Source: Sphingomonas natans
Lineage (GTDB): Bacteria > Pseudomonadota > Alphaproteobacteria > Sphingomonadales > Sphingomonadaceae
Direction: 5' to 3'
Assembly: GCF_030546695.1 (NCBI RefSeq)
Contig: NZ_JAUOTP010000005.1
Location: 1 to 64,000, forward strand
Length of the DNA: 64,000 nucleotides
Of the stretch, positions 1 through 64,000 are shown one piece after another. The number at the start of each line of letters is the position of its first letter. Within the stretch, counting starts at the first letter, position 1. The position numbers were made by a program, and so were the translations under genes. The notes under the pieces were generated by a model. It did not search any database, was not told the DNA's origin, and saw nothing but the letters and a program-made list of their open reading frames with translations.

Positions 1-624
1 CCCGGCGGCGGCGGTGGTCGCGGCCCGGGTGGCGGCGGCTTCGGCGGTCCGGGTGGCGGCTTCGGCGGCCCGCGCGGCGGTGGCCAGGCGGGCGGCCGCA
101 TCCAGGTCGCGCTCTATCACACCTGGCATTTTCAGGACGAGGTGCTGATCCGGCCGGGCCTGCCCGTGCTCGATCGTCTCAAGGGCGACGCGACCGGTTC
201 GGGCGGCGGCAGCCCGCGCCACGAGCTGGAAGGCCAGCTCGGCTATTCGAACGGCGGCCTCGGCGTGCGCCTGTCGGGCAATTGGCAGAGCGCGACGACC
301 TCGAACGCCTCGGTCGGCAGCACGCTCGGCGATCTGCGCTTCTCGGATCTGACGACCTTCGATCTGCGCGTCTTCGCCGATCTCGGCCAGATGCCCGCCT
401 TCATCGGCAAGGGCTGGGCGCGCAACGTCCGCCTCACGTTCGGCGTGACCAACATCTTCAACCAGCGCCAGGACGTGCGCGATGCGAACGGCGACACGCC
501 CGTCCGCTACCAGCCCGCTTATCTGGATCCGCTCGGTCGCTCGGTCCGCATCGGCTTCCGCAAGCTCTTCGCGCCCGTGCCGCCGCGCGGGCCGTTCCAG
601 CCGGGCCAGCGGCCGAGAAACTAG
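1..624 (+). CDS. TonB-dependent receptor, C-terminal part (partial)
   Basis: The frame is open from base 1 to the stop at 622-624, so the 5' part lies outside the window. The visible 207 residues begin with a very Gly-rich stretch (about 33 residues of G, P, R and F). Alternating beta-strand-like segments follow, and then the sequence FGVTNIFNQRQDVRDANG, which resembles the last strands of TonB-dependent outer-membrane receptors (the F..NIFN..Q motif near the C-terminus). The Gly-rich part is probably a surface loop. The tail after the last strand is rich in Pro and Arg. The substrate cannot be told from this fragment. An outer-membrane beta-barrel seems secure; exact family membership is an inference. 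Confidence 0.75.
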   Translation, partial: PGGGGGRGPGGGGFGGPGGGFGGPRGGGQAGGRIQVALYHTWHFQDEVLIRPGLPVLDRLKGDATGSGGGSPRHELEGQLGYSNGGLGVRLSGNWQSATTSNASVGSTLGDLRFSDLTTFDLRVFADLGQMPAFIGKGWARNVRLTFGVTNIFNQRQDVRDANGDTPVRYQPAYLDPLGRSVRIGFRKLFAPVPPRGPFQPGQRPRN

Positions 625-640
625 GCGGCAAACAGGCCTT

Positions 641-1630
641 TCACGCCCGCCATCGGGCCTGGACGAAGCGCGCAATCTCTTCGCTCAGCTCGCGATCTTC
701 GGCCGTTCCGCCCATGAAGCCGCCATGCGGCATCGCCTCGAAGACGTGCAGCTCCGCCTGCCCGCCTGCCCGTCGCAACGCGCGATGCAGACGAACCGTG
801 TTCGACAGGAAGAGATCGCGGGTGCCCGTCTGCAGGAAGGTGGCGGGCAGGCCCGCCAGATCGCCGAAGAGCGGCGACAGATACGGGTCTGCGAGATCCG
901 CCCCGTTTGCGTAGAGCAGATGGTTCGCCATGAGCGATCCGGGCAGCACCACGTCCACCATCCGGTTCACTTCGAAACTGTCGCCGGATTCGGTCAGATC
1001 CACTTGCGGGGAAAGCAGGACGAGCGCGGCCGGCAACGGCAGGCCTTCGTCCCGCGCTCTCAGCGCCATCGCCAGCGCAAGATTGCCGCCCGCCGATCGG
1101 CCGCCGATGACGATGTCAGACGGGTGATGGCGCTCCAGCACGTAGCGATAGGCGGCCAGGCAATCGTCGAGGGCAGCGGGATAGGGATCCTCGGGCGGCA
1201 TGCGATAGTCGATGCCGTAACAGAGCGTCCCATGCAGATCGGCCTGCATCTGCGCACCGACGCGGCACGCATCTTCGCCGCCGAACACGAGGGCGCCGCC
1301 GTGCAGGTCGATGAACGCGCGCTCCGGCCAGAACGCGCCATGCGGCGTCGCGATATGGACGACAGCGTCGCCGATCCGGATCGTCTCGACGGTGGAGCGC
1401 AGCCGGCCCGCAAGCGCCGCCACCGCGGCCGCATAATTCGCATCGGCCGCGGCTTTCAGGCGCATCCAGGCGTCACGATCGTCCGGCGCCGGCATCGTGT
1501 AGAGCGCGTTGAGCGGGATGCCGTCCTCGCCCACCAGCCGCTCCAGCGCGGCCCGCGCCTCCGCGCTGATCGAGCTCGGGAAAGGCACCGTTCGTTCGCC
1601 CAACACGACGCCACGCTTCCGATCGTCCAT
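641..1630 (-). CDS. alpha/beta hydrolase, HSL-type esterase/lipase
   Basis: This is a probable cytoplasmic carboxylesterase of the hormone-sensitive-lipase (alpha/beta hydrolase fold-3) group. From a longer in-frame start at 1642, the oxyanion motif HGGA is at residues 114-117, the nucleophile elbow GRSAG at 181-185 (Ser183), the acid Asp276 in TRDLF and the base His306 in MPHGG. The canonical HGGG is changed to HGGA. An upstream in-frame ATG exists at 1642, but the ATG at 1630 gives the usual family length (329 aa). No signal peptide is seen. It is divergent from the MFS transporter gene, with about 125 bases between them that must hold both promoters. Substrate unknown. Confidence 0.85.
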   Translation of the reverse strand: MDDRKRGVVLGERTVPFPSSISAEARAALERLVGEDGIPLNALYTMPAPDDRDAWMRLKAAADANYAAAVAALAGRLRSTVETIRIGDAVVHIATPHGAFWPERAFIDLHGGALVFGGEDACRVGAQMQADLHGTLCYGIDYRMPPEDPYPAALDDCLAAYRYVLERHHPSDIVIGGRSAGGNLALAMALRARDEGLPLPAALVLLSPQVDLTESGDSFEVNRMVDVVLPGSLMANHLLYANGADLADPYLSPLFGDLAGLPATFLQTGTRDLFLSNTVRLHRALRRAGGQAELHVFEAMPHGGFMGGTAEDRELSEEIARFVQARWRA

Positions 1631-1767
1631 TCGCCCACCCAACTCCGTTGCCGCGCCGATCGCTTAGCAGAACGCGATCGCCATCTGCCGGTGATATTCC
1701 GCCACTGGGCGACTTAGCGGCGGAACGGGGTTGCGGCAGGACGGCCGGCCCACGATGTTGCACCGCA

Positions 1768-2958
1768 ATGAAAATCGAGCCTCTCCACGCGCCGCGCGTC
1801 GCGCATCATCCCGCCTTGGTCCATTTCGCGCTGGCGGTCGGCGGCTTCGCGATCGGGACGACCGAATTCGCGACGATGAGCCTCCTGCCCTATTTCGCGC
1901 GCGATCTGGGCATCGATGCGCCGACCGCGGGCAACGTCATCAGCGCTTATGCGCTGGGCGTCGTCGTCGGCGCGCCGACGATCGCGATCCTTGCCGCCAA
2001 GCTCTCGCGGCGAACCTTGCTGATCGGGCTGATGCTCGTCTTCGCCGTCGCCAACGGCCTCTCGGGCATCGCCCCCAATTATCACTGGATGCTGTTCTTC
2101 CGATTCCTGAGCGGCCTGCCGCACGGCGCCTATTTCGGCATCGCCGCGCTCGTCGCCGCCTCGCTCGTGCCGCCCGATCGGCGGACGATGGCGGTCAGCC
2201 GGGTCATGCTCGGCCTGACGATCGCGACCGTCGTCGGCGTGCCGCTCGCCAACATTCTCGGCCAGGTCGTCGGCTGGCGCTGGGGTTTCCTGCTCGTCGC
2301 GGCGCTCGCGCTGACGACGGCCCTGCTCGTCGCGATCTTCGCGGCGCGCGATGTCCCCGACGAGGCGGCGAGCCCCCTGCGCGAGCTCGGCGCGCTGCGC
2401 CGCCCGCAGGTCTGGCTGACGCTCGCGACGGGCGCGGTCGGCTTCGGCGGGCTGTTCGCGGTCTACACCTACCTCGCCGATACGATGCTTGAAGTGACCA
2501 AGGTCTCGCCCGCGATGATCCCCGTCGCGCTCGTCCTGTTCGGCACGGGCATGACCGCCGGGACGGCACTCGTCCCGCGCTTTGCCGATCGCGCGCTGAT
2601 GCCCACCGCCGCCGTCCTCCTGCTCTGGTCGGCGGTCATGCTGCTGCTCTGGCCGCTCGCCGCCCCGCATCTGCCGACCTTGCTGCTCGCGGTCTTCGGG
2701 ATCGGCTTCGGCGGCGCTTATGGCGTCGTGCTCCAGACCCGGCTGATGGACGTCGCCGGCGATGCGCAGGGCCTCGCCGCCTCGCTCCACCACTCCGCGT
2801 TCAACACCGCCAACGCGATCGGGCCGCTGCTCGGCGGCATGGCGATCCGTGCCGGTTTCGGCTGGACCTCGACCGGCTATGTCGGCTGCGCGCTCGCGCT
2901 CGGCGGACTCGCGATCTGGCTGGGCGCGTGGTGGCTGTCGCACAAGCCGCGGACCTAA
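1768..2958 (+). CDS. MFS transporter, DHA1 family (AraJ/YdhP/PbuE-like)
   Basis: A 396-residue inner-membrane protein with about 12 hydrophobic segments. The N-terminal pattern GGFAIGTTEF followed by LLPYFARDLG and ISAYALGVVVGAP is typical of the DHA1 group that includes AraJ, YdhP/NepI and PbuE, which are proton-driven exporters of sugars, nucleosides or drugs. The frame is open upstream to 1648, but the ATG at 1768 starts just ahead of the first membrane segment and fits the family length. The gene ends about 100 bases before the 3' end of glmS, with a palindromic repeat between them. The substrate cannot be assigned. Confidence 0.85.
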   Translation: MKIEPLHAPRVAHHPALVHFALAVGGFAIGTTEFATMSLLPYFARDLGIDAPTAGNVISAYALGVVVGAPTIAILAAKLSRRTLLIGLMLVFAVANGLSGIAPNYHWMLFFRFLSGLPHGAYFGIAALVAASLVPPDRRTMAVSRVMLGLTIATVVGVPLANILGQVVGWRWGFLLVAALALTTALLVAIFAARDVPDEAASPLRELGALRRPQVWLTLATGAVGFGGLFAVYTYLADTMLEVTKVSPAMIPVALVLFGTGMTAGTALVPRFADRALMPTAAVLLLWSAVMLLLWPLAAPHLPTLLLAVFGIGFGGAYGVVLQTRLMDVAGDAQGLAASLHHSAFNTANAIGPLLGGMAIRAGFGWTSTGYVGCALALGGLAIWLGAWWLSHKPRT

Positions 2959-2962
2959 ACGC

Positions 2963-3054
2963 CCGTTCGTGCTGAGCTTGTCGAAGCACCGTCCTTGATC
3001 TTCGGCCGGAGCCGAGAAGCAAGAACGGCCCTTCGACGGGCTCAGGGCAAACGG
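2963..3054. repeat. dispersed sphingomonad-type palindromic repeat, copy 1
   Basis: The left arm (2963-2989, CGTGCTGAGCTTGTCGAAGC core) and right arm (3028-3054, CCCTTCGACGGGCTCAGGG core) are imperfect inverted repeats. They lie between the convergent MFS and glmS genes. Related sequences occur at 5009-5040, 14512-14642 and 15661-15763. Here the element may serve as a bidirectional terminator; that is an inference from its position. Confidence 0.75.
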
Positions 3055-3064
3055 TCGAGGGGGA

Positions 3065-4891
<1,827 letters not shown>

Positions 4892-5220
4892 GCTGTTTCA
4901 TGTCCCAAAACGTGATGCGCAGGCCCAAGGCGCGCACCCGGTTTACACGAAGCTGAACGCCGCGCACCCTGCCCAGCTATCCATTCGTCCAACGACCGAT
5001 CCCACGCTCCGTTCGTCCTGAGCGAAGTCGAAGGACGTGCCGGAAAGCGGCGTGCCTGGAGCCACTGCTCCGACCTCGCTCGTCACGAACGGGCGCCCCT
5101 CACCGTCGCCCTTCGCGCGGAGCCGTTTCTGTGGCATAGGGGGCAATCGCGAGCTGCGGGATGCGCTCGTTCCCCCGCGCTTGCCGCGTCTTTTCGACGC
5201 GCTCCATCTTCAGGACGACC
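4892..5220. other. intergenic region between divergent glmS and the helicase gene
   Basis: These 329 bases must hold the glmS promoter (minus strand) and the helicase promoter (plus strand). They contain a repeat copy at 5009-5040. I found no convincing gene; short open frames here lack a ribosome site or family resemblance. No clear -35/-10 pair was recognised. Confidence 0.6.
5009..5040. repeat. dispersed palindromic repeat, copy 2 (half element)
   Basis: CCGTTCGTCCTGAGCGAAGT followed by CGAAGGACGTGC matches the left arm of the element at 2963. A weak remnant of the right arm (CGTCACGAACGGG) lies at 5081-5093. It sits in the divergent glmS/helicase gap. Confidence 0.65.
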
Positions 5221-6930
5221 ATGACATTTCCTTCTCTTCCGCCGCTTCTCGGCGAGGCGCTCGCCGCGCGTGGCTATGAATCACCCACCCCGGTCCAGGC
5301 CGCCGTGCTCGAGCCAGAGGCGATCGGCCGCGATCTGATCGTCTCGGCTCAGACCGGCTCGGGCAAGACCGTCGCCTTCGGCCTCGCCTTCGCCGATCAG
5401 CTGCTCGTCGATGGCCAGCTGCCCCCGCCGCAGAAGCCGCTCGCGCTGGTGATCGCGCCGACGCGCGAGCTCGCGCTGCAGGTCAGCCGCGAGCTGATGT
5501 GGCTCTATGGCGCCGCCCGCGCGCGCGTCGCGACCTGCGTCGGCGGCATGGACGCCTCCAAGGAGCGTCGCTCGCTTAGCCACGGCGCGCATATCGTCGT
5601 CGGCACGCCCGGGCGCCTGCGCGACCATATCGAGCGCGGCGCGCTCGATCTCTCCGGGCTGCGCGTCGCCGTTCTCGACGAGGCCGACGAGATGCTCGAC
5701 ATGGGCTTCCGCGACGATCTGGAGGGGATTCTCGACGCGACCCCGTCCGAGCGCCGCACATTGCTGTTCTCGGCGACGATGGCCAAGCCGATCGTCGCGC
5801 TCGCGCGCCGCTATCAGCGCGATGCGTTGCGCATCTCCACGGTCGGCGAGGATCGCGGTCATGGCGACATCGCCTACAAGGCGGTGACCGTCTCGCCGTC
5901 CGACATCGAACATGCCGTCATAAACCTGCTGCGCTTCTACGAAGCCGAGACGGCGATGCTGTTCTGCGCGACGCGCGACAATGTCCGCCACCTCCACGCG
6001 ACGCTCGTCGAGCGCGGCTTTTCGGCGGTGGCGCTGTCGGGCGAGCATAGCCAATCCGAGCGCAACCATGCGCTGCAGGCCCTGCGCGATCGCCGCGCGC
6101 GCGTCTGCGTCGCCACCGACGTCGCCTCGCGCGGCATCGATCTGCCCTCGCTCAGCCTCGTCATCCATGTCGAGCTGCCGCGCGATGCCGAGACGCTCCA
6201 GCACCGTTCGGGCCGCACCGGCCGCGCGGGCAAGAAGGGCACCGCCGTCCTGATCGTCCCCTATCCGCGCCGTCGCCGGGTCGAGATGGTCCTGAAGGGC
6301 GCGCGCATCAACGCCGAATGGATCGAGGCGCCGACGCCCGAGGACATCCGCAAGAACGATCATGAGCGGCTGATCGCGACCCTGCTCGAGCCGGTCGAAT
6401 ATGACGACGAGGATCGCGCGCTCGGCGCCCGCCTGATGACCGAGAAGTCGCCCGAGGACATCGCCGCTGCGCTCGTGCGCATGCACCGCGCGTCGATGCC
6501 GCAGCCCGAGGAGCTGATCGAGAACAGCCCGCAGGCGCGCCAGGCCGCGCAGGTCGAGCGCCACCGCCCCGGCTTCGACGATACCGTCTGGTTCCGGATG
6601 GATATCGGTCGCCGCCAAAATGCCGATCCGCGCTGGATCCTGCCGGTCATCTGCCGTCGCGGGCACATCACGAAGAACGAGGTCGGCGCGATCCGCATCC
6701 TGCCGGGCGAGACCTGGTTCCAGGTCCCCAACGCCATCGCCGCCAAGTTCGCCGCCGCGCTGGCGCGTACCGCCGATCCGCAGGGCGAGGACGAGAACGG
6801 CATTCGCATCGAGCGCGCGCCGGGCGAGCCGCCCGCGGTCGGCCGCCGCGCGCCCGGCAACGATGCCGGCCCGCGCCCGAACCACGGGCGTCCCGATCGT
6901 GCCCCGCATCGCGGCCGCCGCCCGGCCTGA
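5221..6930 (+). CDS. DEAD-box ATP-dependent RNA helicase with DbpA-type RNA-binding domain
   Basis: An RNA helicase, probably acting in ribosome assembly or RNA turnover. From the ATG at 5221 (569 aa) the motifs are AQTGSGKT (residues 43-50), PTRELALQ, GTPGR, DEAD (153-156), SAT, ATDVASRGID and HRSGRTGRAG. After the two RecA-like domains, a region from about residue 450 to 525 (DTVWFRMDIG through AIRILPGETWFQVP) resembles the DbpA RNA-binding domain, and then an Arg/Pro-rich basic tail. The frame stays open to 5161, but the 5221 start places the Q-motif region (YESPTPVQ) at the usual distance. In DbpA this domain targets 23S rRNA; whether this homologue does so is inferred. Confidence 0.93.
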   Translation: MTFPSLPPLLGEALAARGYESPTPVQAAVLEPEAIGRDLIVSAQTGSGKTVAFGLAFADQLLVDGQLPPPQKPLALVIAPTRELALQVSRELMWLYGAARARVATCVGGMDASKERRSLSHGAHIVVGTPGRLRDHIERGALDLSGLRVAVLDEADEMLDMGFRDDLEGILDATPSERRTLLFSATMAKPIVALARRYQRDALRISTVGEDRGHGDIAYKAVTVSPSDIEHAVINLLRFYEAETAMLFCATRDNVRHLHATLVERGFSAVALSGEHSQSERNHALQALRDRRARVCVATDVASRGIDLPSLSLVIHVELPRDAETLQHRSGRTGRAGKKGTAVLIVPYPRRRRVEMVLKGARINAEWIEAPTPEDIRKNDHERLIATLLEPVEYDDEDRALGARLMTEKSPEDIAAALVRMHRASMPQPEELIENSPQARQAAQVERHRPGFDDTVWFRMDIGRRQNADPRWILPVICRRGHITKNEVGAIRILPGETWFQVPNAIAAKFAAALARTADPQGEDENGIRIERAPGEPPAVGRRAPGNDAGPRPNHGRPDRAPHRGRRPA

Positions 6931-7013
6931 TCGCCGTCGCACGCGACTCGGCGCCCGGATTTCGGCGCTGTCCGGGTCGCGGACGCCGGCATTTGCGCGG
7001 GCTGACAAAATGT

Positions 7014-7062
7014 GAAGCGGCGCGGTTTGCGATTTTCGTCGGAAATCCGCGCCGCGCGCTTC
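7014..7062. other. hairpin in the gap between helicase and GGDEF/EAL genes
   Basis: GAAGCGGCGCGG and CCGCGCCGCGCGCTTC can pair with a small bulge, leaving a loop of about 20 bases. No T-run follows, so this is not a classic intrinsic terminator. It lies 84 bases after the helicase stop in an otherwise empty 290-base gap. Confidence 0.4.
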
Positions 7063-7220
7063 AGCACCGCGATTGCACGCCGCTTTATTATTGATTTCTA
7101 AGGATTTGCAGAGAGATATCGCGCGGGGACGCGCTCGCCCTTCGATCGATCCGGGCGATCCCAGGTGAGGCCGATCCGACGATTTATCGTCGTGCGGCCG
7201 GCGCATGCGGGGGTGGTATC

Positions 7221-9848
7221 GTGGCTGGGGCGAATGTCAGGCGTTTGAAAGGGGCGCATGGCGTCCCGCCCGACGAGATGCCAGTGTCGGGTTCGCCGGG
7301 CGAGCTCGTGGCGGAGCTGAGTGCGGCGCTGACCTACCGGCCGCAGCCGGCTCTCGACGAGCCGCGCGGCCGCGCACCTTCCCCGAACCTCAACGGCATC
7401 CTCAGCTACGCGCGGATCGGCGTCATGCATCGGGATCTCGATCGCCGGGTACTGATGGTCAACGACCATTATTGCCAGCTGGTCGGCCTTACCGCGGACG
7501 AGATTGACGGCCGGTCGATGGAGAGCCTGACGCATCCCGACGATTGGGCGTCGAGCTCGCATATCTTCCATACGCAGCTGGCGCGGGCCGAACCGTTCCA
7601 TATCGAGAAGCGATATGTCCGCCCGAACGGCTCGTCCGTCTGGTGCGCCGAGGACGTCTCTTTCCTGCGCGACGATCAGGGTCGCGCGATTTCGATCATC
7701 ACCGTCGCGCAGGACATTACCGCCCGCCGCGCGGCGGAGATGGAGGTGCGCGAGAGCGAGGAACATTATCGCCATACCGTCGAACTCGCGCCGCAGATCA
7801 GCTGGACGGCGACCCCATCCGGCATGGTCGAGGAGGTCAGCCCGCGCTGGGCCGAGGCGACGGGCACCGATCCGGTCGCCGCGCTCGGCAGCGGCTGGAT
7901 CGATCGCCTCCATCTGGACGATGTGCCGCTTGCGCTCGCGGCCTGGGGAAAGGCGCTCGTCGCGGGGACGGCGGTCGATGTCGAATATCGCCTGCAGACG
8001 GTGGGCGGCCATTATCGCTGGTTCCGCGCCCGCGCCACCGCACGGCGCGACGAAGAAGGGGCGATCGTCCGCTGGTACGGGACGCTCGAGGATATCCACG
8101 ATCGCTGGCTGGCCGAGGAAGCCGTGCGCGAGAGCGAGGAGCGGTTCAGGCTTGCGGCGCAGGCCGCGGGCCTCGGCGTCTGGGACTATGACGCGACCCG
8201 CGATCGCCGCGAATGGTCGCGCGAACTGAAGCTCATGTTCGGGCTGGGCGACGATGCGCCGGCCGAACTGGAAACCGCACTGACCCTGGTCATCCCCGAG
8301 GATCGCCACCTGCTCCTGAACCTGATCCAGGCCGCGGATGCGGGCGACGGCGATCATCGCTTCGATGCGACCATCCGGATCCGCCGTGCCGACACGGACG
8401 CGCTGCGCTGGATGCGCACGAGCGGCTGGCGCATCCAGGCGCCGTCGGGCCGGCTCGATCGCATCCTCGTCACCGTCCGCGACGTGACCGACGAGCGCAC
8501 CGCCGAAGAGCGGATCCGCTGGACCGCGACACACGATGCGCTCACCGAACTTCCCAATCGCGGCGCCTTTTCCGATCAGCTCGAGATGGCGATCAGCATG
8601 GCGCATGCGGGCGATAGCGCGCTCGCCTTGGTGCTGTTCGATGTCGATCACCTGAAGGCGACCAACGACACGATCGGTCACGATGCCGGCGATCTCCTGC
8701 TCTGGACCTTCGCCCGGCGTCTGCGCGAGACGCTGCCGCAGGGAAGCATGCTCGGCCGTCTCGGCGGCGATGAATTCGCGGCGCTCGTCTATGATCCGGA
8801 TCCGGACCTCGTCGCCGACCAGATCGCGGCGGCGCTCAAGTCGCTCCACGATCCCTTCACCTATGACGGCCACACGCTGGATTGCGCCGCGACCGCCGGC
8901 GTCGCGATGTTCCCGGCCCACGGCGGCGCGGCGACCGATCTGCTGAAGGCGGCGGATATCGCGCTCTATGCCGGCAAGGCGAATGCGCGCGGCGGCCTCT
9001 CGATCTTCCGCTCGGAAATGCGCGGCGATCTCCAGCGGCGCTCGTCGATGCTGGGGCTGGCGCGCGTCGTCGCGCGCGAGGATCGCATCGTCCCGCATTA
9101 CCAACCGAAAATCTCGCTGGCGGATGGCCGGATCACCGGCTTCGAGGCGCTCCTGCGCTGGCGGCACGACACCAACGGGATCCAGATGCCCTCGACCGTC
9201 GCGGCCGCGTTCGACGATTATGATCTGGCGATGCAGCTCGGCGAGCGCATGCTGGAATGCCTGATGCGCGACATGCGCAGCTGGCTCGATCGCGGCGTCG
9301 ATTTCGGCAGCATCGCCTTCAACCTCTCGCCCGCCGAATTCCGGCACGAAAATCTCGTGCCCCGGATCATGGGCAAGCTCGCTTTGGCCGGCATTCCGCC
9401 GTCCTGCTTCGAGCTGGAAGTGACCGAGACGGTGTTCCTCGGCCGCAGCGCCGGCGAGGTCGGCCAGACATTGGACGCCTTCCATCGCGAGGGCATCCGC
9501 ATCGCGCTCGACGATTTCGGGACCGGCTTCGCCTCGCTCACGCACCTCCAGGCCTTCCCGGTCGACGTGATCAAGATCGACCGGAGCTTCGTCGGCAATC
9601 TCAGCGAGGGATCGGGCAACGCCGCGATCGTCGATGCCGTCGTCGGGCTCGGTCAGAGGCTCGGCATGGAAGTCGTCGCCGAAGGCGTCGAGACGCCCGA
9701 ACAGGCGGCCTATCTGCTCCGGCAGGGCTGCGGCTATGCGCAGGGCTATCTGTTCGGCAAGGCGATGCCGGCCGACGATGCCGAGCGGCTGCTGCGCCAT
9801 CCCGGCGGCATGCGCTTCGAGGTTCCGGGGCAGATCGGCCGCAGCTGA
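7221..9848 (+). CDS. PAS-PAS-PAS-GGDEF-EAL protein (cyclic-di-GMP synthesis/breakdown)
   Basis: An 875-residue protein expected to make and/or degrade cyclic-di-GMP in response to a PAS-sensed signal. Three PAS/PAC units occupy about residues 60-400 (markers: HPDDW, WFRARATARR, LRWMRTSGWR). A GGDEF domain follows with an intact RLGGDEF motif at about 513-519. The EAL domain starts at about 640 (EALLRW) and keeps FNLSP, EVTET, DDFGTGF and KIDRSF. Both active sites therefore look intact. The RxxD inhibitory site normally five residues before GGDEF is replaced by PQGS. No membrane segment is seen. The start is GTG after a G-rich stretch; downstream ATG codons are possible alternatives. Confidence 0.92.
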   Translation: MAGANVRRLKGAHGVPPDEMPVSGSPGELVAELSAALTYRPQPALDEPRGRAPSPNLNGILSYARIGVMHRDLDRRVLMVNDHYCQLVGLTADEIDGRSMESLTHPDDWASSSHIFHTQLARAEPFHIEKRYVRPNGSSVWCAEDVSFLRDDQGRAISIITVAQDITARRAAEMEVRESEEHYRHTVELAPQISWTATPSGMVEEVSPRWAEATGTDPVAALGSGWIDRLHLDDVPLALAAWGKALVAGTAVDVEYRLQTVGGHYRWFRARATARRDEEGAIVRWYGTLEDIHDRWLAEEAVRESEERFRLAAQAAGLGVWDYDATRDRREWSRELKLMFGLGDDAPAELETALTLVIPEDRHLLLNLIQAADAGDGDHRFDATIRIRRADTDALRWMRTSGWRIQAPSGRLDRILVTVRDVTDERTAEERIRWTATHDALTELPNRGAFSDQLEMAISMAHAGDSALALVLFDVDHLKATNDTIGHDAGDLLLWTFARRLRETLPQGSMLGRLGGDEFAALVYDPDPDLVADQIAAALKSLHDPFTYDGHTLDCAATAGVAMFPAHGGAATDLLKAADIALYAGKANARGGLSIFRSEMRGDLQRRSSMLGLARVVAREDRIVPHYQPKISLADGRITGFEALLRWRHDTNGIQMPSTVAAAFDDYDLAMQLGERMLECLMRDMRSWLDRGVDFGSIAFNLSPAEFRHENLVPRIMGKLALAGIPPSCFELEVTETVFLGRSAGEVGQTLDAFHREGIRIALDDFGTGFASLTHLQAFPVDVIKIDRSFVGNLSEGSGNAAIVDAVVGLGQRLGMEVVAEGVETPEQAAYLLRQGCGYAQGYLFGKAMPADDAERLLRHPGGMRFEVPGQIGRS

Positions 9849-9855
9849 GCGCCCA

Positions 9856-11214
9856 TCACTTCGAGCAGCGCTGCTCCTTCTTGCGCGCCCGGAAGCGCGC
9901 CGCCCAGCCAGGCCTGTCCTCCTGCACGCCGCGCGCCACCGCGAGCGCATCCGCCGCGACGTCGCGCGTCACGACCGATCCCGCCGCCACGATCGCGCCC
10001 GCGCCGATCGAGACCGGCGCCACCAGCGCGCTGTTCGATCCGATGAACGCGCCTTCGCCGATCCGCGTCAGGCTCTTGTCGTAGCCGTCATAATTGCAGG
10101 TGATCGTGCCCGCGCCGATATTGGTGCCCGCGCCGATATCGGCATCGCCCAGATAGGTCAGGTGATTGGCCTTCGCGCCCTTGCCGAGCCGCGCTTTCTT
10201 GAGCTCCACGAAATTGCCGACATGCGCCTCCTCGCCCACCTCCGCGCCGGGCCGCAGCCGCGCATAAGGCCCGACGATCGCACCACGCGCGACGCTCGCG
10301 CCCTCGATATGACTGAAGGCATGGATCCTGACGCCGTCCGCGATCGTCACGCCGGGGCCGAACACCACATTCTGCGCGATCGTCACGTCGCGGCCGACGA
10401 TCGTGTCCCATGCGAACCACACCGTCTCGGGCGCGATCAGGCTCGCGCCGTCCGCCATCGCCCGCGCGCGGCGCCGCTGCTGCCAGATCGCCTCGACCGT
10501 GGCGAGTTCGGCGCGGCTGTTGACGCCCGCCACCTCGTCCGGATCCGCCTCGATCACCGCCGAGGCGCGGCCGTCCGCAGCCGCGAGCATGACGATGTCG
10601 GGCAGATAATATTCGCCGGCGGCATTGGCATTGCCGACGCGCGCCAGCAGCGGCCACAGATCGGCCGCGCGCGCCGCCATCAGCCCGGAATTGCACAAAG
10701 TCTCGGCACGTTCCTCGGGCGTCGCGTCCTTGTGCTCGACCATCTTCACGATCCGGTCGCCGTCGGCGACGATCCGGCCGTAGCTGAGCGTATCGGCAGG
10801 GCGGAAGCCGAGCACCACGATGGCCGGGCGATCCGCCGCGTTCAGCCGCGCGATCATCCGCGCCATCGTCTCCTCGGCGACGAGCGGCACGTCGCCATAG
10901 AGGATCAGCACGTCGCCCGCGAAGCCGGCAAGCGCCGCCTCGGCTTGCTGCACGGCATGCGCGGTGCCCAGCTGATCGGCCTGCACCGCCACCGCGAGCC
11001 CCAGCGGCGCGGCGAAGCCTTCCACCTGCTCGCGCCCCGCGCCGGCGACGATCACCGTGCGCTCGGCGCCGAGGCTCGCGACCGCGTCGGTCAAATGCCC
11101 CAGCATCGGCTTGCCCGCGATCGGATGCAGCACCTTGTGGAGATCGGACTTCATCCGCGTGCCCTTGCCCGCGGCAAGGATGATGGCGGCAAGCGGCGGT
11201 CGCGTTTCGGTCAT
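9856..11214 (-). CDS. glmU: bifunctional UDP-GlcNAc pyrophosphorylase / glucosamine-1-phosphate acetyltransferase
   Basis: GlmU acetylates glucosamine-1-phosphate and couples it to UTP, giving UDP-GlcNAc. The N-terminal uridyltransferase domain begins LAAIILAAGKGTRMKS (the nucleotide-binding loop) and includes LYGDVPLV. The C-terminal left-handed beta-helix acetyltransferase contains the repeated hexapeptides and NFVELKKA...NHLTYLGDADIG...ITCNYDG. The ATG at 11214 (452 aa) is preferred because the protein core begins soon after; an in-frame ATG at 11232 would add six residues. It is divergent from gph with only about 60 bases between starts. Confidence 0.97.
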   Translation of the reverse strand: MTETRPPLAAIILAAGKGTRMKSDLHKVLHPIAGKPMLGHLTDAVASLGAERTVIVAGAGREQVEGFAAPLGLAVAVQADQLGTAHAVQQAEAALAGFAGDVLILYGDVPLVAEETMARMIARLNAADRPAIVVLGFRPADTLSYGRIVADGDRIVKMVEHKDATPEERAETLCNSGLMAARAADLWPLLARVGNANAAGEYYLPDIVMLAAADGRASAVIEADPDEVAGVNSRAELATVEAIWQQRRRARAMADGASLIAPETVWFAWDTIVGRDVTIAQNVVFGPGVTIADGVRIHAFSHIEGASVARGAIVGPYARLRPGAEVGEEAHVGNFVELKKARLGKGAKANHLTYLGDADIGAGTNIGAGTITCNYDGYDKSLTRIGEGAFIGSNSALVAPVSIGAGAIVAAGSVVTRDVAADALAVARGVQEDRPGWAARFRARKKEQRCSK

Positions 11215-11274
11215 GGCGCGCACCTCTGCCATGTTCCGCTTGCACGCGCCACAGGCTGCGCCTTAGGCGGGGCC

Positions 11275-11943
11275 ATGGCAGCCTTCCCCTTCGACGTCGT
11301 CGCCTTCGATCTGGACGGCACGCTCGCCGACACCGCCCCCGATCTCACCGCCGCGCTCAATCACACGCTGGAGCAGCTCGGCTATCCCGTGGTTCCGGCC
11401 GGGGATGTGCGCCACATGGTCGGCCACGGCGCGAAGGCCCTGCTCCGCCAGGGCCTCGCCGCAGGCGGCCGGTCGGACGAGGCGCTGGTCGAACGCGGCT
11501 TCCCGATCTTCCTCGACTATTACGAAGCGCATATCGCCGACGAGAGCTTCGCCTTCCCCGGCTGCGAAGCCGCGCTCGACGAGCTGGCCGCGCGCGGCGT
11601 GATCCTCGCCATCTGCACCAACAAGCTGGAGGCCCTCGCGTGGCGCTTCGTGGACGCGATCGGCTGGAACCGTCGTTTCCCTGTCATCATCGGCGGCGAT
11701 ACGGTGGGGGTGAGCAAACCCGATCCCGCCCCCCTCCTCGCCACGATCGCGCGCGCCGGCGGCGGCCGCGCCGCCTTCGTCGGCGACAGCATCACCGACA
11801 CGACCACCGCACGCGCCGCCGCGATTCCCTGCATCGCGCTGAGCTTCGGCTTCCACGATCGCCCCCCGGCCGAACTCGGCGCGGATCTGCTGATCGATCA
11901 TTATGACGAGCTGATCCCTGCGCTGGAGCGGCTGGCCGGCTGA
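11275..11943 (+). CDS. gph: phosphoglycolate phosphatase (HAD superfamily)
   Basis: A 222-residue HAD hydrolase of the Gph type, which removes the phosphate from 2-phosphoglycolate, a product of DNA repair and other side reactions. HAD motif I is FDLDGTLADT near the N-terminus, motif II is in ICTNK, and the lysine and acidic motifs are SKPDP and FVGDSITD. The stop overlaps the phoR start as TGATG, so the two are translationally coupled. An antisense extension of this frame runs through glmU, but the ATG at 11275, facing glmU, is the sensible start. Other small-phosphate substrates are possible. Confidence 0.88.
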   Translation: MAAFPFDVVAFDLDGTLADTAPDLTAALNHTLEQLGYPVVPAGDVRHMVGHGAKALLRQGLAAGGRSDEALVERGFPIFLDYYEAHIADESFAFPGCEAALDELAARGVILAICTNKLEALAWRFVDAIGWNRRFPVIIGGDTVGVSKPDPAPLLATIARAGGGRAAFVGDSITDTTTARAAAIPCIALSFGFHDRPPAELGADLLIDHYDELIPALERLAG

Positions 11944-13019
11944 TGGCGCGCTGGCCCGAACTGATCGGCAGGCGCCGCGCCGCTAGGAACGAGTCCGCCG
12001 ACGCGCTCCCCCCCGGTGCCGCCGCCAGCGATGCCGCCGTGCTGCTCGATGTCTTTCCCGAGCCGCTGCTTCTGCTGGACGGCGTCATCGTGCTCGTCGC
12101 CAACGATGCCGCGCGCCAGCTGTTCGGCGCCTATCTCGATGGCGAGGATGTCCGCCTCGCCATTCGCCATCCGCAGGCGACCGCCTTGCTCTCGGGCACG
12201 CGCGAGGGGCCGGTCGCGATCGGCGGCCTCGGCAATCCCGATCGCCGCTGGGAGATGGCCGTCACCACGCTCGCCGATGGCCGCCGTCTCGTCCGCCTCG
12301 AGGACCGCAGCTCCGCGCAGGCGGGCGAGCGGATGCGGACCGATTTCGTCGCCAATGCCAGCCACGAGCTGCGCACGCCGCTCTCGGCCCTGATCGGCTT
12401 CATCGAGACGCTGGAGGACGCCAACGGCGCCGACGAAGGCCCGATCCGCGCGCGCTTCCTCGGCATCATGGGGACCGAGGCGCGGCGCATGCAGCATCTG
12501 ATCGACGATCTGATGTCGCTCTCGCGGATCGAGGCGGACCGCTTCGTCGCGCCGCGCGACGCAATCGATCTCGCCGCGCTCGCCCGCATCGCCTGCGCCG
12601 AGATCGAGGGCGGCGGCAAGGCCGGCGGCCGCATTCGCTGCACGCTGGAAGCGCCGCAGGCGATGGTCCATGGCGATCGCGCGCAGCTGCTCCAGCTGCT
12701 TCACAACGTCATCGGCAACGCGCTCAAATATGGCCGGCCGGGCAGCGAAGTCGCGGTCTCGGTCGCCACCGCCGACGGCAACGTGATCGTCGCCGTGCGC
12801 GACGAGGGCGAAGGCATCCCCGCCGAGCTGATCCCGCGCCTCACCGAGCGCTTCTACCGAGTCGATCCCGGCCGCAGCCGCTCGCTCGGCGGCACCGGCC
12901 TCGGCCTCGCCATCGTCAAGCATGTCGTAGAGCGGCACCGCGGCCGCCTCGACATCACCAGCGTCGTCGGCACCGGCACGACGCTGACCGTCACATTGCC
13001 GCTCGCCCTCATCCCCTGA
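11943..13019 (+). CDS. phoR: PhoR-like phosphate-regulon sensor histidine kinase without membrane anchor
   Basis: A 358-residue sensor kinase that should control PhoB. A PAS-like region (about residues 30-110) precedes the dimerisation box NASHELRTPL (phospho-acceptor His141) and a HATPase domain with N, G1 (DEGEGIP) and G2 (GGTGLGLAI) boxes. The LFGAYLDG...ERMRTDFVANASHE arrangement and the phoU/phoB context support PhoR. I see no transmembrane helix, whereas PhoR usually has one or two; the hydrophobic run LLLLDGVIVLVAN belongs to the PAS fold. It starts inside the gph stop (TGATG). The Pst transporter, the usual input partner, is not in the window. Confidence 0.88.
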   Translation: MARWPELIGRRRAARNESADALPPGAAASDAAVLLDVFPEPLLLLDGVIVLVANDAARQLFGAYLDGEDVRLAIRHPQATALLSGTREGPVAIGGLGNPDRRWEMAVTTLADGRRLVRLEDRSSAQAGERMRTDFVANASHELRTPLSALIGFIETLEDANGADEGPIRARFLGIMGTEARRMQHLIDDLMSLSRIEADRFVAPRDAIDLAALARIACAEIEGGGKAGGRIRCTLEAPQAMVHGDRAQLLQLLHNVIGNALKYGRPGSEVAVSVATADGNVIVAVRDEGEGIPAELIPRLTERFYRVDPGRSRSLGGTGLGLAIVKHVVERHRGRLDITSVVGTGTTLTVTLPLALIP

Positions 13020-13079
13020 GGCGCCAAAGTCGTGTAACATCACTGTCGTGAAGCGCAGCTAGGCGCAACAGGGCGGAAA

Positions 13080-13787
13080 ATGGCAATGGCGACCGGACAT
13101 ATCCTGAAATCCTTCGATGAGGATCTCGCCGAACTCCGCGCGCTCGTCGCGCAGATGGGCGGGCTTGCCGAAGAGGCGATCGACGGCGCCATCGCCGCCC
13201 TGGCCAATCGCGACACCGAAGCCGCCGCCGCGATCGTCGAGGGCGATCGCACGCTCGATAGGCTGGAGGCCGAGCTGGAGCGTCAGGTCGTCCGCCTGAT
13301 CGCGCTGCGCGCGCCGCTGGCCGACGACCTGCGCGAGATCCTCGCCGCGCTCAAGATCGCCGGCGTGATCGAGCGGATCGGCGATTATGCCAAGAACATC
13401 GCCAAGCGCGTACCGCTCCTGCTCGACAGCCGCGGCATTGAGCCGCTCTCGATCCTGCCGGCGATGGCCCGCGCCACCGCCGAGATGGTCCATGACGCGC
13501 TCGACGCCTTCGCGGCGCGCGATCCGGACGCCGCGCTCAAGGTCTGCGCGCAGGACCGGGTCGTCGACGATTTCTACAACAGCCTGTTCCGCGCGCTGCT
13601 GACCTACATGATGGAAAATCCGCACACGATCTCGGCATCGACGCACCTGCTGTTCATCGCCAAGAATCTCGAGCGGATCGGCGATCATGCGACCAACATC
13701 GCCGAGATGGTCCATTTCGCCGCCACGGGGGAACAGGTGGCGGAACGCGGGCGTGGTGCGGACACATTGGCGCCGGTGGCGGCCTAA
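13080..13787 (+). CDS. phoU: phosphate signalling regulator PhoU
   Basis: PhoU is a cytoplasmic helical protein that links phosphate transport to PhoR and keeps the Pho regulon off when phosphate is plentiful. The 235-residue protein contains the two symmetrical metal-binding signatures ERIGDYAKNIAKR and ERIGDHATNIAE, diagnostic for the family. There are two possible ATG starts six bases apart (13080 and 13086). It is 60 bases downstream of phoR and 10 bases upstream of phoB, so the three probably share an mRNA. Confidence 0.96.
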   Translation: MAMATGHILKSFDEDLAELRALVAQMGGLAEEAIDGAIAALANRDTEAAAAIVEGDRTLDRLEAELERQVVRLIALRAPLADDLREILAALKIAGVIERIGDYAKNIAKRVPLLLDSRGIEPLSILPAMARATAEMVHDALDAFAARDPDAALKVCAQDRVVDDFYNSLFRALLTYMMENPHTISASTHLLFIAKNLERIGDHATNIAEMVHFAATGEQVAERGRGADTLAPVAA

Positions 13788-13797
13788 GGGGAACGGA

Positions 13798-14496
13798 ATG
13801 ACGACGGGGCACATCCTGCTGGTCGAGGACGACGCGGCACTCGCCGAGCTGATCGCATGGCATCTGGAGCGCGACGGCTATTCGGTCGAGCGTACCGGCG
13901 ACGGGGACGAGGCGATGCTGCTCGCCAGCGAGCGTACGCCCGATCTCGTCCTGCTCGATTGGATGATCGAGAATGTCTCGGGCATCGAGGTCTGCCGCCG
14001 CCTGCGCCGCGCGCGCGAGACGCAGCGCGTGCCGATCATCATGCTGACCGCGCGCGGCGAGGAAGAGGATCGCATCCGCGGCCTCCAGACCGGCGCCGAC
14101 GATTATGTGACCAAGCCCTTCTCCCCGCGCGAACTCGTCGCACGCGTCAGCGCCGTGCTCCGCCGCACCCGCCCGGCGCTCACCGGCGAGCGGCTCGAAT
14201 ATCGCGGCATCGAAATGGATCTCGCCAGCCACCGCGTCCGCCGCGACGGCGATACGGTGCCGCTCGGCCCCACCGAATTCCGCCTGCTCCGCCACTTCCT
14301 CGAACATCCCGGCCGCGTCTTCTCGCGCGAGCGGCTGCTGGACAGCGTGTGGGGCCGCGAAAGCGAGATCGAGCCGCGCACCGTCGACGTCCATATCCGC
14401 CGCCTGCGCAAGGCGATCAACCTGAACGACCGCCCCGATCTGATCCGCACCGTGCGCTCGGCGGGCTATGCGCTGGATGCCGAGGGCGTGGCTTAA
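13798..14496 (+). CDS. phoB: phosphate regulon response regulator PhoB
   Basis: An OmpR/PhoB-family transcription factor of 232 residues. The receiver domain has the acidic pocket EDD at 10-12, the phospho-acceptor Asp54 in LLDWM and Lys in TKPFSP. The C-terminal winged helix contains VPLGPTEFRLLRHFLEHPGR and RTVDVHIRRLRKAI, typical of PhoB. The ATG at 13798 has a good ribosome site (AAGGGGA) in the gap after phoU. The frame is open further upstream, but only as an overlap with phoU. A long palindrome lies 16 bases beyond the stop. Confidence 0.96.
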   Translation: MTTGHILLVEDDAALAELIAWHLERDGYSVERTGDGDEAMLLASERTPDLVLLDWMIENVSGIEVCRRLRRARETQRVPIIMLTARGEEEDRIRGLQTGADDYVTKPFSPRELVARVSAVLRRTRPALTGERLEYRGIEMDLASHRVRRDGDTVPLGPTEFRLLRHFLEHPGRVFSRERLLDSVWGRESEIEPRTVDVHIRRLRKAINLNDRPDLIRTVRSAGYALDAEGVA

Positions 14497-14511
14497 CCGT
14501 ACCCGCGCTCC

Positions 14512-14642
14512 CTCACCGCTCATCCTGAGGAGGGACTGAGCGAAGTCGAAGGCCCGTCTCGAAGGACCCGCACTGTCTCGACCGTCCTTCGAGACGCCAC
14601 TTCGCCAAGCTCAGTGGCTCCTCAGGATGAGCGGAGTGTGAG
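14512..14642. repeat. dispersed palindromic repeat, copy 3 (long inverted repeat)
   Basis: CTCACCGCTCATCCTGAGGA... on the left pairs with ...CTCAGGATGAGCGGAGTGTG on the right, and the inner arms carry the same CTGAGCGAAGTCGAAGG core as copies 1 and 2. The transcript could fold into a stem of roughly 50 bp. It follows phoB directly and could end phoB transcription. It is nearly identical to the element at 15661-15763. Confidence 0.85.
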
Positions 14643-14858
14643 AACGAGCCGAACCCAAGCTGTATTGTCCAAACAACATAGCCCCGCCATCGCTCCCGCA
14701 AGGGGAGTCCATCTATTACCAAGCGGTATCGGAGCCGCCGCCGCATCCGGCGCGCCGAGCTCGGTGTCGCCTTCAGCCGACGCTCGAAAAATCCTTTTGC
14801 AATGTAGGATTTGGCCTGACACTTGGTTTGTCCGCCCCAGCGCAAGGAGCCGGACGCC

Positions 14859-14987
14859 ATGACCCGAGACGATCCCCGCACGACACGCACAAGGCAGAGG
14901 CAGGCCCGCGTTAATCGCACCGCCCCGCTCCCGAAATTACTTCTGCCGCCGGTGATCCGACCGCGCAGGAGCCCGGGTGGGGGGTGA
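14859..14987 (+). CDS. possible small basic protein (42 aa), unknown
   Basis: The ATG at 14859 is preceded by AAGGAG nine bases upstream, a stronger ribosome site than most genes here have. The predicted product is 42 residues, very rich in Arg, Thr and Pro (starts MTRDDPRTTRTRQRQ, ends in a Gly run) and has no signal peptide or membrane segment. I do not recognise a family. It stands alone between phoB and leuD. It is supported only by the ribosome site and the otherwise empty gap, so it could be a chance frame in high-GC DNA. Confidence 0.4.
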   Translation: MTRDDPRTTRTRQRQARVNRTAPLPKLLLPPVIRPRRSPGGG

Positions 14988-15061
14988 CGTAGTGTCAACT
15001 TTGTCAACTTCCGATCCGGACTCGCGGCCAGCAGCAGGCTCCGGAACGGTCCGCATAGGCG

Positions 15062-15640
15062 CTAGAGCCAGGCCCGCTCCTTGGCCATTCCCGCCTCGAA
15101 CGTATCGATATCGTTCGCGCCAGCCAGCGTCAGGCCGATCTCGTCGAGCCCCTTCATCAGGCAGTTGCGGCGGAACGGGTCCATGCGGAATTCGAACCGG
15201 TCCTGGAAGGGCGTTGTGACCGACTGGGTCTCGAGATCGACGGTGACGGGATCGCTCTTCGCCACCTCGATCAGGCGGTCGATCGCCTCCTGCGGCAGCA
15301 CGATCGTCGCGATGCCGTTCTTGAAGGCGTTGCCCGAGAAGATGTCCGAGAAGGACGGCGCCAGCACCGCCTTGATGCCGAGATCGCCGAGCGCCCAGGC
15401 GGCATGTTCGCGGCTCGATCCGCAGCCGAAATTGTCGCCCGCGATCAGGATCGGCGCGCCCGCATATTCGGGATCGTCGAACACGTTGCCCGGCTCCGCC
15501 CGGATCGTCTCGAACGCGCCTTTGCCCAGGCCCGTGCGCGTGATCGTCTTCAGATAATGGGCGGGGATGATGACGTCGGTATCCACGTTCTTGAGGCCCA
15601 AGGGATAGGCCCGGCCCTCGATCTCGGTCAGCGGCTGCAT
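15062..15640 (-). CDS. leuD: 3-isopropylmalate dehydratase small subunit
   Basis: LeuD pairs with LeuC to interconvert 2- and 3-isopropylmalate in leucine biosynthesis. The 192-residue protein carries the swivel-domain features [14 protein letters not shown] near the N-terminus, [13 protein letters not shown] and [13 protein letters not shown]. The ATG at 15640 is chosen because homologues begin close to [11 protein letters not shown]; upstream in-frame codons lie inside a repeat. leuC, often directly upstream, is absent here, and the repeat at 15661-15763 separates leuD from the next gene. Confidence 0.95.
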
Positions 15641-15660
15641 CGCTCTACTCCATCTCCCTC

Positions 15661-15763
15661 GCCGCTCATCCTGAGGAGGGACTGAGCTTGGCGAAGGCCC
15701 GTCTCGAAGGATCCTTCGAGACGCCACTTCGACGGGCTCAGTGGCTCCTCAGGAGGAGCGGAG
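15661..15763. repeat. dispersed palindromic repeat, copy 4
   Basis: GCCGCTCATCCTGAGGAGGG on the left and CAGTGGCTCCTCAGGAGGAG on the right form an inverted repeat with inner arms CTGAGCTTGGCGAAGGCCC and TTCGAGACGCCACTTCGAC. It is a close copy of the element 1 kb away at 14512 and fills most of the gap between leuD and the LytTR regulator gene. Confidence 0.85.
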
Positions 15764-15783
15764 CAAGAGCGAAGTGGGCCCGA

Positions 15784-16584
15784 TCAGTGAACGAAGCGCG
15801 CCACTACGTCGCGATAGGAGCGGCTCACCTTCACCCGCGCACCGCTGTCGAGCACGAGGAAGCATTCGCCATTGGTATGCGGCTTCACCTGCTTGACCAG
15901 ATCGAGATTGACGATCGTCGAGCGGTGGATGCGCTGGAAGCGGCGCGGATCGAGCCGGCGCTCGAGATCCTTCATCGTCTCGCGCAGGATCAGCGTGTTG
16001 TCGCCCGTGTGGATGCACATATAATCGCCGGCGGCATCGATCCGCTCGATCGTATCGACGTCGACGCGGAAGATCTGCCCGCGATCCTTGATGTTGATGA
16101 GCTTCTCGTAGCGGTTCGACGCCATCTGCTCGGCGCTGTCGGGCAGCGCCTCGTGCGCCTCGGGCGCATGCTCGGCGATGACTTCCTTCAGCTGCACCAC
16201 CTCCTCGGCGGCGCGCTTTTCGGCGAGGCGCTGGCGCACCCGCTCCAGCGTGTCGGCGAGGCGATCCGTGTCCACCGGCTTCATCAGATAATCGACCGCG
16301 CCCGCCTCGAAGCCCTTCAGCGCATGATCCGAATAGGCCGTCACGAACACGAACAGCGGCGGCTCGACCTCGGCCAGCCCCGACACGACCGAAAATCCGT
16401 CGAAGCCCGGCATCTGGATGTCGAGGAAGACGAGGTCCGGCTTCTGCGTCTTGATCGCGCGGATCGCCTCGCGGCCGTTCGTGCAGGTCTCGACGATCTC
16501 GACATCTTCGTGCGGCTCGAGGCGGAGCTGCAGCCCCTGGATCGCCAGCGATTCGTCGTCGACGAGGATCGTGCGGATGGTCAT
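15784..16584 (-). CDS. LytTR-family response regulator
   Basis: A 266-residue DNA-binding response regulator. The N-terminal receiver (residues 1-120) has DDE at 9-11, phospho-acceptor Asp55 in FLDIQMPG and Lys in LMKPV. A linker rich in charged residues leads to a C-terminal LytTR domain (about 165-266) with RIHRSTIVNLD and KVSRSYRD, which binds DNA through a beta fold. It lies 18 bases downstream of the LytS-like kinase gene on the same strand, so the two form a two-component pair. The target genes are unknown; the leuD side is separated by a repeat. Confidence 0.93.
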   Translation of the reverse strand: MTIRTILVDDESLAIQGLQLRLEPHEDVEIVETCTNGREAIRAIKTQKPDLVFLDIQMPGFDGFSVVSGLAEVEPPLFVFVTAYSDHALKGFEAGAVDYLMKPVDTDRLADTLERVRQRLAEKRAAEEVVQLKEVIAEHAPEAHEALPDSAEQMASNRYEKLINIKDRGQIFRVDVDTIERIDAAGDYMCIHTGDNTLILRETMKDLERRLDPRRFQRIHRSTIVNLDLVKQVKPHTNGECFLVLDSGARVKVSRSYRDVVARFVH

Positions 16585-16602
16585 GCGTCGGAAGTCCTCA
16601 GT

Positions 16603-17682
16603 TCATGCGGCCTGATAGGGGATTTCGATGGCGACGGCGAAGCCGCTTTCCCCGGCCTGGATGTCGAAACGATGGTCTGCCCCATAGGCCTGGGCCAGCC
16701 GATCCCTGATATTCGCCAGACCGACGCCGGTGGACACGGTCGCCCGCGCCATGGCCTCGGTCAGGTTCGATCCTGGACCGGTGTCGCTGACTTCAATGTG
16801 AACGCGGTTGCCGATCCGTTTGGCCGAAATCGTGATGTCGGCCCCGTCCTCCTGCGGCGTCACCGCATATTTCACGGCATTTTCCACGAGCGGCTGCAGC
16901 AGCAGCGAGGGCATCTTTGCCTCGGCCACCGCGGGATCGATCTCGAATTCGGTGCGCAGCCGCTCCTCGAATCGCATCTTCTCGATGTCGAGATACAGTT
17001 TCAGCGTCGCCACCTCCTGCGCCACCGTCATCGCCCCCTCGGGCTCGCTGACCAACGTGTAGCGCAGGAACGAGGACAGCCGCGACAGCATCGCGTTGGC
17101 GCGATCGGTCTGCTTGAGCAGCACGAGCGTCGAGATCGAATTGAGCGTGTTGAACAGGAAATGCGGGTTGAGCTGGTAGCGCAGCATCGCCAGCTGCGCC
17201 GAGCTCGCCTGCGCCTCCAGCCGCAGCAATTGCTCGCGCTGGTCCTCGGCGACGAGGTAGAAGTTGATCCCGTAATACAGCGCGGACCAGGCGCCGAGCA
17301 CCGAGAAGTCGAGCAGGATCGCCGACAGATACTGAATCCCCTCGGGCATCGCCCCGGTTCGGTAGAATGTCGCATGCGCCCAGGTCTCGATCGACGAGAA
17401 AGCCGCCGAGGCCAGCAGCAGGATCAGGATCGAGACCGGCCAGGTGATCGCCGCCGATTGCCGGAACAGCCGACGATAGGCCGCCGACATGAGCAGGGTC
17501 AGCGAGTAGCCCGTCGCCGTCGTCAGCGCGGTCGGCACGACGAACAGCCAGCCCATCGCATTGGCGATTCCGCCCAGCGCGCGCAGCATGAAATAACCCG
17601 ACCAGCCGATCGTCTGGAAGGTCCAGAAGGCCCGGTTCTTGTCTTCGAAAAACGGACGGGAGCGGAGCAGCGGGAGCGGCAT
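16603..17682 (-). CDS. LytS-like sensor histidine kinase (His_kinase family)
   Basis: A 359-residue inner-membrane kinase. The first 150 residues contain about four hydrophobic helices (for example YFMLRALGGIANAMGWLFV and VSILILLLASAAF). The kinase part has the PF06580-type signature NPHFLFNTLNSI with His174 as the likely phospho-acceptor, followed by a HATPase with LLLQPLVENAVKYA and GVGLANIRDRL. This kinase class works with LytTR regulators, which fits the adjacent gene. The sensed signal is unknown. It is divergent from the small secreted-protein gene, across about 158 bases. Confidence 0.92.
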   Translation of the reverse strand: MPLPLLRSRPFFEDKNRAFWTFQTIGWSGYFMLRALGGIANAMGWLFVVPTALTTATGYSLTLLMSAAYRRLFRQSAAITWPVSILILLLASAAFSSIETWAHATFYRTGAMPEGIQYLSAILLDFSVLGAWSALYYGINFYLVAEDQREQLLRLEAQASSAQLAMLRYQLNPHFLFNTLNSISTLVLLKQTDRANAMLSRLSSFLRYTLVSEPEGAMTVAQEVATLKLYLDIEKMRFEERLRTEFEIDPAVAEAKMPSLLLQPLVENAVKYAVTPQEDGADITISAKRIGNRVHIEVSDTGPGSNLTEAMARATVSTGVGLANIRDRLAQAYGADHRFDIQAGESGFAVAIEIPYQAA

Positions 17683-17840
17683 CTGGCCCTCGATTTAGCC
17701 CAACCGGGCGCAACCCGCCACCCACTGCGCCTTCGACGGCTGAACCGCAGCTAAACGACTGGTTTTCAGCCGGTTCATCCGAATCGCGCTATCAGGCGTT
17801 TCAGGATAAGTTCGGTTTCGCTCAGGATTGGAGATCGGTC

Positions 17841-18170
17841 ATGCGTAAGCTTATAACGACCGCCGCAACGGCGCTGGCACTGGCCGGTACGCTCGTCGCC
17901 GCCGCAGCCCCCGCGGACGCGCAGCGCTATCGCGGGCGCGGCTATGGCTACGGTTATCATCGCGGCGGCGGCTCGGGCGCCGCGATCGCCGCGGGCATCC
18001 TCGGGCTGGGCGTCGGCGCAGCCGTCGCCTCGTCCAACCGTGGCTATTATGATCGCGGCTACGCGCCCGGCTATTATTACGCCCCGCCGCCCGCCGCTTA
18101 TTATTACGCGCCGCCCCCGCCCCCGCCCGTTTATTACGGTTATCCGGCTTACGGGCGTTACGGCTGGTAG
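17841..18170 (+). CDS. small secreted Gly/Tyr-rich protein
   Basis: A 109-residue protein with a clear Sec signal peptide (MRKLITTAATALALAGTLVA, cleavage likely after AAAAPADA). A basic Gly/Tyr segment follows, then one small-residue hydrophobic stretch (GAAIAAGILGLGVGAAVAS, glycine-zipper-like) and a Tyr/Pro-rich tail with several YYYAPPP units. Proteins of this build are common in sphingomonad genomes as hypothetical envelope proteins; the function is unknown. A ribosome site (GGAG) lies 8 bases before the ATG, and a strong terminator follows 10 bases after the stop, so it is probably a single-gene unit. Confidence 0.85.
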   Translation: MRKLITTAATALALAGTLVAAAAPADAQRYRGRGYGYGYHRGGGSGAAIAAGILGLGVGAAVASSNRGYYDRGYAPGYYYAPPPAAYYYAPPPPPPVYYGYPAYGRYGW

Positions 18171-18180
18171 GTCCGGCTCT

Positions 18181-18210
18181 CGGGCGGCGACCCAATCGCC
18201 GCCCGTTTTT
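18181..18210 (+). terminator. rho-independent terminator
   Basis: CGGGCGGCGA (18181-18190), loop CCCAA, then TCGCCGCCCG (18196-18205) form a perfect 10-bp GC-rich stem followed by TTTTT. It ends transcription of the small secreted-protein gene. Confidence 0.92.
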
Positions 18211-18288
18211 CTGCCGCGCCCCCTGTTTCGAAGCGCTGGCGCTTGACGATATCGGGCCACCCCGATAAGCGCGCCGTTCCGCTCGCAC

Positions 18289-18363
18289 GGCCCCTTCGTC
18301 TAGCGGTTAGGACGTCGCCCTCTCACGGCGAAAACACGAGTTCGATTCTCGTAGGGGTCACCA
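18289..18363 (+). tRNA. tRNA-Glu (anticodon CTC)
   Basis: A 75-base tRNA with encoded CCA. The acceptor arm GGCCCCT (18289-18295) pairs with AGGGGTC (18353-18359, one G-U pair), the discriminator is A18360 and CCA is 18361-18363. The D-arm contains TAGCGGTTAGGA. The anticodon stem-loop is TCGCC-CTCTCAC-GGCGA, giving anticodon CTC. The T-arm is ACGAGTTCGATTCTCGT. It matches bacterial tRNA-Glu closely and reads GAG codons, frequent in this high-GC genome. Confidence 0.95.
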
Positions 18364-18496
18364 GCGATGACGATATCCGACCGGGGGGTCCGGTTGATCG
18401 GATCCTCGACGCAGGTGCCGCAGACGGCCACTTCCTGATAGCGTCGGCGCTTTTCGCCCGATGATCACTGGACCCGGGAAATCCGCGCCGCCGCCT

Positions 18497-19909
18497 TCAG
18501 TCCTTCTGATCGGCATAGGCCTTGACCAGCTGATAGAGAAACGCCCGCCCGTTCATCAGCGAACTCACGCGGATGCGCTCGTTGAGGCCGTGCACGCCGT
18601 TGCCGTCCGGATCGCGGAACAGGCCGGAGACGCCGTAGGTGGGAATGCCGGCCGGGGTGAGCGAGACGGCGTCGGTCGCGCCGGTCGCCATGTGCGGGAT
18701 CACGGGCACACCGGGCCATATGCCCGCCGAGATGCGGCGCGCCGGGCCGAGCAGCGTCTCCGTGACGGGGGCCGGGCTCATCGGCCGATAGCCGCGGCTG
18801 GCCGTGACCTTCACCTCGGGATCGTCGATCGCCTTGACCAAAGCCGCCTGCACAGCGTCCTGCGACACGCCCGGTATCACGCGGCAATTGATCGTCGCGG
18901 TCGCGCGCTGGGGCAGCGCATTTCCGGCATGGCCGCCATTCATCAGCGTCGCCACGCAGGTCGTGCGAAGCATCGAATGATATTGGGGTGATTTGTTGAG
19001 CCGGTCGTTCGCGGCCTTGTCGGTCGGATCGACCACGATCTTCGCCATCGCCGCGCCGTCCGCGCCGCCGACGATCTTGGCCATCTGCGTGAAATAACCG
19101 CGATTGGCGTCGATGAACTGGACGGGGAAGTCATATTTGCTGATCCCGTCCAGCGCGCGGGCTAGGCTGTAGATCGCATTGTCCGGGCGCGGCACCGAAC
19201 TGTGGCCACCCGGATTGGTCGTCTCCAGCGTGAAGCTCATCACCACTTTCTGCGCCGCCTGGAAGGTCTGGACGACGGGCTTGCCGGCCGCATCCAGCTC
19301 GCCATAGCCACCCTCGTTGAGCGCGATGCCCGCGTCGATCAACGCGCGCTGATTGTCGACCAGCCACTTGGCGCCGTTGACGAAGCCGCCGCCTTCCTCG
19401 CCGCAGGTCAGCGCCATCTTGATCGTGCGCAGCGGCTTGTAGCCCTCCGCTTTGTATCGCAGCAGATTGTCTGCCCAGATGGCGTCCTGGCCCTTCATGT
19501 CGGCGACGCCGCGCGCGTAGAAGAAGCCGCCTTCCTCGATCAAGGTATAAGGGTCGCGCGTCCAGTCGGCGCGGCGCGCATTCACGACATCGACATGGCC
19601 GAGCATCAGCACAGGCTTGAGCTTCGGATCGCGGCCCGAAAGCACCGCGACGAGGATGCCGGCCTTCGGATCGCCGTCGGGCACGAAGCGATGCAGATCG
19701 GCCTCGGGGAAGCCTGCCGCCTTCATCCGCGTGGCAAGCGCATCGATCACGGCGGTGCAGCTGCCGCCTTCCTGCGCCGAATTGATCTCGACCATTTCCT
19801 TGAACATCGCGCGGAAGGCGGGCTCGCCCGCGGTCGGCGCAGGCGCCGCGTCGAGCGGTGCGGATACGATCGCGGTGGCGAGCAGCAGGGATGCAAATTG
19901 ATTTGCCAT
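18497..19909 (-). CDS. secreted M20-family metallopeptidase
   Basis: A zinc-dependent peptidase or amidohydrolase of the M20 group, probably periplasmic. A Sec-type signal (MANQFASLLLATAIVSAPLD) is followed by metal-site motifs GHVDVV, ARGVADMKG, CGEEGGG and the C-terminal HMATGATDAV, plus a dimerisation domain around ETTNPGGHSSVPRP. From the ATG at 19909 the protein is 470 residues; GAGG just ahead is a good ribosome site, better than the in-frame GTG at 19921. The gene begins 8 bases after the gamma-glutamyltransferase stop, so the two probably act together on peptides. Exact substrate unknown. Confidence 0.9.
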   Translation of the reverse strand: MANQFASLLLATAIVSAPLDAAPAPTAGEPAFRAMFKEMVEINSAQEGGSCTAVIDALATRMKAAGFPEADLHRFVPDGDPKAGILVAVLSGRDPKLKPVLMLGHVDVVNARRADWTRDPYTLIEEGGFFYARGVADMKGQDAIWADNLLRYKAEGYKPLRTIKMALTCGEEGGGFVNGAKWLVDNQRALIDAGIALNEGGYGELDAAGKPVVQTFQAAQKVVMSFTLETTNPGGHSSVPRPDNAIYSLARALDGISKYDFPVQFIDANRGYFTQMAKIVGGADGAAMAKIVVDPTDKAANDRLNKSPQYHSMLRTTCVATLMNGGHAGNALPQRATATINCRVIPGVSQDAVQAALVKAIDDPEVKVTASRGYRPMSPAPVTETLLGPARRISAGIWPGVPVIPHMATGATDAVSLTPAGIPTYGVSGLFRDPDGNGVHGLNERIRVSSLMNGRAFLYQLVKAYADQKD

Positions 19910-19917
19910 GATGCTCC

Positions 19918-21789
19918 TCACCAGCCGAAGACGTAGCGTTCGCGGCGAACGTCGGCGCCGCCCCGCAGATTGCCGCCGGGCGCGACGCCGGCGGCGACGA
20001 TGCCGGTCGAGACGCCATACGGCCCCAGCACCACCAATTTGTGCCCGCGCGCGGCGAGATCGGCGCGCACCGCCGTCGGTACGCGATCCTCGATCTCCAG
20101 CTCACCCGGCGCATCCTCCTTGCGGCCGAACGAGCCGTGGAAATGGTTAGAATTGATGCGCGGCGCCTCGATCGAGGCCTGCAGCGGCTCGCCGAAGGCC
20201 AGCACGCGCAGCAGCACATTGGCGATCTGCTGGTCCTGGTTGTCGCCGCCGGGCGTGCCGATCGCGAGAAACGGCGCGCCGTCCTTCAGCACCATCGAGG
20301 GCGAGAGCGTCGTGCGCGGGCGCTTATAGGGCACCAGCAAGTTGGGGCTTGTCGGATCCAGATCGAAGACGGTCAGCCGATTGCTCATCGGCACGCCGGT
20401 GTCGCCGGCAATATAAGCGCCGCCTAGCAGCCAGCCTGAACTCGGCGTGCAGCTGAACAGATTGCCGTCCTTGTCGACCACCTCGATCGCGGTCGTGTCG
20501 GCGGTCGGCCCGGCCGGCTTCTCGATCTTGTGCGGCGTGAAAGCCGGCGTGGTGCGGCGCTTGCCTTCATATTTCCACGGATTGCCATAGCGATGCTCGA
20601 GCGATGCCATCGGCCCGATCAGCTTGGCCCGCTCGGCTGCATAGGCCTTGGAGAGCAGCCCCTTTGCAGGCACGGTCGCGAAATCCGGATCGCCGAAATA
20701 GGCGTTGCGATCGTCGAAGGCGAGCTTCATCGCCTCGGTGAGCGTGTGAAGATAGAGCGCGCTGCCCGGCTCCATCTTCGAAATGCCCGCCGCCTCGGCG
20801 ATCTGCAGCGTCATCAGCAGGGTCGGCCCTTGGCTCCAGAAACCGCCCTTGCAGATCGTGTAGCCGAACACGTCGGCGGTCGCCGGCGCCTCGACCTTGC
20901 CCTCGTAGCGGGCGAGATCCTCGTAGCGCATCAGCCCGCCATCCGCCTGCATCGCCGCGCCGATGCGCCGCGCGATATCGCCCTTGTAGAAGGCGTCGCG
21001 GCCCGCCTGAATCGCCGCCTTGCGATCCTGGGTCGCGGCGAAGCTCGCGCGGCTCGCATCGGCGACGATGCGCATCGTGCGCGCAAGATTGGGCTGACGA
21101 AACATCTCGCCCGTCACCGGCGATTTCCCGCCCGGATAATACGTGTCGTAGGCCGTCTTATATTGAGACGTCGCCTTCTTCTGGCTGGCGAAGACCTCGG
21201 CCAGGAAATTGTACATCACGAACCCGTCGGCGAGCTCGATCGCATACTCCATCACCTCGTGCAGAGTCTTGGTGCCGTTGAGCGCGAGCGCCTTCGCCAT
21301 CGCATCGACCATCGCCGGGATCGTGCCGCCATTCGGGCCGTTGCCGGGTATGACGCCCTCCTTGGCGAAATAAGCGGGCGTGGCGAGGCCGGGCGCGACG
21401 CCCTGGCCGTTGATCACGGAGACCGTCTTGGTCTTCGCGTCATAGATGATCGAGGGCGCCTCTCCGCCGAACCCGAAATGCGAGATTTCGGTGACCGAGG
21501 CAGCGAACACCGCGGCGACGCCCGCATCGGTGGCGTTGCCGCCCGCCATCAGCATCTTCACGCCCGCCGCGACCGCATAATGGCGACCGGCGGCGACGAT
21601 CCCGAAATCGCCGACGATCTCCGGGCGCAACGTCTCTCCCGCGCTCTTGAGGCGGGTCGGTTCGATAGCCGGCTTGTCCTGCGCGAAGGCCGGCGAGCCC
21701 GCCACGGCGGCGGCGGCAGCCATGCCGCCCATCAGCCCGCCGAGCTCGCGCCGGGTCACTCCGAAATCGTCCGGTCGATTCTTGGCCAC
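19918..21789 (-). CDS. ggt: gamma-glutamyltransferase
   Basis: An Ntn-hydrolase that cleaves glutathione and other gamma-glutamyl compounds in the periplasm. The 623-residue precursor begins with a twin-arginine-like signal (TRRELGG then a hydrophobic Ala-rich run and AFA). The conserved region MLMAGGNATDAGVA is near the start of the large subunit. The self-processing site is before Thr432 (ADTTAIEVVDKDG), and the downstream LAIGTPGGDNQDQ is typical of the small subunit. It is followed by the M20 peptidase gene, giving a two-gene unit likely to break down peptides taken up by the nearby receptor. Confidence 0.95.
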   Translation of the reverse strand: MAKNRPDDFGVTRRELGGLMGGMAAAAAVAGSPAFAQDKPAIEPTRLKSAGETLRPEIVGDFGIVAAGRHYAVAAGVKMLMAGGNATDAGVAAVFAASVTEISHFGFGGEAPSIIYDAKTKTVSVINGQGVAPGLATPAYFAKEGVIPGNGPNGGTIPAMVDAMAKALALNGTKTLHEVMEYAIELADGFVMYNFLAEVFASQKKATSQYKTAYDTYYPGGKSPVTGEMFRQPNLARTMRIVADASRASFAATQDRKAAIQAGRDAFYKGDIARRIGAAMQADGGLMRYEDLARYEGKVEAPATADVFGYTICKGGFWSQGPTLLMTLQIAEAAGISKMEPGSALYLHTLTEAMKLAFDDRNAYFGDPDFATVPAKGLLSKAYAAERAKLIGPMASLEHRYGNPWKYEGKRRTTPAFTPHKIEKPAGPTADTTAIEVVDKDGNLFSCTPSSGWLLGGAYIAGDTGVPMSNRLTVFDLDPTSPNLLVPYKRPRTTLSPSMVLKDGAPFLAIGTPGGDNQDQQIANVLLRVLAFGEPLQASIEAPRINSNHFHGSFGRKEDAPGELEIEDRVPTAVRADLAARGHKLVVLGPYGVSTGIVAAGVAPGGNLRGGADVRRERYVFGW

Positions 21790-22316
21790 GTCGCCTCCGC
21801 TTTTTGCGCCGACGCGACATCACCCCTGCGCCCGGCCCCGCTCGCTAATATCCTGACAGAAACGCGGACGCCGACGCCGTCGACGACGCCGATCGCCAAC
21901 GATGTACCGTGAGGACGACAAGTCGCCCGGCGACACCACATCGATCTCCCTTGACCAGATCATGGCGAAAAGAATGATGCGAGCAAGCGGTTTGATGCGT
22001 GATGAAAACAAATTCGTAGATATTCTGAAATTCTAACGTAACCTGTCGATCAGCGGCGGATTCGCAGGGGGCAAACTTGCGATTCGTAAGCCGAGGCAGC
22101 GTGAATAGCTGCCGATGGGAGGGATGCCCGAACACTATACGGGATCCTGCACGCACAAATCCATCACATCATCGTTGAGTAAGGCGCTCGCTCGGGGTTT
22201 TCGAGGCGTTTTGCCGGATCGTCGATTGTAAAACGTCAAATCAGCCAGCGTAGCAGGAGAATTACCTTCCGCCCCGGGCAGGCGGAAGTCGTGTCGCGAA
22301 ACAGGGGAAAGCGCCG
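21790..22316. other. 527-base gap between divergent ggt and TonB-receptor genes
   Basis: It must hold the promoters of ggt (minus) and the receptor (plus). The stretch 21960-22050 is AT-richer than the genes. A short hairpin lies at 22266-22288. No convincing coding frame was seen, and I could not pin down a -35/-10 pair or a known riboswitch. Confidence 0.6.
22266..22288 (+). promoter_or_regulatory. hairpin in the 5' leader of the TonB receptor
   Basis: CTTCCGCC (22266-22273) and GGCGGAAG (22281-22288) form a perfect 8-bp stem with a 7-base loop, 28 bases before the receptor ATG. It is likely transcribed and might affect mRNA stability or translation; no T-run follows, so it is not a simple terminator. 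Confidence 0.45.
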
Positions 22317-25300
22317 ATGACGATCAAGGTTACGACCGCCGCATTGCTTGGGGTGAGCATCGCGACCCTCGCGGCAGGCATGGCATCCGCGCAGACGGCG
22401 GCTCCGATAACGGTGGCGCAGGCCGATCCGCAGGCGGAGACGTCGAGCGCCGATCCGGGCGGCGAGAATGCGCCGCGTTCGGAGGACATTCTCGTCGTCG
22501 GCTCGCAGATCAAGGGTGCACGCATCACGGGCGCGCTGCCCGTCAATGTCGTCGGCATCGATCAGATCGAGGGCGTCGCCGCCGTCTCGGGCGCGGATCT
22601 GTTCCGATCGATCCCGCAATTGGGCGGCGTGACGTTCAACGAGCAGGTGCTGGGCGGCGGCAACGCCAATGCCGCGCGCGGCGACGTCTCGACGATCTCG
22701 CTGCGAGGCCTGGGCCAGGGCAATACGTTGATCCTGATCAACGGCCGCCGCACCGTGCTCCACCCCACTAGCCAGGCGATCACGGGCGTCGTCGATTCCG
22801 GCGTGCCGACCTTCGGCTACAACGCCAACGCGATTCCCGTCGGCGGGATCGAACGCGTCGAGGTGCTGCGCGACGGCGCCGCCGCGCTCTATGGCTCGGA
22901 TGCGGTCGCGGGCGTCGTCAACAACGTGCTCCAGTCGAACTACAAGGGGTTCAGGATGGACTCCCAATATGGGTTCGCCGAGGGCACCAACGTCAAGGAG
23001 CTGAACGTCAACGGGCTGATCGGCACCGACTTCAACGAAGGTCGCGGCAATATCTCGCTGTTCGTCGGCTATGCGCGCAAGACCAAGCTCTACATCAGCG
23101 ATAATCCCTATACCGCCAATCCGGACCGGCGACCTTACGTTGCCGGCACGTCCTATGCGGGCGTCGCCGCGTTCAACGGCACGAGCACGACCGCGCCCTG
23201 GGGGACGTTCCGCGCGACGGGCGCGGGCGTCATCACCTATAATGGCGTGGCGCTGACCAACGCCTCGCGCCAGTTCCACACCCAGCCTACCGGCAATGCC
23301 GGCTGCGTCGCGCCCACCGGCACTGCGGGCGTCTGCTACGATGACGGCGTCGGCACGACCGAGATGACCTCGCCCGCGGCCAATCCGCCAGACGCCAACC
23401 TGCGCTTCAACGCGCCCGGCACGTTCCCGGATCTAACCCAACAACCGTCCGTGAAGCGCCTCAACGCCTTCAGCTTCCTGAACTACGAGCTGGCCGACCA
23501 CATCACCTTCTTCGGCGAGGCCGGCTTCTATGCGGCGCGGACGCACGCCACCGTCGGCGCGTCGAGCAGCCTGGCCAACATCCCGATCACGATGGCCGCC
23601 AACGCCTATTGGAACCCGTTCGGCCCGACCGGCTCGGTCAATCGCCTGCCCGGCCTCGTCGGCGTGCCCGCCGCCGGCCTGCCGATCACGATCAGCACGC
23701 TCGCTTATGTCGATCTCGGCTCGCGTCCGGTGGTCGTCACCAACTATCAGTACCGCTTCCTCGGCGGCCTGAAGGGCGACATCCGCAACTGGAACTGGGA
23801 GACGGCCGCGCTCTACAATTGGGCGACGGCTGCGGACAAGCAGGTCAATTTCTCGAACACCAAGCTGCAGGCGGCGATCAACAAGACCACGTCGGACGCC
23901 TATAATCCGTTCAACGGCGGCTGCGTGAACACGCCTTCCATCGGCGACTGCACGGCCAACAATCAGGCCACGATCGACAGTTTCCGCATCGAGGCGACCC
24001 GCCGGACGCGCACCTCGCTGGCGCTGGCCGACTTCAAGGTCTCGACGCCCAACATCCTCAACCTGTGGGGCGACAACAAGATCGGGCTGGCCGCGGGCGT
24101 CGAGATCCGCCGCGAGACCTATCGCGACGATCGCTCGACCTATCAGGGCGGCATCGCCGGCGTCGACACGACCTACACGGACTCGGTGACCGGCATCTTC
24201 TACGGTTCGGACCTCGGCGGCGCGAGCCCCAGCCCCGACGTGCGCGGCAAGCGCACCGTGAAGTCGGCTTATGCCGAGCTTGGCATCGGGCTGATCAGCC
24301 CGAACGACAACGTCCCCTTCGTCCGCGCGCTCGATTTCCAGGTCGCCGGGCGCTACGAAGATTATAGCGACGTCGGCGACGTGGCGAAGCCCAAGTTCGC
24401 GGGCTCGTGGGAGCTCCTGAAGGGGATGAAGCTGCGCGGCTCCTACAGCCAGGGCTTCCGTGCGCCGAACCTCGAGGTGATCAACACCTCCACGCTCGAT
24501 CGCGTGAACACCGGCGTCGATTATGTCCTGTGCGAGGCAGACCTGCGCGCGCGCCGGATCACCAACTTCTCCCAGTGCAACCGCAGCATCTCGGTGCTGC
24601 GCCGCTCGGGCGGCAACCGCAACCTGAAGCCCGAAACCTCGAAGAGCTGGAGCTTCGGCACGGTGCTGGAGCCGCCGCTGCCGACCGGCTGGGGCAATGT
24701 CACGCTCACCGTCGATCGCTGGCGCATCAAGCAGAAGGACGTGGTCGGCCTGTTCGATTACCAGAACGGCCTGAACCTCGATTATCTGCAGCGCGTCGGC
24801 GGCAGCACCAACCCGAACGTCATCCGCATGGCGCCGACGGCCGACGATATCGCCGCGGTCGCCGGCACCGGCCTCGCCCCGGTCGGTCAGCTCCTGTACG
24901 TGATCGCCAACTTCCAGAATCTGCTGCCGATCACGGTGCAGGGCATCGATTTCCAGGTCGATTACCGGATCCGCAACACGCCGATCGGCAATTTTTCGCT
25001 CAACCTCAATGCCTCGAAGCTCATCTCTTATTATGTCGGCGTTCCGGCGGGCGTTCAGCAGGTGCTGGATGCGAAGGCGGCAGGCGTGCTCAACGCGGGT
25101 ATCCCGCTGATCGGCGGCGGCGACGTCGTCGGCCGCGACGGCCAGCCGAAATGGCGCATCTCGGCCACCGGCACCTGGTCCTCCGGGCCGGTCACGATCG
25201 GCGCGTTCACGCAGTTTATCGACAATGTCTATGAAAGCGCCGTGCTGAACGCGAACGCGACGCCCTATCCGGTCAAGGGCCAGACGACCGTCAATCTCTA

Positions 25301-25478
25301 CGTCCAATATACGTTCGGCGACGAGAGCAACCGCTGGCTGAAAGGCACATCGTTCCAGGTCGGCGCGCGCAACATTTTCGACAAGGATCCGCCTTTCTCG
25401 TCGGCGGGCTACCTCTCGAACCTCTACTCGCCGACCGCGCGCTACTGGTATGCGAGCGTCAAGAAGACCTTCTGGTAG
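22317..25478 (+). CDS. TonB-dependent receptor
   Basis: A 1053-residue outer-membrane transporter with a Sec signal (cleavage near AGMASAQ). A TonB-box-like segment EDILVVGSQIKGA precedes the plug domain (residues about 70-210, with STISLRGLGQGNTLILINGR and VERVEVLRDGAAALYGSDAVAGV-type elements). A long beta-barrel follows with SYSQGFRAPNLEVIN and ends in the aromatic residues YWYASVKKTFW. No STN domain is seen, so it is a transporter rather than a transducer. The length and plug sequence match the large receptors common in Sphingomonas and Xanthomonas. Neighbouring ggt, M20 and amidohydrolase genes suggest a peptide or amino-acid-derived substrate, by inference only. Confidence 0.95.
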   Translation: MTIKVTTAALLGVSIATLAAGMASAQTAAPITVAQADPQAETSSADPGGENAPRSEDILVVGSQIKGARITGALPVNVVGIDQIEGVAAVSGADLFRSIPQLGGVTFNEQVLGGGNANAARGDVSTISLRGLGQGNTLILINGRRTVLHPTSQAITGVVDSGVPTFGYNANAIPVGGIERVEVLRDGAAALYGSDAVAGVVNNVLQSNYKGFRMDSQYGFAEGTNVKELNVNGLIGTDFNEGRGNISLFVGYARKTKLYISDNPYTANPDRRPYVAGTSYAGVAAFNGTSTTAPWGTFRATGAGVITYNGVALTNASRQFHTQPTGNAGCVAPTGTAGVCYDDGVGTTEMTSPAANPPDANLRFNAPGTFPDLTQQPSVKRLNAFSFLNYELADHITFFGEAGFYAARTHATVGASSSLANIPITMAANAYWNPFGPTGSVNRLPGLVGVPAAGLPITISTLAYVDLGSRPVVVTNYQYRFLGGLKGDIRNWNWETAALYNWATAADKQVNFSNTKLQAAINKTTSDAYNPFNGGCVNTPSIGDCTANNQATIDSFRIEATRRTRTSLALADFKVSTPNILNLWGDNKIGLAAGVEIRRETYRDDRSTYQGGIAGVDTTYTDSVTGIFYGSDLGGASPSPDVRGKRTVKSAYAELGIGLISPNDNVPFVRALDFQVAGRYEDYSDVGDVAKPKFAGSWELLKGMKLRGSYSQGFRAPNLEVINTSTLDRVNTGVDYVLCEADLRARRITNFSQCNRSISVLRRSGGNRNLKPETSKSWSFGTVLEPPLPTGWGNVTLTVDRWRIKQKDVVGLFDYQNGLNLDYLQRVGGSTNPNVIRMAPTADDIAAVAGTGLAPVGQLLYVIANFQNLLPITVQGIDFQVDYRIRNTPIGNFSLNLNASKLISYYVGVPAGVQQVLDAKAAGVLNAGIPLIGGGDVVGRDGQPKWRISATGTWSSGPVTIGAFTQFIDNVYESAVLNANATPYPVKGQTTVNLYVQYTFGDESNRWLKGTSFQVGARNIFDKDPPFSSAGYLSNLYSPTARYWYASVKKTFW

Positions 25479-25672
25479 GATCGGACAGACGGCCTCGGAT
25501 CGATCGGTCCGAGGCCGGACGCCATCCGCACGAGCGGGCGTTGGAAAGTCCGCCAATCGTCATCGATCGATGTGTTTCCGCAGCGGAGCAGGTCGCAAAT
25601 TTGCCCGGACCGTCCTCCGTCGGTTTGAAATCCCGACGGAGGGGTTCGCGTTCGTATCAACAGGGGAAGATC

Positions 25673-28651
25673 ATGCCGCATCGCACTCTACGCACGTCGC
25701 TCATCGCCGTGTCGATTGCGGTGGGCGGCGTCGCGCCCGCGCGCGCCGAGCCTGCCAATCTTCCCCCGCCCGGCGGCGCGCAATCCTTCCCGATCGAGGT
25801 GCATCAGGGCACGTCGATGGCCGTGTCTGCCTCGCCGGACGGCAGGTGGCTGGCGATCGACCTGCAGGGCAGCCTGTGGATCGTGCCGGCGAAGGGCGGC
25901 AAGGCGAAGCGGATCACCGATTATTTCAACGATGCGCGCCAGCCGGTCTGGTCGCCCGACGGCAAGACGCTCGCCTTCTTTTCCTATCGGGAAGGAAGCT
26001 ACGACCTGTACACGATGAAGCCCGACGGATCGGAGATGCGCCACGTCACTGAAGGCATCGCGGACGACCGCGAACCCGCATGGTCGCCGGATGGCACCAA
26101 GCTGGCCTTCTCGTCGGATCGCGCCGGCAAGGGCGCCGCCGGCTACAATATCTGGACGATCGATCTGGCGAGCGGCGCGCTGACGCAGCTGACCGCCGAC
26201 GATTATGAGGATCGCATGCCTTCCTGGTCGCCGGACGCGAAGGAGATCGCTTATTCCAGCACGCGTGGGGTGGCGATGAGCCTCTACGCCGTGCCTGCCG
26301 CCGGCGGTGCCGAGCGCGTCCTGAAGGAAGGCAGCGCGCACTACGATGCGCCCGTGTGGACCCCCGACGGCAAGCTCGCCTACGTCGCGAACGATGCGAA
26401 AGGCAGCCGGCTGGAGATGGACGGCGTCCCGGTCTCGGGCGCGGAGAATGTGTTTCCGTTCAAGCTCTCCTGGCTGAAGGGCAGCAAAGAGTATGTCTAT
26501 GTCTCGGACGGCCAGATCCGCCGCCGGGCCGGCGGCCGGCTGACGACGATACCCTTCTCGGTCACGCTCGACGTGACGCGCGCCAGCTATGCGCGCGCCA
26601 AGCGCGACTGGGATTCGACCAGCCCGCGCAAGGCACTCGGCATCCTCAAGCCCACGCTCTCGCCGGACGGCAAGGCGATCGCCTTCATCGCGCTGGGCGA
26701 TCTGTGGACCGTGCCGGTCACCGGCGGTGCGCCGACCAACCTGACCAGGGATCATGCGATGGATGCGGATCCGTCCTGGTCGCCCGACGGCAGCCGCATC
26801 GTCTACAGCTCGGACAAAGGCGGCGGCCTGCCGCAATTGTGGGTGCGCGACCTGCGCACCGGCACCGCCCGCCAGCTGACCGACATCGCGACCCAGCCGC
26901 TGGGCGCCGCCTGGTCGCCCGATGGCAAGCAGATCGCCTTCATCGATGTCGACGGGCGCTGGGGCGTGGCCGGCGTGGCGCTGGCCGACGTCGCCAGCGG
27001 CAAGATCACGCGGCTGCAGGGTTCGCTGCCTCAGCCCGGCGAGCCGAGCTGGTCGGCGGACGGCAGGTCGGTCGTGATCTCGCTCTCCAAACTCTATTCC
27101 AAGAGCTTCCGCGAGGGCACCAATCAGGTCTTCGTCATTCCGACCGACGGCAAGAGCCCGCCCCGCTGGTACGTGCCCGATGCCGATCTCTCGATCGACA
27201 CGCGCGGCGGCGGCGGGCCGGCCTGGTCGCCGGACGGCACCCGGATGGCGGCGATCTACGAAGGCGTCCTGCGCGTCTGGCCGGTCACGCCGGACGGCGC
27301 GCCCGTCGGGCCGCCGCGCAGCGTCAACAGCGAGATGTCGCATTACCCGACCTGGAGCGGGGATTCGCGAACGATCCTCTACCAGAACGAGGACAGGCTG
27401 AAGACCGTCGATCTCGAGACGGGGACAATCCGCGAGGTGCCGCTGGACCTCACCTACACGCTCGCCAAGCCGAGCGGGCGCACGATCATCCACGTCTCGG
27501 CGCTGGTCGATTCGGTCCACGACGTGACCCAGCACGACAAGGACATCGTGATCGACGGCAACCGGATCGCCGAGATCCGCGATCATGATGCCACGGCCCA
27601 TAGCGGCGCCCGGGTGATCGACGGGACCGGGCTCACCGCAATCCCCGGCCTGATCGAGCATCACAGCCACGCGCAGAAGGATTTCGGCGCCGCGGGCAAT
27701 CGCGCCTGGCTCGCTTACGGCATCACCACCGTCCGCGATCCGGGCAGCCAATGGTATGACGGGATCGAGAATCGCGAGGCGGCCGAGGCGGGCGTGCGGA
27801 TCGGGCCGCGCATCTATTCGGGCGGGCCGTTGCTGGAATGGAACCGCACTTTCTACAAGATGGGCGTCGCGATCTCGGGCTATGCGCATCTGGAGCGCGA
27901 GCTGGGCGCGGTGAGCGCGCTCAAATATGATATGATCAAGTCCTATGTGCGGATGACCGATCTCGGCCAGCGCCGCATCGTCGAGGCGGCGCATGCGATG
28001 GGCGTGCCTGTGTCGGGCCACGAAATCTATCCGGCCGCCTATTCGGGAGTCGATGCGACCGAGCATACCGGCGCCACCAGCCGGCGCGGCTATTCGCCCA
28101 AGCAGGCGCCGCAAGGTCGCGCCTACGAGGACGTGATCCAGCTGTTCGGCAAGAGCGGGCGCACCTTCACGCCGACGATGTTCGGATCCTGGGGTCCGTA
28201 TCTGGAGAAGCATCCCGAATTCCGCGCCGACCCGCGGGTGAAGCTCTATCCGGCCTGGGCGCAGGAGACGATCGTCGGCACGGACACGATGGGTGCCCTG
28301 CTCGCGCCGACCTATGCGGGATCGCTCAAGATGGTGAAGGACGCTTTTAATGCCGGCGCGCTGGTGACGGCGGGCACCGACACGCTGATGGCGCCCAATC
28401 TCCATTCGGAAATCTATGCCTATGTCGTCGCCGGGCTCACGCCTTTCCAGGCGCTGCAGACCGTCACCGTCAACTCGGCAAAGGATCTCAACCTCGACGC
28501 CGGCACGCTGGAGCCGGGCAAACTCGCCGACATCGTCCTGGTCCAGGGGGATCCGCGCGCCGACATCTCGGCGACCTACAACGTCAGGAAGGTGGTCGCG
28601 AACGGCGTCGTCTATGACGAAACCGATCTGCTCAAGGCACCGAAGGATTGA
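25673..28651 (+). CDS. secreted PD40 beta-propeller / amidohydrolase fusion protein
   Basis: A 992-residue exported protein. After a Sec signal (SLIAVSIAVGGVAPARA) come many TolB/PD40-type repeats with the motif WSPDGxxLAF (about residues 30-600). A metal-dependent amidohydrolase domain follows (about 610-985) with the HxH site in EHHSH (residues 662-666), SGHEIYP and the C-terminal GTDT; the end carries LEPGKLADIVLVQGDPRADI, typical of the imidazolonepropionase-like group. The ATG at 25673 has a fair ribosome site (AGGGGA); earlier in-frame codons are unlikely. It is 194 bases downstream of the receptor on the same strand, so it may process or hydrolyse imported ligand. Substrate unknown. 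Confidence 0.9.
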   Translation: MPHRTLRTSLIAVSIAVGGVAPARAEPANLPPPGGAQSFPIEVHQGTSMAVSASPDGRWLAIDLQGSLWIVPAKGGKAKRITDYFNDARQPVWSPDGKTLAFFSYREGSYDLYTMKPDGSEMRHVTEGIADDREPAWSPDGTKLAFSSDRAGKGAAGYNIWTIDLASGALTQLTADDYEDRMPSWSPDAKEIAYSSTRGVAMSLYAVPAAGGAERVLKEGSAHYDAPVWTPDGKLAYVANDAKGSRLEMDGVPVSGAENVFPFKLSWLKGSKEYVYVSDGQIRRRAGGRLTTIPFSVTLDVTRASYARAKRDWDSTSPRKALGILKPTLSPDGKAIAFIALGDLWTVPVTGGAPTNLTRDHAMDADPSWSPDGSRIVYSSDKGGGLPQLWVRDLRTGTARQLTDIATQPLGAAWSPDGKQIAFIDVDGRWGVAGVALADVASGKITRLQGSLPQPGEPSWSADGRSVVISLSKLYSKSFREGTNQVFVIPTDGKSPPRWYVPDADLSIDTRGGGGPAWSPDGTRMAAIYEGVLRVWPVTPDGAPVGPPRSVNSEMSHYPTWSGDSRTILYQNEDRLKTVDLETGTIREVPLDLTYTLAKPSGRTIIHVSALVDSVHDVTQHDKDIVIDGNRIAEIRDHDATAHSGARVIDGTGLTAIPGLIEHHSHAQKDFGAAGNRAWLAYGITTVRDPGSQWYDGIENREAAEAGVRIGPRIYSGGPLLEWNRTFYKMGVAISGYAHLERELGAVSALKYDMIKSYVRMTDLGQRRIVEAAHAMGVPVSGHEIYPAAYSGVDATEHTGATSRRGYSPKQAPQGRAYEDVIQLFGKSGRTFTPTMFGSWGPYLEKHPEFRADPRVKLYPAWAQETIVGTDTMGALLAPTYAGSLKMVKDAFNAGALVTAGTDTLMAPNLHSEIYAYVVAGLTPFQALQTVTVNSAKDLNLDAGTLEPGKLADIVLVQGDPRADISATYNVRKVVANGVVYDETDLLKAPKD

Positions 28652-29043
28652 TGGGCCGACGTCTCCGATGCCGCAAAAGCGATGCCCTGACGGCCGGATC
28701 GATATCGCTCGCCCGATAAGCCGGCGACGTCGATACCTGCGTTAATCGAGCCGAGCAGCCGCCTCTGCATTTAGACATCAAAACTGCATCCTCCAAGTTA
28801 TACATATATAAATTGGATCTATTCGTCCTATTTATTGCAACTGAGGTTGCATTTTCTTTTTAACAACGAAAACAGTTTCGCTACCGTAACTTCGTATCTT
28901 CCGCCCACGACTTTGGATGAGTCGGACGAAATTGCCATAAGCTGTCAGACCTTGGTCTAACACTTGCAATCTTTAACCTGGATCAAACTCGCTCGATAAC
29001 AAACGCGGCTCGTCGTGACCTGCTGGGTCAATGGAGAGCCTGT
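28652..29043. other. 392-base AT-rich gap before the autotransporter gene
   Basis: The stretch 28770-29010 has much lower GC than the genes around it. It contains a hairpin with T-run at 28836-28861 and the probable promoter of the giant autotransporter gene, which I could not place exactly. No gene was seen. The base composition could reflect a strong promoter region or acquired DNA. Confidence 0.6.
28836..28861 (+). terminator. possible rho-independent terminator
   Basis: TGCAAC (28836-28841), loop TGAG, GTTGCA (28846-28851), then TTTTCTTTTT. The stem is short (6 bp) but perfect and is followed by a T-rich run. It lies 185 bases after the amidohydrolase stop and may end that transcript before the autotransporter gene. 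Confidence 0.55.
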
Positions 29044-32000
29044 GTGACGAGTTTCTTTGCGTTTGCTCGCGTCGGAAGGATGTGGGTCCGGTTGATATGG
29101 CTGCTGGCAGCAGCGTCAGCGCTGTTGCCGGTAGCGTCCCGTGCCAACACGCCGTGCGCGGTCGGACCCGCCGCTCTTCCCGGGCTGCGCTTCACCAATG
29201 CCGGCGACGGCTCCTTCCAGCTGGTCGGTGTCCTGACCGGTGCGAACCTCAGCGCGTTCGGCCCCTGCAGTCCGCTGCCCCGCACGACCATCCGCCCGCT
29301 GGTGAACGGCACAGCAACGGCGACGCCCGGTGTCGAGGTCCCCAATGCGACGCAGCAGGGTGGCACTCTGGTCCGCGCGACCGTCACCGAGATCAATTAT
29401 CGTCCGCCTTCGCCGGGCTTTTCGGGCAGCGACACGTTCACGATCGACAATAACAACACGTCGCAAGTGATCACGGTCACCGTCTTCGTCGATCCCGCCG
29501 CCGCCAGCGCGCCCGTAGTCTCCTCGCTTTCGCCTACGAGCGGCCCGGCCGCCGGCAATACCAGCGTCACGATCGGCGGCACCGGCTTCACCGGCGCCAC
29601 TACGGTCCGGTTCGGAGCAACGGCGGCCACGGGCTTCACGGTCAACAGCGCCACCTCGATCGTCGCGACCGCGCCAGCGGGCACCGGCAGCGTCAATATC
29701 ACGGTCACTACGCCGGCGGGAACCAGCATTATCGGCGGGGGCAGCGGCTACACCTATATTGCGGCGCCCACCGCGGGCGCGACATCCGCCTCGGTGCCGT
29801 ACAATATGGCGACAGCGATCGACCTCTCGGGATCGATCACCGGAGTGCATTCCAGTATCGCCGTCGCGAGCGCACCGGCACACGGGACGACCAGCGTTTC
29901 GGGCGATGTCGTCAGCTACACGCCTACCTCAGGCTATTCGGGGCCGGACAGCTTCACCTACACCGCCACCGGCTCCGGCGGCACCTCTGCGCCTGCCACG
30001 ATATCGATCACCGTCGCTCCGCCTCCCGCGCCCGCGGCGAGCGCTCAGTCTGCGTCCGTCCCCTACGGCACCGCGACGGCAATCGACCTGTCGGGTTCGA
30101 TCACCGGCGTGCATTCCAGCGTCGCGATTTCGAGCGGGCCGGCGCATGGCATGACCAGCGTGTCCGGCGACGTGATCACGTATACCCCGACCAGCGGCTA
30201 CTTCGGCGCAGACAGCTTCAGCTACACCGCAACCGGCCCCGGCGGCACCTCCGCGCCCGCCACCGTGTCGGTCACGGTCGCCGCCCCCGCCGCGCCCACT
30301 GCGGCAGCCAGGTCGGTCTCGGCAGCACATAACACCGCAACCGCCATCGACCTGTCCGGCTCGATCTCCGGGGTGCACACAGGCACCGCCGTCGTCGGTA
30401 GCCCCGCGCATGGCACGACGAGCGTGTCTGGCGATATCGTCACCTACACGCCGGCGAATGGCTATATTGGCGCGGACAGCTTCACCTACAACGCTACGGG
30501 CCCGGGCGGCACGTCGTCGGCCGCTACCGTTTCGATCACCGTCGCCGCGCCCGCCGCGCCCGTGACGGCTGCGCAATCGGTCGCGGTGCCTTATCACACG
30601 GCCACGGCGATAGACCTGTCGGGATCCGTAACGGGGGTTCATTCCGGCATCGCCCTCGCTGGCGGCCCCACGCACGGCAGCGCCGGCATATCGGGCGATG
30701 TCGTGACCTACACGCCCGGCTCCGGCTATTCAGGGCTCGACAGCTTCACCTACACCGCTACCGGCCCCGGCGGCACCTCCGCGCCCGCCACCGTCAGCAT
30801 TACCGTCGCGGCGCCGCCGGCGCCCGTGGCAGGTGCTCGATCTGCTTCCGTGCCCTACGACACTCCCGTCGCCATCGATCTCTCGGGATCGATCACGGGC
30901 ATGCACGCCAGCATCGCCGTAGCCGGCACCGCCGCGCACGGCACGACCAGCCTCGCCGGAGACGTCGTGACCTACGCGCCTGCGAGCGGTTATTACGGTG
31001 CGGACAGCTTCACCTATACCGCGACGGGCCCTGGTGGCACGTCGGCGGCGGCGACCGTATCGATCACCGTTGCCGCACCCGGCGCGCCCACAGTCGCCGC
31101 AAGATCCGTTTCGGTGCCCTACGAGTCTGCGACGCCCGTCGATCTGTCCGCATCGATCTCCGGTGTGCACTCCAGCATCGCCATCGCGAGCGGACCGGCC
31201 CATGGCAGCACCAGCGTGTCGGGCGACGTCGTCACCTACACGCCGAGCCCCGGCTATTCCGGCGCGGACGGCTTCAGCTATTCGGCCACCGGCCCCGGCG
31301 GCACGTCCACGCCTGCCGTCGTGACGATCGCCATCGCCGCGCCCGCCGCTCCCGTCGCAGCCGCGAAGTCGGTTTCGGTGCCGTACGGCGCCGCCAGCCA
31401 GATCGACCTTTCCGAGTCCGTCACAGGCGCACATTCCGGTCTGGTCATCGCCGGCGCGCCGTCGCACGGGACCGCAACCGTCTCGGGCGATGTCGTCACC
31501 TACATGCCCGCGACGGGCTATCACGGCCCTGACGCCGTCACCTATGTCGCTACCGGGCCGGGCGGCACGTCGGCGCCCGCCAGCATATCGATCACGGTGG
31601 CCGACCCCGCCGCTCCCGTCGCCGTGCCCAGCTCGGCTTCGGTGCCCTACCGGAGCACCGGCACGATCGATCTGTCGACGTCCATCACAGGCGTGCACTC
31701 GAGCATTGGAATCGCGAGCGCGCCGTCGCACGGCACGGCGACGCTCAGCGGCGACGTGATCACGTACGTGGCGTCGCCCAGCTTTTCCGGAACGGACAGC
31801 TTGACCTTCACCGCTACCGGCCCCGGAGGCACGTCGGCCCCGGCCATAGTGACGATCACCGTCGCTACGCCGGATTCGCCGACCGCCTCGGGCCCCGCCG
31901 CGGTCAGTGCCGTATACGGCGCCGCAACCACGATCGACCTCTCGGGATCGATCACTGGCGTCCACACGAGCATCGCCGTCACCACGCCCGCGCACGGTAC

Positions 32001-34707
32001 GGTCGGCGTCGCGGGAGATGTCGTCACCTACACGCCCGCTGCCGGCTATTTCGGGCCGGACAGCTTCGCCTTTGCCGTGACCGGCCCGGGTGGCGTCTCC
32101 TCGCCGGAGACCGTCAACCTGACCGTGGCGGCACCGGCGACGCCGGTCGTCTCCGCTCCCGCCGGCGTGACCGCCGCGTATGAGGCGCCGACCGTCATCG
32201 ATCTTTCGGGTTCGGTCACGGGCGTGCACAGCGCGATCGCGATCGTGGCAGCGCCCGCGCACGGTGCGGCAAGCGTCAGCGGCGATGTGGTCACCTATAC
32301 GCCGGTCGCCGGCTATTTCGGCGCGGACAGCCTCAGCTACGCGGCCACCGGTCCCGGCGGCACGTCGCCACCCCAGGTCATCGCGCTCACCATCGCTGCG
32401 CCCAGTGCTCCGATCGTCGCCGCCAAGGCCGATGTCGCGGTCGGCTACGGCACACCGCTCGCGATCGATCTCTCGTCGCTGATCAGCGGCGTTCACAGCG
32501 CGACCTCGGTCTCGCTCGCGCCGGCCCACGGCACGGCCAGCGTCGCTGGCGATGTCGTCACATACACGCCTGCTGCGGGCTATTCGGGGCTGGACAGCTT
32601 CGCTTTCACCGCGACCGGGCCCGGCGGCACCGCCAGTGCACAGACGATCGGCCTCACGGTCGGTGCGCCCGTCATGACGATCGCCGGCGAGCCGTTGCCG
32701 GGCGGGCAGATCAACACCGCTTATGCCGCTGCCGTGTCTGCCTCCGGTGGCACCGCGCCCTATAGTTACGCCGTCACATCCGGCACGCTGCCCGCCGGCG
32801 TGACTTTGTCCCCCACGGGCGCCCTCACCGGCACGCCGACGGCGAGCGGAGACTTCGCCGTCAGCGTGACCGCAACCGACAGTTCCACCGGCTCGGGCCC
32901 GTTCACCGCGGTCAAGTCCTATGTGCTGGCCATCGCGGCACCCCAGCCGCCGCAGGCGCAGGACGCGCCGGCCTCGGCCGTCACCGCCTCGACCGTCACG
33001 AGCAGCACCTCGATCGACATCGATCTCTCGGCACTCGTCACTGGCGCATATGACGACGTGCGCGTCGATACGCCGCCGCAGCACGGTAACGTCGTCGTCA
33101 ATCGCGTCGGCCAGCAGCGGCTCCTCGCGCTCGGCGAGAAAAAGCCGCTGGCCAGCACGAGCTTCGTCGCCACCTACACGGCAGCGGCAGGCTATAAGGG
33201 CGCGGACGCTTTCACGTTCGTCGCGATCGGCCCGGGCGGCACCTCGCGTCCCGCAGCGGTCGCGATCGACGTCGTCGGCGCGGCGCCGACCGCCCGGTCC
33301 GTCACCGCCGCCACGGTCAACGGCCAGGCGGCGATCGTCGATCTCACGACCGGCGCGGGCGAAGGCCCGTTCACCGCAAGCACGATCGCCTCGATCACGC
33401 CCGCCGGCTCGGTCTCGGCGATACTGGTCGAGGGCGGCACAGCTACCGCCCGGACCTATCAGATGAGGATCACGCCGCTCGGGCGGTTCAGCGGCACGGC
33501 CGTCATCGGCTATACGCTCAGCAACATATTCGGCACGTCTGCGGTCGCGACGGTCACGGTCACCGTGACGGCGCGCCCCGATCCCTCGCAGGATCCGGCG
33601 GTGCGCGCGCTCAGCCTCGCCCAGGCCGAGGCTACCCGGCGCTTCGCCGCGACCCAGATCGACATTTTCAGTCGGCGGACAGAACAGTTGCATGGCGGCG
33701 GTCGCGGTAGCCAGCACGGGACGATGGGGATCCGCGTCAACGGCAGCGATCGTCCGGCTTCTACAGCGGGGCTGACGACAGATAGCACATCCGGCATCGT
33801 CCAGATTGACGATGGCGGTCAGCCGGCGCTCTCGACGACAGCCGCCAGCGGCGCCCCGGCCGAGGCGACGGACGACGGAAACCGCGCGATCGGCTCGGCC
33901 GCGGTCTGGAGTGGCGGCGCGATTATGATCGGCACGCGCGATGCCACCACGCGGCGCGACCGGTTCAGCGTCTCGAGCTCCGGTCTCAGCGCCGGGATCG
34001 ACGTCAAGCTGACCGACAGACTGATCGTCGGCGCGGGCGGAGGCTACGGCGGCGAGCGCTCGCGCATCGCCGAGGGCGCGGCGCATCTCACGGCCGATAG
34101 CTGGATGGGCTCACTCTACGGCAGCTTCCAGCCGGCCCGTGGCGCGTTCCTCGATGGCGTGCTGGGCATTGGTGGGCTCGACTTCGCCACGCGCCGCGCG
34201 GTCTCGGCCAATGCCGCGACCGCGCGCGGTCAACGCGACGGATCGATGGTCTTCGCCTCGCTCGCCGCCGGCATCGACCGCAGCAGTGATCGCACCTCCT
34301 TCTCCGCCTTCGCCCGCGCCGAATATATGTCGGCCCGGCTCGGCGCTTATTCGGAAGAGGGTGCCGGAATGTACGATCTCGCCTTCGGCAGACGCTCGCT
34401 CGAATCGCTCTCCAGCGTCCTTGGCGTGCGTGCCGGAATGACCCTGGGCGCGATCATGCCGCGCGTCCGCTTCGAATGGCGGCACGAGTTCAGCGGCAGC
34501 GGCGCGCAGGCGCTCGATTATGCCGATCTCGCCGGTCTCTCCTACGCGATCACCAACGATCGATGGCTGCGCGACGCCATCCAGCTCGAGGCCGGTACGG
34601 GCGTGAATCTGGGGGGCGACTGGACGCTGGGGCTCGACATCGGCGCCGCGCTCGGACGGGGAAGCCGGCTGGGTTCGGGCAAGGTCAGTGTCGGAGGAAA
34701 GTTCTGA
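29044..34707 (+). CDS. giant repeat-containing autotransporter adhesin-like protein
   Basis: A 1887-residue type V-secreted protein starting at GTG. A Sec signal occupies about residues 1-35 (LIWLLAAASALLPVASRA). Next are a unique region, an IPT/TIG domain (about 155-247) and about eleven tandem Ig-like/cadherin-like repeats of 88 residues (248-1209). Each has VPY..ATAIDLSGSI, VHSS, AHGT, SGDVVTYTP and DSFTYTATGPGGTSAP elements. A putative-Ig domain and degenerate copies follow (1210-1520), then a helical linker near AQAEATRRFAATQ and a beta-barrel from about 1615 to the final KVSVGGKF. Such proteins usually sit on the cell surface and bind cells or surfaces. The receptor is unknown. The gene is convergent with the glycosyltransferase operon. 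Confidence 0.88.
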   Translation: MTSFFAFARVGRMWVRLIWLLAAASALLPVASRANTPCAVGPAALPGLRFTNAGDGSFQLVGVLTGANLSAFGPCSPLPRTTIRPLVNGTATATPGVEVPNATQQGGTLVRATVTEINYRPPSPGFSGSDTFTIDNNNTSQVITVTVFVDPAAASAPVVSSLSPTSGPAAGNTSVTIGGTGFTGATTVRFGATAATGFTVNSATSIVATAPAGTGSVNITVTTPAGTSIIGGGSGYTYIAAPTAGATSASVPYNMATAIDLSGSITGVHSSIAVASAPAHGTTSVSGDVVSYTPTSGYSGPDSFTYTATGSGGTSAPATISITVAPPPAPAASAQSASVPYGTATAIDLSGSITGVHSSVAISSGPAHGMTSVSGDVITYTPTSGYFGADSFSYTATGPGGTSAPATVSVTVAAPAAPTAAARSVSAAHNTATAIDLSGSISGVHTGTAVVGSPAHGTTSVSGDIVTYTPANGYIGADSFTYNATGPGGTSSAATVSITVAAPAAPVTAAQSVAVPYHTATAIDLSGSVTGVHSGIALAGGPTHGSAGISGDVVTYTPGSGYSGLDSFTYTATGPGGTSAPATVSITVAAPPAPVAGARSASVPYDTPVAIDLSGSITGMHASIAVAGTAAHGTTSLAGDVVTYAPASGYYGADSFTYTATGPGGTSAAATVSITVAAPGAPTVAARSVSVPYESATPVDLSASISGVHSSIAIASGPAHGSTSVSGDVVTYTPSPGYSGADGFSYSATGPGGTSTPAVVTIAIAAPAAPVAAAKSVSVPYGAASQIDLSESVTGAHSGLVIAGAPSHGTATVSGDVVTYMPATGYHGPDAVTYVATGPGGTSAPASISITVADPAAPVAVPSSASVPYRSTGTIDLSTSITGVHSSIGIASAPSHGTATLSGDVITYVASPSFSGTDSLTFTATGPGGTSAPAIVTITVATPDSPTASGPAAVSAVYGAATTIDLSGSITGVHTSIAVTTPAHGTVGVAGDVVTYTPAAGYFGPDSFAFAVTGPGGVSSPETVNLTVAAPATPVVSAPAGVTAAYEAPTVIDLSGSVTGVHSAIAIVAAPAHGAASVSGDVVTYTPVAGYFGADSLSYAATGPGGTSPPQVIALTIAAPSAPIVAAKADVAVGYGTPLAIDLSSLISGVHSATSVSLAPAHGTASVAGDVVTYTPAAGYSGLDSFAFTATGPGGTASAQTIGLTVGAPVMTIAGEPLPGGQINTAYAAAVSASGGTAPYSYAVTSGTLPAGVTLSPTGALTGTPTASGDFAVSVTATDSSTGSGPFTAVKSYVLAIAAPQPPQAQDAPASAVTASTVTSSTSIDIDLSALVTGAYDDVRVDTPPQHGNVVVNRVGQQRLLALGEKKPLASTSFVATYTAAAGYKGADAFTFVAIGPGGTSRPAAVAIDVVGAAPTARSVTAATVNGQAAIVDLTTGAGEGPFTASTIASITPAGSVSAILVEGGTATARTYQMRITPLGRFSGTAVIGYTLSNIFGTSAVATVTVTVTARPDPSQDPAVRALSLAQAEATRRFAATQIDIFSRRTEQLHGGGRGSQHGTMGIRVNGSDRPASTAGLTTDSTSGIVQIDDGGQPALSTTAASGAPAEATDDGNRAIGSAAVWSGGAIMIGTRDATTRRDRFSVSSSGLSAGIDVKLTDRLIVGAGGGYGGERSRIAEGAAHLTADSWMGSLYGSFQPARGAFLDGVLGIGGLDFATRRAVSANAATARGQRDGSMVFASLAAGIDRSSDRTSFSAFARAEYMSARLGAYSEEGAGMYDLAFGRRSLESLSSVLGVRAGMTLGAIMPRVRFEWRHEFSGSGAQALDYADLAGLSYAITNDRWLRDAIQLEAGTGVNLGGDWTLGLDIGAALGRGSRLGSGKVSVGGKF
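29785..32670 (+). repeat. about eleven tandem 264-bp coding repeats
   Basis: Within the autotransporter gene, units of about 264 bases (88 codons) are repeated in tandem about eleven times. Units 1-8 are most alike; units 9-11 have drifted (for example VYGAATTIDL, AYEAPTVIDL, GYGTPLAIDL). Such arrays can change copy number by recombination. Confidence 0.85.
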
Positions 34708-34756
34708 TCGGGAAGGCCGGCCCACATCAGCCGTCAAGCCGGCCGCCTCGCTTGTC

Positions 34757-35593
34757 CTAAGCGACGAGAGCGGCGCCGATCTCCGCTCGGGACGGGCCGC
34801 GGATCGTATCGAGCCCGTCGCTGGTCCAGCGAATGAGCCCTGCGCTTTGGAACCTCGCAAGCCAGCCTTCCATCGGCCATCGCCCCCAGATGTCATGGAA
34901 CAGCCGGGCGTTGGCGACGATATCGTCGAAATGCTGGAGCGGCGGATCGTAGGTCGCATGATGTTGATGGCAGGCGATCGCCCCGCCGAGAAAGCGCAGG
35001 GGCAGTCCGGCGGTAGCTGCCCGGAAGCCGAAGTCGGTATCTTCGGCGCCGTAGCCCGCAAACCGTTCGTCGAAGCCCCCCAATGCCTCGAAACGTGCGC
35101 GGCGGATGCCGAAGGCGAGCGACCAGAACAGGCCCGGATTGGTCTCGGTGCGAACTCCGGCGCGCGGGAAGTCGCGCACCGGATGCGATGCGCCGGCCGC
35201 CAGCAGCGAGGCATCGTCCCAGACGACGCGCTCGTCGCCGGCGCCCAGATAGCGGACCTCGGCGCAGACGAGGCTGTCCTCGCGCTCCAGCAGGCCCGCG
35301 ACATCCCCGATCATCGTCGCCAGCGGAATGCAGTCGACATCGAGGAACACGAGCCGGGCACCTTTGCTCGACTGCGCCGCCAGGTTGCGCGCTGCGGCAA
35401 GCGGAAGGCCGTCCGTTTCGTGCCGGATCAACCGGATCGGCAGCGCCCCCGCTTCGATCGTGACGGGCTCGTCGCTCATGTCCACGACGATGACTTCGTC
35501 GGGCTGGAATGAACTCCGGCGCACGCCCGCGATAAGCTGCGCCAGATGCGCGGCACGGTTCTTCACGATCGTCAGCAGGCTCACGCCGCTCAT
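34757..35593 (-). CDS. GT2-family glycosyltransferase (last gene of the seven-gene operon)
   Basis: A 278-residue glycosyltransferase with a GT-A fold. The start MSGVSLLTIVKNRA is typical of GT2 enzymes, VFLDVDC is the DxD metal/nucleotide-sugar site, and the acceptor-side region ALGGFDERFAGYGAEDTDFG (with the ED motif) resembles galactosyltransferase-like C-terminal domains. No membrane segment is seen, so it is cytoplasmic or loosely attached. The ATG at 35593 overlaps the methyltransferase stop as ATGA. It probably adds one of the sugars of the product made by this operon. The donor and acceptor are unknown. Confidence 0.88.
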   Translation of the reverse strand: MSGVSLLTIVKNRAAHLAQLIAGVRRSSFQPDEVIVVDMSDEPVTIEAGALPIRLIRHETDGLPLAAARNLAAQSSKGARLVFLDVDCIPLATMIGDVAGLLEREDSLVCAEVRYLGAGDERVVWDDASLLAAGASHPVRDFPRAGVRTETNPGLFWSLAFGIRRARFEALGGFDERFAGYGAEDTDFGFRAATAGLPLRFLGGAIACHQHHATYDPPLQHFDDIVANARLFHDIWGRWPMEGWLARFQSAGLIRWTSDGLDTIRGPSRAEIGAALVA

Positions 35594-36174
35594 GATCGGC
35601 GCCACAGGTCCAGCCGATACTTTTCGCGCCGATCGGCCCGCTCGACCCTGAGGATCGGGTGCAGCCTGTCCCACAGCGCCTCGACCGCACCATCGCCCGT
35701 CTGCGGATAATCGGTCTCGCCCGTCCAGTGCACGAGCAGGATCCGCCCCCCCGGCGCGAGCGCCCCGGCGATCTGGTCCGCCGCCCGCCCGAGATCGCCC
35801 GCGTCCCAATAATAAGCGACCTCCGAGAGGATCATGAGATCGAACCGCGCCGCGCTTGGCTGCTCGCGCGGATAAGCCATCTGTTCGAACGTCACGTTCG
35901 GCTGGTCGGCGCAGCGTTTGCGCGCGCGGTCCAGCGCGGTCGTACTGACATCGATCGCGAGCAGGGCACCGCAGAGCGGCGCGAGCCGACGCGTCAGCGC
36001 ACCCTGCGCGCAGCCTATCTCGAAGCCGCGTTCGTAGCGCCGGTCCGTAATCGCCGCGATGCTGTCGTCGAACTTGGCGGCTTCGTAGCTTTCGCTGTCG
36101 AGTCCCCACGGATCCTCGTCTGCGGCGAAGATGCCTTCGAAATAATCGGCGTCGAGCGAGTTCTCATGCCGCAT
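35590..36174 (-). CDS. NodS-like SAM-dependent methyltransferase
   Basis: A 194-residue class I methyltransferase. The start YFEGIFAADEDPWGLDSESY and the SAM-binding motif FEIGCAQGAL (51-60) followed by LLAIDVSTTALDRAR closely resemble the NodS family, which N-methylates the deacetylated glucosamine of Nod factors, and related methyltransferases often paired with PIG-L deacetylases. Here the partner deacetylase gene lies directly upstream and overlaps by 11 bases. The likely role is methylation of the amino sugar freed by that deacetylase. N-methylation, as opposed to O-methylation, is an inference from NodS similarity and context. Confidence 0.85.
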   Translation of the reverse strand: MRHENSLDADYFEGIFAADEDPWGLDSESYEAAKFDDSIAAITDRRYERGFEIGCAQGALTRRLAPLCGALLAIDVSTTALDRARKRCADQPNVTFEQMAYPREQPSAARFDLMILSEVAYYWDAGDLGRAADQIAGALAPGGRILLVHWTGETDYPQTGDGAVEALWDRLHPILRVERADRREKYRLDLWRRS

Positions 36175-36850
36175 GACGGCTCTCCCAAAGATAGAGGCGG
36201 TCGCGCGCGGGCATGCGCTGCTTCGCGCGCGGCAGGCGGAAGCCCGGGCCGAACGACGCGGTCAGCTGGCTGCGATGCGCCTGCAAGGCGTGGCGGCGAA
36301 CGCCGACCGGCATCGCCTTCGTCTCGAATGCGCGACCGGACGGGGCGGTCTCGCTCCACACCGCATATCGAAAAAGCGCCAGCGAACCGGGCGTGCGGCG
36401 ACATACCGCGCGGGCGAGCTGGAAGGCCGCGGCATGATCGCAATGCGGCTCGTCGCCCGCCGTCACCGCGATCGCATCGATGCGACGAGTTCGGCACAGG
36501 GCCAACAGACGATCCTGCGTGCGCCGGAGCGCGCCAGCGTCGGCGGCATGCGGGTCGGCGTCCCGCCAGCCGAGAAAGACGGGCGCAACCGCGCCCTGCT
36601 TGGCGAGCCGACGCAGCGCCAGCCCCGCTTCGCGCTCGCGGAGGGTGATCAACCGTCGGCGCGCGCCGGCGTCATCGCACGCATGCGAGCCGGATCCGTC
36701 GGTCATGAAGGCGACCGCACCCAGCCGCCCCGCGCGCGCCGCCTCGGCGATGAGCGCCCCCGCCCCCAAAGTCTCGTCGTCGGCATGGGGCGCCAGGATC
36801 AGCCAGCGCGCTCGCGCGAAGATGCTCCGGTTCAGCGGGATCGCTACCAT
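36164..36850 (-). CDS. PIG-L family deacetylase
   Basis: A 228-residue zinc-dependent N-deacetylase. The metal motif PHADDETLG (residues 21-29; His22, Asp25) corresponds to the family AHPDDE motif, and the third ligand is probably in EPHCDHAAAF. PIG-L enzymes remove the acetyl group from N-acetylglucosamine in GPI anchors, mycothiol (MshB) and bacillithiol (BshB). The ATG at 36850 overlaps the stop of the upstream acyl-CoA-dehydrogenase-like gene and has GAGGA ahead; an in-frame start at 36871 is less likely. The product fits a GlcNAc-containing glycoside built by the glycosyltransferases of this operon. Confidence 0.9.
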   Translation of the reverse strand: MVAIPLNRSIFARARWLILAPHADDETLGAGALIAEAARAGRLGAVAFMTDGSGSHACDDAGARRRLITLREREAGLALRRLAKQGAVAPVFLGWRDADPHAADAGALRRTQDRLLALCRTRRIDAIAVTAGDEPHCDHAAAFQLARAVCRRTPGSLALFRYAVWSETAPSGRAFETKAMPVGVRRHALQAHRSQLTASFGPGFRLPRAKQRMPARDRLYLWESRHAA

Positions 36851-37935
36851 AAGGGGTCCTCGCCCCAGCAATCCCGGTCCAGCCAGGCGAGCGCGGCCTG
36901 ATCGCGCGCATGATCGGGGCCGGCCTGGCGCAGATACAGGCTGAGATCGCGGATGATCTTGTCGGCGCGCTCGCCGTCGAACGCACTGCGCGTGCCGATC
37001 GCGCGCGCCGCCAGCTCCATCACGTCGAGCGCGGCCCGCTCGACGATCCCGCGCGTCATCTGCGCGAAAGCGGGCGTGTCGGGATGCTCGTCCGCGGCGC
37101 GCTCGGCGCAGGCCTTCACCCAGAACCAGGCGGTGCGCGTCGCCGCCACCGCCGCCCCGAACTTCGCGCGCTGCAGCGGATCCGCGCGCGCCGTCGCCGA
37201 CATCGCCGCACGCAATTCCTGCAAGAGGCCCTCGATCCCGCCGAGCTGGACTGCGGTGAAGCGCCAGGCGCCGCCCGTGAAGCGCGGATCGCGATCATAA
37301 TCGCCGGGCTCGCCGAGCAGGTCGTTCGCCTGCACCGGCACGCCATCGAGGCGGTACAGCCCGCTCAGGGTCGCGCGCATGCCGCGCACGCGCCAGCCGC
37401 GCGTATCGGCGCGGGCCGTGTCGTTGGCGGGCACGATCGCGACACGCCTCTGCCCCTCGGGCGGCTGAACCGTCACTAAGGAAAAATCGAGGCCGCCCGC
37501 GCCGCTGGCGAAGCTCTTCGCGCCGGTCAGTGCGCCCGACGCCCCATCGAAGGAGAGCGCGACGCCGGGGCTGGGCTCGGTCGCCCAGACGCCGAAGAAG
37601 CGCCCCGCCGCGAGCTGCGAGCCGAGCCAATCCTGTTGTGCCGCGCTGCCATACCAGTCGAACAGGCGCAGCGCGTTGACATGGCCTTCGAACAGGCGCC
37701 CGACGCTCAGATCCCCCCGGCCAACGAGGCGGAGCGCATCGAACATCGCCGCATGAATCGCCCGCGCGCTCTCGAACACGTCGCCGCCGCTGGCAAGCGG
37801 CGCGAACCTGCGATGAAGGCCGCACGCTGCGACCGCCGCGAGGCTTTCGGCCGGAAAGCGCGGCGTCTCGTCATAGCCCGCGCCGAGCGCGCACAGCTGC
37901 TCGAACAGGTCCCGGTCGGCATCGCCTGCGGTCAT
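36844..37935 (-). CDS. acyl-CoA-dehydrogenase-fold flavoprotein, atypical
   Basis: A 363-residue protein with the acyl-CoA dehydrogenase fold: an N-terminal helical domain, a middle beta domain with GVWATEPSPGVAL and SGALTGAKSFASGAG (FAD/substrate region), and a C-terminal helical domain with RAIGTRSAFDGERADKIIRD. The catalytic Glu motif of true dehydrogenases (EGTxE, present in the isobutyryl-CoA dehydrogenase at 44879) is missing; the matching place reads LRQAGPDHARDQ. Such deviants include flavin monooxygenases and amino-sugar N-oxygenases. It overlaps its neighbours on both sides (ATGA upstream). A role in oxidising the sugar or its amine is possible but unproven. Confidence 0.85.
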   Translation of the reverse strand: MTAGDADRDLFEQLCALGAGYDETPRFPAESLAAVAACGLHRRFAPLASGGDVFESARAIHAAMFDALRLVGRGDLSVGRLFEGHVNALRLFDWYGSAAQQDWLGSQLAAGRFFGVWATEPSPGVALSFDGASGALTGAKSFASGAGGLDFSLVTVQPPEGQRRVAIVPANDTARADTRGWRVRGMRATLSGLYRLDGVPVQANDLLGEPGDYDRDPRFTGGAWRFTAVQLGGIEGLLQELRAAMSATARADPLQRAKFGAAVAATRTAWFWVKACAERAADEHPDTPAFAQMTRGIVERAALDVMELAARAIGTRSAFDGERADKIIRDLSLYLRQAGPDHARDQAALAWLDRDCWGEDPLW

Positions 37936-38972
37936 GCGCGCTGCTCCGCCATCGCAAGCAGGAAGGCGGCAGCACGCGCCGGTCCGTCCGGATCATGCAG
38001 CTTCGCGCCGACTCCGGTCGCTGACGCGGCGGTCTCGGCGAGGACCGCCTGCCAGTCCTCCGCCACCGGCCAACTTTCGCGAACAACCGCCGCCCTGGCA
38101 GCGCGCAGCTGCCGGGCCTTTGACCTTTGTTCGTCGAAGGGCCGCGCTTCGGGCAGGCACAGGAAAGGCTGCCCGGCCGCGAGCACCGCGCTCACGACCC
38201 CGTCCCCGCCCCCGCCGATGACGACGGTCGCACGGTCGATCTCGGCGGCCACGTCATCGACCCAACCCAGCATCTGAAGGTTTGCGGGGGCATCCGAGAC
38301 AGGCTCGATCAATCCGGCGACCCGCCAGTGGCGATCGGGTGTCGCCCGCGCCGCAGCGGCGAGCGCCGGTCCATCGATCATGCTCCCGCCTGCGCCGACG
38401 ACGACGAGGATATCGTCGCGCGGCGCATCCGGTGCCGGCTCCGACCGATGCGCGGTGAGCCCCGAAAAATAGGTCGTTTTCGCGCGCACCCAGTCCGGTG
38501 TCGCCGGATCGTCGAGAGCCTCGTCGAACGGCGCGATCAGCGCGTGTGCCGCGCGGAACGCGTCGAGATGCGCCGGGTCGTCGCGCAGCCCGGCGAGGCG
38601 GACATAGACGACCGGCGTCGCCGCCAGACGCGCGAGCATCGCCACCTCGACCGACACGTCGACGACGATCAAGGCGGGCCGCTCGTCCGCGATCCAGCGG
38701 CTCACGATCGCGACCCGCTCGCGGATGCCATCATGGTCGATCGGTGCAAAATGGAGCGCCTGCGCGCGATGCGCCTCGCCATCCGCGCCCGCGAAGCCCT
38801 GTTCCGGCAGGCAATCGTCGGGCAGCTCGATCGTCCGGACCCCGCCGGTCCGGCCCGCCAACCCGGTGCCGAGCAGTACGAGCCGCTCTCCTATCGAGTC
38901 GGCAAGGGCCAGCGCGCGCTGGCGATGCCCGTCGCCATGATGGTGGACATAATAGCCGATCGGACGCGCCAT
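37932..38972 (-). CDS. MurG/GT28-like glycosyltransferase
   Basis: A 346-residue GT-B-fold enzyme. The N-terminal loop YYVHHHGDGHRQRALAL and the C-terminal nucleotide-sugar site GGGGDGVVSAVLAAGQPFLCLPEARPFDEQ-like region (short parts GGGGDG, PEARPFDEQ) resemble MurG and related GT28 proteins that use UDP-sugars. No transmembrane helix. The ATG at 38972 shares one base with the stop of the upstream GT2 (TGATG), and the stop overlaps the next gene (ATGA). It is therefore one of three transferases with different folds expected to work in series. The sugar is unknown. Confidence 0.83.
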   Translation of the reverse strand: MARPIGYYVHHHGDGHRQRALALADSIGERLVLLGTGLAGRTGGVRTIELPDDCLPEQGFAGADGEAHRAQALHFAPIDHDGIRERVAIVSRWIADERPALIVVDVSVEVAMLARLAATPVVYVRLAGLRDDPAHLDAFRAAHALIAPFDEALDDPATPDWVRAKTTYFSGLTAHRSEPAPDAPRDDILVVVGAGGSMIDGPALAAAARATPDRHWRVAGLIEPVSDAPANLQMLGWVDDVAAEIDRATVVIGGGGDGVVSAVLAAGQPFLCLPEARPFDEQRSKARQLRAARAAVVRESWPVAEDWQAVLAETAASATGVGAKLHDPDGPARAAAFLLAMAEQRA

Positions 38973-39886
38973 CAGGCGGCGTCCGCCAGCCGCATGTCGT
39001 GCGGCATCGGCGGCAGCGCGGCCTCCTCCTGCACGATCCGGCGCTCGCCTTGGGGGTGCCCCCTCAGCGCGCGGCGCCATTCGGCCCGCGCCTGCCAGTG
39101 CGTGAAGGCCGGTGCGACGAGCGCGTCGCCCATGCCGGCCTCGCCGTGCAGCCGGCGCATGTCGTCCGCCATTCCGCCCGCCGCGCGGCCGTCCTGGCGC
39201 GGCGAGACATAGGTCCACACGCTCGCCGGATGCGCGAGCCGCCCGCCCACCGTGATCGCCGCATCCACCAGAGCGCGGTCCTCGCCCAGCGCCAGCAGCG
39301 GCACGCCGCCGGCCGCGCGGTAGAGGCTCGTCGGCAGAGCGAGGCTCGCGCCCGTATGATCGCCGTGGCGCGGCGCCGGATCCCAGGGCCGCGGATCGAT
39401 CGCATCCTCGATCGCGCGGACCCGCTCCCAATAGGCGTCCCACAGATGGCGGGCATTCTGCACGAGCGGCGCGAGCGGTTCCTCGGGATCGATTACGATC
39501 CGACCGCCGATCATGTTCGCGCCGCCGGCGGACGCCGCCAGATTCGCGCCGATCCAGGAGGGCGGCGGCCGGCAGTCGGCATCGGTCGACAGCAAAAGCC
39601 CGGCGGGACTGACCGCCGCACCCAGATCCATCGCCCGCCGACGCGCCGACCCGGCATGCGCGAGCGCCGGCGGAAACGACGCTTCGTCGAGATGCAGCTG
39701 CAGCCGGCTGCCCGGCCGTGCCGCGATCACCCGGACCAGCTCCGCCGAGCCGTCGTCGCTATTGTTGATGCACAAAGCGATCGGGATCAGCCCGTCCACA
39801 TCCTGCGCCGCCAATGCTTCGAACAGCCGCGGCAGTCGCGCGGCCTCGTTGCGCGCGGGCACGCAGACGCAAAAGGGCGGGGTCAT
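38972..39886 (-). CDS. GT2-family glycosyltransferase
   Basis: A 304-residue GT-A glycosyltransferase. It starts CVCVPARNEAARLPRLFEAL, has LCINNSDDGS and the DxD-type site LLSTDADCRPPPSW, followed by ALGEDRALVDAAI in the acceptor region. The start at 39886 overlaps the upstream GT4 stop (ATGA). No membrane segment was found, unlike processive synthases, so it likely adds a single sugar. Product and donor are unknown. Confidence 0.87.
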   Translation of the reverse strand: MTPPFCVCVPARNEAARLPRLFEALAAQDVDGLIPIALCINNSDDGSAELVRVIAARPGSRLQLHLDEASFPPALAHAGSARRRAMDLGAAVSPAGLLLSTDADCRPPPSWIGANLAASAGGANMIGGRIVIDPEEPLAPLVQNARHLWDAYWERVRAIEDAIDPRPWDPAPRHGDHTGASLALPTSLYRAAGGVPLLALGEDRALVDAAITVGGRLAHPASVWTYVSPRQDGRAAGGMADDMRRLHGEAGMGDALVAPAFTHWQARAEWRRALRGHPQGERRIVQEEAALPPMPHDMRLADAA

Positions 39887-40992
39887 GCGGCAGCGACCTC
39901 CAGATCGTTGGCCGCGTCCGAATGCGACGCGGGAAGCATGCGCGCCGACATGATCTCTTCGTAAAGCCGTTCGTAGCCGTCGATCATCGCTCCGGCATCG
40001 CACTTGCGCTCTGCGCGGGCTCGACAGGCCAGGCGCGAAAGCCCGAGCGCGGCGCGCGCCGCCTCGGCCAGCGCCCGCGGATCGTCGGGCGTCGCCAGCA
40101 CGCCGCTCGTCGCATCGAGGATCGCGGGGATCGCGCCGCGCGCATACGCGGCCACCGGCGTGCCGCAGGCCAGCGCCTCGGCGACGACCAGCCCGTAAGG
40201 CTCTTCCCAGCGCGGTGTGCACAGGAACGCGCGCGCACCGCCGATCAGCCGGCCCAGCGCGCCATGATCGAGATGACCCAGATATCGCGCTTTCGGCCCG
40301 AGCTTGGGTGCGATCTCGGCCTCGTACCAGTCGCGATCCGAGATCGGGCCGGCAATCCGCAACTCCATGTCCAGCAGCCGCGCCGCCTCGATGGCGTGAT
40401 CGAGGCCCTTCTCCGGCACGATGCGACCATACCAGACGAGATAGGGCTGCGCGTCGGGCACGAGCCGGAACGGGAAGCGCGCGAGATCGACGCCATTCTC
40501 CACGACCCGATCGATCGGTACGATCGGGCTCCACAGCCCCCTGATCGCTTCCGAGACCGCCACGAACCGCATCGTCTCCGCGCGGCACAGCCTGATGCCG
40601 CTCTCGAGCCAGCAGAAGGGCGGCGTGTGCAAGGTCGTCACCATCGGCGCCGAAATCGTGTCGGCCATCGTCACCGGCAGATAATGAAGCGAATTGTTGT
40701 GGATGATGTCGAAAGACCGGTGCCGGAGTGCGGACATCAGCGTCAGATAGGCATGATGCTCGCGGAAGAAGGTGACATCGACGGCCTCGGCGGTCCCTGT
40801 GCCGAGCAAAGCCGTCTCGTCGCAGATCGCCTCGTTCTTCAGATCGGGATCCGAGCGCGTCGATGCGAACAAGGTGACGTCATGTCCGCGCGCGGCGAGC
40901 GACGTCGCGAGCATGTGCGTATGCATCTCCAGGCCGCCGGCGAACGGCTCGCCGATCGCATGCTTGAGGTGCGCAATGATCCCGATCCGCAT
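39883..40992 (-). CDS. GT4-family glycosyltransferase, first gene of the operon
   Basis: A 369-residue GT-B retaining glycosyltransferase. The N-terminus MRIGIIAHLKHAIGEPFAGGLEMHTH-type region (GG-x-E-x-H-T loop) and the C-terminal EEPYGLVVAEALACGTPV (E-x7-E motif) are typical of GT4, as in MshA, BshA and PimA. The ATG at 40992 is chosen over an in-frame start at 41019 because homologues begin at MRIG. It is the first gene of seven coupled genes; the AT-rich 302 bases upstream hold the promoter. In mycothiol and bacillithiol pathways a GT4 makes the GlcNAc glycoside later deacetylated by a PIG-L enzyme, which may also be the logic here. Confidence 0.9.
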   Translation of the reverse strand: MRIGIIAHLKHAIGEPFAGGLEMHTHMLATSLAARGHDVTLFASTRSDPDLKNEAICDETALLGTGTAEAVDVTFFREHHAYLTLMSALRHRSFDIIHNNSLHYLPVTMADTISAPMVTTLHTPPFCWLESGIRLCRAETMRFVAVSEAIRGLWSPIVPIDRVVENGVDLARFPFRLVPDAQPYLVWYGRIVPEKGLDHAIEAARLLDMELRIAGPISDRDWYEAEIAPKLGPKARYLGHLDHGALGRLIGGARAFLCTPRWEEPYGLVVAEALACGTPVAAYARGAIPAILDATSGVLATPDDPRALAEAARAALGLSRLACRARAERKCDAGAMIDGYERLYEEIMSARMLPASHSDAANDLEVAAA

Positions 40993-41294
40993 ATTTGCCC
41001 CGCTCGTGCGAACGCGCAAGATGCGGCTGCGTTATAGTAACGCCCTATCTCGGATAAATATCCGTTCGGCCGAATTTCATGAAAAGCTCAAGACGCGCCA
41101 TACGCTATAGAATAGAGCCGGCAAACGACACGCGGCAACAATTCATCAAAAATATCACGAGACCCAGCTGCATCCAAGATCGTGCTGCGCTCGATTCCCA
41201 CTATAAGGTCGGCTATTGTCGAAAATGCACACTATACCGAGACTATATCGAGTTCGGTTAAGCTCACGAAGCGCTGCGATCCTACTTTTGATGA
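40993..41294. other. 302-base AT-rich gap upstream of the glycosyltransferase operon
   Basis: This region has clearly lower GC than its flanks and separates the operon start from the 3' end of the acetamidase gene, so it should hold the operon promoter. Two short palindromes lie close to the operon (41051-41064 and 41075-41084). TATA-like steps (for example TATTCTATAG and TTACTATAAC on the minus strand) are possible -10 sites, none convincing. A 60-codon plus-strand frame here has no ribosome site. Confidence 0.6.
41051..41064 (-). promoter_or_regulatory. palindrome upstream of the glycosyltransferase operon, possible operator
   Basis: CGGATAAATATCCG is a perfect inverted repeat (6-bp arms) about 60 bases before the operon ATG; a second palindrome, TTTCATGAAA, lies at 41075-41084. 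Either could bind a regulator. This rests on symmetry and position only. Confidence 0.3.
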
Positions 41295-42308
41295 TCAGCG
41301 CGCGCCGGTGAACAATCGCTTGGGCAGCACGACGTGGACGCCCTTGTTGCGATCGACCAATTCGGTGATCTCGACGTCCCCGGCGACGCTGATCAGCATA
41401 TAAGCGTCATCGCGGCTCATATGCTTTTCGGTCACGAGAAAGTCGATCATGTTGCGCAGCGCCTTGCGCGTCGCGTTCGAGAGATCGTCGTCGAAGCCCA
41501 TTGCGATCCATGCGTCGGGGGTCTCGGCGCGCGGATAAGGCAGCTTGGCCGCCTTGTGCAGCACGAAGCGGAACGTACCGACGAGCGAGGTCTCCAGCGC
41601 GGTGATGTCGACCTCGCCATTGCCCTGCGCGGCATGGCCGTCGCCCACTTGGAACAGCCCGCCAGTCGCATGAACCGGCAGATACAACGTCGTGCCGGCG
41701 ACCAGCGCCTTGTCGTCCATATTGCCGCCGTTGATCGTCGGCGGCGCACTGTCATAGCGGCCGAAGGAGGGCGGCGGCGCCACCCCCATCGATCCGAAGA
41801 ACGGGCGCAGCGGCACGTCGATGCCCGGTGCGAACTTGCCGACCATCCGTGCCTTGTCGAGCGGCACGATCTTCATGCGCGCATAAGGGAAGTCGTCGGT
41901 CAGGAAGCCGGCGCCGTAGCGAAACGCATTATAGGCATAGGGGATGGCGAGATCGATCGCGAGGATCTGCACCTCCAGCATGTCGCCCGGTTCCGCGCCC
42001 TCGATCGCGATCGGGCCGGTCAGGATATGCCCGCCCGGGCCGCGTGCGGCAGCCGGCACCTTGTCATAGACGTCGCGGAGACTCTGCTCGACATCGGCGG
42101 GCGCGACGCCGGCCTTTTCGAGGCCCGCCGGGCTGTTGGTCAGCAAAGTGTGGATCTTGACCGTGTCACCGGTCCGGATCGTCAGGACCGGTTTGGAAGT
42201 CGCATCATAATGACCCCACGCGACCGTCTCGGGCGTCGCCTGCAGCTCGACCGTCTTCGCCGCGAGCGGGGTTGCGGCGATCAGAGCGGCCAGAAATACG
42301 ATGCGCAT
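41295..42308 (-). CDS. exported acetamidase/formamidase family protein
   Basis: A 337-residue protein with a Sec signal (MRIVFLAALIAATPLAAK). The rest matches the FmdA/AmdA family, which hydrolyses small amides: WGHYDATSKPVLTIRTGD, GPIAIEGAEPGDMLEV, GDGHAAQGNGEVDITALE and the C-terminal ISVAGDVEITELVD are characteristic. The start at 42308 has AAGGAA ahead, while the frame extends further upstream without reason. Export to the periplasm is unusual for textbook formamidases but common in this branch. The natural amide is unknown. It is probably transcribed alone or with the small gene upstream. Confidence 0.92.
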   Translation of the reverse strand: MRIVFLAALIAATPLAAKTVELQATPETVAWGHYDATSKPVLTIRTGDTVKIHTLLTNSPAGLEKAGVAPADVEQSLRDVYDKVPAAARGPGGHILTGPIAIEGAEPGDMLEVQILAIDLAIPYAYNAFRYGAGFLTDDFPYARMKIVPLDKARMVGKFAPGIDVPLRPFFGSMGVAPPPSFGRYDSAPPTINGGNMDDKALVAGTTLYLPVHATGGLFQVGDGHAAQGNGEVDITALETSLVGTFRFVLHKAAKLPYPRAETPDAWIAMGFDDDLSNATRKALRNMIDFLVTEKHMSRDDAYMLISVAGDVEITELVDRNKGVHVVLPKRLFTGAR

Positions 42309-42382
42309 CGTCGTTTTCCTTTTCGATAAGCCTTGGCCGCAAGAAGAGACGCCGCGCCCGACTCCCGCTCGTCTTGCGGTGT

Positions 42383-42616
42383 CTAAACGCCGACGTCCAC
42401 GAACGGATGTGCCAGCCGCAGCACGTCGACGGCCCGCTCGATCTCTGCCATCTCGTAAGTTGTGCCCGCCGGGCGGACGTCCCAGTTGCAATGTCCATGC
42501 GTCGACAGCGAATAGACCTTGAGCTCGCCGATCGCCGCCCGCCACCGGACCGTCCCGCCGCCCTTGGACTTGGCGAGGTGGCGCACGATCACGTCTCTCA
42601 GTTCCGATCCCGTCAT
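42383..42616 (-). CDS. conserved-looking small protein (77 aa), unknown
   Basis: A 77-residue soluble protein with balanced composition, no signal peptide and no membrane segment. Features are a helical start (ELRDVIVRHLAKS), a middle region with LKVYSLSTHGHCNWDVRP and an acidic helix EMAEIERAVDVLRLAHPFVD. The composition is unlike the Arg/Ala-rich shadow frames, which supports a real gene. The ribosome site is weak. It lies between the acetamidase and the NHL protein genes on the same strand. I do not recognise its function. Confidence 0.65.
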   Translation of the reverse strand: MTGSELRDVIVRHLAKSKGGGTVRWRAAIGELKVYSLSTHGHCNWDVRPAGTTYEMAEIERAVDVLRLAHPFVDVGV

Positions 42617-42717
42617 GCCGGTCTCATGTCGCCTGACCTGACGGCTGTCGAGGGGCGGCCATCCGTATACGGGCGATCATGCGCGCGGATGAACTGTTGC
42701 GACGATGGGCCTCGGGC

Positions 42718-43812
42718 TTACTTCTTCGGAATAAAGCGCTGCACACGCTGCCCGGTCAGTTCCGCGGTATATAAGGCGTCGTGGCTGTCGGTCGCGATCA
42801 GGTGAAGGCCCGAAAACTGTCCCGGCGCGCTGCCCTTGCTCCCGAAGGCCCCGAGCAGGGCGAGGCGCGCCCGGTCGAACACGAGCACGCGCGAATTGCC
42901 CGAGTCCGAGACATACAAATATCTCTGAGCGGCATCTGCCGAGAAGGCGATGCCCGAGGCGGTCTGCGGCGAGGCCATGTTGCGATCGACGAAGACCTGG
43001 CCGAGATATTTGCCGGTCGGCGTGAAGACCTGAACCCGCTGGTTGTAGCGATCGGCAACGTAGAGCTTGCCGTCGCGGGACAGCTCGACGCCATGGACCC
43101 CGCTGAAGCCCTGCGGACCGTCGCCGGTCTCGGGCGTGAACGACGCGCCGGCGACACGCGGCTCGGGAGCCGGCGCTTCGGGCGGCGCAGCGCCGAACGC
43201 GCCCCACATCCGCTTGAACGCGCCGGTCTCGCTGTCGAACACGATCACCCGGCGGTTGCCATAGCCATCCGCAACATAGACCTCGTGGGCGCGATCATCG
43301 ACGAAGATGTCCGCCGGCGCGTGGAGGTTCGCCGTGTCGAGGTCGCCCTTGCTGGCGCCGGGGCGCCCGATCTGGCGGAGGAAATGGCCGTCGGGCGCGA
43401 AGACAAGCAGCATGTCGTCGGTGCCGGAATTGCCCGTGATCCAGACCCGCCCCTTGCGGTCGACGGCCAGGCTATGCTCGTTCGCGGGCCAGTCATAGCC
43501 CGCACCCGGCCCGCCGAACCCGCGCAGATAGGTTCCGTCGCGCGCGAAGGCGAGGATCGGCGGCGCGGCCTTCGCGCCATCCGCCGCATGCGCCGTTCGC
43601 GGGCGGTGCAGGATCCAGACATGGTCCTGCGCATCCACCGCCACCGCGCTGATATTGCCGATCAGCAATCCGGCGGGTGGCTTCAGCCAGTTCGCGTCGG
43701 GGGTCAGAACGGGCATCACCGGCGGCCGCGCCCCGGCCATCGCGCCGGATCCGCTGAAGGCAAGCGTCGCCGCCAGGAGCAACCCGATCTTGTGAAGAAC
43801 GCGCTTGGTCAT
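42718..43812 (-). CDS. exported NHL-repeat / six-bladed beta-propeller protein
   Basis: A 364-residue protein with a Sec signal (HKIGLLLAATLAFSGSGAMA) and several NHL-like repeats: AVDAQDHVWIL, LAVDRKGRVWITG, DIFVDDRAHEVYVADGYGNRRV, VELSRDGKLYVADRYNQRVQVF and YLYVSDSGNSRVLVF. It resembles the peptidyl-alpha-hydroxyglycine lyase (PAL)-like propellers often found in proteobacteria, which may be enzymes or binding proteins. The ATG at 43812 starts the signal peptide; earlier in-frame codons are less likely. It is 23 bases from the hydratase-family gene upstream on the same strand, so co-transcription is possible, but a functional link is not evident. Confidence 0.87.
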   Translation of the reverse strand: MTKRVLHKIGLLLAATLAFSGSGAMAGARPPVMPVLTPDANWLKPPAGLLIGNISAVAVDAQDHVWILHRPRTAHAADGAKAAPPILAFARDGTYLRGFGGPGAGYDWPANEHSLAVDRKGRVWITGNSGTDDMLLVFAPDGHFLRQIGRPGASKGDLDTANLHAPADIFVDDRAHEVYVADGYGNRRVIVFDSETGAFKRMWGAFGAAPPEAPAPEPRVAGASFTPETGDGPQGFSGVHGVELSRDGKLYVADRYNQRVQVFTPTGKYLGQVFVDRNMASPQTASGIAFSADAAQRYLYVSDSGNSRVLVFDRARLALLGAFGSKGSAPGQFSGLHLIATDSHDALYTAELTGQRVQRFIPKK

Positions 43813-43835
43813 GATCCCCTTTCCGATCGTCCCGA

Positions 43836-44882
43836 TTAGTAAGCGGGCGACCATTCCTCATCCGGCAGCGGCGCGAAGATCTGGTCGATCAGGTGGCCCG
43901 TCACCCCATCGGGCGTGGCAGGATCCCAGCGCGGCGCATTGTCCTTGTCGATCAGCAAGGCGCGCACGCCCTCGAGGAAATCGTGCCGCTGGCATACGCG
44001 CGAGGCGACCCGATATTCGACCATCATCTCGCCCGCGAAATCGGTCTGCGCGGCCCCCTGCGCGAGCAGTTCGAGCGAGACCTTGCACGCTTGCGGGCTC
44101 TTGGTGGCGAGGATTGCCATTTGCTGCCGCGCCCAGTCCGATCCGTCCGCCGTCAGTACGGCCAGGACCTCCTCAAAATCGTCCGAGGCGAACAGGCGAT
44201 CGATATCGTCGCGAAACGTCAGGATCGTGGGCTCGTCGGGCTGCCCGGACAGGCGCTCCAGGATCGCAGGTGCCTCCGCCGAAGGCCTCGCAAGCAGTTG
44301 CTGCTTGGCCTCTTCCACCCGGTCGCTCTGCAGATAATGCGTCGCCAGTCCCAGCGTGAGGCAATCCGCGCCGGTCAGTCGCGCGCCCGTCAGCGCCAGA
44401 TATTGCCCAATCCGCCCCGGCAACCGCGACAGATACCAGCCCGCCCCGACATCGGGGAACAAGCCGATCGTCGTCTCGGGCATCGCGAACATGGTCCGTT
44501 CGGTCGCGATGCGATGGCGCGCGGGCAGGCCGATGCCGACCCCGCCGCCCATCACGATCCCGTCCAGCACGCTGACGATCGGCTTGGCATACGTGAACAG
44601 CAGATGGTTGAGCTGATATTCGGTGTGGAAAAATGCCCTCGCCGCGGCGCCGTCCCCCCGCCCGCTCTCCGCCGCCGCGCGCACGTCGCCGCCCGCACAG
44701 AAGCCGCGCCCCTCGGCATGGTCGAGCAGCACCAGCTCGACCGCCGGATCGGTTCGCCATTCGAGCAAAGCCGCGATCATCGCCTCGCACATCGGCAAGG
44801 TCAGCGCATGGATCGCGCGCGGCCGGTTAAGGCGCAGTCGCCCGACCGCGCCCTCGCGCATCACGATCAGTTCGTCGGTCAT
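43836..44882 (-). CDS. 3-hydroxyisobutyryl-CoA hydrolase / enoyl-CoA hydratase family
   Basis: A 348-residue crotonase-fold protein of the long ECH_2 type. The oxyanion region GRGFCAGGDVRAAAE and GGGVGIGLPARHRIATERT plus MPETTIGLFPDVGAGWYLSRLPG are the hallmarks of 3-hydroxyisobutyryl-CoA hydrolase in valine breakdown; the F-P-D-V-G motif distinguishes it from simple enoyl-CoA hydratases. The start overlaps the stop of the acyl-CoA dehydrogenase gene (ATGA at 44879-44882). The pair would carry isobutyryl-CoA toward 3-hydroxyisobutyrate, needing a separate hydratase not seen here. Confidence 0.92.
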   Translation of the reverse strand: MTDELIVMREGAVGRLRLNRPRAIHALTLPMCEAMIAALLEWRTDPAVELVLLDHAEGRGFCAGGDVRAAAESGRGDGAAARAFFHTEYQLNHLLFTYAKPIVSVLDGIVMGGGVGIGLPARHRIATERTMFAMPETTIGLFPDVGAGWYLSRLPGRIGQYLALTGARLTGADCLTLGLATHYLQSDRVEEAKQQLLARPSAEAPAILERLSGQPDEPTILTFRDDIDRLFASDDFEEVLAVLTADGSDWARQQMAILATKSPQACKVSLELLAQGAAQTDFAGEMMVEYRVASRVCQRHDFLEGVRALLIDKDNAPRWDPATPDGVTGHLIDQIFAPLPDEEWSPAY

Positions 44883-46024
44883 CCGCGCACCAGATCGCGT
44901 CCAATGATCATCTGCATCACTTCGTTGGTGCCTTCCAGGATGCGGTGGACGCGCAGGTCGCGCAGCAGTTTCTCGATCGGATAATCCTTCAGATAGCCAT
45001 AGCCCCCGAACAATTGCAGCGCGCGATCGACGACCGACCAGCCGGTGTCCGTCGCCAGCTTCTTGGCCATCGCCGCGAACTTGGTCCTGTCGGGCGCGCC
45101 CTCGGTCACCTTGACCGCCGCCGCATAGAGCAGCATCCGCGCCGCCTGCAGCTCTGTTTCCATGTCGGCGAGCTTGAACTGCGTGGCCTGGAAATCGGCG
45201 ACCGCCTTCCCGAACTGGCGGCGCTCCTTCACATAGGCGATCGCCTCGTCCAGCGCGCGCTGCGCCCCGCCGAGCGAGCAGGCGCCGATATTGAGCCGCC
45301 CGCCGTCAAGCCCCGTCATCGCGATGCGGAAGCCCTCGCCCTCCGTGCCGATGCGGTTGGTGACGGGCACGCGTACGCCGTCGAAATTCACCTGCGCGGT
45401 CGGCTGGCTGTTCCAGCCGAGCTTGCGCTCGGGCGCCCCGAAGCTGACGCCGGGCATGTCCTTCTCGATGACGAGGCAGGAAATGCCAGCGGGTCCCTCC
45501 TCGCCGGTGCGGACCATCGTAACGTAGAGATCGTTGACCCCGCCGCCCGAGATGAACTGCTTTTGCCCGGTGACGACATATGCGTCCCCCTCGCGCACCG
45601 CCTTGGTCTTCAACGCGGCCGCATCCGATCCCGAGCCCGGCTCGGTCAGGCAATAGCTGGCGAGCAGATCGCACGAGACAAGACCGGGGAGATAGGCCTG
45701 CTTCGCCGCCCGATCGCCGAAGCGATCGATCATCCACGCCGCCATATTGTGGATCGAGATGAAGGCCGAGGTGGACGGACAGCCATAGGCCATCGCCTCC
45801 ATGATCAACGCCGCCTCCAGCCGCCCCAACCCGACGCCGCCCGATTCTTCCGAGACGTAGATCGCGCCGAAGCCGAGTGCGGCAGCCGCCTTCACCGCGT
45901 CGCGCGGGAAGATATGGTGCTCGTCCCACTCGGCCGCGAACGGGGTGATATGTTCGGCGGTGAAGCGGCGCGCCATCTCCTGGATCGCGCGCTGGTCGTC
46001 ATCCAGATCGAACGGGCTGCTCAC
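44879..46024 (-). CDS. acyl-CoA dehydrogenase, probable isobutyryl-CoA dehydrogenase
   Basis: A flavoprotein of about 381 residues from the GTG at 46024 (a TTG at 46048 would add eight). Motifs: YCLTEPGSGSDAAALKT, ITGQKQFIS-like (TGQKQFISGGG), RRQFGKAVADFQATQFKLADM and ALQLFGGYGYLKDYP with the catalytic-Glu motif ILEGTNEVMQ. Together with the overlapping 3-hydroxyisobutyryl-CoA hydrolase gene this points to isobutyryl-CoA dehydrogenase of the valine pathway. Short-branched-chain acyl-CoA specificity is inferred from context. It contrasts with the atypical homologue at 36844. Confidence 0.92.
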   Translation of the reverse strand: MSSPFDLDDDQRAIQEMARRFTAEHITPFAAEWDEHHIFPRDAVKAAAALGFGAIYVSEESGGVGLGRLEAALIMEAMAYGCPSTSAFISIHNMAAWMIDRFGDRAAKQAYLPGLVSCDLLASYCLTEPGSGSDAAALKTKAVREGDAYVVTGQKQFISGGGVNDLYVTMVRTGEEGPAGISCLVIEKDMPGVSFGAPERKLGWNSQPTAQVNFDGVRVPVTNRIGTEGEGFRIAMTGLDGGRLNIGACSLGGAQRALDEAIAYVKERRQFGKAVADFQATQFKLADMETELQAARMLLYAAAVKVTEGAPDRTKFAAMAKKLATDTGWSVVDRALQLFGGYGYLKDYPIEKLLRDLRVHRILEGTNEVMQMIIGRDLVRG

Positions 46025-46142
46025 CGCGTCGCGATCCCGGCGGGGCAAGTCGCGTCTTCGCGCGCATCGGCCATGAGCAATCCTCCTGCCGCCTCATCGC
46101 TTGTCACGCCCGGCGCCGCAAGGCACCGGCGCGGGCGGCGGA

Positions 46143-48074
46143 TCAGGCGATCTTGAAGGTGCGCCGGCGATCGATGGCCGCGAACCGGTCTTCCTGCTCG
46201 CGCGCCTGGAGCGCCTGCCGAGCAAGTTCGCGCTCGCCGAGCAGCGCCATCGCCGGCGCCGCGAGGAAGCGCGCGCCCGACATCAGCAGAGCGACCGAGG
46301 CGAGCAGGGTCATATGTCCGCCAATGCTCGGCGAGATCGCGAACAGCGCGGCGATCAGCGCGAGGTGCGCGCTGCCGAGGATTGCCTCGGGCTTCGTCGC
46401 ATCGATCGCGCGCTGCCACGATCCCGCGACCGCGAACTTGGGTGTCCGGCGCCACGGCTGCGGCTTCGACGACAGGCCCGCAATCGCCGCGGTCATCTGC
46501 ACGAAGGACAGGCTCGCCTGCGCGACTTCGCCGAGCAGCATGTCGGAAATCCGCTCGCAGCCCGACAGGCGATAGCGGCGCCACTTGAGCGCGACCGACG
46601 CCGTCGTGCCAGCCGCGAGGATACCCCAGGCAACGCCCGGCAAGACGACATCGGGGATCACGTTGGTCGCGCTCAGCACGGTCATCACCGTCATCATGAC
46701 GAGGCCGAAACCGGTGCCGACGAGCTGGACGAGCGGCGCCGCGCTGCGCTGGAATTCGAGCAGCTTCGACCAGCCGTTTATTCCCGATTTGAGCCCGAAC
46801 GGACGCGGCAGATAATAGCGCCAGTAGCGGCGCAGCTGCTGCACGGGGCCGGCGCACCAGCGGAAGCGCTGCTTGCGATAATCCTCGAACGTCTCGGGGA
46901 TCAGCCCGCGCCCGAACGTCTGCGGCAGATACACGCCGTCATAGCCCATCGCACGCAGCCGCACCGAAATCTCGCTATCCTCGGTCAGGCACCATTCGGC
47001 CCAGCCGCCGACGTCGCGGATCGCATCCGCGCGGACGATGCACATCGTCCCGATCGTGAAGGCGGCGTTATATTCGTTGATCCCCGGATAGACGACCTTG
47101 TTGGTCGGCATATATTCCCAATAGCACGCACGCAGATACGGGCTCGCTTCATAAGCGCGATAATCGTGCGGCGTCTGGACGTAGCCGATCTTGGGATCGT
47201 CGAAGAAGCCCGCCAGCTTGGAAAGGAAGCCGGCCTCGGCATCATAATCGGCATCAAGCACCGCGACGAGCTTGGCCGCCTTGTCCATGCGCGGCATCAA
47301 CCAGTTGAGCGCACCCGCCTTGGCGCCATCCAGTGGCGCGACGTGGAAGAAGCGGAAGCGATCGAAGCCGAGCTTCGCGTTGAGCCGGCGGCAATGCGCC
47401 TCGACCGGGCGCCACAGCGTCTCGTCCTTGGTGTTGTTGTCGCAGACCATCACCTCGAAATTCGGGTAGTTCTGCGCGGCGATGCCATCGAGCGTCGCGA
47501 TGACGAGCTCGGGCGGCTCGGCATAGCAGGGGATCTGCACCGAGATCATCGGCGCGTCCCGGCCGAGCTTGGGCGGAAGCGGCGCGGTCGGCCGGCGCCA
47601 GCTCATATGCGTCATCGTCGCCTGGCGGACGAGCGAGCCCGCCATCGTGAAGCCGAGGAGCAGCACGCCTAGCGCCCCGCTCGCGGTCCACAACATCAGT
47701 GCCCAGGTCGGATAATCGAGCCCGCTCAGCAGCAGCAGCGACCAGGGCAAGGCCGTCAGCAGGAGCAGCGGCTGGACCGCCATGGCGAGCGCACCGGCGG
47801 CAGTCAGCCGCGGCATCGCCCAGCTGACGAGGCTAGCCCCCATCAATGCGAGCAGGGTCGCCACGAGTGCGCCGACGATGTCCTGCCCAAAATAAGCCGC
47901 GGCGATCCCGCACGCGACGGCGGCCGCCCAAACGGGGCCGACCTGGCGGCCCTCGGTCTCGTCGATGCCGAACACGGCGCGTGTCTGCGCGGCCATGAAC
48001 AGGCTCGCGACCATGGCGGTCAGCGAAAGGTCGAGAAGCGCCGCGTCGAGCACGGCGCGAGCTGGCAAGATCAT
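46143..48074 (-). CDS. cellulose-synthase-like GT2 membrane glycosyltransferase
   Basis: A 643-residue inner-membrane transferase. N-terminal hydrophobic helices (about residues 1-150) precede a GT2 domain with QIPCYAEPPELV, VMVCDNNTKD, VLDADYDAEAGF (DxD), the acceptor-binding TEDSEISVRLRAMG and QRFRW (402-406, the Q-x-x-R-W motif of processive beta-glycosyltransferases). More membrane helices follow to the C-terminus. Such enzymes polymerise or extend beta-linked polysaccharides across the membrane. No PilZ domain is seen, so cyclic-di-GMP control like that of BcsA is not supported. The sugar is unknown. It lies downstream of the flippase gene by 181 bases. Confidence 0.9.
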   Translation of the reverse strand: MILPARAVLDAALLDLSLTAMVASLFMAAQTRAVFGIDETEGRQVGPVWAAAVACGIAAAYFGQDIVGALVATLLALMGASLVSWAMPRLTAAGALAMAVQPLLLLTALPWSLLLLSGLDYPTWALMLWTASGALGVLLLGFTMAGSLVRQATMTHMSWRRPTAPLPPKLGRDAPMISVQIPCYAEPPELVIATLDGIAAQNYPNFEVMVCDNNTKDETLWRPVEAHCRRLNAKLGFDRFRFFHVAPLDGAKAGALNWLMPRMDKAAKLVAVLDADYDAEAGFLSKLAGFFDDPKIGYVQTPHDYRAYEASPYLRACYWEYMPTNKVVYPGINEYNAAFTIGTMCIVRADAIRDVGGWAEWCLTEDSEISVRLRAMGYDGVYLPQTFGRGLIPETFEDYRKQRFRWCAGPVQQLRRYWRYYLPRPFGLKSGINGWSKLLEFQRSAAPLVQLVGTGFGLVMMTVMTVLSATNVIPDVVLPGVAWGILAAGTTASVALKWRRYRLSGCERISDMLLGEVAQASLSFVQMTAAIAGLSSKPQPWRRTPKFAVAGSWQRAIDATKPEAILGSAHLALIAALFAISPSIGGHMTLLASVALLMSGARFLAAPAMALLGERELARQALQAREQEDRFAAIDRRRTFKIA

Positions 48075-48255
48075 AGGATCAACTCACCTGACTGAATCGG
48101 GCACCGCCGCCGGAGCATCCTCAAAGGGTGAGACGATCGGTGCTGCATCTAGTGTAGATTAACAATATTGTCGGTGTCGGGTTCCTGAACGGCGAATGAG
48201 CCATTTTCCGCTGATCCCCGGCGAATCCCGTCCCGTCGCGAAAATCGGTCGTTCC

Positions 48256-49812
48256 CTAGAGGTTTAGCCGCCGCGCCGTCTTGCCCAACGCCCGCTTGTC
48301 GGAGTCGGCGAGCCCCAGCCGCAGCGCCAGCCACAGTGCCCCCATCCACGCCAGGAAAGTCGCGATCCCGCCGATTTCGAGCGGCGCGCGCGCCGTGATG
48401 AGCGCAACGACGATGATCGCGGCTGACGCACCGATCGCCAGTCCGAGCGTTCGCAGGAATGGCGGCGCGAAGGCGACGAGCCCCTCCTCGCGGCTCAACT
48501 GACCGATCGAAAGCGCCGCGACGACCACCTGCCCCGTCCCCACCGCCAGCGCCACGGCGAGGCCGGGCCAGCGTCCCGCCGTCGCGGCCAGCACGGCCGC
48601 CGCCGCGATCACTGCGACGAGGCTGTTCTGCAACGGCAGGACACGCCGGCCGATCACCTGCTGGATCGAGGAGGCCGGCCCGACCGCCGCCTCTATGCCG
48701 CGCGCCGTGACGAGGATGATCAGGATCGGCAGGCCGGCCTCCGCGCCATGCGCGAAGCTGCCGAGGATCGCCGGTCCCGCCGCCGCCAGCGCGACGCATG
48801 TCGGCACAGCGAGCAGCAGCGAGAGCCGCACTGCGAAATCGTAGAGAGCCTGCAGCGTCGATCGGTCTCCGCGTTGCGCGGCCGCCGCGATCGGCCCAAG
48901 CACGTAGCCGAACGTCTGCCGCACGATCTGCGGGATGCTCGAGACCTTGCGCGCGATCGCATAGAGGCCCGCGGCCGAGGCGCCGGCCGCGCCCGGCGCG
49001 AGCAGATTGGCGATGATCGTCGCCAGATCGCTGAACGTCCGCGCCAGGATATTGGCAGGCAGCACCGAAAGCCCCGCGAGCAGCATGTCGCGGTTCATCG
49101 CCCGGCCCGCGCGATGAGCGACGACGTCGCGCAGCGGCACGTAGCGGTTGAGCAGGCGCAGCGCCGATCCCGCGGTGAAGGCGAGCGAGATCAGATGCGC
49201 GAGCAGCAGCCCGAGCGTATCGATCCCCGCCGCCCACAACAGGACCGCAGCAATCAATCGGGCGAGCTGCTCCCACATCAGCCGCACGCGCACTTCGGGG
49301 CCGAAGGCATGGTTGGCGCGCACTGCCGATGTCGCCACCTCGATCGTCGCCCACAAGGGCAAGGCCCAGGCGAACAGGCGGATCCCCGTCACCAGCTTGG
49401 CGCTGTCTTGCGCCGCGACGTTGAGCAAGGCTGCGATCTGCGGCGCGAACAGGCAGGCCAGCGCGCCGATCACGAAATTGGGCAGGATACCGAGGATCAA
49501 AGCCGCGCGCACCGCTCGCGCCCGCTCCTCGGGCGCGCGGCAGGCGGGAAGGATCCGCTGGAGGCCGCTCGTCACGCCGAGATCGAAGATGTTCTCGACG
49601 AGGTTCACCAGGCTCCACAGCACCATGTAAAGCCCGTAGGTCGGCAGCCCGAACATCCAGGTGTAGGCTGGCTGGCTGACGACCTCGACGACCGCGCCGA
49701 GCCGCGAGAGCGCAACCGTTCCCGCTCCCTTCGCCGCCTGCTTGCGGACGGCATGGGCGGCGGCCTCCGCGGCGGCCTCGGCACTCGGGCCGGGGCCGGC
49801 CCCCGGCGTCAC
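48256..49812 (-). CDS. polysaccharide flippase (Wzx/MATE-type)
   Basis: A 518-residue protein with about 12-14 hydrophobic segments, starting at GTG overlapping the lptG stop (GTGA). Features such as LPTYGLYMVLWSLVNLVENIFDLGV and LVTARGIEAAVGPASSIQQVIG resemble the polysaccharide-transport (PST/RfbX) family that flips lipid-linked sugars across the inner membrane. The first ~25 residues are Ala/Glu-rich and probably cytoplasmic. Coupling to lptG/lptF suggests coordinated production of surface polysaccharide and lipid transport. The cargo is unknown, and exporters of other lipids cannot be excluded. Confidence 0.85.
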   Translation of the reverse strand: MTPGAGPGPSAEAAAEAAAHAVRKQAAKGAGTVALSRLGAVVEVVSQPAYTWMFGLPTYGLYMVLWSLVNLVENIFDLGVTSGLQRILPACRAPEERARAVRAALILGILPNFVIGALACLFAPQIAALLNVAAQDSAKLVTGIRLFAWALPLWATIEVATSAVRANHAFGPEVRVRLMWEQLARLIAAVLLWAAGIDTLGLLLAHLISLAFTAGSALRLLNRYVPLRDVVAHRAGRAMNRDMLLAGLSVLPANILARTFSDLATIIANLLAPGAAGASAAGLYAIARKVSSIPQIVRQTFGYVLGPIAAAAQRGDRSTLQALYDFAVRLSLLLAVPTCVALAAAGPAILGSFAHGAEAGLPILIILVTARGIEAAVGPASSIQQVIGRRVLPLQNSLVAVIAAAAVLAATAGRWPGLAVALAVGTGQVVVAALSIGQLSREEGLVAFAPPFLRTLGLAIGASAAIIVVALITARAPLEIGGIATFLAWMGALWLALRLGLADSDKRALGKTARRLNL

Positions 49813-50909
49813 TCCTCGGTGCGGATCAGCACCGCCTCGCCGATCAGGAAGAACAGCAGGAAGGGCGCCCAGGCGGCGAGCAGAGGCGGATAGGCGCCGA
49901 GATTGCCCATCGCGACCGCGAAATTGTCGGCGACGAAATAGAGGAAGCCTAGCGCCATGCCGATCACGGCGCGGATGAAAAGCTTGCCCGATCGCGCGAG
50001 CCCGAAGCCCGCGACCGCCGCCAGCAGCGGCATCAGGATTGTCGAGAGCGGCCCGGAAATCTTGTGCCACAGCACCGTCCGCAGCGGCCCCGTCGGCCGG
50101 CCGCTCGCCTCCAGCTCGTCGATCGCCTCCCACAAGGCGCGGAACGAGAGGCTGTCGCCATCGACGCTGGCCAGTGTGAAGCGATCGGGCAGGATCCCCT
50201 TGCCGATCGTCACCGCCGGCACGCTCCGCAGCGCGCCCGCCTTCACGTCGAACAGCTGAACCTTTTCGATCTGCCACGCCCCATTGACGAGGTGGCCATA
50301 GTCGCCGCGGGCGAGCGTCGTCAGCCGATCCTTGGTCCGGTCATAATATTCGACGCCGGTCAGCTTCGTCGCCGCCCCCTTGCCCGTGACCCGATCGACA
50401 TGGATCAGATCCTCGCCATCGCGCACCCAGACATTGTCGACGATGCCGCGCGTATCCTTGACCGGGCCGTAATCCGCATTCTGCCAGGCGGTGAGCGTCG
50501 ATGTCGCGCGCGCGACGACATGATCGTTGAACCAGAACGAGATGCCCGCGATCGCCAGACTCGCGACGCCCAGCGGCGCCAGGATCTGGTGCGCGGAGAT
50601 CCCCGCCGCCTTCATCGAGATGATCTCGCTGTTCGCATTGAGGCGGACGAGCGTGATCAAGGTGCCGAGCAGCACCGAGAAAGGCAGAAAGCGCGCGGCA
50701 ATCTGCGGCGTGCGCAGCGCGACATAATGGAGGATCGCCGCCTGCCCGTTGCCGGGATAGGCGAGGATATCGCCGGATTCGCCGAGCAGATCCAGCATCA
50801 GCAAGATCAGCACGAGCGCCGCCAGCACCGCGATCGATCGCGAAACGAAGGTCTTCGCCAGATACCAGCCCATCGTCGGCGGCACGCGAAGGCCGGGGCC
50901 CTTGCTCAT
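49809..50909 (-). CDS. lptG: LPS export permease LptG
   Basis: A 366-residue inner-membrane subunit of the LptB2FG transporter, which extracts LPS from the inner membrane and feeds it to the LptC-A-D bridge. The N-terminal TMs (TFVSRSIAVLAALVLILLML), the periplasmic beta-jellyroll middle part (about residues 130-260) and C-terminal TMs (ISGPLSTILMPLLAAVAGFGLARSG) follow the YjgP/YjgQ pattern. The ATG at 50909 overlaps the lptF stop (ATGA). Sphingomonads often have glycosphingolipids in place of LPS, so the cargo could be such a lipid; this is only a possibility. Confidence 0.92.
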   Translation of the reverse strand: MSKGPGLRVPPTMGWYLAKTFVSRSIAVLAALVLILLMLDLLGESGDILAYPGNGQAAILHYVALRTPQIAARFLPFSVLLGTLITLVRLNANSEIISMKAAGISAHQILAPLGVASLAIAGISFWFNDHVVARATSTLTAWQNADYGPVKDTRGIVDNVWVRDGEDLIHVDRVTGKGAATKLTGVEYYDRTKDRLTTLARGDYGHLVNGAWQIEKVQLFDVKAGALRSVPAVTIGKGILPDRFTLASVDGDSLSFRALWEAIDELEASGRPTGPLRTVLWHKISGPLSTILMPLLAAVAGFGLARSGKLFIRAVIGMALGFLYFVADNFAVAMGNLGAYPPLLAAWAPFLLFFLIGEAVLIRTEE

Positions 50910-52111
50910 GCCGCTTCTCCCTTGCGGTCGGCGGCGAAGCGGCGGCGGATCGATTGCCAGACCACGCCAGCACCCTTCTCCAGCGCCCCGATCGGCTGCC
51001 CGCCGGGCTTGTGCGCGAGCGTATGGTACATCCACAATATCAGCGAGGCGAACAAGGCGAACGGCACCCACAGGGCGATCAGCGGATCGATCCGGCCAAG
51101 GCTGCCGAGCGCTTCGGCATATTCGTTGACCTTGTAGTAGGTCACGATCATCACGATCGACAGGAACACGCCGAACGCCGAGCTGGAGCGCTTGGGCGGC
51201 ACCGCGAGCGCCACGCCCAGGAAGGGCAGCATCATCATCATCGCGACCTGGACCAGCCGGAAATGGAATTCGGCGCGATTCTTGGCGCGCTCCTTCACCG
51301 CGGTGGCATCCTTGTGGCCCGAGCGGACGAGCTCGGGGATCGTCATCTCGCCGTCGCGCCCGCCGCGCATTCGGAACGCTTCCTCCTGCGGCAGATCGAT
51401 CGGCAGATCGTGATTGACGAAGGTGAGCACGCGCGGGGAGGCGAAGCCCGGCGCATTGTGGACGAGGCTGCCGTTGCGCAGCCGCAGGATGATCGTGTTG
51501 GGATCGTCGGTCGCCATGAAGCGGCCATGCTCGGCGGTCACCGCCAGGCTCTTGCCGTCGTCGCCGCGCGCCATCACGAACAGGCCCGAAAGCTCGCGCC
51601 CGCCATCCTGGCTGCGCTCGACCCGCAGCGTCATCTTCTTGCCGAGCTTGGTGAACTCGCCGACCTTGATCGAAGCGCCCAGCGCCCCCGATCGCAGCTC
51701 GTAGCGCAGCCCCTCATAGGCATAATGCGCATAAGGCGCGACGAAGCCGAGGATCGCGAAATCGATGATCGCGAGCACACCCGCATAATAAAGCGGCACG
51801 CGCAGCAGCCGGCCATAGCTCATCCCCACCGCCAGCATCACGTCCAGCTCGGACGAGGTCGCGAGCCGGCGGAAGGCAAGCAGGATGCCCAGCATCAGCC
51901 CGATCGGGATGCCGAGCGAGAGATATTCGGGGATGAGGCTCGCCAGCATCCGCCACACGACGCTGACCGGCCCGCCCGACTGCGCGACGAAGTCGAACAG
52001 GCGCAGCATCTTGTCCAGCAACAGCAGCATCGCCGCGATCACCAGCGTCGCGGCGAGCGGCACGGCGATGAGACGAGCGAGGTAACGGTCGACCAGCTTG
52101 CCAGAATTCAA
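50906..52111 (-). CDS. lptF: LPS export permease LptF
   Basis: A 401-residue partner of LptG with the same architecture: MNSGKLVDRYLARLIAVPL start, TM helices, SLGIPIGLMLGILLAFRRLA near the coupling-helix region, a periplasmic jellyroll domain and C-terminal TMs (LVQVAMMMMLPFLGVALAVP). It is the first gene of the lptF-lptG-flippase unit. The gap of 120 bases to the divergent DUF2141 gene should hold its promoter. Confidence 0.92.
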   Translation of the reverse strand: MNSGKLVDRYLARLIAVPLAATLVIAAMLLLLDKMLRLFDFVAQSGGPVSVVWRMLASLIPEYLSLGIPIGLMLGILLAFRRLATSSELDVMLAVGMSYGRLLRVPLYYAGVLAIIDFAILGFVAPYAHYAYEGLRYELRSGALGASIKVGEFTKLGKKMTLRVERSQDGGRELSGLFVMARGDDGKSLAVTAEHGRFMATDDPNTIILRLRNGSLVHNAPGFASPRVLTFVNHDLPIDLPQEEAFRMRGGRDGEMTIPELVRSGHKDATAVKERAKNRAEFHFRLVQVAMMMMLPFLGVALAVPPKRSSSAFGVFLSIVMIVTYYKVNEYAEALGSLGRIDPLIALWVPFALFASLILWMYHTLAHKPGGQPIGALEKGAGVVWQSIRRRFAADRKGEAA

Positions 52112-52231
52112 AATGCCGACGCTCCGTCACCATGATCTGGCCGCAATCGCGGCCAATCTGCAGTCGGCATGGGGGCGTGTTTCGCCCGTCGCCACTGGCG
52201 GCGGGCTATAGCTTCCGGGAGTTGGTTGGTC

Positions 52232-52768
52232 ATGTCTAAACTTTTCGCGCCCGTGGCTGCGATCGCGCTTGGCGCGGGCAGCACGGTCGCGCCTGCCGCG
52301 GCGGCCGCCGCGATCGTTGGCCCGCACGCCGCAGAATGCGTCGGAAATGGCGGAAAACCGGCTATGCTGGTGCGCGTGCTCGGCCTCAAGGCTCGCACCG
52401 GAATGGTCCGCGTCCAATCCTATGGCGGCGATCCCGCGCATTATTTCGACAAGGGCAGCTATATCGAACGCGTCGATGTCGCGACGCCGGCGACCGGCCC
52501 GGTTGAAGTCTGCATGCCCGTGCCGCGCTCCGGCAGCTACGCCATCTCGATCCGCCACGATCTTAACGGCAGCGGCAAGTCCGACATGTCGGACGGCGGT
52601 GGCTTCTCGGGCAATCCCAGCGTTTCGCTGATGGACATCATCTTCAAGCGCCGCCCCTCGCCCGTACAGGTCGAGGTCAAGGTGGCGAGCGGCGTCACGC
52701 GCGTACCGATTGTACTCAATTATGTTCAGGGCGGGTCGGTGAAGCCGATCGCGTCTGCAGAACGCTGA
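52232..52768 (+). CDS. exported DUF2141 domain protein
   Basis: A 178-residue protein with a Sec signal (FAPVAAIALGAGSTVAPAAAAA). The mature part matches DUF2141: VRVLGLKARTGMVRVQSYG, a central SYAISIRHDLNGSGKSD (HDxNG.G..D motif) and FSGNPSVSLMDI. These small beta-sandwich proteins are common in the envelope of sphingomonads; the function is unknown. The ATG at 52232 is chosen because the signal starts there; the frame is open to 52169. It is followed after 10 bases by the diacylglycerol-kinase-family gene on the same strand. Confidence 0.88.
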   Translation: MSKLFAPVAAIALGAGSTVAPAAAAAAIVGPHAAECVGNGGKPAMLVRVLGLKARTGMVRVQSYGGDPAHYFDKGSYIERVDVATPATGPVEVCMPVPRSGSYAISIRHDLNGSGKSDMSDGGGFSGNPSVSLMDIIFKRRPSPVQVEVKVASGVTRVPIVLNYVQGGSVKPIASAER

Positions 52769-52778
52769 CAGGAATTTG

Positions 52779-53744
52779 ATGGTCCGCATCGCGCTTCTTT
52801 CGAACCCGCAGTCGACCGGCAACCGGTCGCTGCTCCCGCGCGTCCGCAGCTTCTGCGCCGATCATCCTGAAATCTTTCACTATGAGGTCGAGAGCGCGGA
52901 CCAGATCGGCACTGCGCTGAAGACGATCGCGCGCGTCCAGCCGAGCATCCTCGTCATCAATGGCGGCGACGGCACCGTCCAGTCGACGCTGACCGAACTC
53001 TATCATAGCGGCCAGTTCGGTCCGAACCCGCCCCCGGTCGCGGTCCTCCCCAACGGCAAGACCAACCTGATCGCGCTCGATCTCGGCGCGGTCGGCGATC
53101 CGATCGTCGCGCTCGAGCGGGTCTTGGAGATCGCGCGCGGCAATGTCGCCGATCATATCGTCAGCCGCGAGCTGATCGCGCTCAGCGAAGACGATGGCGT
53201 GCCCGTGCTCGGTATGTTCCTCGGCGGCGCGGGGCTCGCCGATTCGATCCTCTATTGCCGCAACAAGATCTACCCGCTCGGCCTGCCCAACTGGCTGAGC
53301 CACTTCCTGACCTTCTTCGCGCTGCTGCTGTCACTCGTGCTGGGGATGCGCGCCGCCTTCCTGCCGCCGCGCCCGGCCTCGGTGAAGGTCCAGCTCATCC
53401 GGCAGGGCCAGATCCAGGGCCATTTCTCGCTGCTGATCGTCACCACGCTCCGCAAGCTGCTGCTCGGCTCGAACGTGCCGGCGACCGGCCGGCTCGGTGC
53501 GCTGCAACTCCTCGTCGTCGATCAGAACCCGCTGGCGCTGGCGCGCGCGGTCATCACCAGCGCGTTCGGCAAGCTGCATTATGGCCGGCTCCATGGCGTG
53601 CAGGTCGAGAGCGGCGACGAGATCCGGATTTCGGGCGATCGCTCCAGCGTGATCCTCGACGGCGAGGTGTTCCTCGCGGGCGCCGGCCGCACGATCGTGC
53701 TGCGCCACACCGATCCCCTCCCCTTCGTCCGCCTCGCGGCCTGA
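52779..53744 (+). CDS. diacylglycerol kinase catalytic-domain protein
   Basis: A 321-residue lipid kinase. The N-terminal domain contains LLSNPQSTGNRS and the glycine-rich nucleotide site INGGDGTVQ; a later region LFGGAGLADSIL-like (short part FLGGAGLADS) and the C-terminal beta domain with ESGDEIRISGD match the DAGK/LCB5 family, which phosphorylates diacylglycerol or sphingoid bases. The TTG one codon earlier is less likely than the ATG at 52779. The hydrophobic segment FLTFFALLLSLVLGMRAAF may anchor it to the membrane. Its neighbour resembles a phosphatidate cytidylyltransferase, which would use its product. The true substrate is undetermined. Confidence 0.87.
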   Translation: MVRIALLSNPQSTGNRSLLPRVRSFCADHPEIFHYEVESADQIGTALKTIARVQPSILVINGGDGTVQSTLTELYHSGQFGPNPPPVAVLPNGKTNLIALDLGAVGDPIVALERVLEIARGNVADHIVSRELIALSEDDGVPVLGMFLGGAGLADSILYCRNKIYPLGLPNWLSHFLTFFALLLSLVLGMRAAFLPPRPASVKVQLIRQGQIQGHFSLLIVTTLRKLLLGSNVPATGRLGALQLLVVDQNPLALARAVITSAFGKLHYGRLHGVQVESGDEIRISGDRSSVILDGEVFLAGAGRTIVLRHTDPLPFVRLAA

Positions 53745-53748
53745 GAGC

Positions 53749-54645
53749 GTGAGCGAAGGAGCGCCCGCGCTCCGCGACCTCGTCGCCGCCGAGCTGGCCG
53801 TGCCCGTACCCGCGGCGGTGACCGAGATGGCCGCCGCGATCGCCGCGAGCCATCCCGGCGCGCTGGGCGTGCTCTTCTACGGCTCGTGCCTGCGCGAGCA
53901 GAGCTTCGACGGGCTAATGCTGGATTTCTATCTGATCGTCGAAAGCTACACGAAGGCCTTCGACCGCGCATGGCTCGCCGCCGCCAACCGCCTGCTCCCC
54001 CCCAACGTCTTCCCGTTCGAGCATGCGGGCCTCGTCGCGAAATATGCGGTGCTGAGCGCGGAGGACTTCCTCCGCCTCAACGGCCCGGACGCCGAGACCG
54101 TCTCGGTCTGGGCGCGCTTCGCCCAGCCCTCCCGGCTCGTATGGTCGAATGGCCCGGCCGACCGCATCATCGACGCCATCGCGGCGGCCGCGCCCACCCT
54201 TTTCGCGCTGACGATCCCGATGCAGGTCGCTCCCCCACCCCCGTTGGGCCAGTCACTCCTGGCAGTCTGGCGCGAGGGCTTCGCGCTGACCTACTCCGCC
54301 GAGCTCCGCGCCGAGCGCGCCAATCGCCCGGGCTCGATCGTCGATGCCGATCTCGCGCGCTACGAAGCTTTCGGCCGCGCCGCCCTTGCCGAGCTGCCCG
54401 CCTTGCTCTCGCCCGCCGCCGCCGCGCGCCGCTGGGCGAGCCTCCGCCGCAACGGCAAGCTCCTGACCCTCGCCCGGCTCGCCAAGGCCAGTACTACCTA
54501 TGCCGGCGGTCTCGATTATCTCGCCTGGAAGATCGGCCGCCACTCGGGCCACCCCGTCACGATCCGCCCGTGGCAACGCCGCTGGCCGATAATCGGCGCG
54601 CTCACATTGCTCCCCCGCCTGATCGCCAAGGGCGCAATCCGCTAG
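53749..54645 (+). CDS. probable TAM41-like phosphatidate cytidylyltransferase
   Basis: A 298-residue protein with GTG start, only 4 bases after the lipid-kinase gene. The nucleotidyltransferase-like motif VLFYGSCLREQS followed by MLDFYLIVESY resembles the YGSG...DF-type site of TAM41/Mmp37, the mitochondrial enzyme that makes CDP-diacylglycerol from phosphatidate and CTP. WLAAANRLLPPNVFPFE and KYAVLSAEDFLRL are also consistent with that family. The adjacent kinase would supply phosphatidate. The resemblance is from motifs and context; a plain nucleotidyltransferase of other function is possible. Confidence 0.6.
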   Translation: MSEGAPALRDLVAAELAVPVPAAVTEMAAAIAASHPGALGVLFYGSCLREQSFDGLMLDFYLIVESYTKAFDRAWLAAANRLLPPNVFPFEHAGLVAKYAVLSAEDFLRLNGPDAETVSVWARFAQPSRLVWSNGPADRIIDAIAAAAPTLFALTIPMQVAPPPPLGQSLLAVWREGFALTYSAELRAERANRPGSIVDADLARYEAFGRAALAELPALLSPAAAARRWASLRRNGKLLTLARLAKASTTYAGGLDYLAWKIGRHSGHPVTIRPWQRRWPIIGALTLLPRLIAKGAIR

Positions 54646-54650
54646 AGACT

Positions 54651-54678
54651 CGTCGTCCCAGCGAAGGCGAGCATGACG
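54651..54678. repeat. second repeat family, copy A (CGAAGGCGxxxATGACG type)
   Basis: CGTCGTCCCAGCGAAGGCGA then GCATGACG lies in the 43-base gap between the convergent TAM41-like and transhydrogenase genes. It resembles the widespread CGTCATxCCCGCGAAGGCGGG element of sphingomonads and has a partner inside the nnrD/nnrE gene at 62513-62535. Confidence 0.55.
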
Positions 54679-54688
54679 GCCGGAAGGC

Positions 54689-56134
54689 TCACTCGCCCTC
54701 GACCACCGGCTCCTCGGCCACGGGCCGCGCCGCCGGCCCCGCCGCCGCCTGCAGCTTGTTCCACGCATCGAGGCTCGCGATCTTGTACGCCTCGGCCAGC
54801 GTCGGATAATTGAAGGTATTCTGGATGAAATAGTCGATCGTGCCGCGCAGGTTGAGCACCGCCTGGCCGATATGGATCAGCTCGGTCGCGCCCTCCCCGA
54901 TGATGTGGACGCCTAGCAGGCGGCGCGTCTTGATGGAGAACAGCATCTTCATCATGCCGCTGTCGAGGCCCATGATGTGCCCGCGCGATGTCTCGCGGAA
55001 GCGCGCGATCCCCGTCTCGTAGGCGATGCCGCGCCGCTGGACCTCCTCCTCGCTCATCCCCACCACCGAGATTTCCGGCACCGAATAGATGCCGTAGGGG
55101 AAGAATTCGGGCGGCGACGGCGGCTGATGGCCGAAGGCGTGGAGCGTCGCGAGCCGCCCCTGCTCCATCGATGTCGAGGCGAGGCTCGGGAATCCGATCA
55201 CGTCCCCGGTCGCATAGATATGCGGCTGCGCGGTCTGCATCGTCTGCGCATCCACCGTCAGCCGCCCGCGATGGTCGGCCGAAAGCCCTGCCGCGGGGAG
55301 ATCCAGCGCCTCCACCGCGCCGACCCGCCCCGCCGCGAACAGCAGCATGTCGCTCACCACGCTCCGCCCGTTTTCCAGCCGGCACTGCGCGCGGCCATTG
55401 ACGACCGCGATCTGCTTGACGGCCGAGCCCAGCCGCAACCCGACATTGCGATCGCGCAGCTCATGGACGAACTCCTCCATCAACTCCTTGTCGATGAAGT
55501 CGAGGAAGGTCGCGCGCGGCTCGACGAGCGTGACCGCGACGTCCAGCGCCGAAAAGATCGTCGCATATTCCACCCCGATCACGCCCGCGCCGATCACGGT
55601 CAGGCTGCGCGGCAATTGCGTGATGTCGAGGATCTCGTCGCCGTCGAGCACGATCGAACCGTCGAACGGGACATAGTCCGGGCGGAACGGCCTCGTCCCG
55701 CAGGCGAGCAGCACGAAATCGGCCTCGGCCCGCCGACACTCGCCATCCTCGCCGACGATCTCGATGACGTGCGGCTCGACGAAGCGCGCCGTGCCGTGCG
55801 CCCATTGCACGCCGTTGCGGTGGAACTGATGTTCGAGCACCTCCACCTCATGCTCCAGCGTCTTGTGGAGCCGGCCCATCAGGTCCCCGGCCGAAATATC
55901 CTGCTTCACCCGGTAGCTGCGCCCATAAAAACCGCGCTCGCGCCAGCCCGACAGATTGAGCACGGTCTCGCGGATCGTCTTGGACGGGATCGTGCCGGTA
56001 TGGACCGAGACGCCGCCGACGCGCCGGCCCTTCTCCACCACCAGCACCGATTTGCCGAGCTTTGCCGCCTGCACCGCACCGCGACGGCCCGAGGGCCCGC
56101 TGCCGATCACGACGAGGTCGAAATGCTTCTGCAT
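54689..56134 (-). CDS. sthA: soluble (Si-specific) NAD(P)+ transhydrogenase
   Basis: A 481-residue FAD enzyme that exchanges reducing power between NADPH and NAD+. The FAD site LVVIGSGPSGRRGA, the region GGVSVHTGTIPSKTIRE (in SthA the redox Cys pair of lipoamide-dehydrogenase relatives is lost, as here) and the second FAD motif YATGDVIGFPSLASTSMEQGR are typical. NAD-binding GAGVIGVEYA is also present. The C-terminal dimerisation domain has INTRRLLGVHIIGEGATELIHIG-type sequence (short part HIIGEGATE). The last 20 residues are Ala/Glu-rich. It seems to be a single-gene unit. Confidence 0.95.
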   Translation of the reverse strand: MQKHFDLVVIGSGPSGRRGAVQAAKLGKSVLVVEKGRRVGGVSVHTGTIPSKTIRETVLNLSGWRERGFYGRSYRVKQDISAGDLMGRLHKTLEHEVEVLEHQFHRNGVQWAHGTARFVEPHVIEIVGEDGECRRAEADFVLLACGTRPFRPDYVPFDGSIVLDGDEILDITQLPRSLTVIGAGVIGVEYATIFSALDVAVTLVEPRATFLDFIDKELMEEFVHELRDRNVGLRLGSAVKQIAVVNGRAQCRLENGRSVVSDMLLFAAGRVGAVEALDLPAAGLSADHRGRLTVDAQTMQTAQPHIYATGDVIGFPSLASTSMEQGRLATLHAFGHQPPSPPEFFPYGIYSVPEISVVGMSEEEVQRRGIAYETGIARFRETSRGHIMGLDSGMMKMLFSIKTRRLLGVHIIGEGATELIHIGQAVLNLRGTIDYFIQNTFNYPTLAEAYKIASLDAWNKLQAAAGPAARPVAEEPVVEGE

Positions 56135-56205
56135 GGATCAGGCCCCCAGTGACGGTGCGTATCTCCGCCTTTTCGCGACGTCCTGTCCAGAGGCGCGCGC
56201 CACCG

Positions 56206-56592
56206 TCAGATGACCGGCCGCGCGTCCCGGAGCAGATCGAGCACGGTCCGCGGATTGAAGGGCTTGGGCATGAAGATCGCGCCCTGCGGCAGATCAGCCG
56301 CGGTCGGCTTGATCGCGCCTGACGTGACGATCAGCACCGTCGGCGGCCAGCGATCGCGAAGATAATGCGAGAGCTTCACGCCATCCATCGATCCCGGCAT
56401 CTGGATGTCGGTCACCACGGCGGCAATCGACGGGTTATTCTCCATCAGCGCGATAGCCCCGTCAGCGCCCTCCGCTTCCAGCACGTCGAATCCCGAGTCC
56501 GCAAAGAAGTCGACCAGATCCATGCGAATGATCGCCTCATCCTCCACGATGAGGATGGTCTGCCGGGAGCGATCCAGCTGTGCCAATGTCAC
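56206..56592 (-). CDS. single-domain response regulator
   Basis: A 128-residue receiver-only protein: acidic pocket VEDE (16-19), phospho-acceptor Asp62 in VVTDIQMPG and Lys in FMPKPF. No output domain, so it probably relays phosphate or competes for it, as with the FixJ-type partners of HWE kinases. The GTG at 56592 overlaps the stop of the kinase gene (GTGA). A much longer upstream frame exists but overlaps the kinase. Confidence 0.9.
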   Translation of the reverse strand: MTLAQLDRSRQTILIVEDEAIIRMDLVDFFADSGFDVLEAEGADGAIALMENNPSIAAVVTDIQMPGSMDGVKLSHYLRDRWPPTVLIVTSGAIKPTAADLPQGAIFMPKPFNPRTVLDLLRDARPVI

Positions 56593-57977
56593 TGTTCCAA
56601 TATGTTTGCCGATTTCGGCAATGGGGCATCGATCGTGAAGCGCAGTCCCTCCGGGGCGTAATCCAGCGAGGCCTCGCCGCGAAAATAGGACCGCAGCGAA
56701 CGCTCTATGAGCCGTGAACCGAAGCCTTGTCGGGTGGGAGGAATCACCTCCGGCCCGCCACTCTCCTGCCACAGGAAAATGAAACGTCCGCTCTGGTCAT
56801 TCTCTACCGCGCGATGCTCCCAATTAATCGCGACCGTTCCCGTCTCGTTCGAGAGCGATCCATATTTGCAGGCATTGGTCGTCAGCTCGTGCAGCGCCAG
56901 AGAAAGTGCCAGCGCCACTTGGGCATCCAGCTTTATGTCCGGGCCCTCGACTTGGATGCGCCCCTTCGTCCCGTCGGCGGAGACGATGCTCGCGCCGATC
57001 ACGTCGTGCAGCGTGGCGCTCTGCCACGCGGACGACGTCAGCAGGTCCGTCGCTTTCCCCAGCGCCGAGAAGCGTGACGCCAGTTTCGCATTGATCTCGT
57101 GCAGCGCGCCGCCCTGCCGGAACGTCTGGTTGGCGATGGCCTGGACCATCGACAACACGTTTTTCAGGCGATGGCCCAGTTCGGCATTCAGCAGCGCCTG
57201 CTGTTCCCGCGCCTCGAGCAGGTCGGTCGTATCGCGCGAGACGGACAGGATCTGCATCGTCCGACCGTCCTCGCCGAGGATCGGAGAGACCGACACGTCC
57301 CACCAGCGGGAGTTACCCAGATAGGTATCGGCCTTGGCGGTGAAGTGGCTGGCCTTGCCGGCGCGGGCATTGTCGATCGCGGCGCGGGCTTCGGCATTGC
57401 CCTCCCCCGTCCAGAAATCGGGCCACGGACATCCCTGGACCGCGTTGAAGTCGGGAATCTCCATGACCTTCATGCCGCCTTCGCTCATGAACGAGAGGCG
57501 GCCGTCGAGGCCGAGCACCTTGATGCAGTCGGTCGAGCTGGCGAGCACGCTCGTCAGGAAGCTCTGCCGTTCGGCGAGCGCGCTATTCGCCTCGCGCGCG
57601 CGACGGAAGGCGGCACGCACCTCGCCGCTGACGCGCACGATTCCCGCGCCGATGAGCAGGAAAAGCGCCGTGCCCGCCCATTGCGCGTCGGTCAGGAACA
57701 GCGGCAGCGAGCTCCGCCCGATCGAGAGCGCGGCGAGCAACGCCGCGAGCATTGCCGCGTAGAAGCCCGCGCCCTCGCCCAGCATCAGCGCGACGATCAG
57801 GATGCCGGGAATGAACAGCAGCCATGGCACCAGCTCGGTGACGAGGAAGGCGCGCACCAGCGCGACCGCCACGACCAGCAGCGTCGCCGCCAGATAGCGT
57901 ATCGGCGCCGGCAGCGGATGATCGAGCGACCAGGAGATGGCGCGGTCGAAGAAGGGCGTACTGTCAGTCCGGGTCAC
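56589..57977 (-). CDS. HWE-family sensor histidine kinase with N-terminal membrane domain and PAS
   Basis: A 462-residue kinase. About four hydrophobic helices (residues 25-115) resemble a DUF4118/MASE-like membrane sensor; a PAS domain follows (about 140-255: DCIKVLGLDGRLSFMSEGG, WWDVSVSPI). The phospho-acceptor is His269 in the HWE/HisKA_2-type motif GHRLKNVLSMVQAI, and the HATPase has ALHELTTNACKYGSLS (the E-L-x-T-N-A-x-K-Y-G pattern) and GFGSRLIERSL. HWE kinases commonly serve light, stress or general-stress signalling in alphaproteobacteria. It is coupled to the response regulator downstream. Confidence 0.92.
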   Translation of the reverse strand: MTRTDSTPFFDRAISWSLDHPLPAPIRYLAATLLVVAVALVRAFLVTELVPWLLFIPGILIVALMLGEGAGFYAAMLAALLAALSIGRSSLPLFLTDAQWAGTALFLLIGAGIVRVSGEVRAAFRRAREANSALAERQSFLTSVLASSTDCIKVLGLDGRLSFMSEGGMKVMEIPDFNAVQGCPWPDFWTGEGNAEARAAIDNARAGKASHFTAKADTYLGNSRWWDVSVSPILGEDGRTMQILSVSRDTTDLLEAREQQALLNAELGHRLKNVLSMVQAIANQTFRQGGALHEINAKLASRFSALGKATDLLTSSAWQSATLHDVIGASIVSADGTKGRIQVEGPDIKLDAQVALALSLALHELTTNACKYGSLSNETGTVAINWEHRAVENDQSGRFIFLWQESGGPEVIPPTRQGFGSRLIERSLRSYFRGEASLDYAPEGLRFTIDAPLPKSANILEQ

Positions 57978-58148
57978 GTCTGGCTCGCATTGAGGCAGTC
58001 ACACCCGCCGATGCCCTGTTATACGCAAAACACCGAAAATTGCGAGACGGGCCGTCCATTCGATCCCGAACGAGCGATGGTTCGGACATGACATGACGAT
58101 GCCTCGCCGGGTTCGCGTCGCCGCTCGGCAGAATGGACGATGGCGCCG

Positions 58149-58607
58149 CTATTTGGCCTTGCGGACCGCGATCCCCATCACCTCGAAATGCGCGCCGGCA
58201 AGCAGATTGCCCGCGCCGATGAACGCGCGCGCCGGCTTCGGCCCGGTGAAATAGGTAACATAGACCTTGTTGAAGGTCGGGAAGTCGGCGAGGTCCTTCG
58301 CGAAGATCTGCACCTGCACCAGATCGTCCATCGTGTAACCCGCCGCCGCCAGCGTGCCCTTGAACGCGTCGAGCACCAGCTTCGCACCCGCCTCCGGCGT
58401 TTCCGGCGGCTTGCCCGTCGCCGGATCGGTATCGATCATGCCCGAGACGTAGAGCGTGCCGTTCACCTCCACGGCCGAACTATAAGGCGGCTGCGGCGCG
58501 CCCGGCAGCGACTGGTGCGGCGGCAGATAGCGTCGCGCGGGATCGGCGGCCTGCGCCGTCCCGGCGAGCAAGGTCGCGGCGAGCAACAGGGTCATGGCAT
58601 GGCGCAT
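58149..58607 (-). CDS. exported RidA-family protein
   Basis: A 152-residue protein with a Sec-type signal (MTLLLAATLLAGTAQA) followed by a YjgF/YER057c/UK114 domain: YSSAVEVNGTLYVSGMIDTDPATG, VLDAFKGTLAAAGYTMDDLVQVQIFAKDLADF and ending GNLLAGAHFEVMGIAVRK. Classic RidA removes reactive enamines in the cytoplasm through a conserved Arg (C-terminal R-x-C/E); here the region reads PARAFIGAGNLLAGAHFEV. The export signal is unusual and suggests a periplasmic role. The ATG at 58607 is chosen because it precedes the signal. Substrate unknown. Confidence 0.88.
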   Translation of the reverse strand: MRHAMTLLLAATLLAGTAQAADPARRYLPPHQSLPGAPQPPYSSAVEVNGTLYVSGMIDTDPATGKPPETPEAGAKLVLDAFKGTLAAAGYTMDDLVQVQIFAKDLADFPTFNKVYVTYFTGPKPARAFIGAGNLLAGAHFEVMGIAVRKAK

Positions 58608-58642
58608 CGGATCGATCCTTGTCTGGCCGCGAGCGGCGATTG

Positions 58643-59694
58643 CTAGACGAACACCCTGGTCACATGACCCATCTTGCGATCGGGGCGCGCACCGCTCTTG
58701 CCGTAGAGATGCAAGTGGTTGCTCCTGTCGGCAAGGATCGTCTGCCACTGCTCCGCCTCCGCGCCGAGCAGGTTGCGCATCTCCACGCGGCGCCCGATCA
58801 GGTCGGTCGATCCCAGCGGCAGGCCGCAGATCGCGCGGATATGGTTCTCGAATTGCGAGGTCACCGATCCCTCGATCGTCCAATGCCCCGAATTATGGAC
58901 GCGCGGCGCCATCTCGTTGAACACCGGCCCGTCCTTCGTCGCGAAGAATTCGCAGGCGAGCACGCCGACATAGTCCAGCGCCTCGGCCAGCCGCTCGGCG
59001 AAGGCGCCCGCCTGGGCCGCCTGCTCGGCGGCGAGCCCCGTCGCCGGCGCGGTCGAGAGATCTAGGATGCCGTGGCGGTGCTGGTTCTCGACCGCATCCC
59101 AGCGCACCACCGTCCCGTCCATGCCGCGGCACAGGATGATCGAGAATTCGGCCTCGAACCGGACGAGCCCTTCCAGCACCGCCGGCCTCTGCCCGATGCC
59201 GATCCAGGCGGCGGCGGCGCGCGCCGGATCGTCGATCCGCTCCTGCCCCTTGCCGTCATAGCCGAAGCGCCGTGTCTTCAGGATCGCCGGGCAGCCAAGC
59301 TCGCGCAGCGCGGCGCGCAGATCCTCGATCGTATCCACCTTGCGATAGGGCGCGACGCGCCCGCCTTGCTGTTCGGCGAAGCTCTTCTCGGTCAGCCGGT
59401 CCTGCGCCACCTCCAGCGCCTCGGGCGGCGGGAAGACGCAATTGTGCGCAGGCAGCGACGCGACATCGACATTCTCGAATTCGTAAGTGACGACGTCCAC
59501 TTGCGCGGCGAAGGCAGCGACGGCGGCGGCATCGTCATAGGCGCTGTGCGTCCAGCGCGCGGCGACCTCGGTTGCGGGACCACTCATTCCCGGCGCGTAG
59601 ATGTGCGTGCGATAGCCGAGATTGGCCGCAGCGATCGCGAGCATCCGGCCGAGCTGGCCGCCCCCCATGATCCCGATCGTGCCGCCGGGCGGAA

Positions 59695-59698
<4 letters not shown>
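58643..59698 (-). CDS. purK: 5-(carboxyamino)imidazole ribonucleotide synthase
   Basis: PurK carries out the ATP-dependent carboxylation of AIR to N5-CAIR in purine biosynthesis. The 351-residue ATP-grasp protein has the N-terminal [26 protein letters not shown] and the metal/ATP part [28 protein letters not shown]. The ATG at 59698 overlaps the purE stop (ATGA); upstream in-frame codons lie inside purE. purE and purK together make CAIR. Confidence 0.97.
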
Positions 59699-60177
<479 letters not shown>

Positions 60178-60864
60178 TCAGCGTTCCGAAAGATAATAAC
60201 GGTCGGTCGCGTTCAGCGCGTCGTCCAGTTCATAGACGATCGGCTGCCCGGTCGGTATCTCCAGCCCCGTAATCTCTTCGTCCGGAATGGCGGAAAGATG
60301 CTTGACCAGGGCTCGCAGCGAATTGCCGTGTGCCGAGATCACGACCCGCTTGCCCGCCTTGAGATCCGGCGCGATCCGGCTTTCCCAATAAGGCAGCACG
60401 CGCGCGATCGTGTCCTTCAGGCTCTCGGTGTTCGGGATCGGGATGCCCGCATAGCGGCGGTCGGCGGCCAGATCGAATTCGCCGCCCGGTGCCAGCACCG
60501 GCGGCGGGATGTCGAACGAGCGGCGCCAGATCTTCACCTGATCGTCGCCATGCTGGGCCGCGGTCTCGGCCTTGTTGAGGCCGGTCAGGCCGCCATAATG
60601 GCGCTCGTTGAGCCGCCAGTCCTTCTCGACCGGCAGCCACAGCCGCCCCATCGCCTCCAGCGCCAGGTTCAGCGTCTTGATCGCGCGCGTCTGCAAGCTG
60701 GTGTAACAGATGTCGAAATCGAGGCCCTTGGCGGCCATCAACTCGCCCGCCGCCTTGGCTTCCTCGATCCCCTTCTCGGTCAGGTCCACGTCCCACCAGC
60801 CGGTGAAGCGATTCTCCAGATTCCAGGAGGATTGACCGTGACGGATCAGGACGAGTGTCGGCAA
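60178..60864 (-). CDS. gpmA: 2,3-bisphosphoglycerate-dependent phosphoglycerate mutase
   Basis: GpmA interconverts 3- and 2-phosphoglycerate in glycolysis. The 228-residue protein has the phospho-His motif [10 protein letters not shown] near the N-terminus, [32 protein letters not shown] and [16 protein letters not shown] with the second catalytic His. Its stop abuts the purE start, so the two are probably co-transcribed though the pathways differ. Confidence 0.96.
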
Positions 60865-60927
60865 GGCTCTACCCTCAATGTTTCCGGCCTTTTAACCGCG
60901 CGGACGCAGGTGGCAACCAGCGCCGGA

Positions 60928-62121
60928 CTAACGCGAGAGCGAGGCGACCAGTTCGACATGCGTCGACCAGCGGAACTGGCCGATCGGCCGGATCCAGTCG
61001 ATCCGCCAGCCGCTCGCCGCCAGCATCGCCGCGTCGCGCGCGAAGGTCGCCGGGTTGCACGAGACATAGGCGATGCGCGACAGATCGGCCTGCGCCAGCT
61101 CCCCCATCTGCTCCTTGGCGCCCGCGCGCGGCGGATCGAGCACGACCGCGTCGAAGCGCGACAGCTCCTTGGCCATGTAGGGCCGGCGAAACAGGTCGCG
61201 ATGATCCGCGACGATCTGCCGCCCGGCCCGCGCCGCCGCCAGCTTCAGCGCCAGCACCGGATCGCGCGCGCCCTCGGCCGCCAGCACCTTCGCCTGCGCC
61301 GACAGCGGCAGGGCAAAGGTGCCGAGCCCCGCGAACAGATCGGCGACCGTTCCCGCCCCGCCGACGATGTCCATCACGCCCTCGACCAAAGCCGCCTCGC
61401 CATCGGGCGTCGCCTGCAGAAAGCCGTTGATCGGCAGCGGCACCGCCACTCCGCCCAAAGTCACAGTCGCCGCATCCGGTTCCCAGCGCGATTGCGGACC
61501 AAAACCGTCGTCCAGCGCCAGCCGGGCGATCTTGTGCGTCTGCGCGAATTCGGTGATCGCCTCGCTCGCGGCGAGCCCGTCGGCGGTGACCCCGGTCAGC
61601 AGCAGGTCGATCCCCTGGTCGGCGCGCGTCAGCCGCACCTCCGCGCCCTTCTTGCGATCGAGCATCGTCCCCAGCAGCGCGCGCAGCGGCGCGATCAGGG
61701 CGAACAGATCGGGCGCGAGCACATGACATTCCATCATGTCGACGATCCGGTGGCTCGCTTCCTCGTTGAAGCCGAGCACGATGCGATGCCCGATCCGCTC
61801 GGCGCGCAGCGACGCGCGGCGGCGCGTGCGCGGCGGCGACAGATGCGGCGTGCGGATCTCGGGGAGCGCCAGTCCCTGCGAGCGCAGCGCGCCCGCCACG
61901 CGATCGACGAGAAAGGCCGAGAAGGTCTCGTCGTCGATATGCTGGAGCTGGCATCCCCCGCATTTCGGAAAATGCCGGCAGGGCGGGATCTGGTGATGCG
62001 GGCCGGGCAGGATCGTGCCGTCGTCCGCGATCGTGTCGCCGGGCGCCGCCAGCGCAACGTGGCGGCCGTCGTCGGTAGCGCCGTCGCCGCGCGCGGCCAG
62101 CCGGGTAATCACTGCACTCAT
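60928..62121 (-). CDS. TrmA/RlmD-type class I SAM-dependent RNA methyltransferase
   Basis: A 398-residue RNA uracil-5-methyltransferase-family protein. The Fe-S cysteines are Cys48, Cys54 and Cys57 (PCRHFPKCGGCQLQ), with Cys132 (MMECHV) as the likely fourth, as in RlmD. The methyltransferase domain has VADLFAGLGTFALPLS, LDPPRAG and the catalytic Cys in YVSCNPATFARD. A TRAM domain is not evident at the short N-terminus. The target is probably a uracil in 23S rRNA or tRNA; which one cannot be told. The start at 62121 overlaps the nnrD/nnrE stop (ATGA). Confidence 0.92.
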   Translation of the reverse strand: MSAVITRLAARGDGATDDGRHVALAAPGDTIADDGTILPGPHHQIPPCRHFPKCGGCQLQHIDDETFSAFLVDRVAGALRSQGLALPEIRTPHLSPPRTRRRASLRAERIGHRIVLGFNEEASHRIVDMMECHVLAPDLFALIAPLRALLGTMLDRKKGAEVRLTRADQGIDLLLTGVTADGLAASEAITEFAQTHKIARLALDDGFGPQSRWEPDAATVTLGGVAVPLPINGFLQATPDGEAALVEGVMDIVGGAGTVADLFAGLGTFALPLSAQAKVLAAEGARDPVLALKLAAARAGRQIVADHRDLFRRPYMAKELSRFDAVVLDPPRAGAKEQMGELAQADLSRIAYVSCNPATFARDAAMLAASGWRIDWIRPIGQFRWSTHVELVASLSR

Positions 62122-63512
62122 GCTTTCGCCACCGCCCGCTTGAGACTCCACAACAGATCGTCCGCGATCAATGCCGGTCCCGCCAACTCGGCGGCGCGCG
62201 CATGCAACCAGATCGCCGCGCCGACCGCCTCCAGCGGATCGAAGCCATGCCACGCAGCCTGCGCCAGCATCGTCCCGCATACGCCCGCCAGCACGTCGCC
62301 CGTCCCTGCGGTCGACAGCCACGGCGAGGCGATCGGCCCGACCAGCGCCCGCCCGTCCGGCGCGGCGAGGATCGAGGTCGCGCCTTTCAGCAACACCAGC
62401 GCGCCGGTCTTTGCGGCCGCCGCGCGCACGGCTGCCAGCGGATCGCCGCCGACCGGGCCGAACAGTCGCTCGAACTCGCCTGCGTGCGGCGTGAGCAACC
62501 GGACCTTCTCTCTGTCATCCCCGCGAAGGCGAGAAGCGAGCGCGTCTTTATCGCTCGCCAGCTGCGTCAGCGCTCCGGCATCGAGCACGACCGGGCAGGC
62601 GATCGCGAGTGCCGCTTCGAGCCTCACCCGGCTGGTATCCGAAGCATCGAGCCCCGGCCCGATCACGACCGCGCCGATCCTCTTGTCTTCCAGCACGGAC
62701 GCGTCCCACGCGCGCCGCACCAACGCGAAGGGCGCGCCGAACGGCACGTCATCGCCCACCAGCTCGACATAGCCCGCCCCGCTGCGCTGCGCGGCTTCGG
62801 CGGCGAGAAACGCCGCGCCCTGCATCGCGCCGGCCACGACGACGACCTTACCCCGCGTATATTTGTTGCTCGTCGCATCCGGCGCGCGCAGCGCCGGCGG
62901 CGCGATCCGCGCCAGCATCGCCCGCTCGGACAAAGGCAGGCCGATCGGCACGTGCGCAACGGGGCCGCACAGTCCTGCGCCCGGCATGATCGCATGGACC
63001 GGCTTGAGCGCTCCCAACGCAACGGTCAGCGCCGCCGCTGCTGCCCGCCCGCGCGCCGCCCCCGTATCGGTATCGATCCCGCTCGGCTGGTCGATTGCGA
63101 TCACCGCCGGCACCGTATCCAGCCAGCGCGCCAAAGCCGGATCCAGCGCCCGTGCACCGATCCCGAACAGCGCATCCACTACCAGCGGCGGCACCACGGC
63201 CGGCATCGCCTCGACCGGGCCCGCCCATTGGGCGCGCATCGCCCGTGCCTGATCGGTCGCAGGCTCGGCCAGCGCCGCCACGCGCACCGGCCAGCCGCGC
63301 TCGGCCAGATGCCGCGCGACGACATAGCCGTCCCCGCCATTGTTGCCCGGCCCGCACGCGACGAGCACCTCCTGGGCCGGAAAACGGGCGACGATCGCCT
63401 CGGCCGCACCTGCCCCGGCGCGCTCCATCAAATCGACCGGCGTGATGCCCGCGTCGAACAAGGCCTGCTCGGCAGCGCGCGTCTCGGCGGCGGTGAGGAC
63501 GGGGCTGGTCAT
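62118..63512 (-). CDS. nnrD/nnrE: bifunctional NAD(P)H-hydrate epimerase / dehydratase
   Basis: A 464-residue repair enzyme that returns damaged (hydrated) NAD(P)H to use. The N-terminal epimerase domain (NnrE, about 1-210) has MERAGAGAAEAIVARF and VLVACGPGNNGGDGYVVARHL. The C-terminal ADP-dependent dehydratase domain (NnrD) has AAFLAAEAAQRSGAGYV, PHAGEFERLFG and STAGTGDVLAGVCG. Residues about 326-333 (RLRGDDRE), just before the HAGEF motif, coincide with a dispersed repeat on the DNA and look like a small in-frame insertion. It is coupled to the RNA methyltransferase gene by ATGA. Confidence 0.95.
   Translation of the reverse strand: MTSPVLTAAETRAAEQALFDAGITPVDLMERAGAGAAEAIVARFPAQEVLVACGPGNNGGDGYVVARHLAERGWPVRVAALAEPATDQARAMRAQWAGPVEAMPAVVPPLVVDALFGIGARALDPALARWLDTVPAVIAIDQPSGIDTDTGAARGRAAAAALTVALGALKPVHAIMPGAGLCGPVAHVPIGLPLSERAMLARIAPPALRAPDATSNKYTRGKVVVVAGAMQGAAFLAAEAAQRSGAGYVELVGDDVPFGAPFALVRRAWDASVLEDKRIGAVVIGPGLDASDTSRVRLEAALAIACPVVLDAGALTQLASDKDALASRLRGDDREKVRLLTPHAGEFERLFGPVGGDPLAAVRAAAAKTGALVLLKGATSILAAPDGRALVGPIASPWLSTAGTGDVLAGVCGTMLAQAAWHGFDPLEAVGAAIWLHARAAELAGPALIADDLLWSLKRAVAKA
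62513..62535. repeat. second repeat family, copy B, inside the nnrD/nnrE coding region
   Basis: TGTCATCCCCGCGAAGGCGA then GAA resembles the CGTCATxCCCGCGAAGGCGGG palindrome-type element and the copy at 54651-54678. It falls in frame inside the dehydratase domain, encoding RLRGDDRE on the minus strand. Confidence 0.5.
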
Positions 63513-63564
63513 CGGCGCCGCCTAAGGGAGAAAGCGCGCCTGGTCCAACCCATGCCGTTCGGTT

Positions 63565-63631
63565 CGAGCAGCTTCGAGCTTGTCGAGAAGCGACCGTCGA
63601 GAACGTTCTCGGCAAGCTCGAACTTCGCTCG
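63565..63631. repeat. inverted repeat between ilvD and nnrD/nnrE
   Basis: CGAGCAGCTTCGAGCTTGTC plus GAGAA (63565-63589) pairs with TTCTCGGCAAGCTCGAACTT plus CGCTCG (63606-63631). It forms a stem of about 25 bp with a few mismatches and a 16-base loop. It lies just past the ilvD stop on the minus strand and before the nnrD/nnrE start, so it could end or protect the ilvD mRNA. The GAGCTTGTCGA core links it loosely to the copies at 2963 and 14512. Confidence 0.75.
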
Positions 63632-63657
63632 AAGCAACGGCAATAAAAGCGGCGGAC

Positions 63658-64000
63658 TCAAATATCCGCGAAGACGTGCGTCTCAGCCTTCGCGCCGGGA
63701 TGCGTGACCGCGCCCGCCCAGGCCGGGCCGACATTCTTCGCGTAGCGCCACAGCGCGCCCGCCTGATAATTGTTGATGCGCGGCCGCCACGCCGCCTTGC
63801 GCGCCGCCAGCACATCCTCGGGCACGTCGAGATCGATCGTCCCCGCCTCGGCATCGATGCGGATCGAATCGCCGTCCTCGATCAGCGCGATCGGCCCGCC
63901 ATCGGCCGCTTCCGGCCCGACATGGCCGATGCAGAAGCCGCGTGTGCCGCCCGAGAAGCGCCCATCGGTGATCAGCGCCACACTCTCGCCCATGCCCTGC
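63658..64000 (-). CDS. ilvD: dihydroxy-acid dehydratase, C-terminal part (partial)
   Basis: The last 113 or so residues of IlvD, which dehydrates 2,3-dihydroxy acids in isoleucine/valine biosynthesis. The frame continues to the window edge. Visible motifs: [41 protein letters not shown] and the typical end [20 protein letters not shown] followed by a short tail. The Fe-S region lies outside the window. Confidence 0.95.

Follow-up and report, generated by a model that had tools for sequence, protein, structure and literature searches.

The seven genes that lie between positions 34757 and 40992 of a 64,000-nucleotide stretch of Sphingomonas natans DNA (the window) encode a combination of enzymes which raises the question of what molecule they make together. 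An earlier note, prepared from the sequence alone, described a minus-strand run in which each gene overlaps the next by 1-11 bases and proposed that its product is a glycoside or glycolipid carrying a deacetylated, methylated and perhaps oxidised amino sugar. The open frames bear out the run and its overlaps, which amount to 4, 1, 4, 7, 11 and 4 bases down the operon from the GT4 end. The features are given below from the upstream region to the last gene, with each gene assigned to one of two modules (A and B) that are defined in the text which follows.

40993..41294, minus strand: intergenic region upstream of the operon, without an EcfG-type GGAAC-N16-20-GTT site
39883..40992, minus strand: GT4 glycosyltransferase (module B), 369 aa, ATG at 40992, first gene of the operon
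38972..39886, minus strand: GT2a glycosyltransferase (module A partner), 304 aa, Pfam Glycos_transf_2
37932..38972, minus strand: GT28/GT1-like GT-B glycosyltransferase (module B), 346 aa, from PDB profiles and an AlphaFold model
36844..37935, minus strand: ACAD-fold flavoprotein without the catalytic Glu (module A), 363 aa, from PDB profiles and a model
36164..36850, minus strand: PIG-L family N-deacetylase (module A), 228 aa, PF02585
35590..36174, minus strand: NodS-like SAM methyltransferase (module A), 194 aa, PF05401
34757..35593, minus strand: GT2b glycosyltransferase with a galactosyltransferase-like C-terminal region (module B), 278 aa, last gene of the operon

The PIG-L frame has an alternative TTG start at 36871. 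A foreign origin of the operon was considered on the basis of composition and rejected, as its GC3 (0.81-0.87) and the GC profile of the window are both host-like.

The check which the earlier note had itself proposed, a search for the co-occurrence and order of the seven families elsewhere, comes out in its favour: the order GT4-GT2a-GT28-ACAD-PIG-L-NodS-GT2b is found on one strand at 39 further loci in 37 genomes, distributed over the Sphingomonadales, Caulobacterales and Hyphomicrobiales, and is shared by many soil, plant and water bacteria; Sphingobium sp. RAC03 and Novosphingobium sp. P6W are among the strains that have the full operon. Because it is conserved in these 39 other loci, the arrangement is not due to chance. 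The identity of GT4 across the seven-gene loci is 60-77%, the closest full operons are those of sphingomonads, and within the host's order an operon gene is sporadic (6 of 120 genomes). Two Methylobacterium-type genomes have the operon in split form, with all of its parts retained.

Two modules have merged to form the operon. Module A consists of GT2a, the ACAD-fold flavoprotein, the PIG-L deacetylase and the NodS-like methyltransferase; other Proteobacteria, as well as Deinococcus, Nostoc and Rubrobacter, have it without module B. Module B, made up of GT4, the GT28-like protein and GT2b, stands by itself in Pseudomonas, Paraburkholderia, Rhodococcus and Arthrobacter. The ACAD-PIG-L-NodS(-GT2a) cassette is spread over the Gamma-, Beta- and Alphaproteobacteria, and was further found in Deinococcus, Nostoc, Komagataeibacter, Bradyrhizobium, Sulfitobacter and Paracoccus. 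ACAD adjoins NodS in 28 of the 29 other NodS-like loci examined, with PIG-L adjoining as well in 23 of them; the four module A families co-diverge (r 0.84-0.93 over 47 loci); and the GT2 that adjoins ACAD-PIG-L-NodS in distant phyla has the GT2a model as its best match. The two modules and the wide spread of this cassette were not part of the earlier note, nor were the stress neighbours and the loss of the ACAD base that are described below.

Stress genes recur around the homologous loci. A catalase gene heads the operon or lies inside it at 19 of 39 loci, although Sphingobium and Novosphingobium account for most of these links, which are therefore not all independent; a Crp/Fnr regulator lies nearby at 20 of 40 matched loci; and Mn-catalase, Ku, LigD and trehalose genes (treY/glgX) also recur in the vicinity. 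The window copy has no adjoining catalase, Crp/Fnr gene or EcfG site, and an EcfG promoter for the window operon was rejected on the basis of its upstream region. EcfG sites at 38 homologous loci number 2, compared to 0.9 expected, while upstream of the Crp/Fnr genes they are present in 5 of 22 cases, compared to 0.6 expected, with only about three independent lineages contributing.

Operon #3505-3509 of Sphingomonas melonis Fr1 is EcfG-dependent (PMC6599016), and judging from annotation and gene order it looks like a sister operon of module B. Like the corresponding operon of Sphingomonas sp. R1, it consists of overlapping glycosyltransferase genes (in the order GT, GT28-like, GT2b-like, GT4) followed by an exopolysaccharide-type protein; it differs from the window operon in that it begins with a sucrose-phosphate-synthase-like GT-HAD gene, ends with a pyruvyl transferase and is without module A. 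The sucrose-phosphate-synthase-like gene is carried by the sister operons, hinting at a soluble acceptor.

The GT4 and GT2 families score above the Pfam cut-offs, with GT4 matching Glycos_transf_1 (80 bits) and Glyco_transf_4 (65 bits), and GT2b matching Glycos_transf_2 (48.4 bits) and Glyco_transf_7C (30.7 bits). The GT28-like protein has no match in the Pfam search; PDB profiles relate it to YjiC (2.6e-8) and MurG (3e-7), and its AlphaFold model (pLDDT 87) has a GT-B fold which aligns over 313 residues, with Z 27.9 to macrolide glycosyltransferases and 26.0 to MurG.

So many glycosyltransferases in one operon could also belong to a side locus for a surface polysaccharide or O-antigen, in which they would build the repeat unit or a decoration of an exported polymer. 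Genes for a processive GT2 and for a flippase-like protein (Polysacc_synt_3) lie 5-9 kb from the operon (46143-50277), and one gene of the sister operon in S. melonis is annotated as an “exopolysaccharide biosynthesis protein”. This explanation is nevertheless unlikely, since valine-degradation-type genes intervene between the operon and the GT2/flippase pair, no initiating transferase, polymerase or flippase/exporter is present in the operon, among its conserved neighbours or in annotated homologous loci, and no transmembrane segment is evident from hydropathy in any of the seven proteins (maximum KD19 1.87).

Another possibility is the extension of a membrane glycolipid by the enzymes of the operon; the glucuronosyl ceramide of sphingomonads, for instance, would be converted to a tetrasaccharide with free glucosamine. 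In that case the glycosyltransferases would add GlcNAc and hexoses and PIG-L would free the GlcN. The GSL-4A of S. paucimobilis is a glycolipid with non-acetylated GlcN, and three to four glycosyltransferases together with a PIG-L deacetylase would suit a product of this type, as would the sphingomonad affiliation of the closest full operons and the sporadic occurrence of the operon gene in the host's order. However, the operon or its modules are also present in Methylopila, Methylobacterium, Pseudomonas, Rhodococcus and Deinococcus, which are not known for glucuronosyl ceramides; the methyltransferase and the ACAD-fold protein are left unexplained; and stress-gene neighbours are atypical for a lipid A substitute, all of which makes a glycolipid improbable.

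PIG-L scores above the Pfam cut-off (PF02585, 60.7 bits), and it has the metal-binding and catalytic motifs of PIG-L N-deacetylases (H-x-D-D and H-x-x-H), conserved as HxDDE and HCDH, with H22, D24, D25, H136 and H139 invariant or nearly so among 20 members; its best solved relatives are diacetylchitobiose deacetylases, followed by BshB and MshB. The NodS-like protein is likewise above the Pfam cut-off (PF05401, 65.8 bits) and matches the solved NodS structures 3ofj/3ofk at 5.7e-25 in PDB profiles, and it scores 83.7 bits on the NCBIfam NodS model NF041650, compared to an equivalog cut-off of 300. In Nod-factor precursors, deacetylation comes first and N-methylation after (PMC5080398). The earlier note's proposal of the same sequence of steps gains support from the conserved metal-ligand motifs, from the fusion of PIG-L to NodS in two lineages (G492 and G337), and from Rubrobacter, in which a NodB-family deacetylase (Polysacc_deac_1) takes the position that PIG-L has elsewhere, in a run that also includes a Pyr_redox flavoprotein and a GT2. 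The PIG-L and NodS-like enzymes may instead have separate targets within the molecule, or the methylation may be an O-methylation.

The ACAD-like protein has only a sub-cut-off Pfam match to Acyl-CoA_dh_1 (20.8 vs 22.4 bits), while the structure modelled for it (pLDDT 86.5) shows the ACAD fold in full. By sequence, it is nearest to the group D flavin monooxygenases (DszC, MsuC, XiaF, KijD3): its best PDB profile match is DszC at 1.3e-17, TdsC, MsuC and the nitrososynthase 3mxl (8.5e-8) are also matched, and ACADs score 1e-10 or weaker. Structure alignment does not separate the monooxygenase branch from the dehydrogenase branch, with Z 33-34 to TdsC/DszC (TdsC 34.0) and 31-33 to ACADs, rows that are tied within 1-2 Z. 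At the position of the catalytic Glu (YEGT-type, in the C-terminal helix), the 42 homologues have A (28), G (12) or P (2), although a Glu elsewhere is possible, as in isovaleryl-CoA dehydrogenase. In Deinococcus a GH1-like domain is fused to ACAD; the N-terminal part of this fusion has no Pfam match, yet aligns to a neighbouring annotated GH1 protein.

A true acyl-CoA dehydrogenase was considered and rejected on account of the missing catalytic base. Such an enzyme would desaturate an acyl chain placed on the amino sugar to give a Nod-factor-like lipo-oligosaccharide, of which the ACAD fold, the NodS-like protein and the N-deacetylase are reminiscent; but the Glu is missing in all 42 homologues and present in the valine-pathway ACAD of the same window, the conserved set includes no acyl carrier or acyl-CoA gene, and a search of the genome for NodA-like acyltransferases gave no match (in an effectively uncontrolled search, as the control genomes were likewise silent), so that this explanation is very unlikely.

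The reading that we favour, tentatively and with a confidence a little short of even, is that the operon encodes a stress-associated pathway to a small glycan with a de-N-acetylated, N-methylated and perhaps flavin-oxidised amino sugar. The glycosyltransferases would build the glycan and attach to it a residue of the GlcNAc type, PIG-L would take off the N-acetyl group of that residue, and the NodS-like enzyme would N-methylate the freed amine. The ACAD-fold flavoprotein would oxidise the amine or another position as a group D two-component flavin monooxygenase, and the other glycosyltransferases would extend or cap the molecule, with all of the enzymes cytosolic or peripheral. No flavin reductase is encoded within the operon, and among the cassettes a Pyr_redox gene occurs in the Rubrobacter run only. 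We infer the substrate, the N-methylation, the oxidation and a glycan that is soluble and protective, as opposed to a lipid or a polymer.

A broader and more doubtful proposal is that ACAD-PIG-L-NodS-GT2 is an ancient mobile pathway of stress-hardy bacteria in at least four phyla, which would make a new class of N-methylated, possibly N-oxidised amino-sugar oligosaccharides with a trehalose-like role as stress protectants. The open-access literature yielded no description of the gene set and no paper in which PIG-L and NodS appear together, and the conserved set and its neighbours point to a metabolite, missing from the literature searched, which many bacteria tolerant of desiccation and radiation make. 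They also suggest that, in bacteria which are not symbionts, some of the proteins annotated as “acyl-CoA dehydrogenase” and “nodulation protein S” share a different role.

Besides the S. melonis operon, three known systems invite comparison. The mycothiol and bacillithiol pathways (MshA-MshB, BshA-BshB) both open with a GT4 and a PIG-L deacetylase acting on GlcNAc glycosides, whereas the operon has extra glycosyltransferases, a methyltransferase and a flavoprotein, and it is without BshC or an above-cut-off MshC. The earlier note had pointed to the missing ligases, and genome-wide searches agree: PF10079 (BshC) has no match, with B. subtilis and two other controls positive, and the sole MshC-like match scores 181 bits compared to a cut-off of 485.1 and is probably CysRS (all 14 control genomes match this profile and only one exceeds its cut-off, the pattern that CysRS paralogues should give). 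A low-molecular-weight thiol, in which PIG-L would free the amine of a GT4-made GlcNAc glycoside for cysteine, was thus rejected as the least probable product, despite the redox-stress neighbours and the profile matches of PIG-L to the BshB and MshB structures, since both ligase searches are negative, NodS and ACAD would have no role and the remaining glycosyltransferases would be surplus.

The glycoside N-oxygenases KijD3 and DnmZ belong to the ACAD-fold enzymes (PMC5481743). Like ORF36, they are group D flavin monooxygenases, and what all three share with the operon protein is an ACAD fold that lacks the base of the dehydrogenases and a place among amino-sugar genes. In sequence, the operon protein resembles DszC/MsuC more closely than it does the nitrososynthases, and the operon is without a dedicated flavin reductase or nucleotide-linked deoxysugar genes.

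The Nod-factor pathway (NodC-NodB-NodS) differs from the operon in that the deacetylase is PIG-L rather than CE4 in most loci, an ACAD-fold enzyme is added, the methyltransferase is far under the NodS equivalog cut-off, and the neighbours are stress rather than symbiosis genes. The two are alike in combining a GT2, an N-deacetylase and a NodS-family N-methyltransferase, which in the operon would likewise act serially on a GlcNAc oligosaccharide, and the likeness extends in Rubrobacter to a deacetylase of the NodB Pfam family itself.

The seven overlapping frames that the earlier note described on the minus strand are present, and successive frames overlap by 4, 1, 4, 7, 11 and 4 bases. They and two neighbouring features of the window are as follows:

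29044-34707 (+), autotransporter of 1887 aa; about ten Big_9/cadherin-like repeats, one TIG domain, beta-domain at the C-terminus
34757-40992 (-), the seven-gene operon, with two candidate starts for PIG-L (ATG 36850 or TTG 36871)
46143-51071 (-), processive-type GT2 of 643 aa plus a flippase-like protein (Polysacc_synt_3), with two LptF/LptG genes adjoining

Pfam and NCBIfam assign the GT4, GT2, PIG-L, NodS-like and GT2 families. The third protein has no family in the Pfam search, and is taken to be a GT1/GT28-type transferase because its PDB profile matches are YjiC and MurG and its AlphaFold model resembles GT-B enzymes (Z 27.9). The fourth falls below the Pfam cut-off, yet has a complete acyl-CoA dehydrogenase (ACAD) fold.

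Relatives of the GT28-like protein were gathered by tblastn on plasmids and by scanning 84,980 species genomes, and their loci were compared by mapping all seven proteins and with profile HMMs. The exact single-strand order GT4-GT2a-GT28-ACAD-PIG-L-NodS-GT2b occurs in 40 fetched loci, one of which (L145) is a second copy of another (L052); the co-occurrence and conserved order for which the earlier note had proposed a search are thus found in 39 loci from 37 genomes (two strains have two copies each), a count which is not a frequency, because the loci were picked by GT28 similarity and many are closely related. They belong to Sphingomonas, Sphingobium, Novosphingobium, Stakelama, Blastomonas, Porphyrobacter, Brevundimonas, Hyphomonas, Bosea, Methylopila and Chenggangzhangella. 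Within the order to which the host belongs, the GT28-like gene itself is sporadic, turning up in 6 of 120 sampled genomes.

The operon is made of two modules, A (GT2a, ACAD, PIG-L, NodS) and B (GT4, GT28, GT2b). Module B stands on its own in Pseudomonas, Paraburkholderia, Rhodococcus and Arthrobacter. A search for the NodS-like family matched 45 of 398 Pseudomonadota genomes; ACAD adjoins the NodS-like gene in 28 of 29 fetched non-window loci, PIG-L is present too in 23, and six Beta/Gamma-type genomes with the ACAD-PIG-L-NodS cassette have no GT28 relative. Plasmid records carry the cassette in Deinococcus radiodurans, Deinococcus sp. AJ005, Komagataeibacter, Bradyrhizobium, Paracoccus, Sulfitobacter, Sphingomonas parapaucimobilis and, by HMM, Nostoc, and any GT2 near these cassettes best matches the window's GT2a model rather than GT2b. 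For the four proteins of module A, pairwise distances over 47 loci show correlations of 0.84-0.93, to which shared species history contributes.

The modules belong together. Pararoseomonas and a Hyphomicrobiales MAG (L026) have all or most parts in other arrangements, and Paracoccus sediminicola has the two modules at separate places on a single plasmid. In two Methylobacterium-like genomes PIG-L adjoins GT28 and ACAD-NodS lies elsewhere (175-178 kb and 458 kb in G146, contigs C11 and C16 in G266), so that one complete set is retained though split. A second GT28-like copy in genome G492 (C1:1959-2450), interrupted by three TAG stops, is apparently a decaying duplicate.

Stress genes recur around these loci. 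In 15 of 39 loci GT4 is preceded, at a distance of 59-78 bases, by the end of a same-strand catalase gene, and four others (L027, L031, L035, L036) have the catalase gene between GT4 and GT2a; with four catalase-family genes in the 4.56 Mb of the window genome, chance adjacency should be rare. Annotated records agree on the catalase and place a Crp/Fnr gene divergently; Crp/Fnr genes occur in 20 of 40 loci. Mn-catalase is close to the operon in Methylopila and Bosea. Close to module A lie Ku/LigD/RpoH (Bradyrhizobium), catalase (Sulfitobacter, Paracoccus), Dps and catalase (Deinococcus AJ005) and treY- and glgX-like genes (one proteobacterial genome, G393), and a SigB/SigF-type sigma factor adjoins module B in Rhodococcus. 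Beside the window copy, no catalase, Crp/Fnr gene or EcfG site was found. The window also encodes a PAS and HWE histidine kinase (56589-57977, minus strand), of the family feeding the alphaproteobacterial general stress response.

In Sphingomonas melonis Fr1, the overlapping genes #3505-3509 rank with those that depend most strongly on EcfG, a dependence confirmed by a #3505 promoter fusion and judged indirect (PMC6599016). Their described order matches the sister operon (module B type without module A) of Sphingomonas sp. R1, and by order and annotation only they fit that type. The R1 operon begins with a sucrose-phosphate-synthase-like GT-HAD gene, and ten sister loci (L004, L005, L006, L012, L017, L018, L021, L023, L142, L144) have such a gene next to the GT28-like one. 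Together with the trehalose genes that adjoin module A in a single genome, this gene hints at a soluble acceptor.

No transmembrane segment was found in the seven proteins and no flippase or polymerase in the conserved gene set, which suggests a small glycan that soluble or peripheral enzymes would make. The product may instead be a glycolipid or a surface glycan; in this window the processive GT2 and the gene for the flippase-like protein are found 5-9 kb upstream, with valine-degradation-type genes between them and the operon. The earlier note's gene observation is sound, and its biosynthetic reading, a glycoside or glycolipid with a deacetylated, methylated amino sugar, is supported in part: the existence of an apparently undescribed pathway is well supported and its chemistry is putative. 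The wider cassette and its stress setting are of more interest than the operon by itself.

Comparison with known enzymes bears on that chemistry. PIG-L retains its metal-ligand motifs, and is joined to NodS as a single protein in genome G492 and by one frame covering both in G337. NodS-like domains also occur within 750-1035 aa open frames in six Alphaproteobacteria outside the host's order (G153, G169, G189, G240, G285, G382), with weak GT2 matches in the same frame in G153 and G189; these look like a separate fusion family. On a Rubrobacter indicoceani plasmid (L151:8093-12744), Polysacc_deac_1, ACAD, NodS-like, Pyr_redox flavoprotein and GT2 genes stand in a row, with Mn-catalase and Crp/Fnr genes close by. 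The best evidence that the PIG-L step is sugar N-deacetylation is that Polysacc_deac_1, the NodB family of the Nod factor pathway, here occupies the PIG-L position; in Nod factors deacetylation precedes N-methylation, never the reverse (PMC5080398). In Deinococcus (L147:7543-9882, L148:7699-10062) ACAD is fused behind a domain of about 400 aa which has no match in the Pfam search and is distantly related to GH1 glycosidases, again a carbohydrate context. Acyl-CoA dehydrogenases have their catalytic Glu in the C-terminal helix, and the window's own true one (44879-46048) has E at that position, where the operon's family has A, G or P in 42 of 42 homologues. Its closest solved relatives are the monooxygenases DszC, TdsC and MsuC, and the ACAD fold also takes in the sugar N-oxygenases KijD3 and DnmZ (PMC5481743), enzymes of a type placed in group D (PMC6165268).
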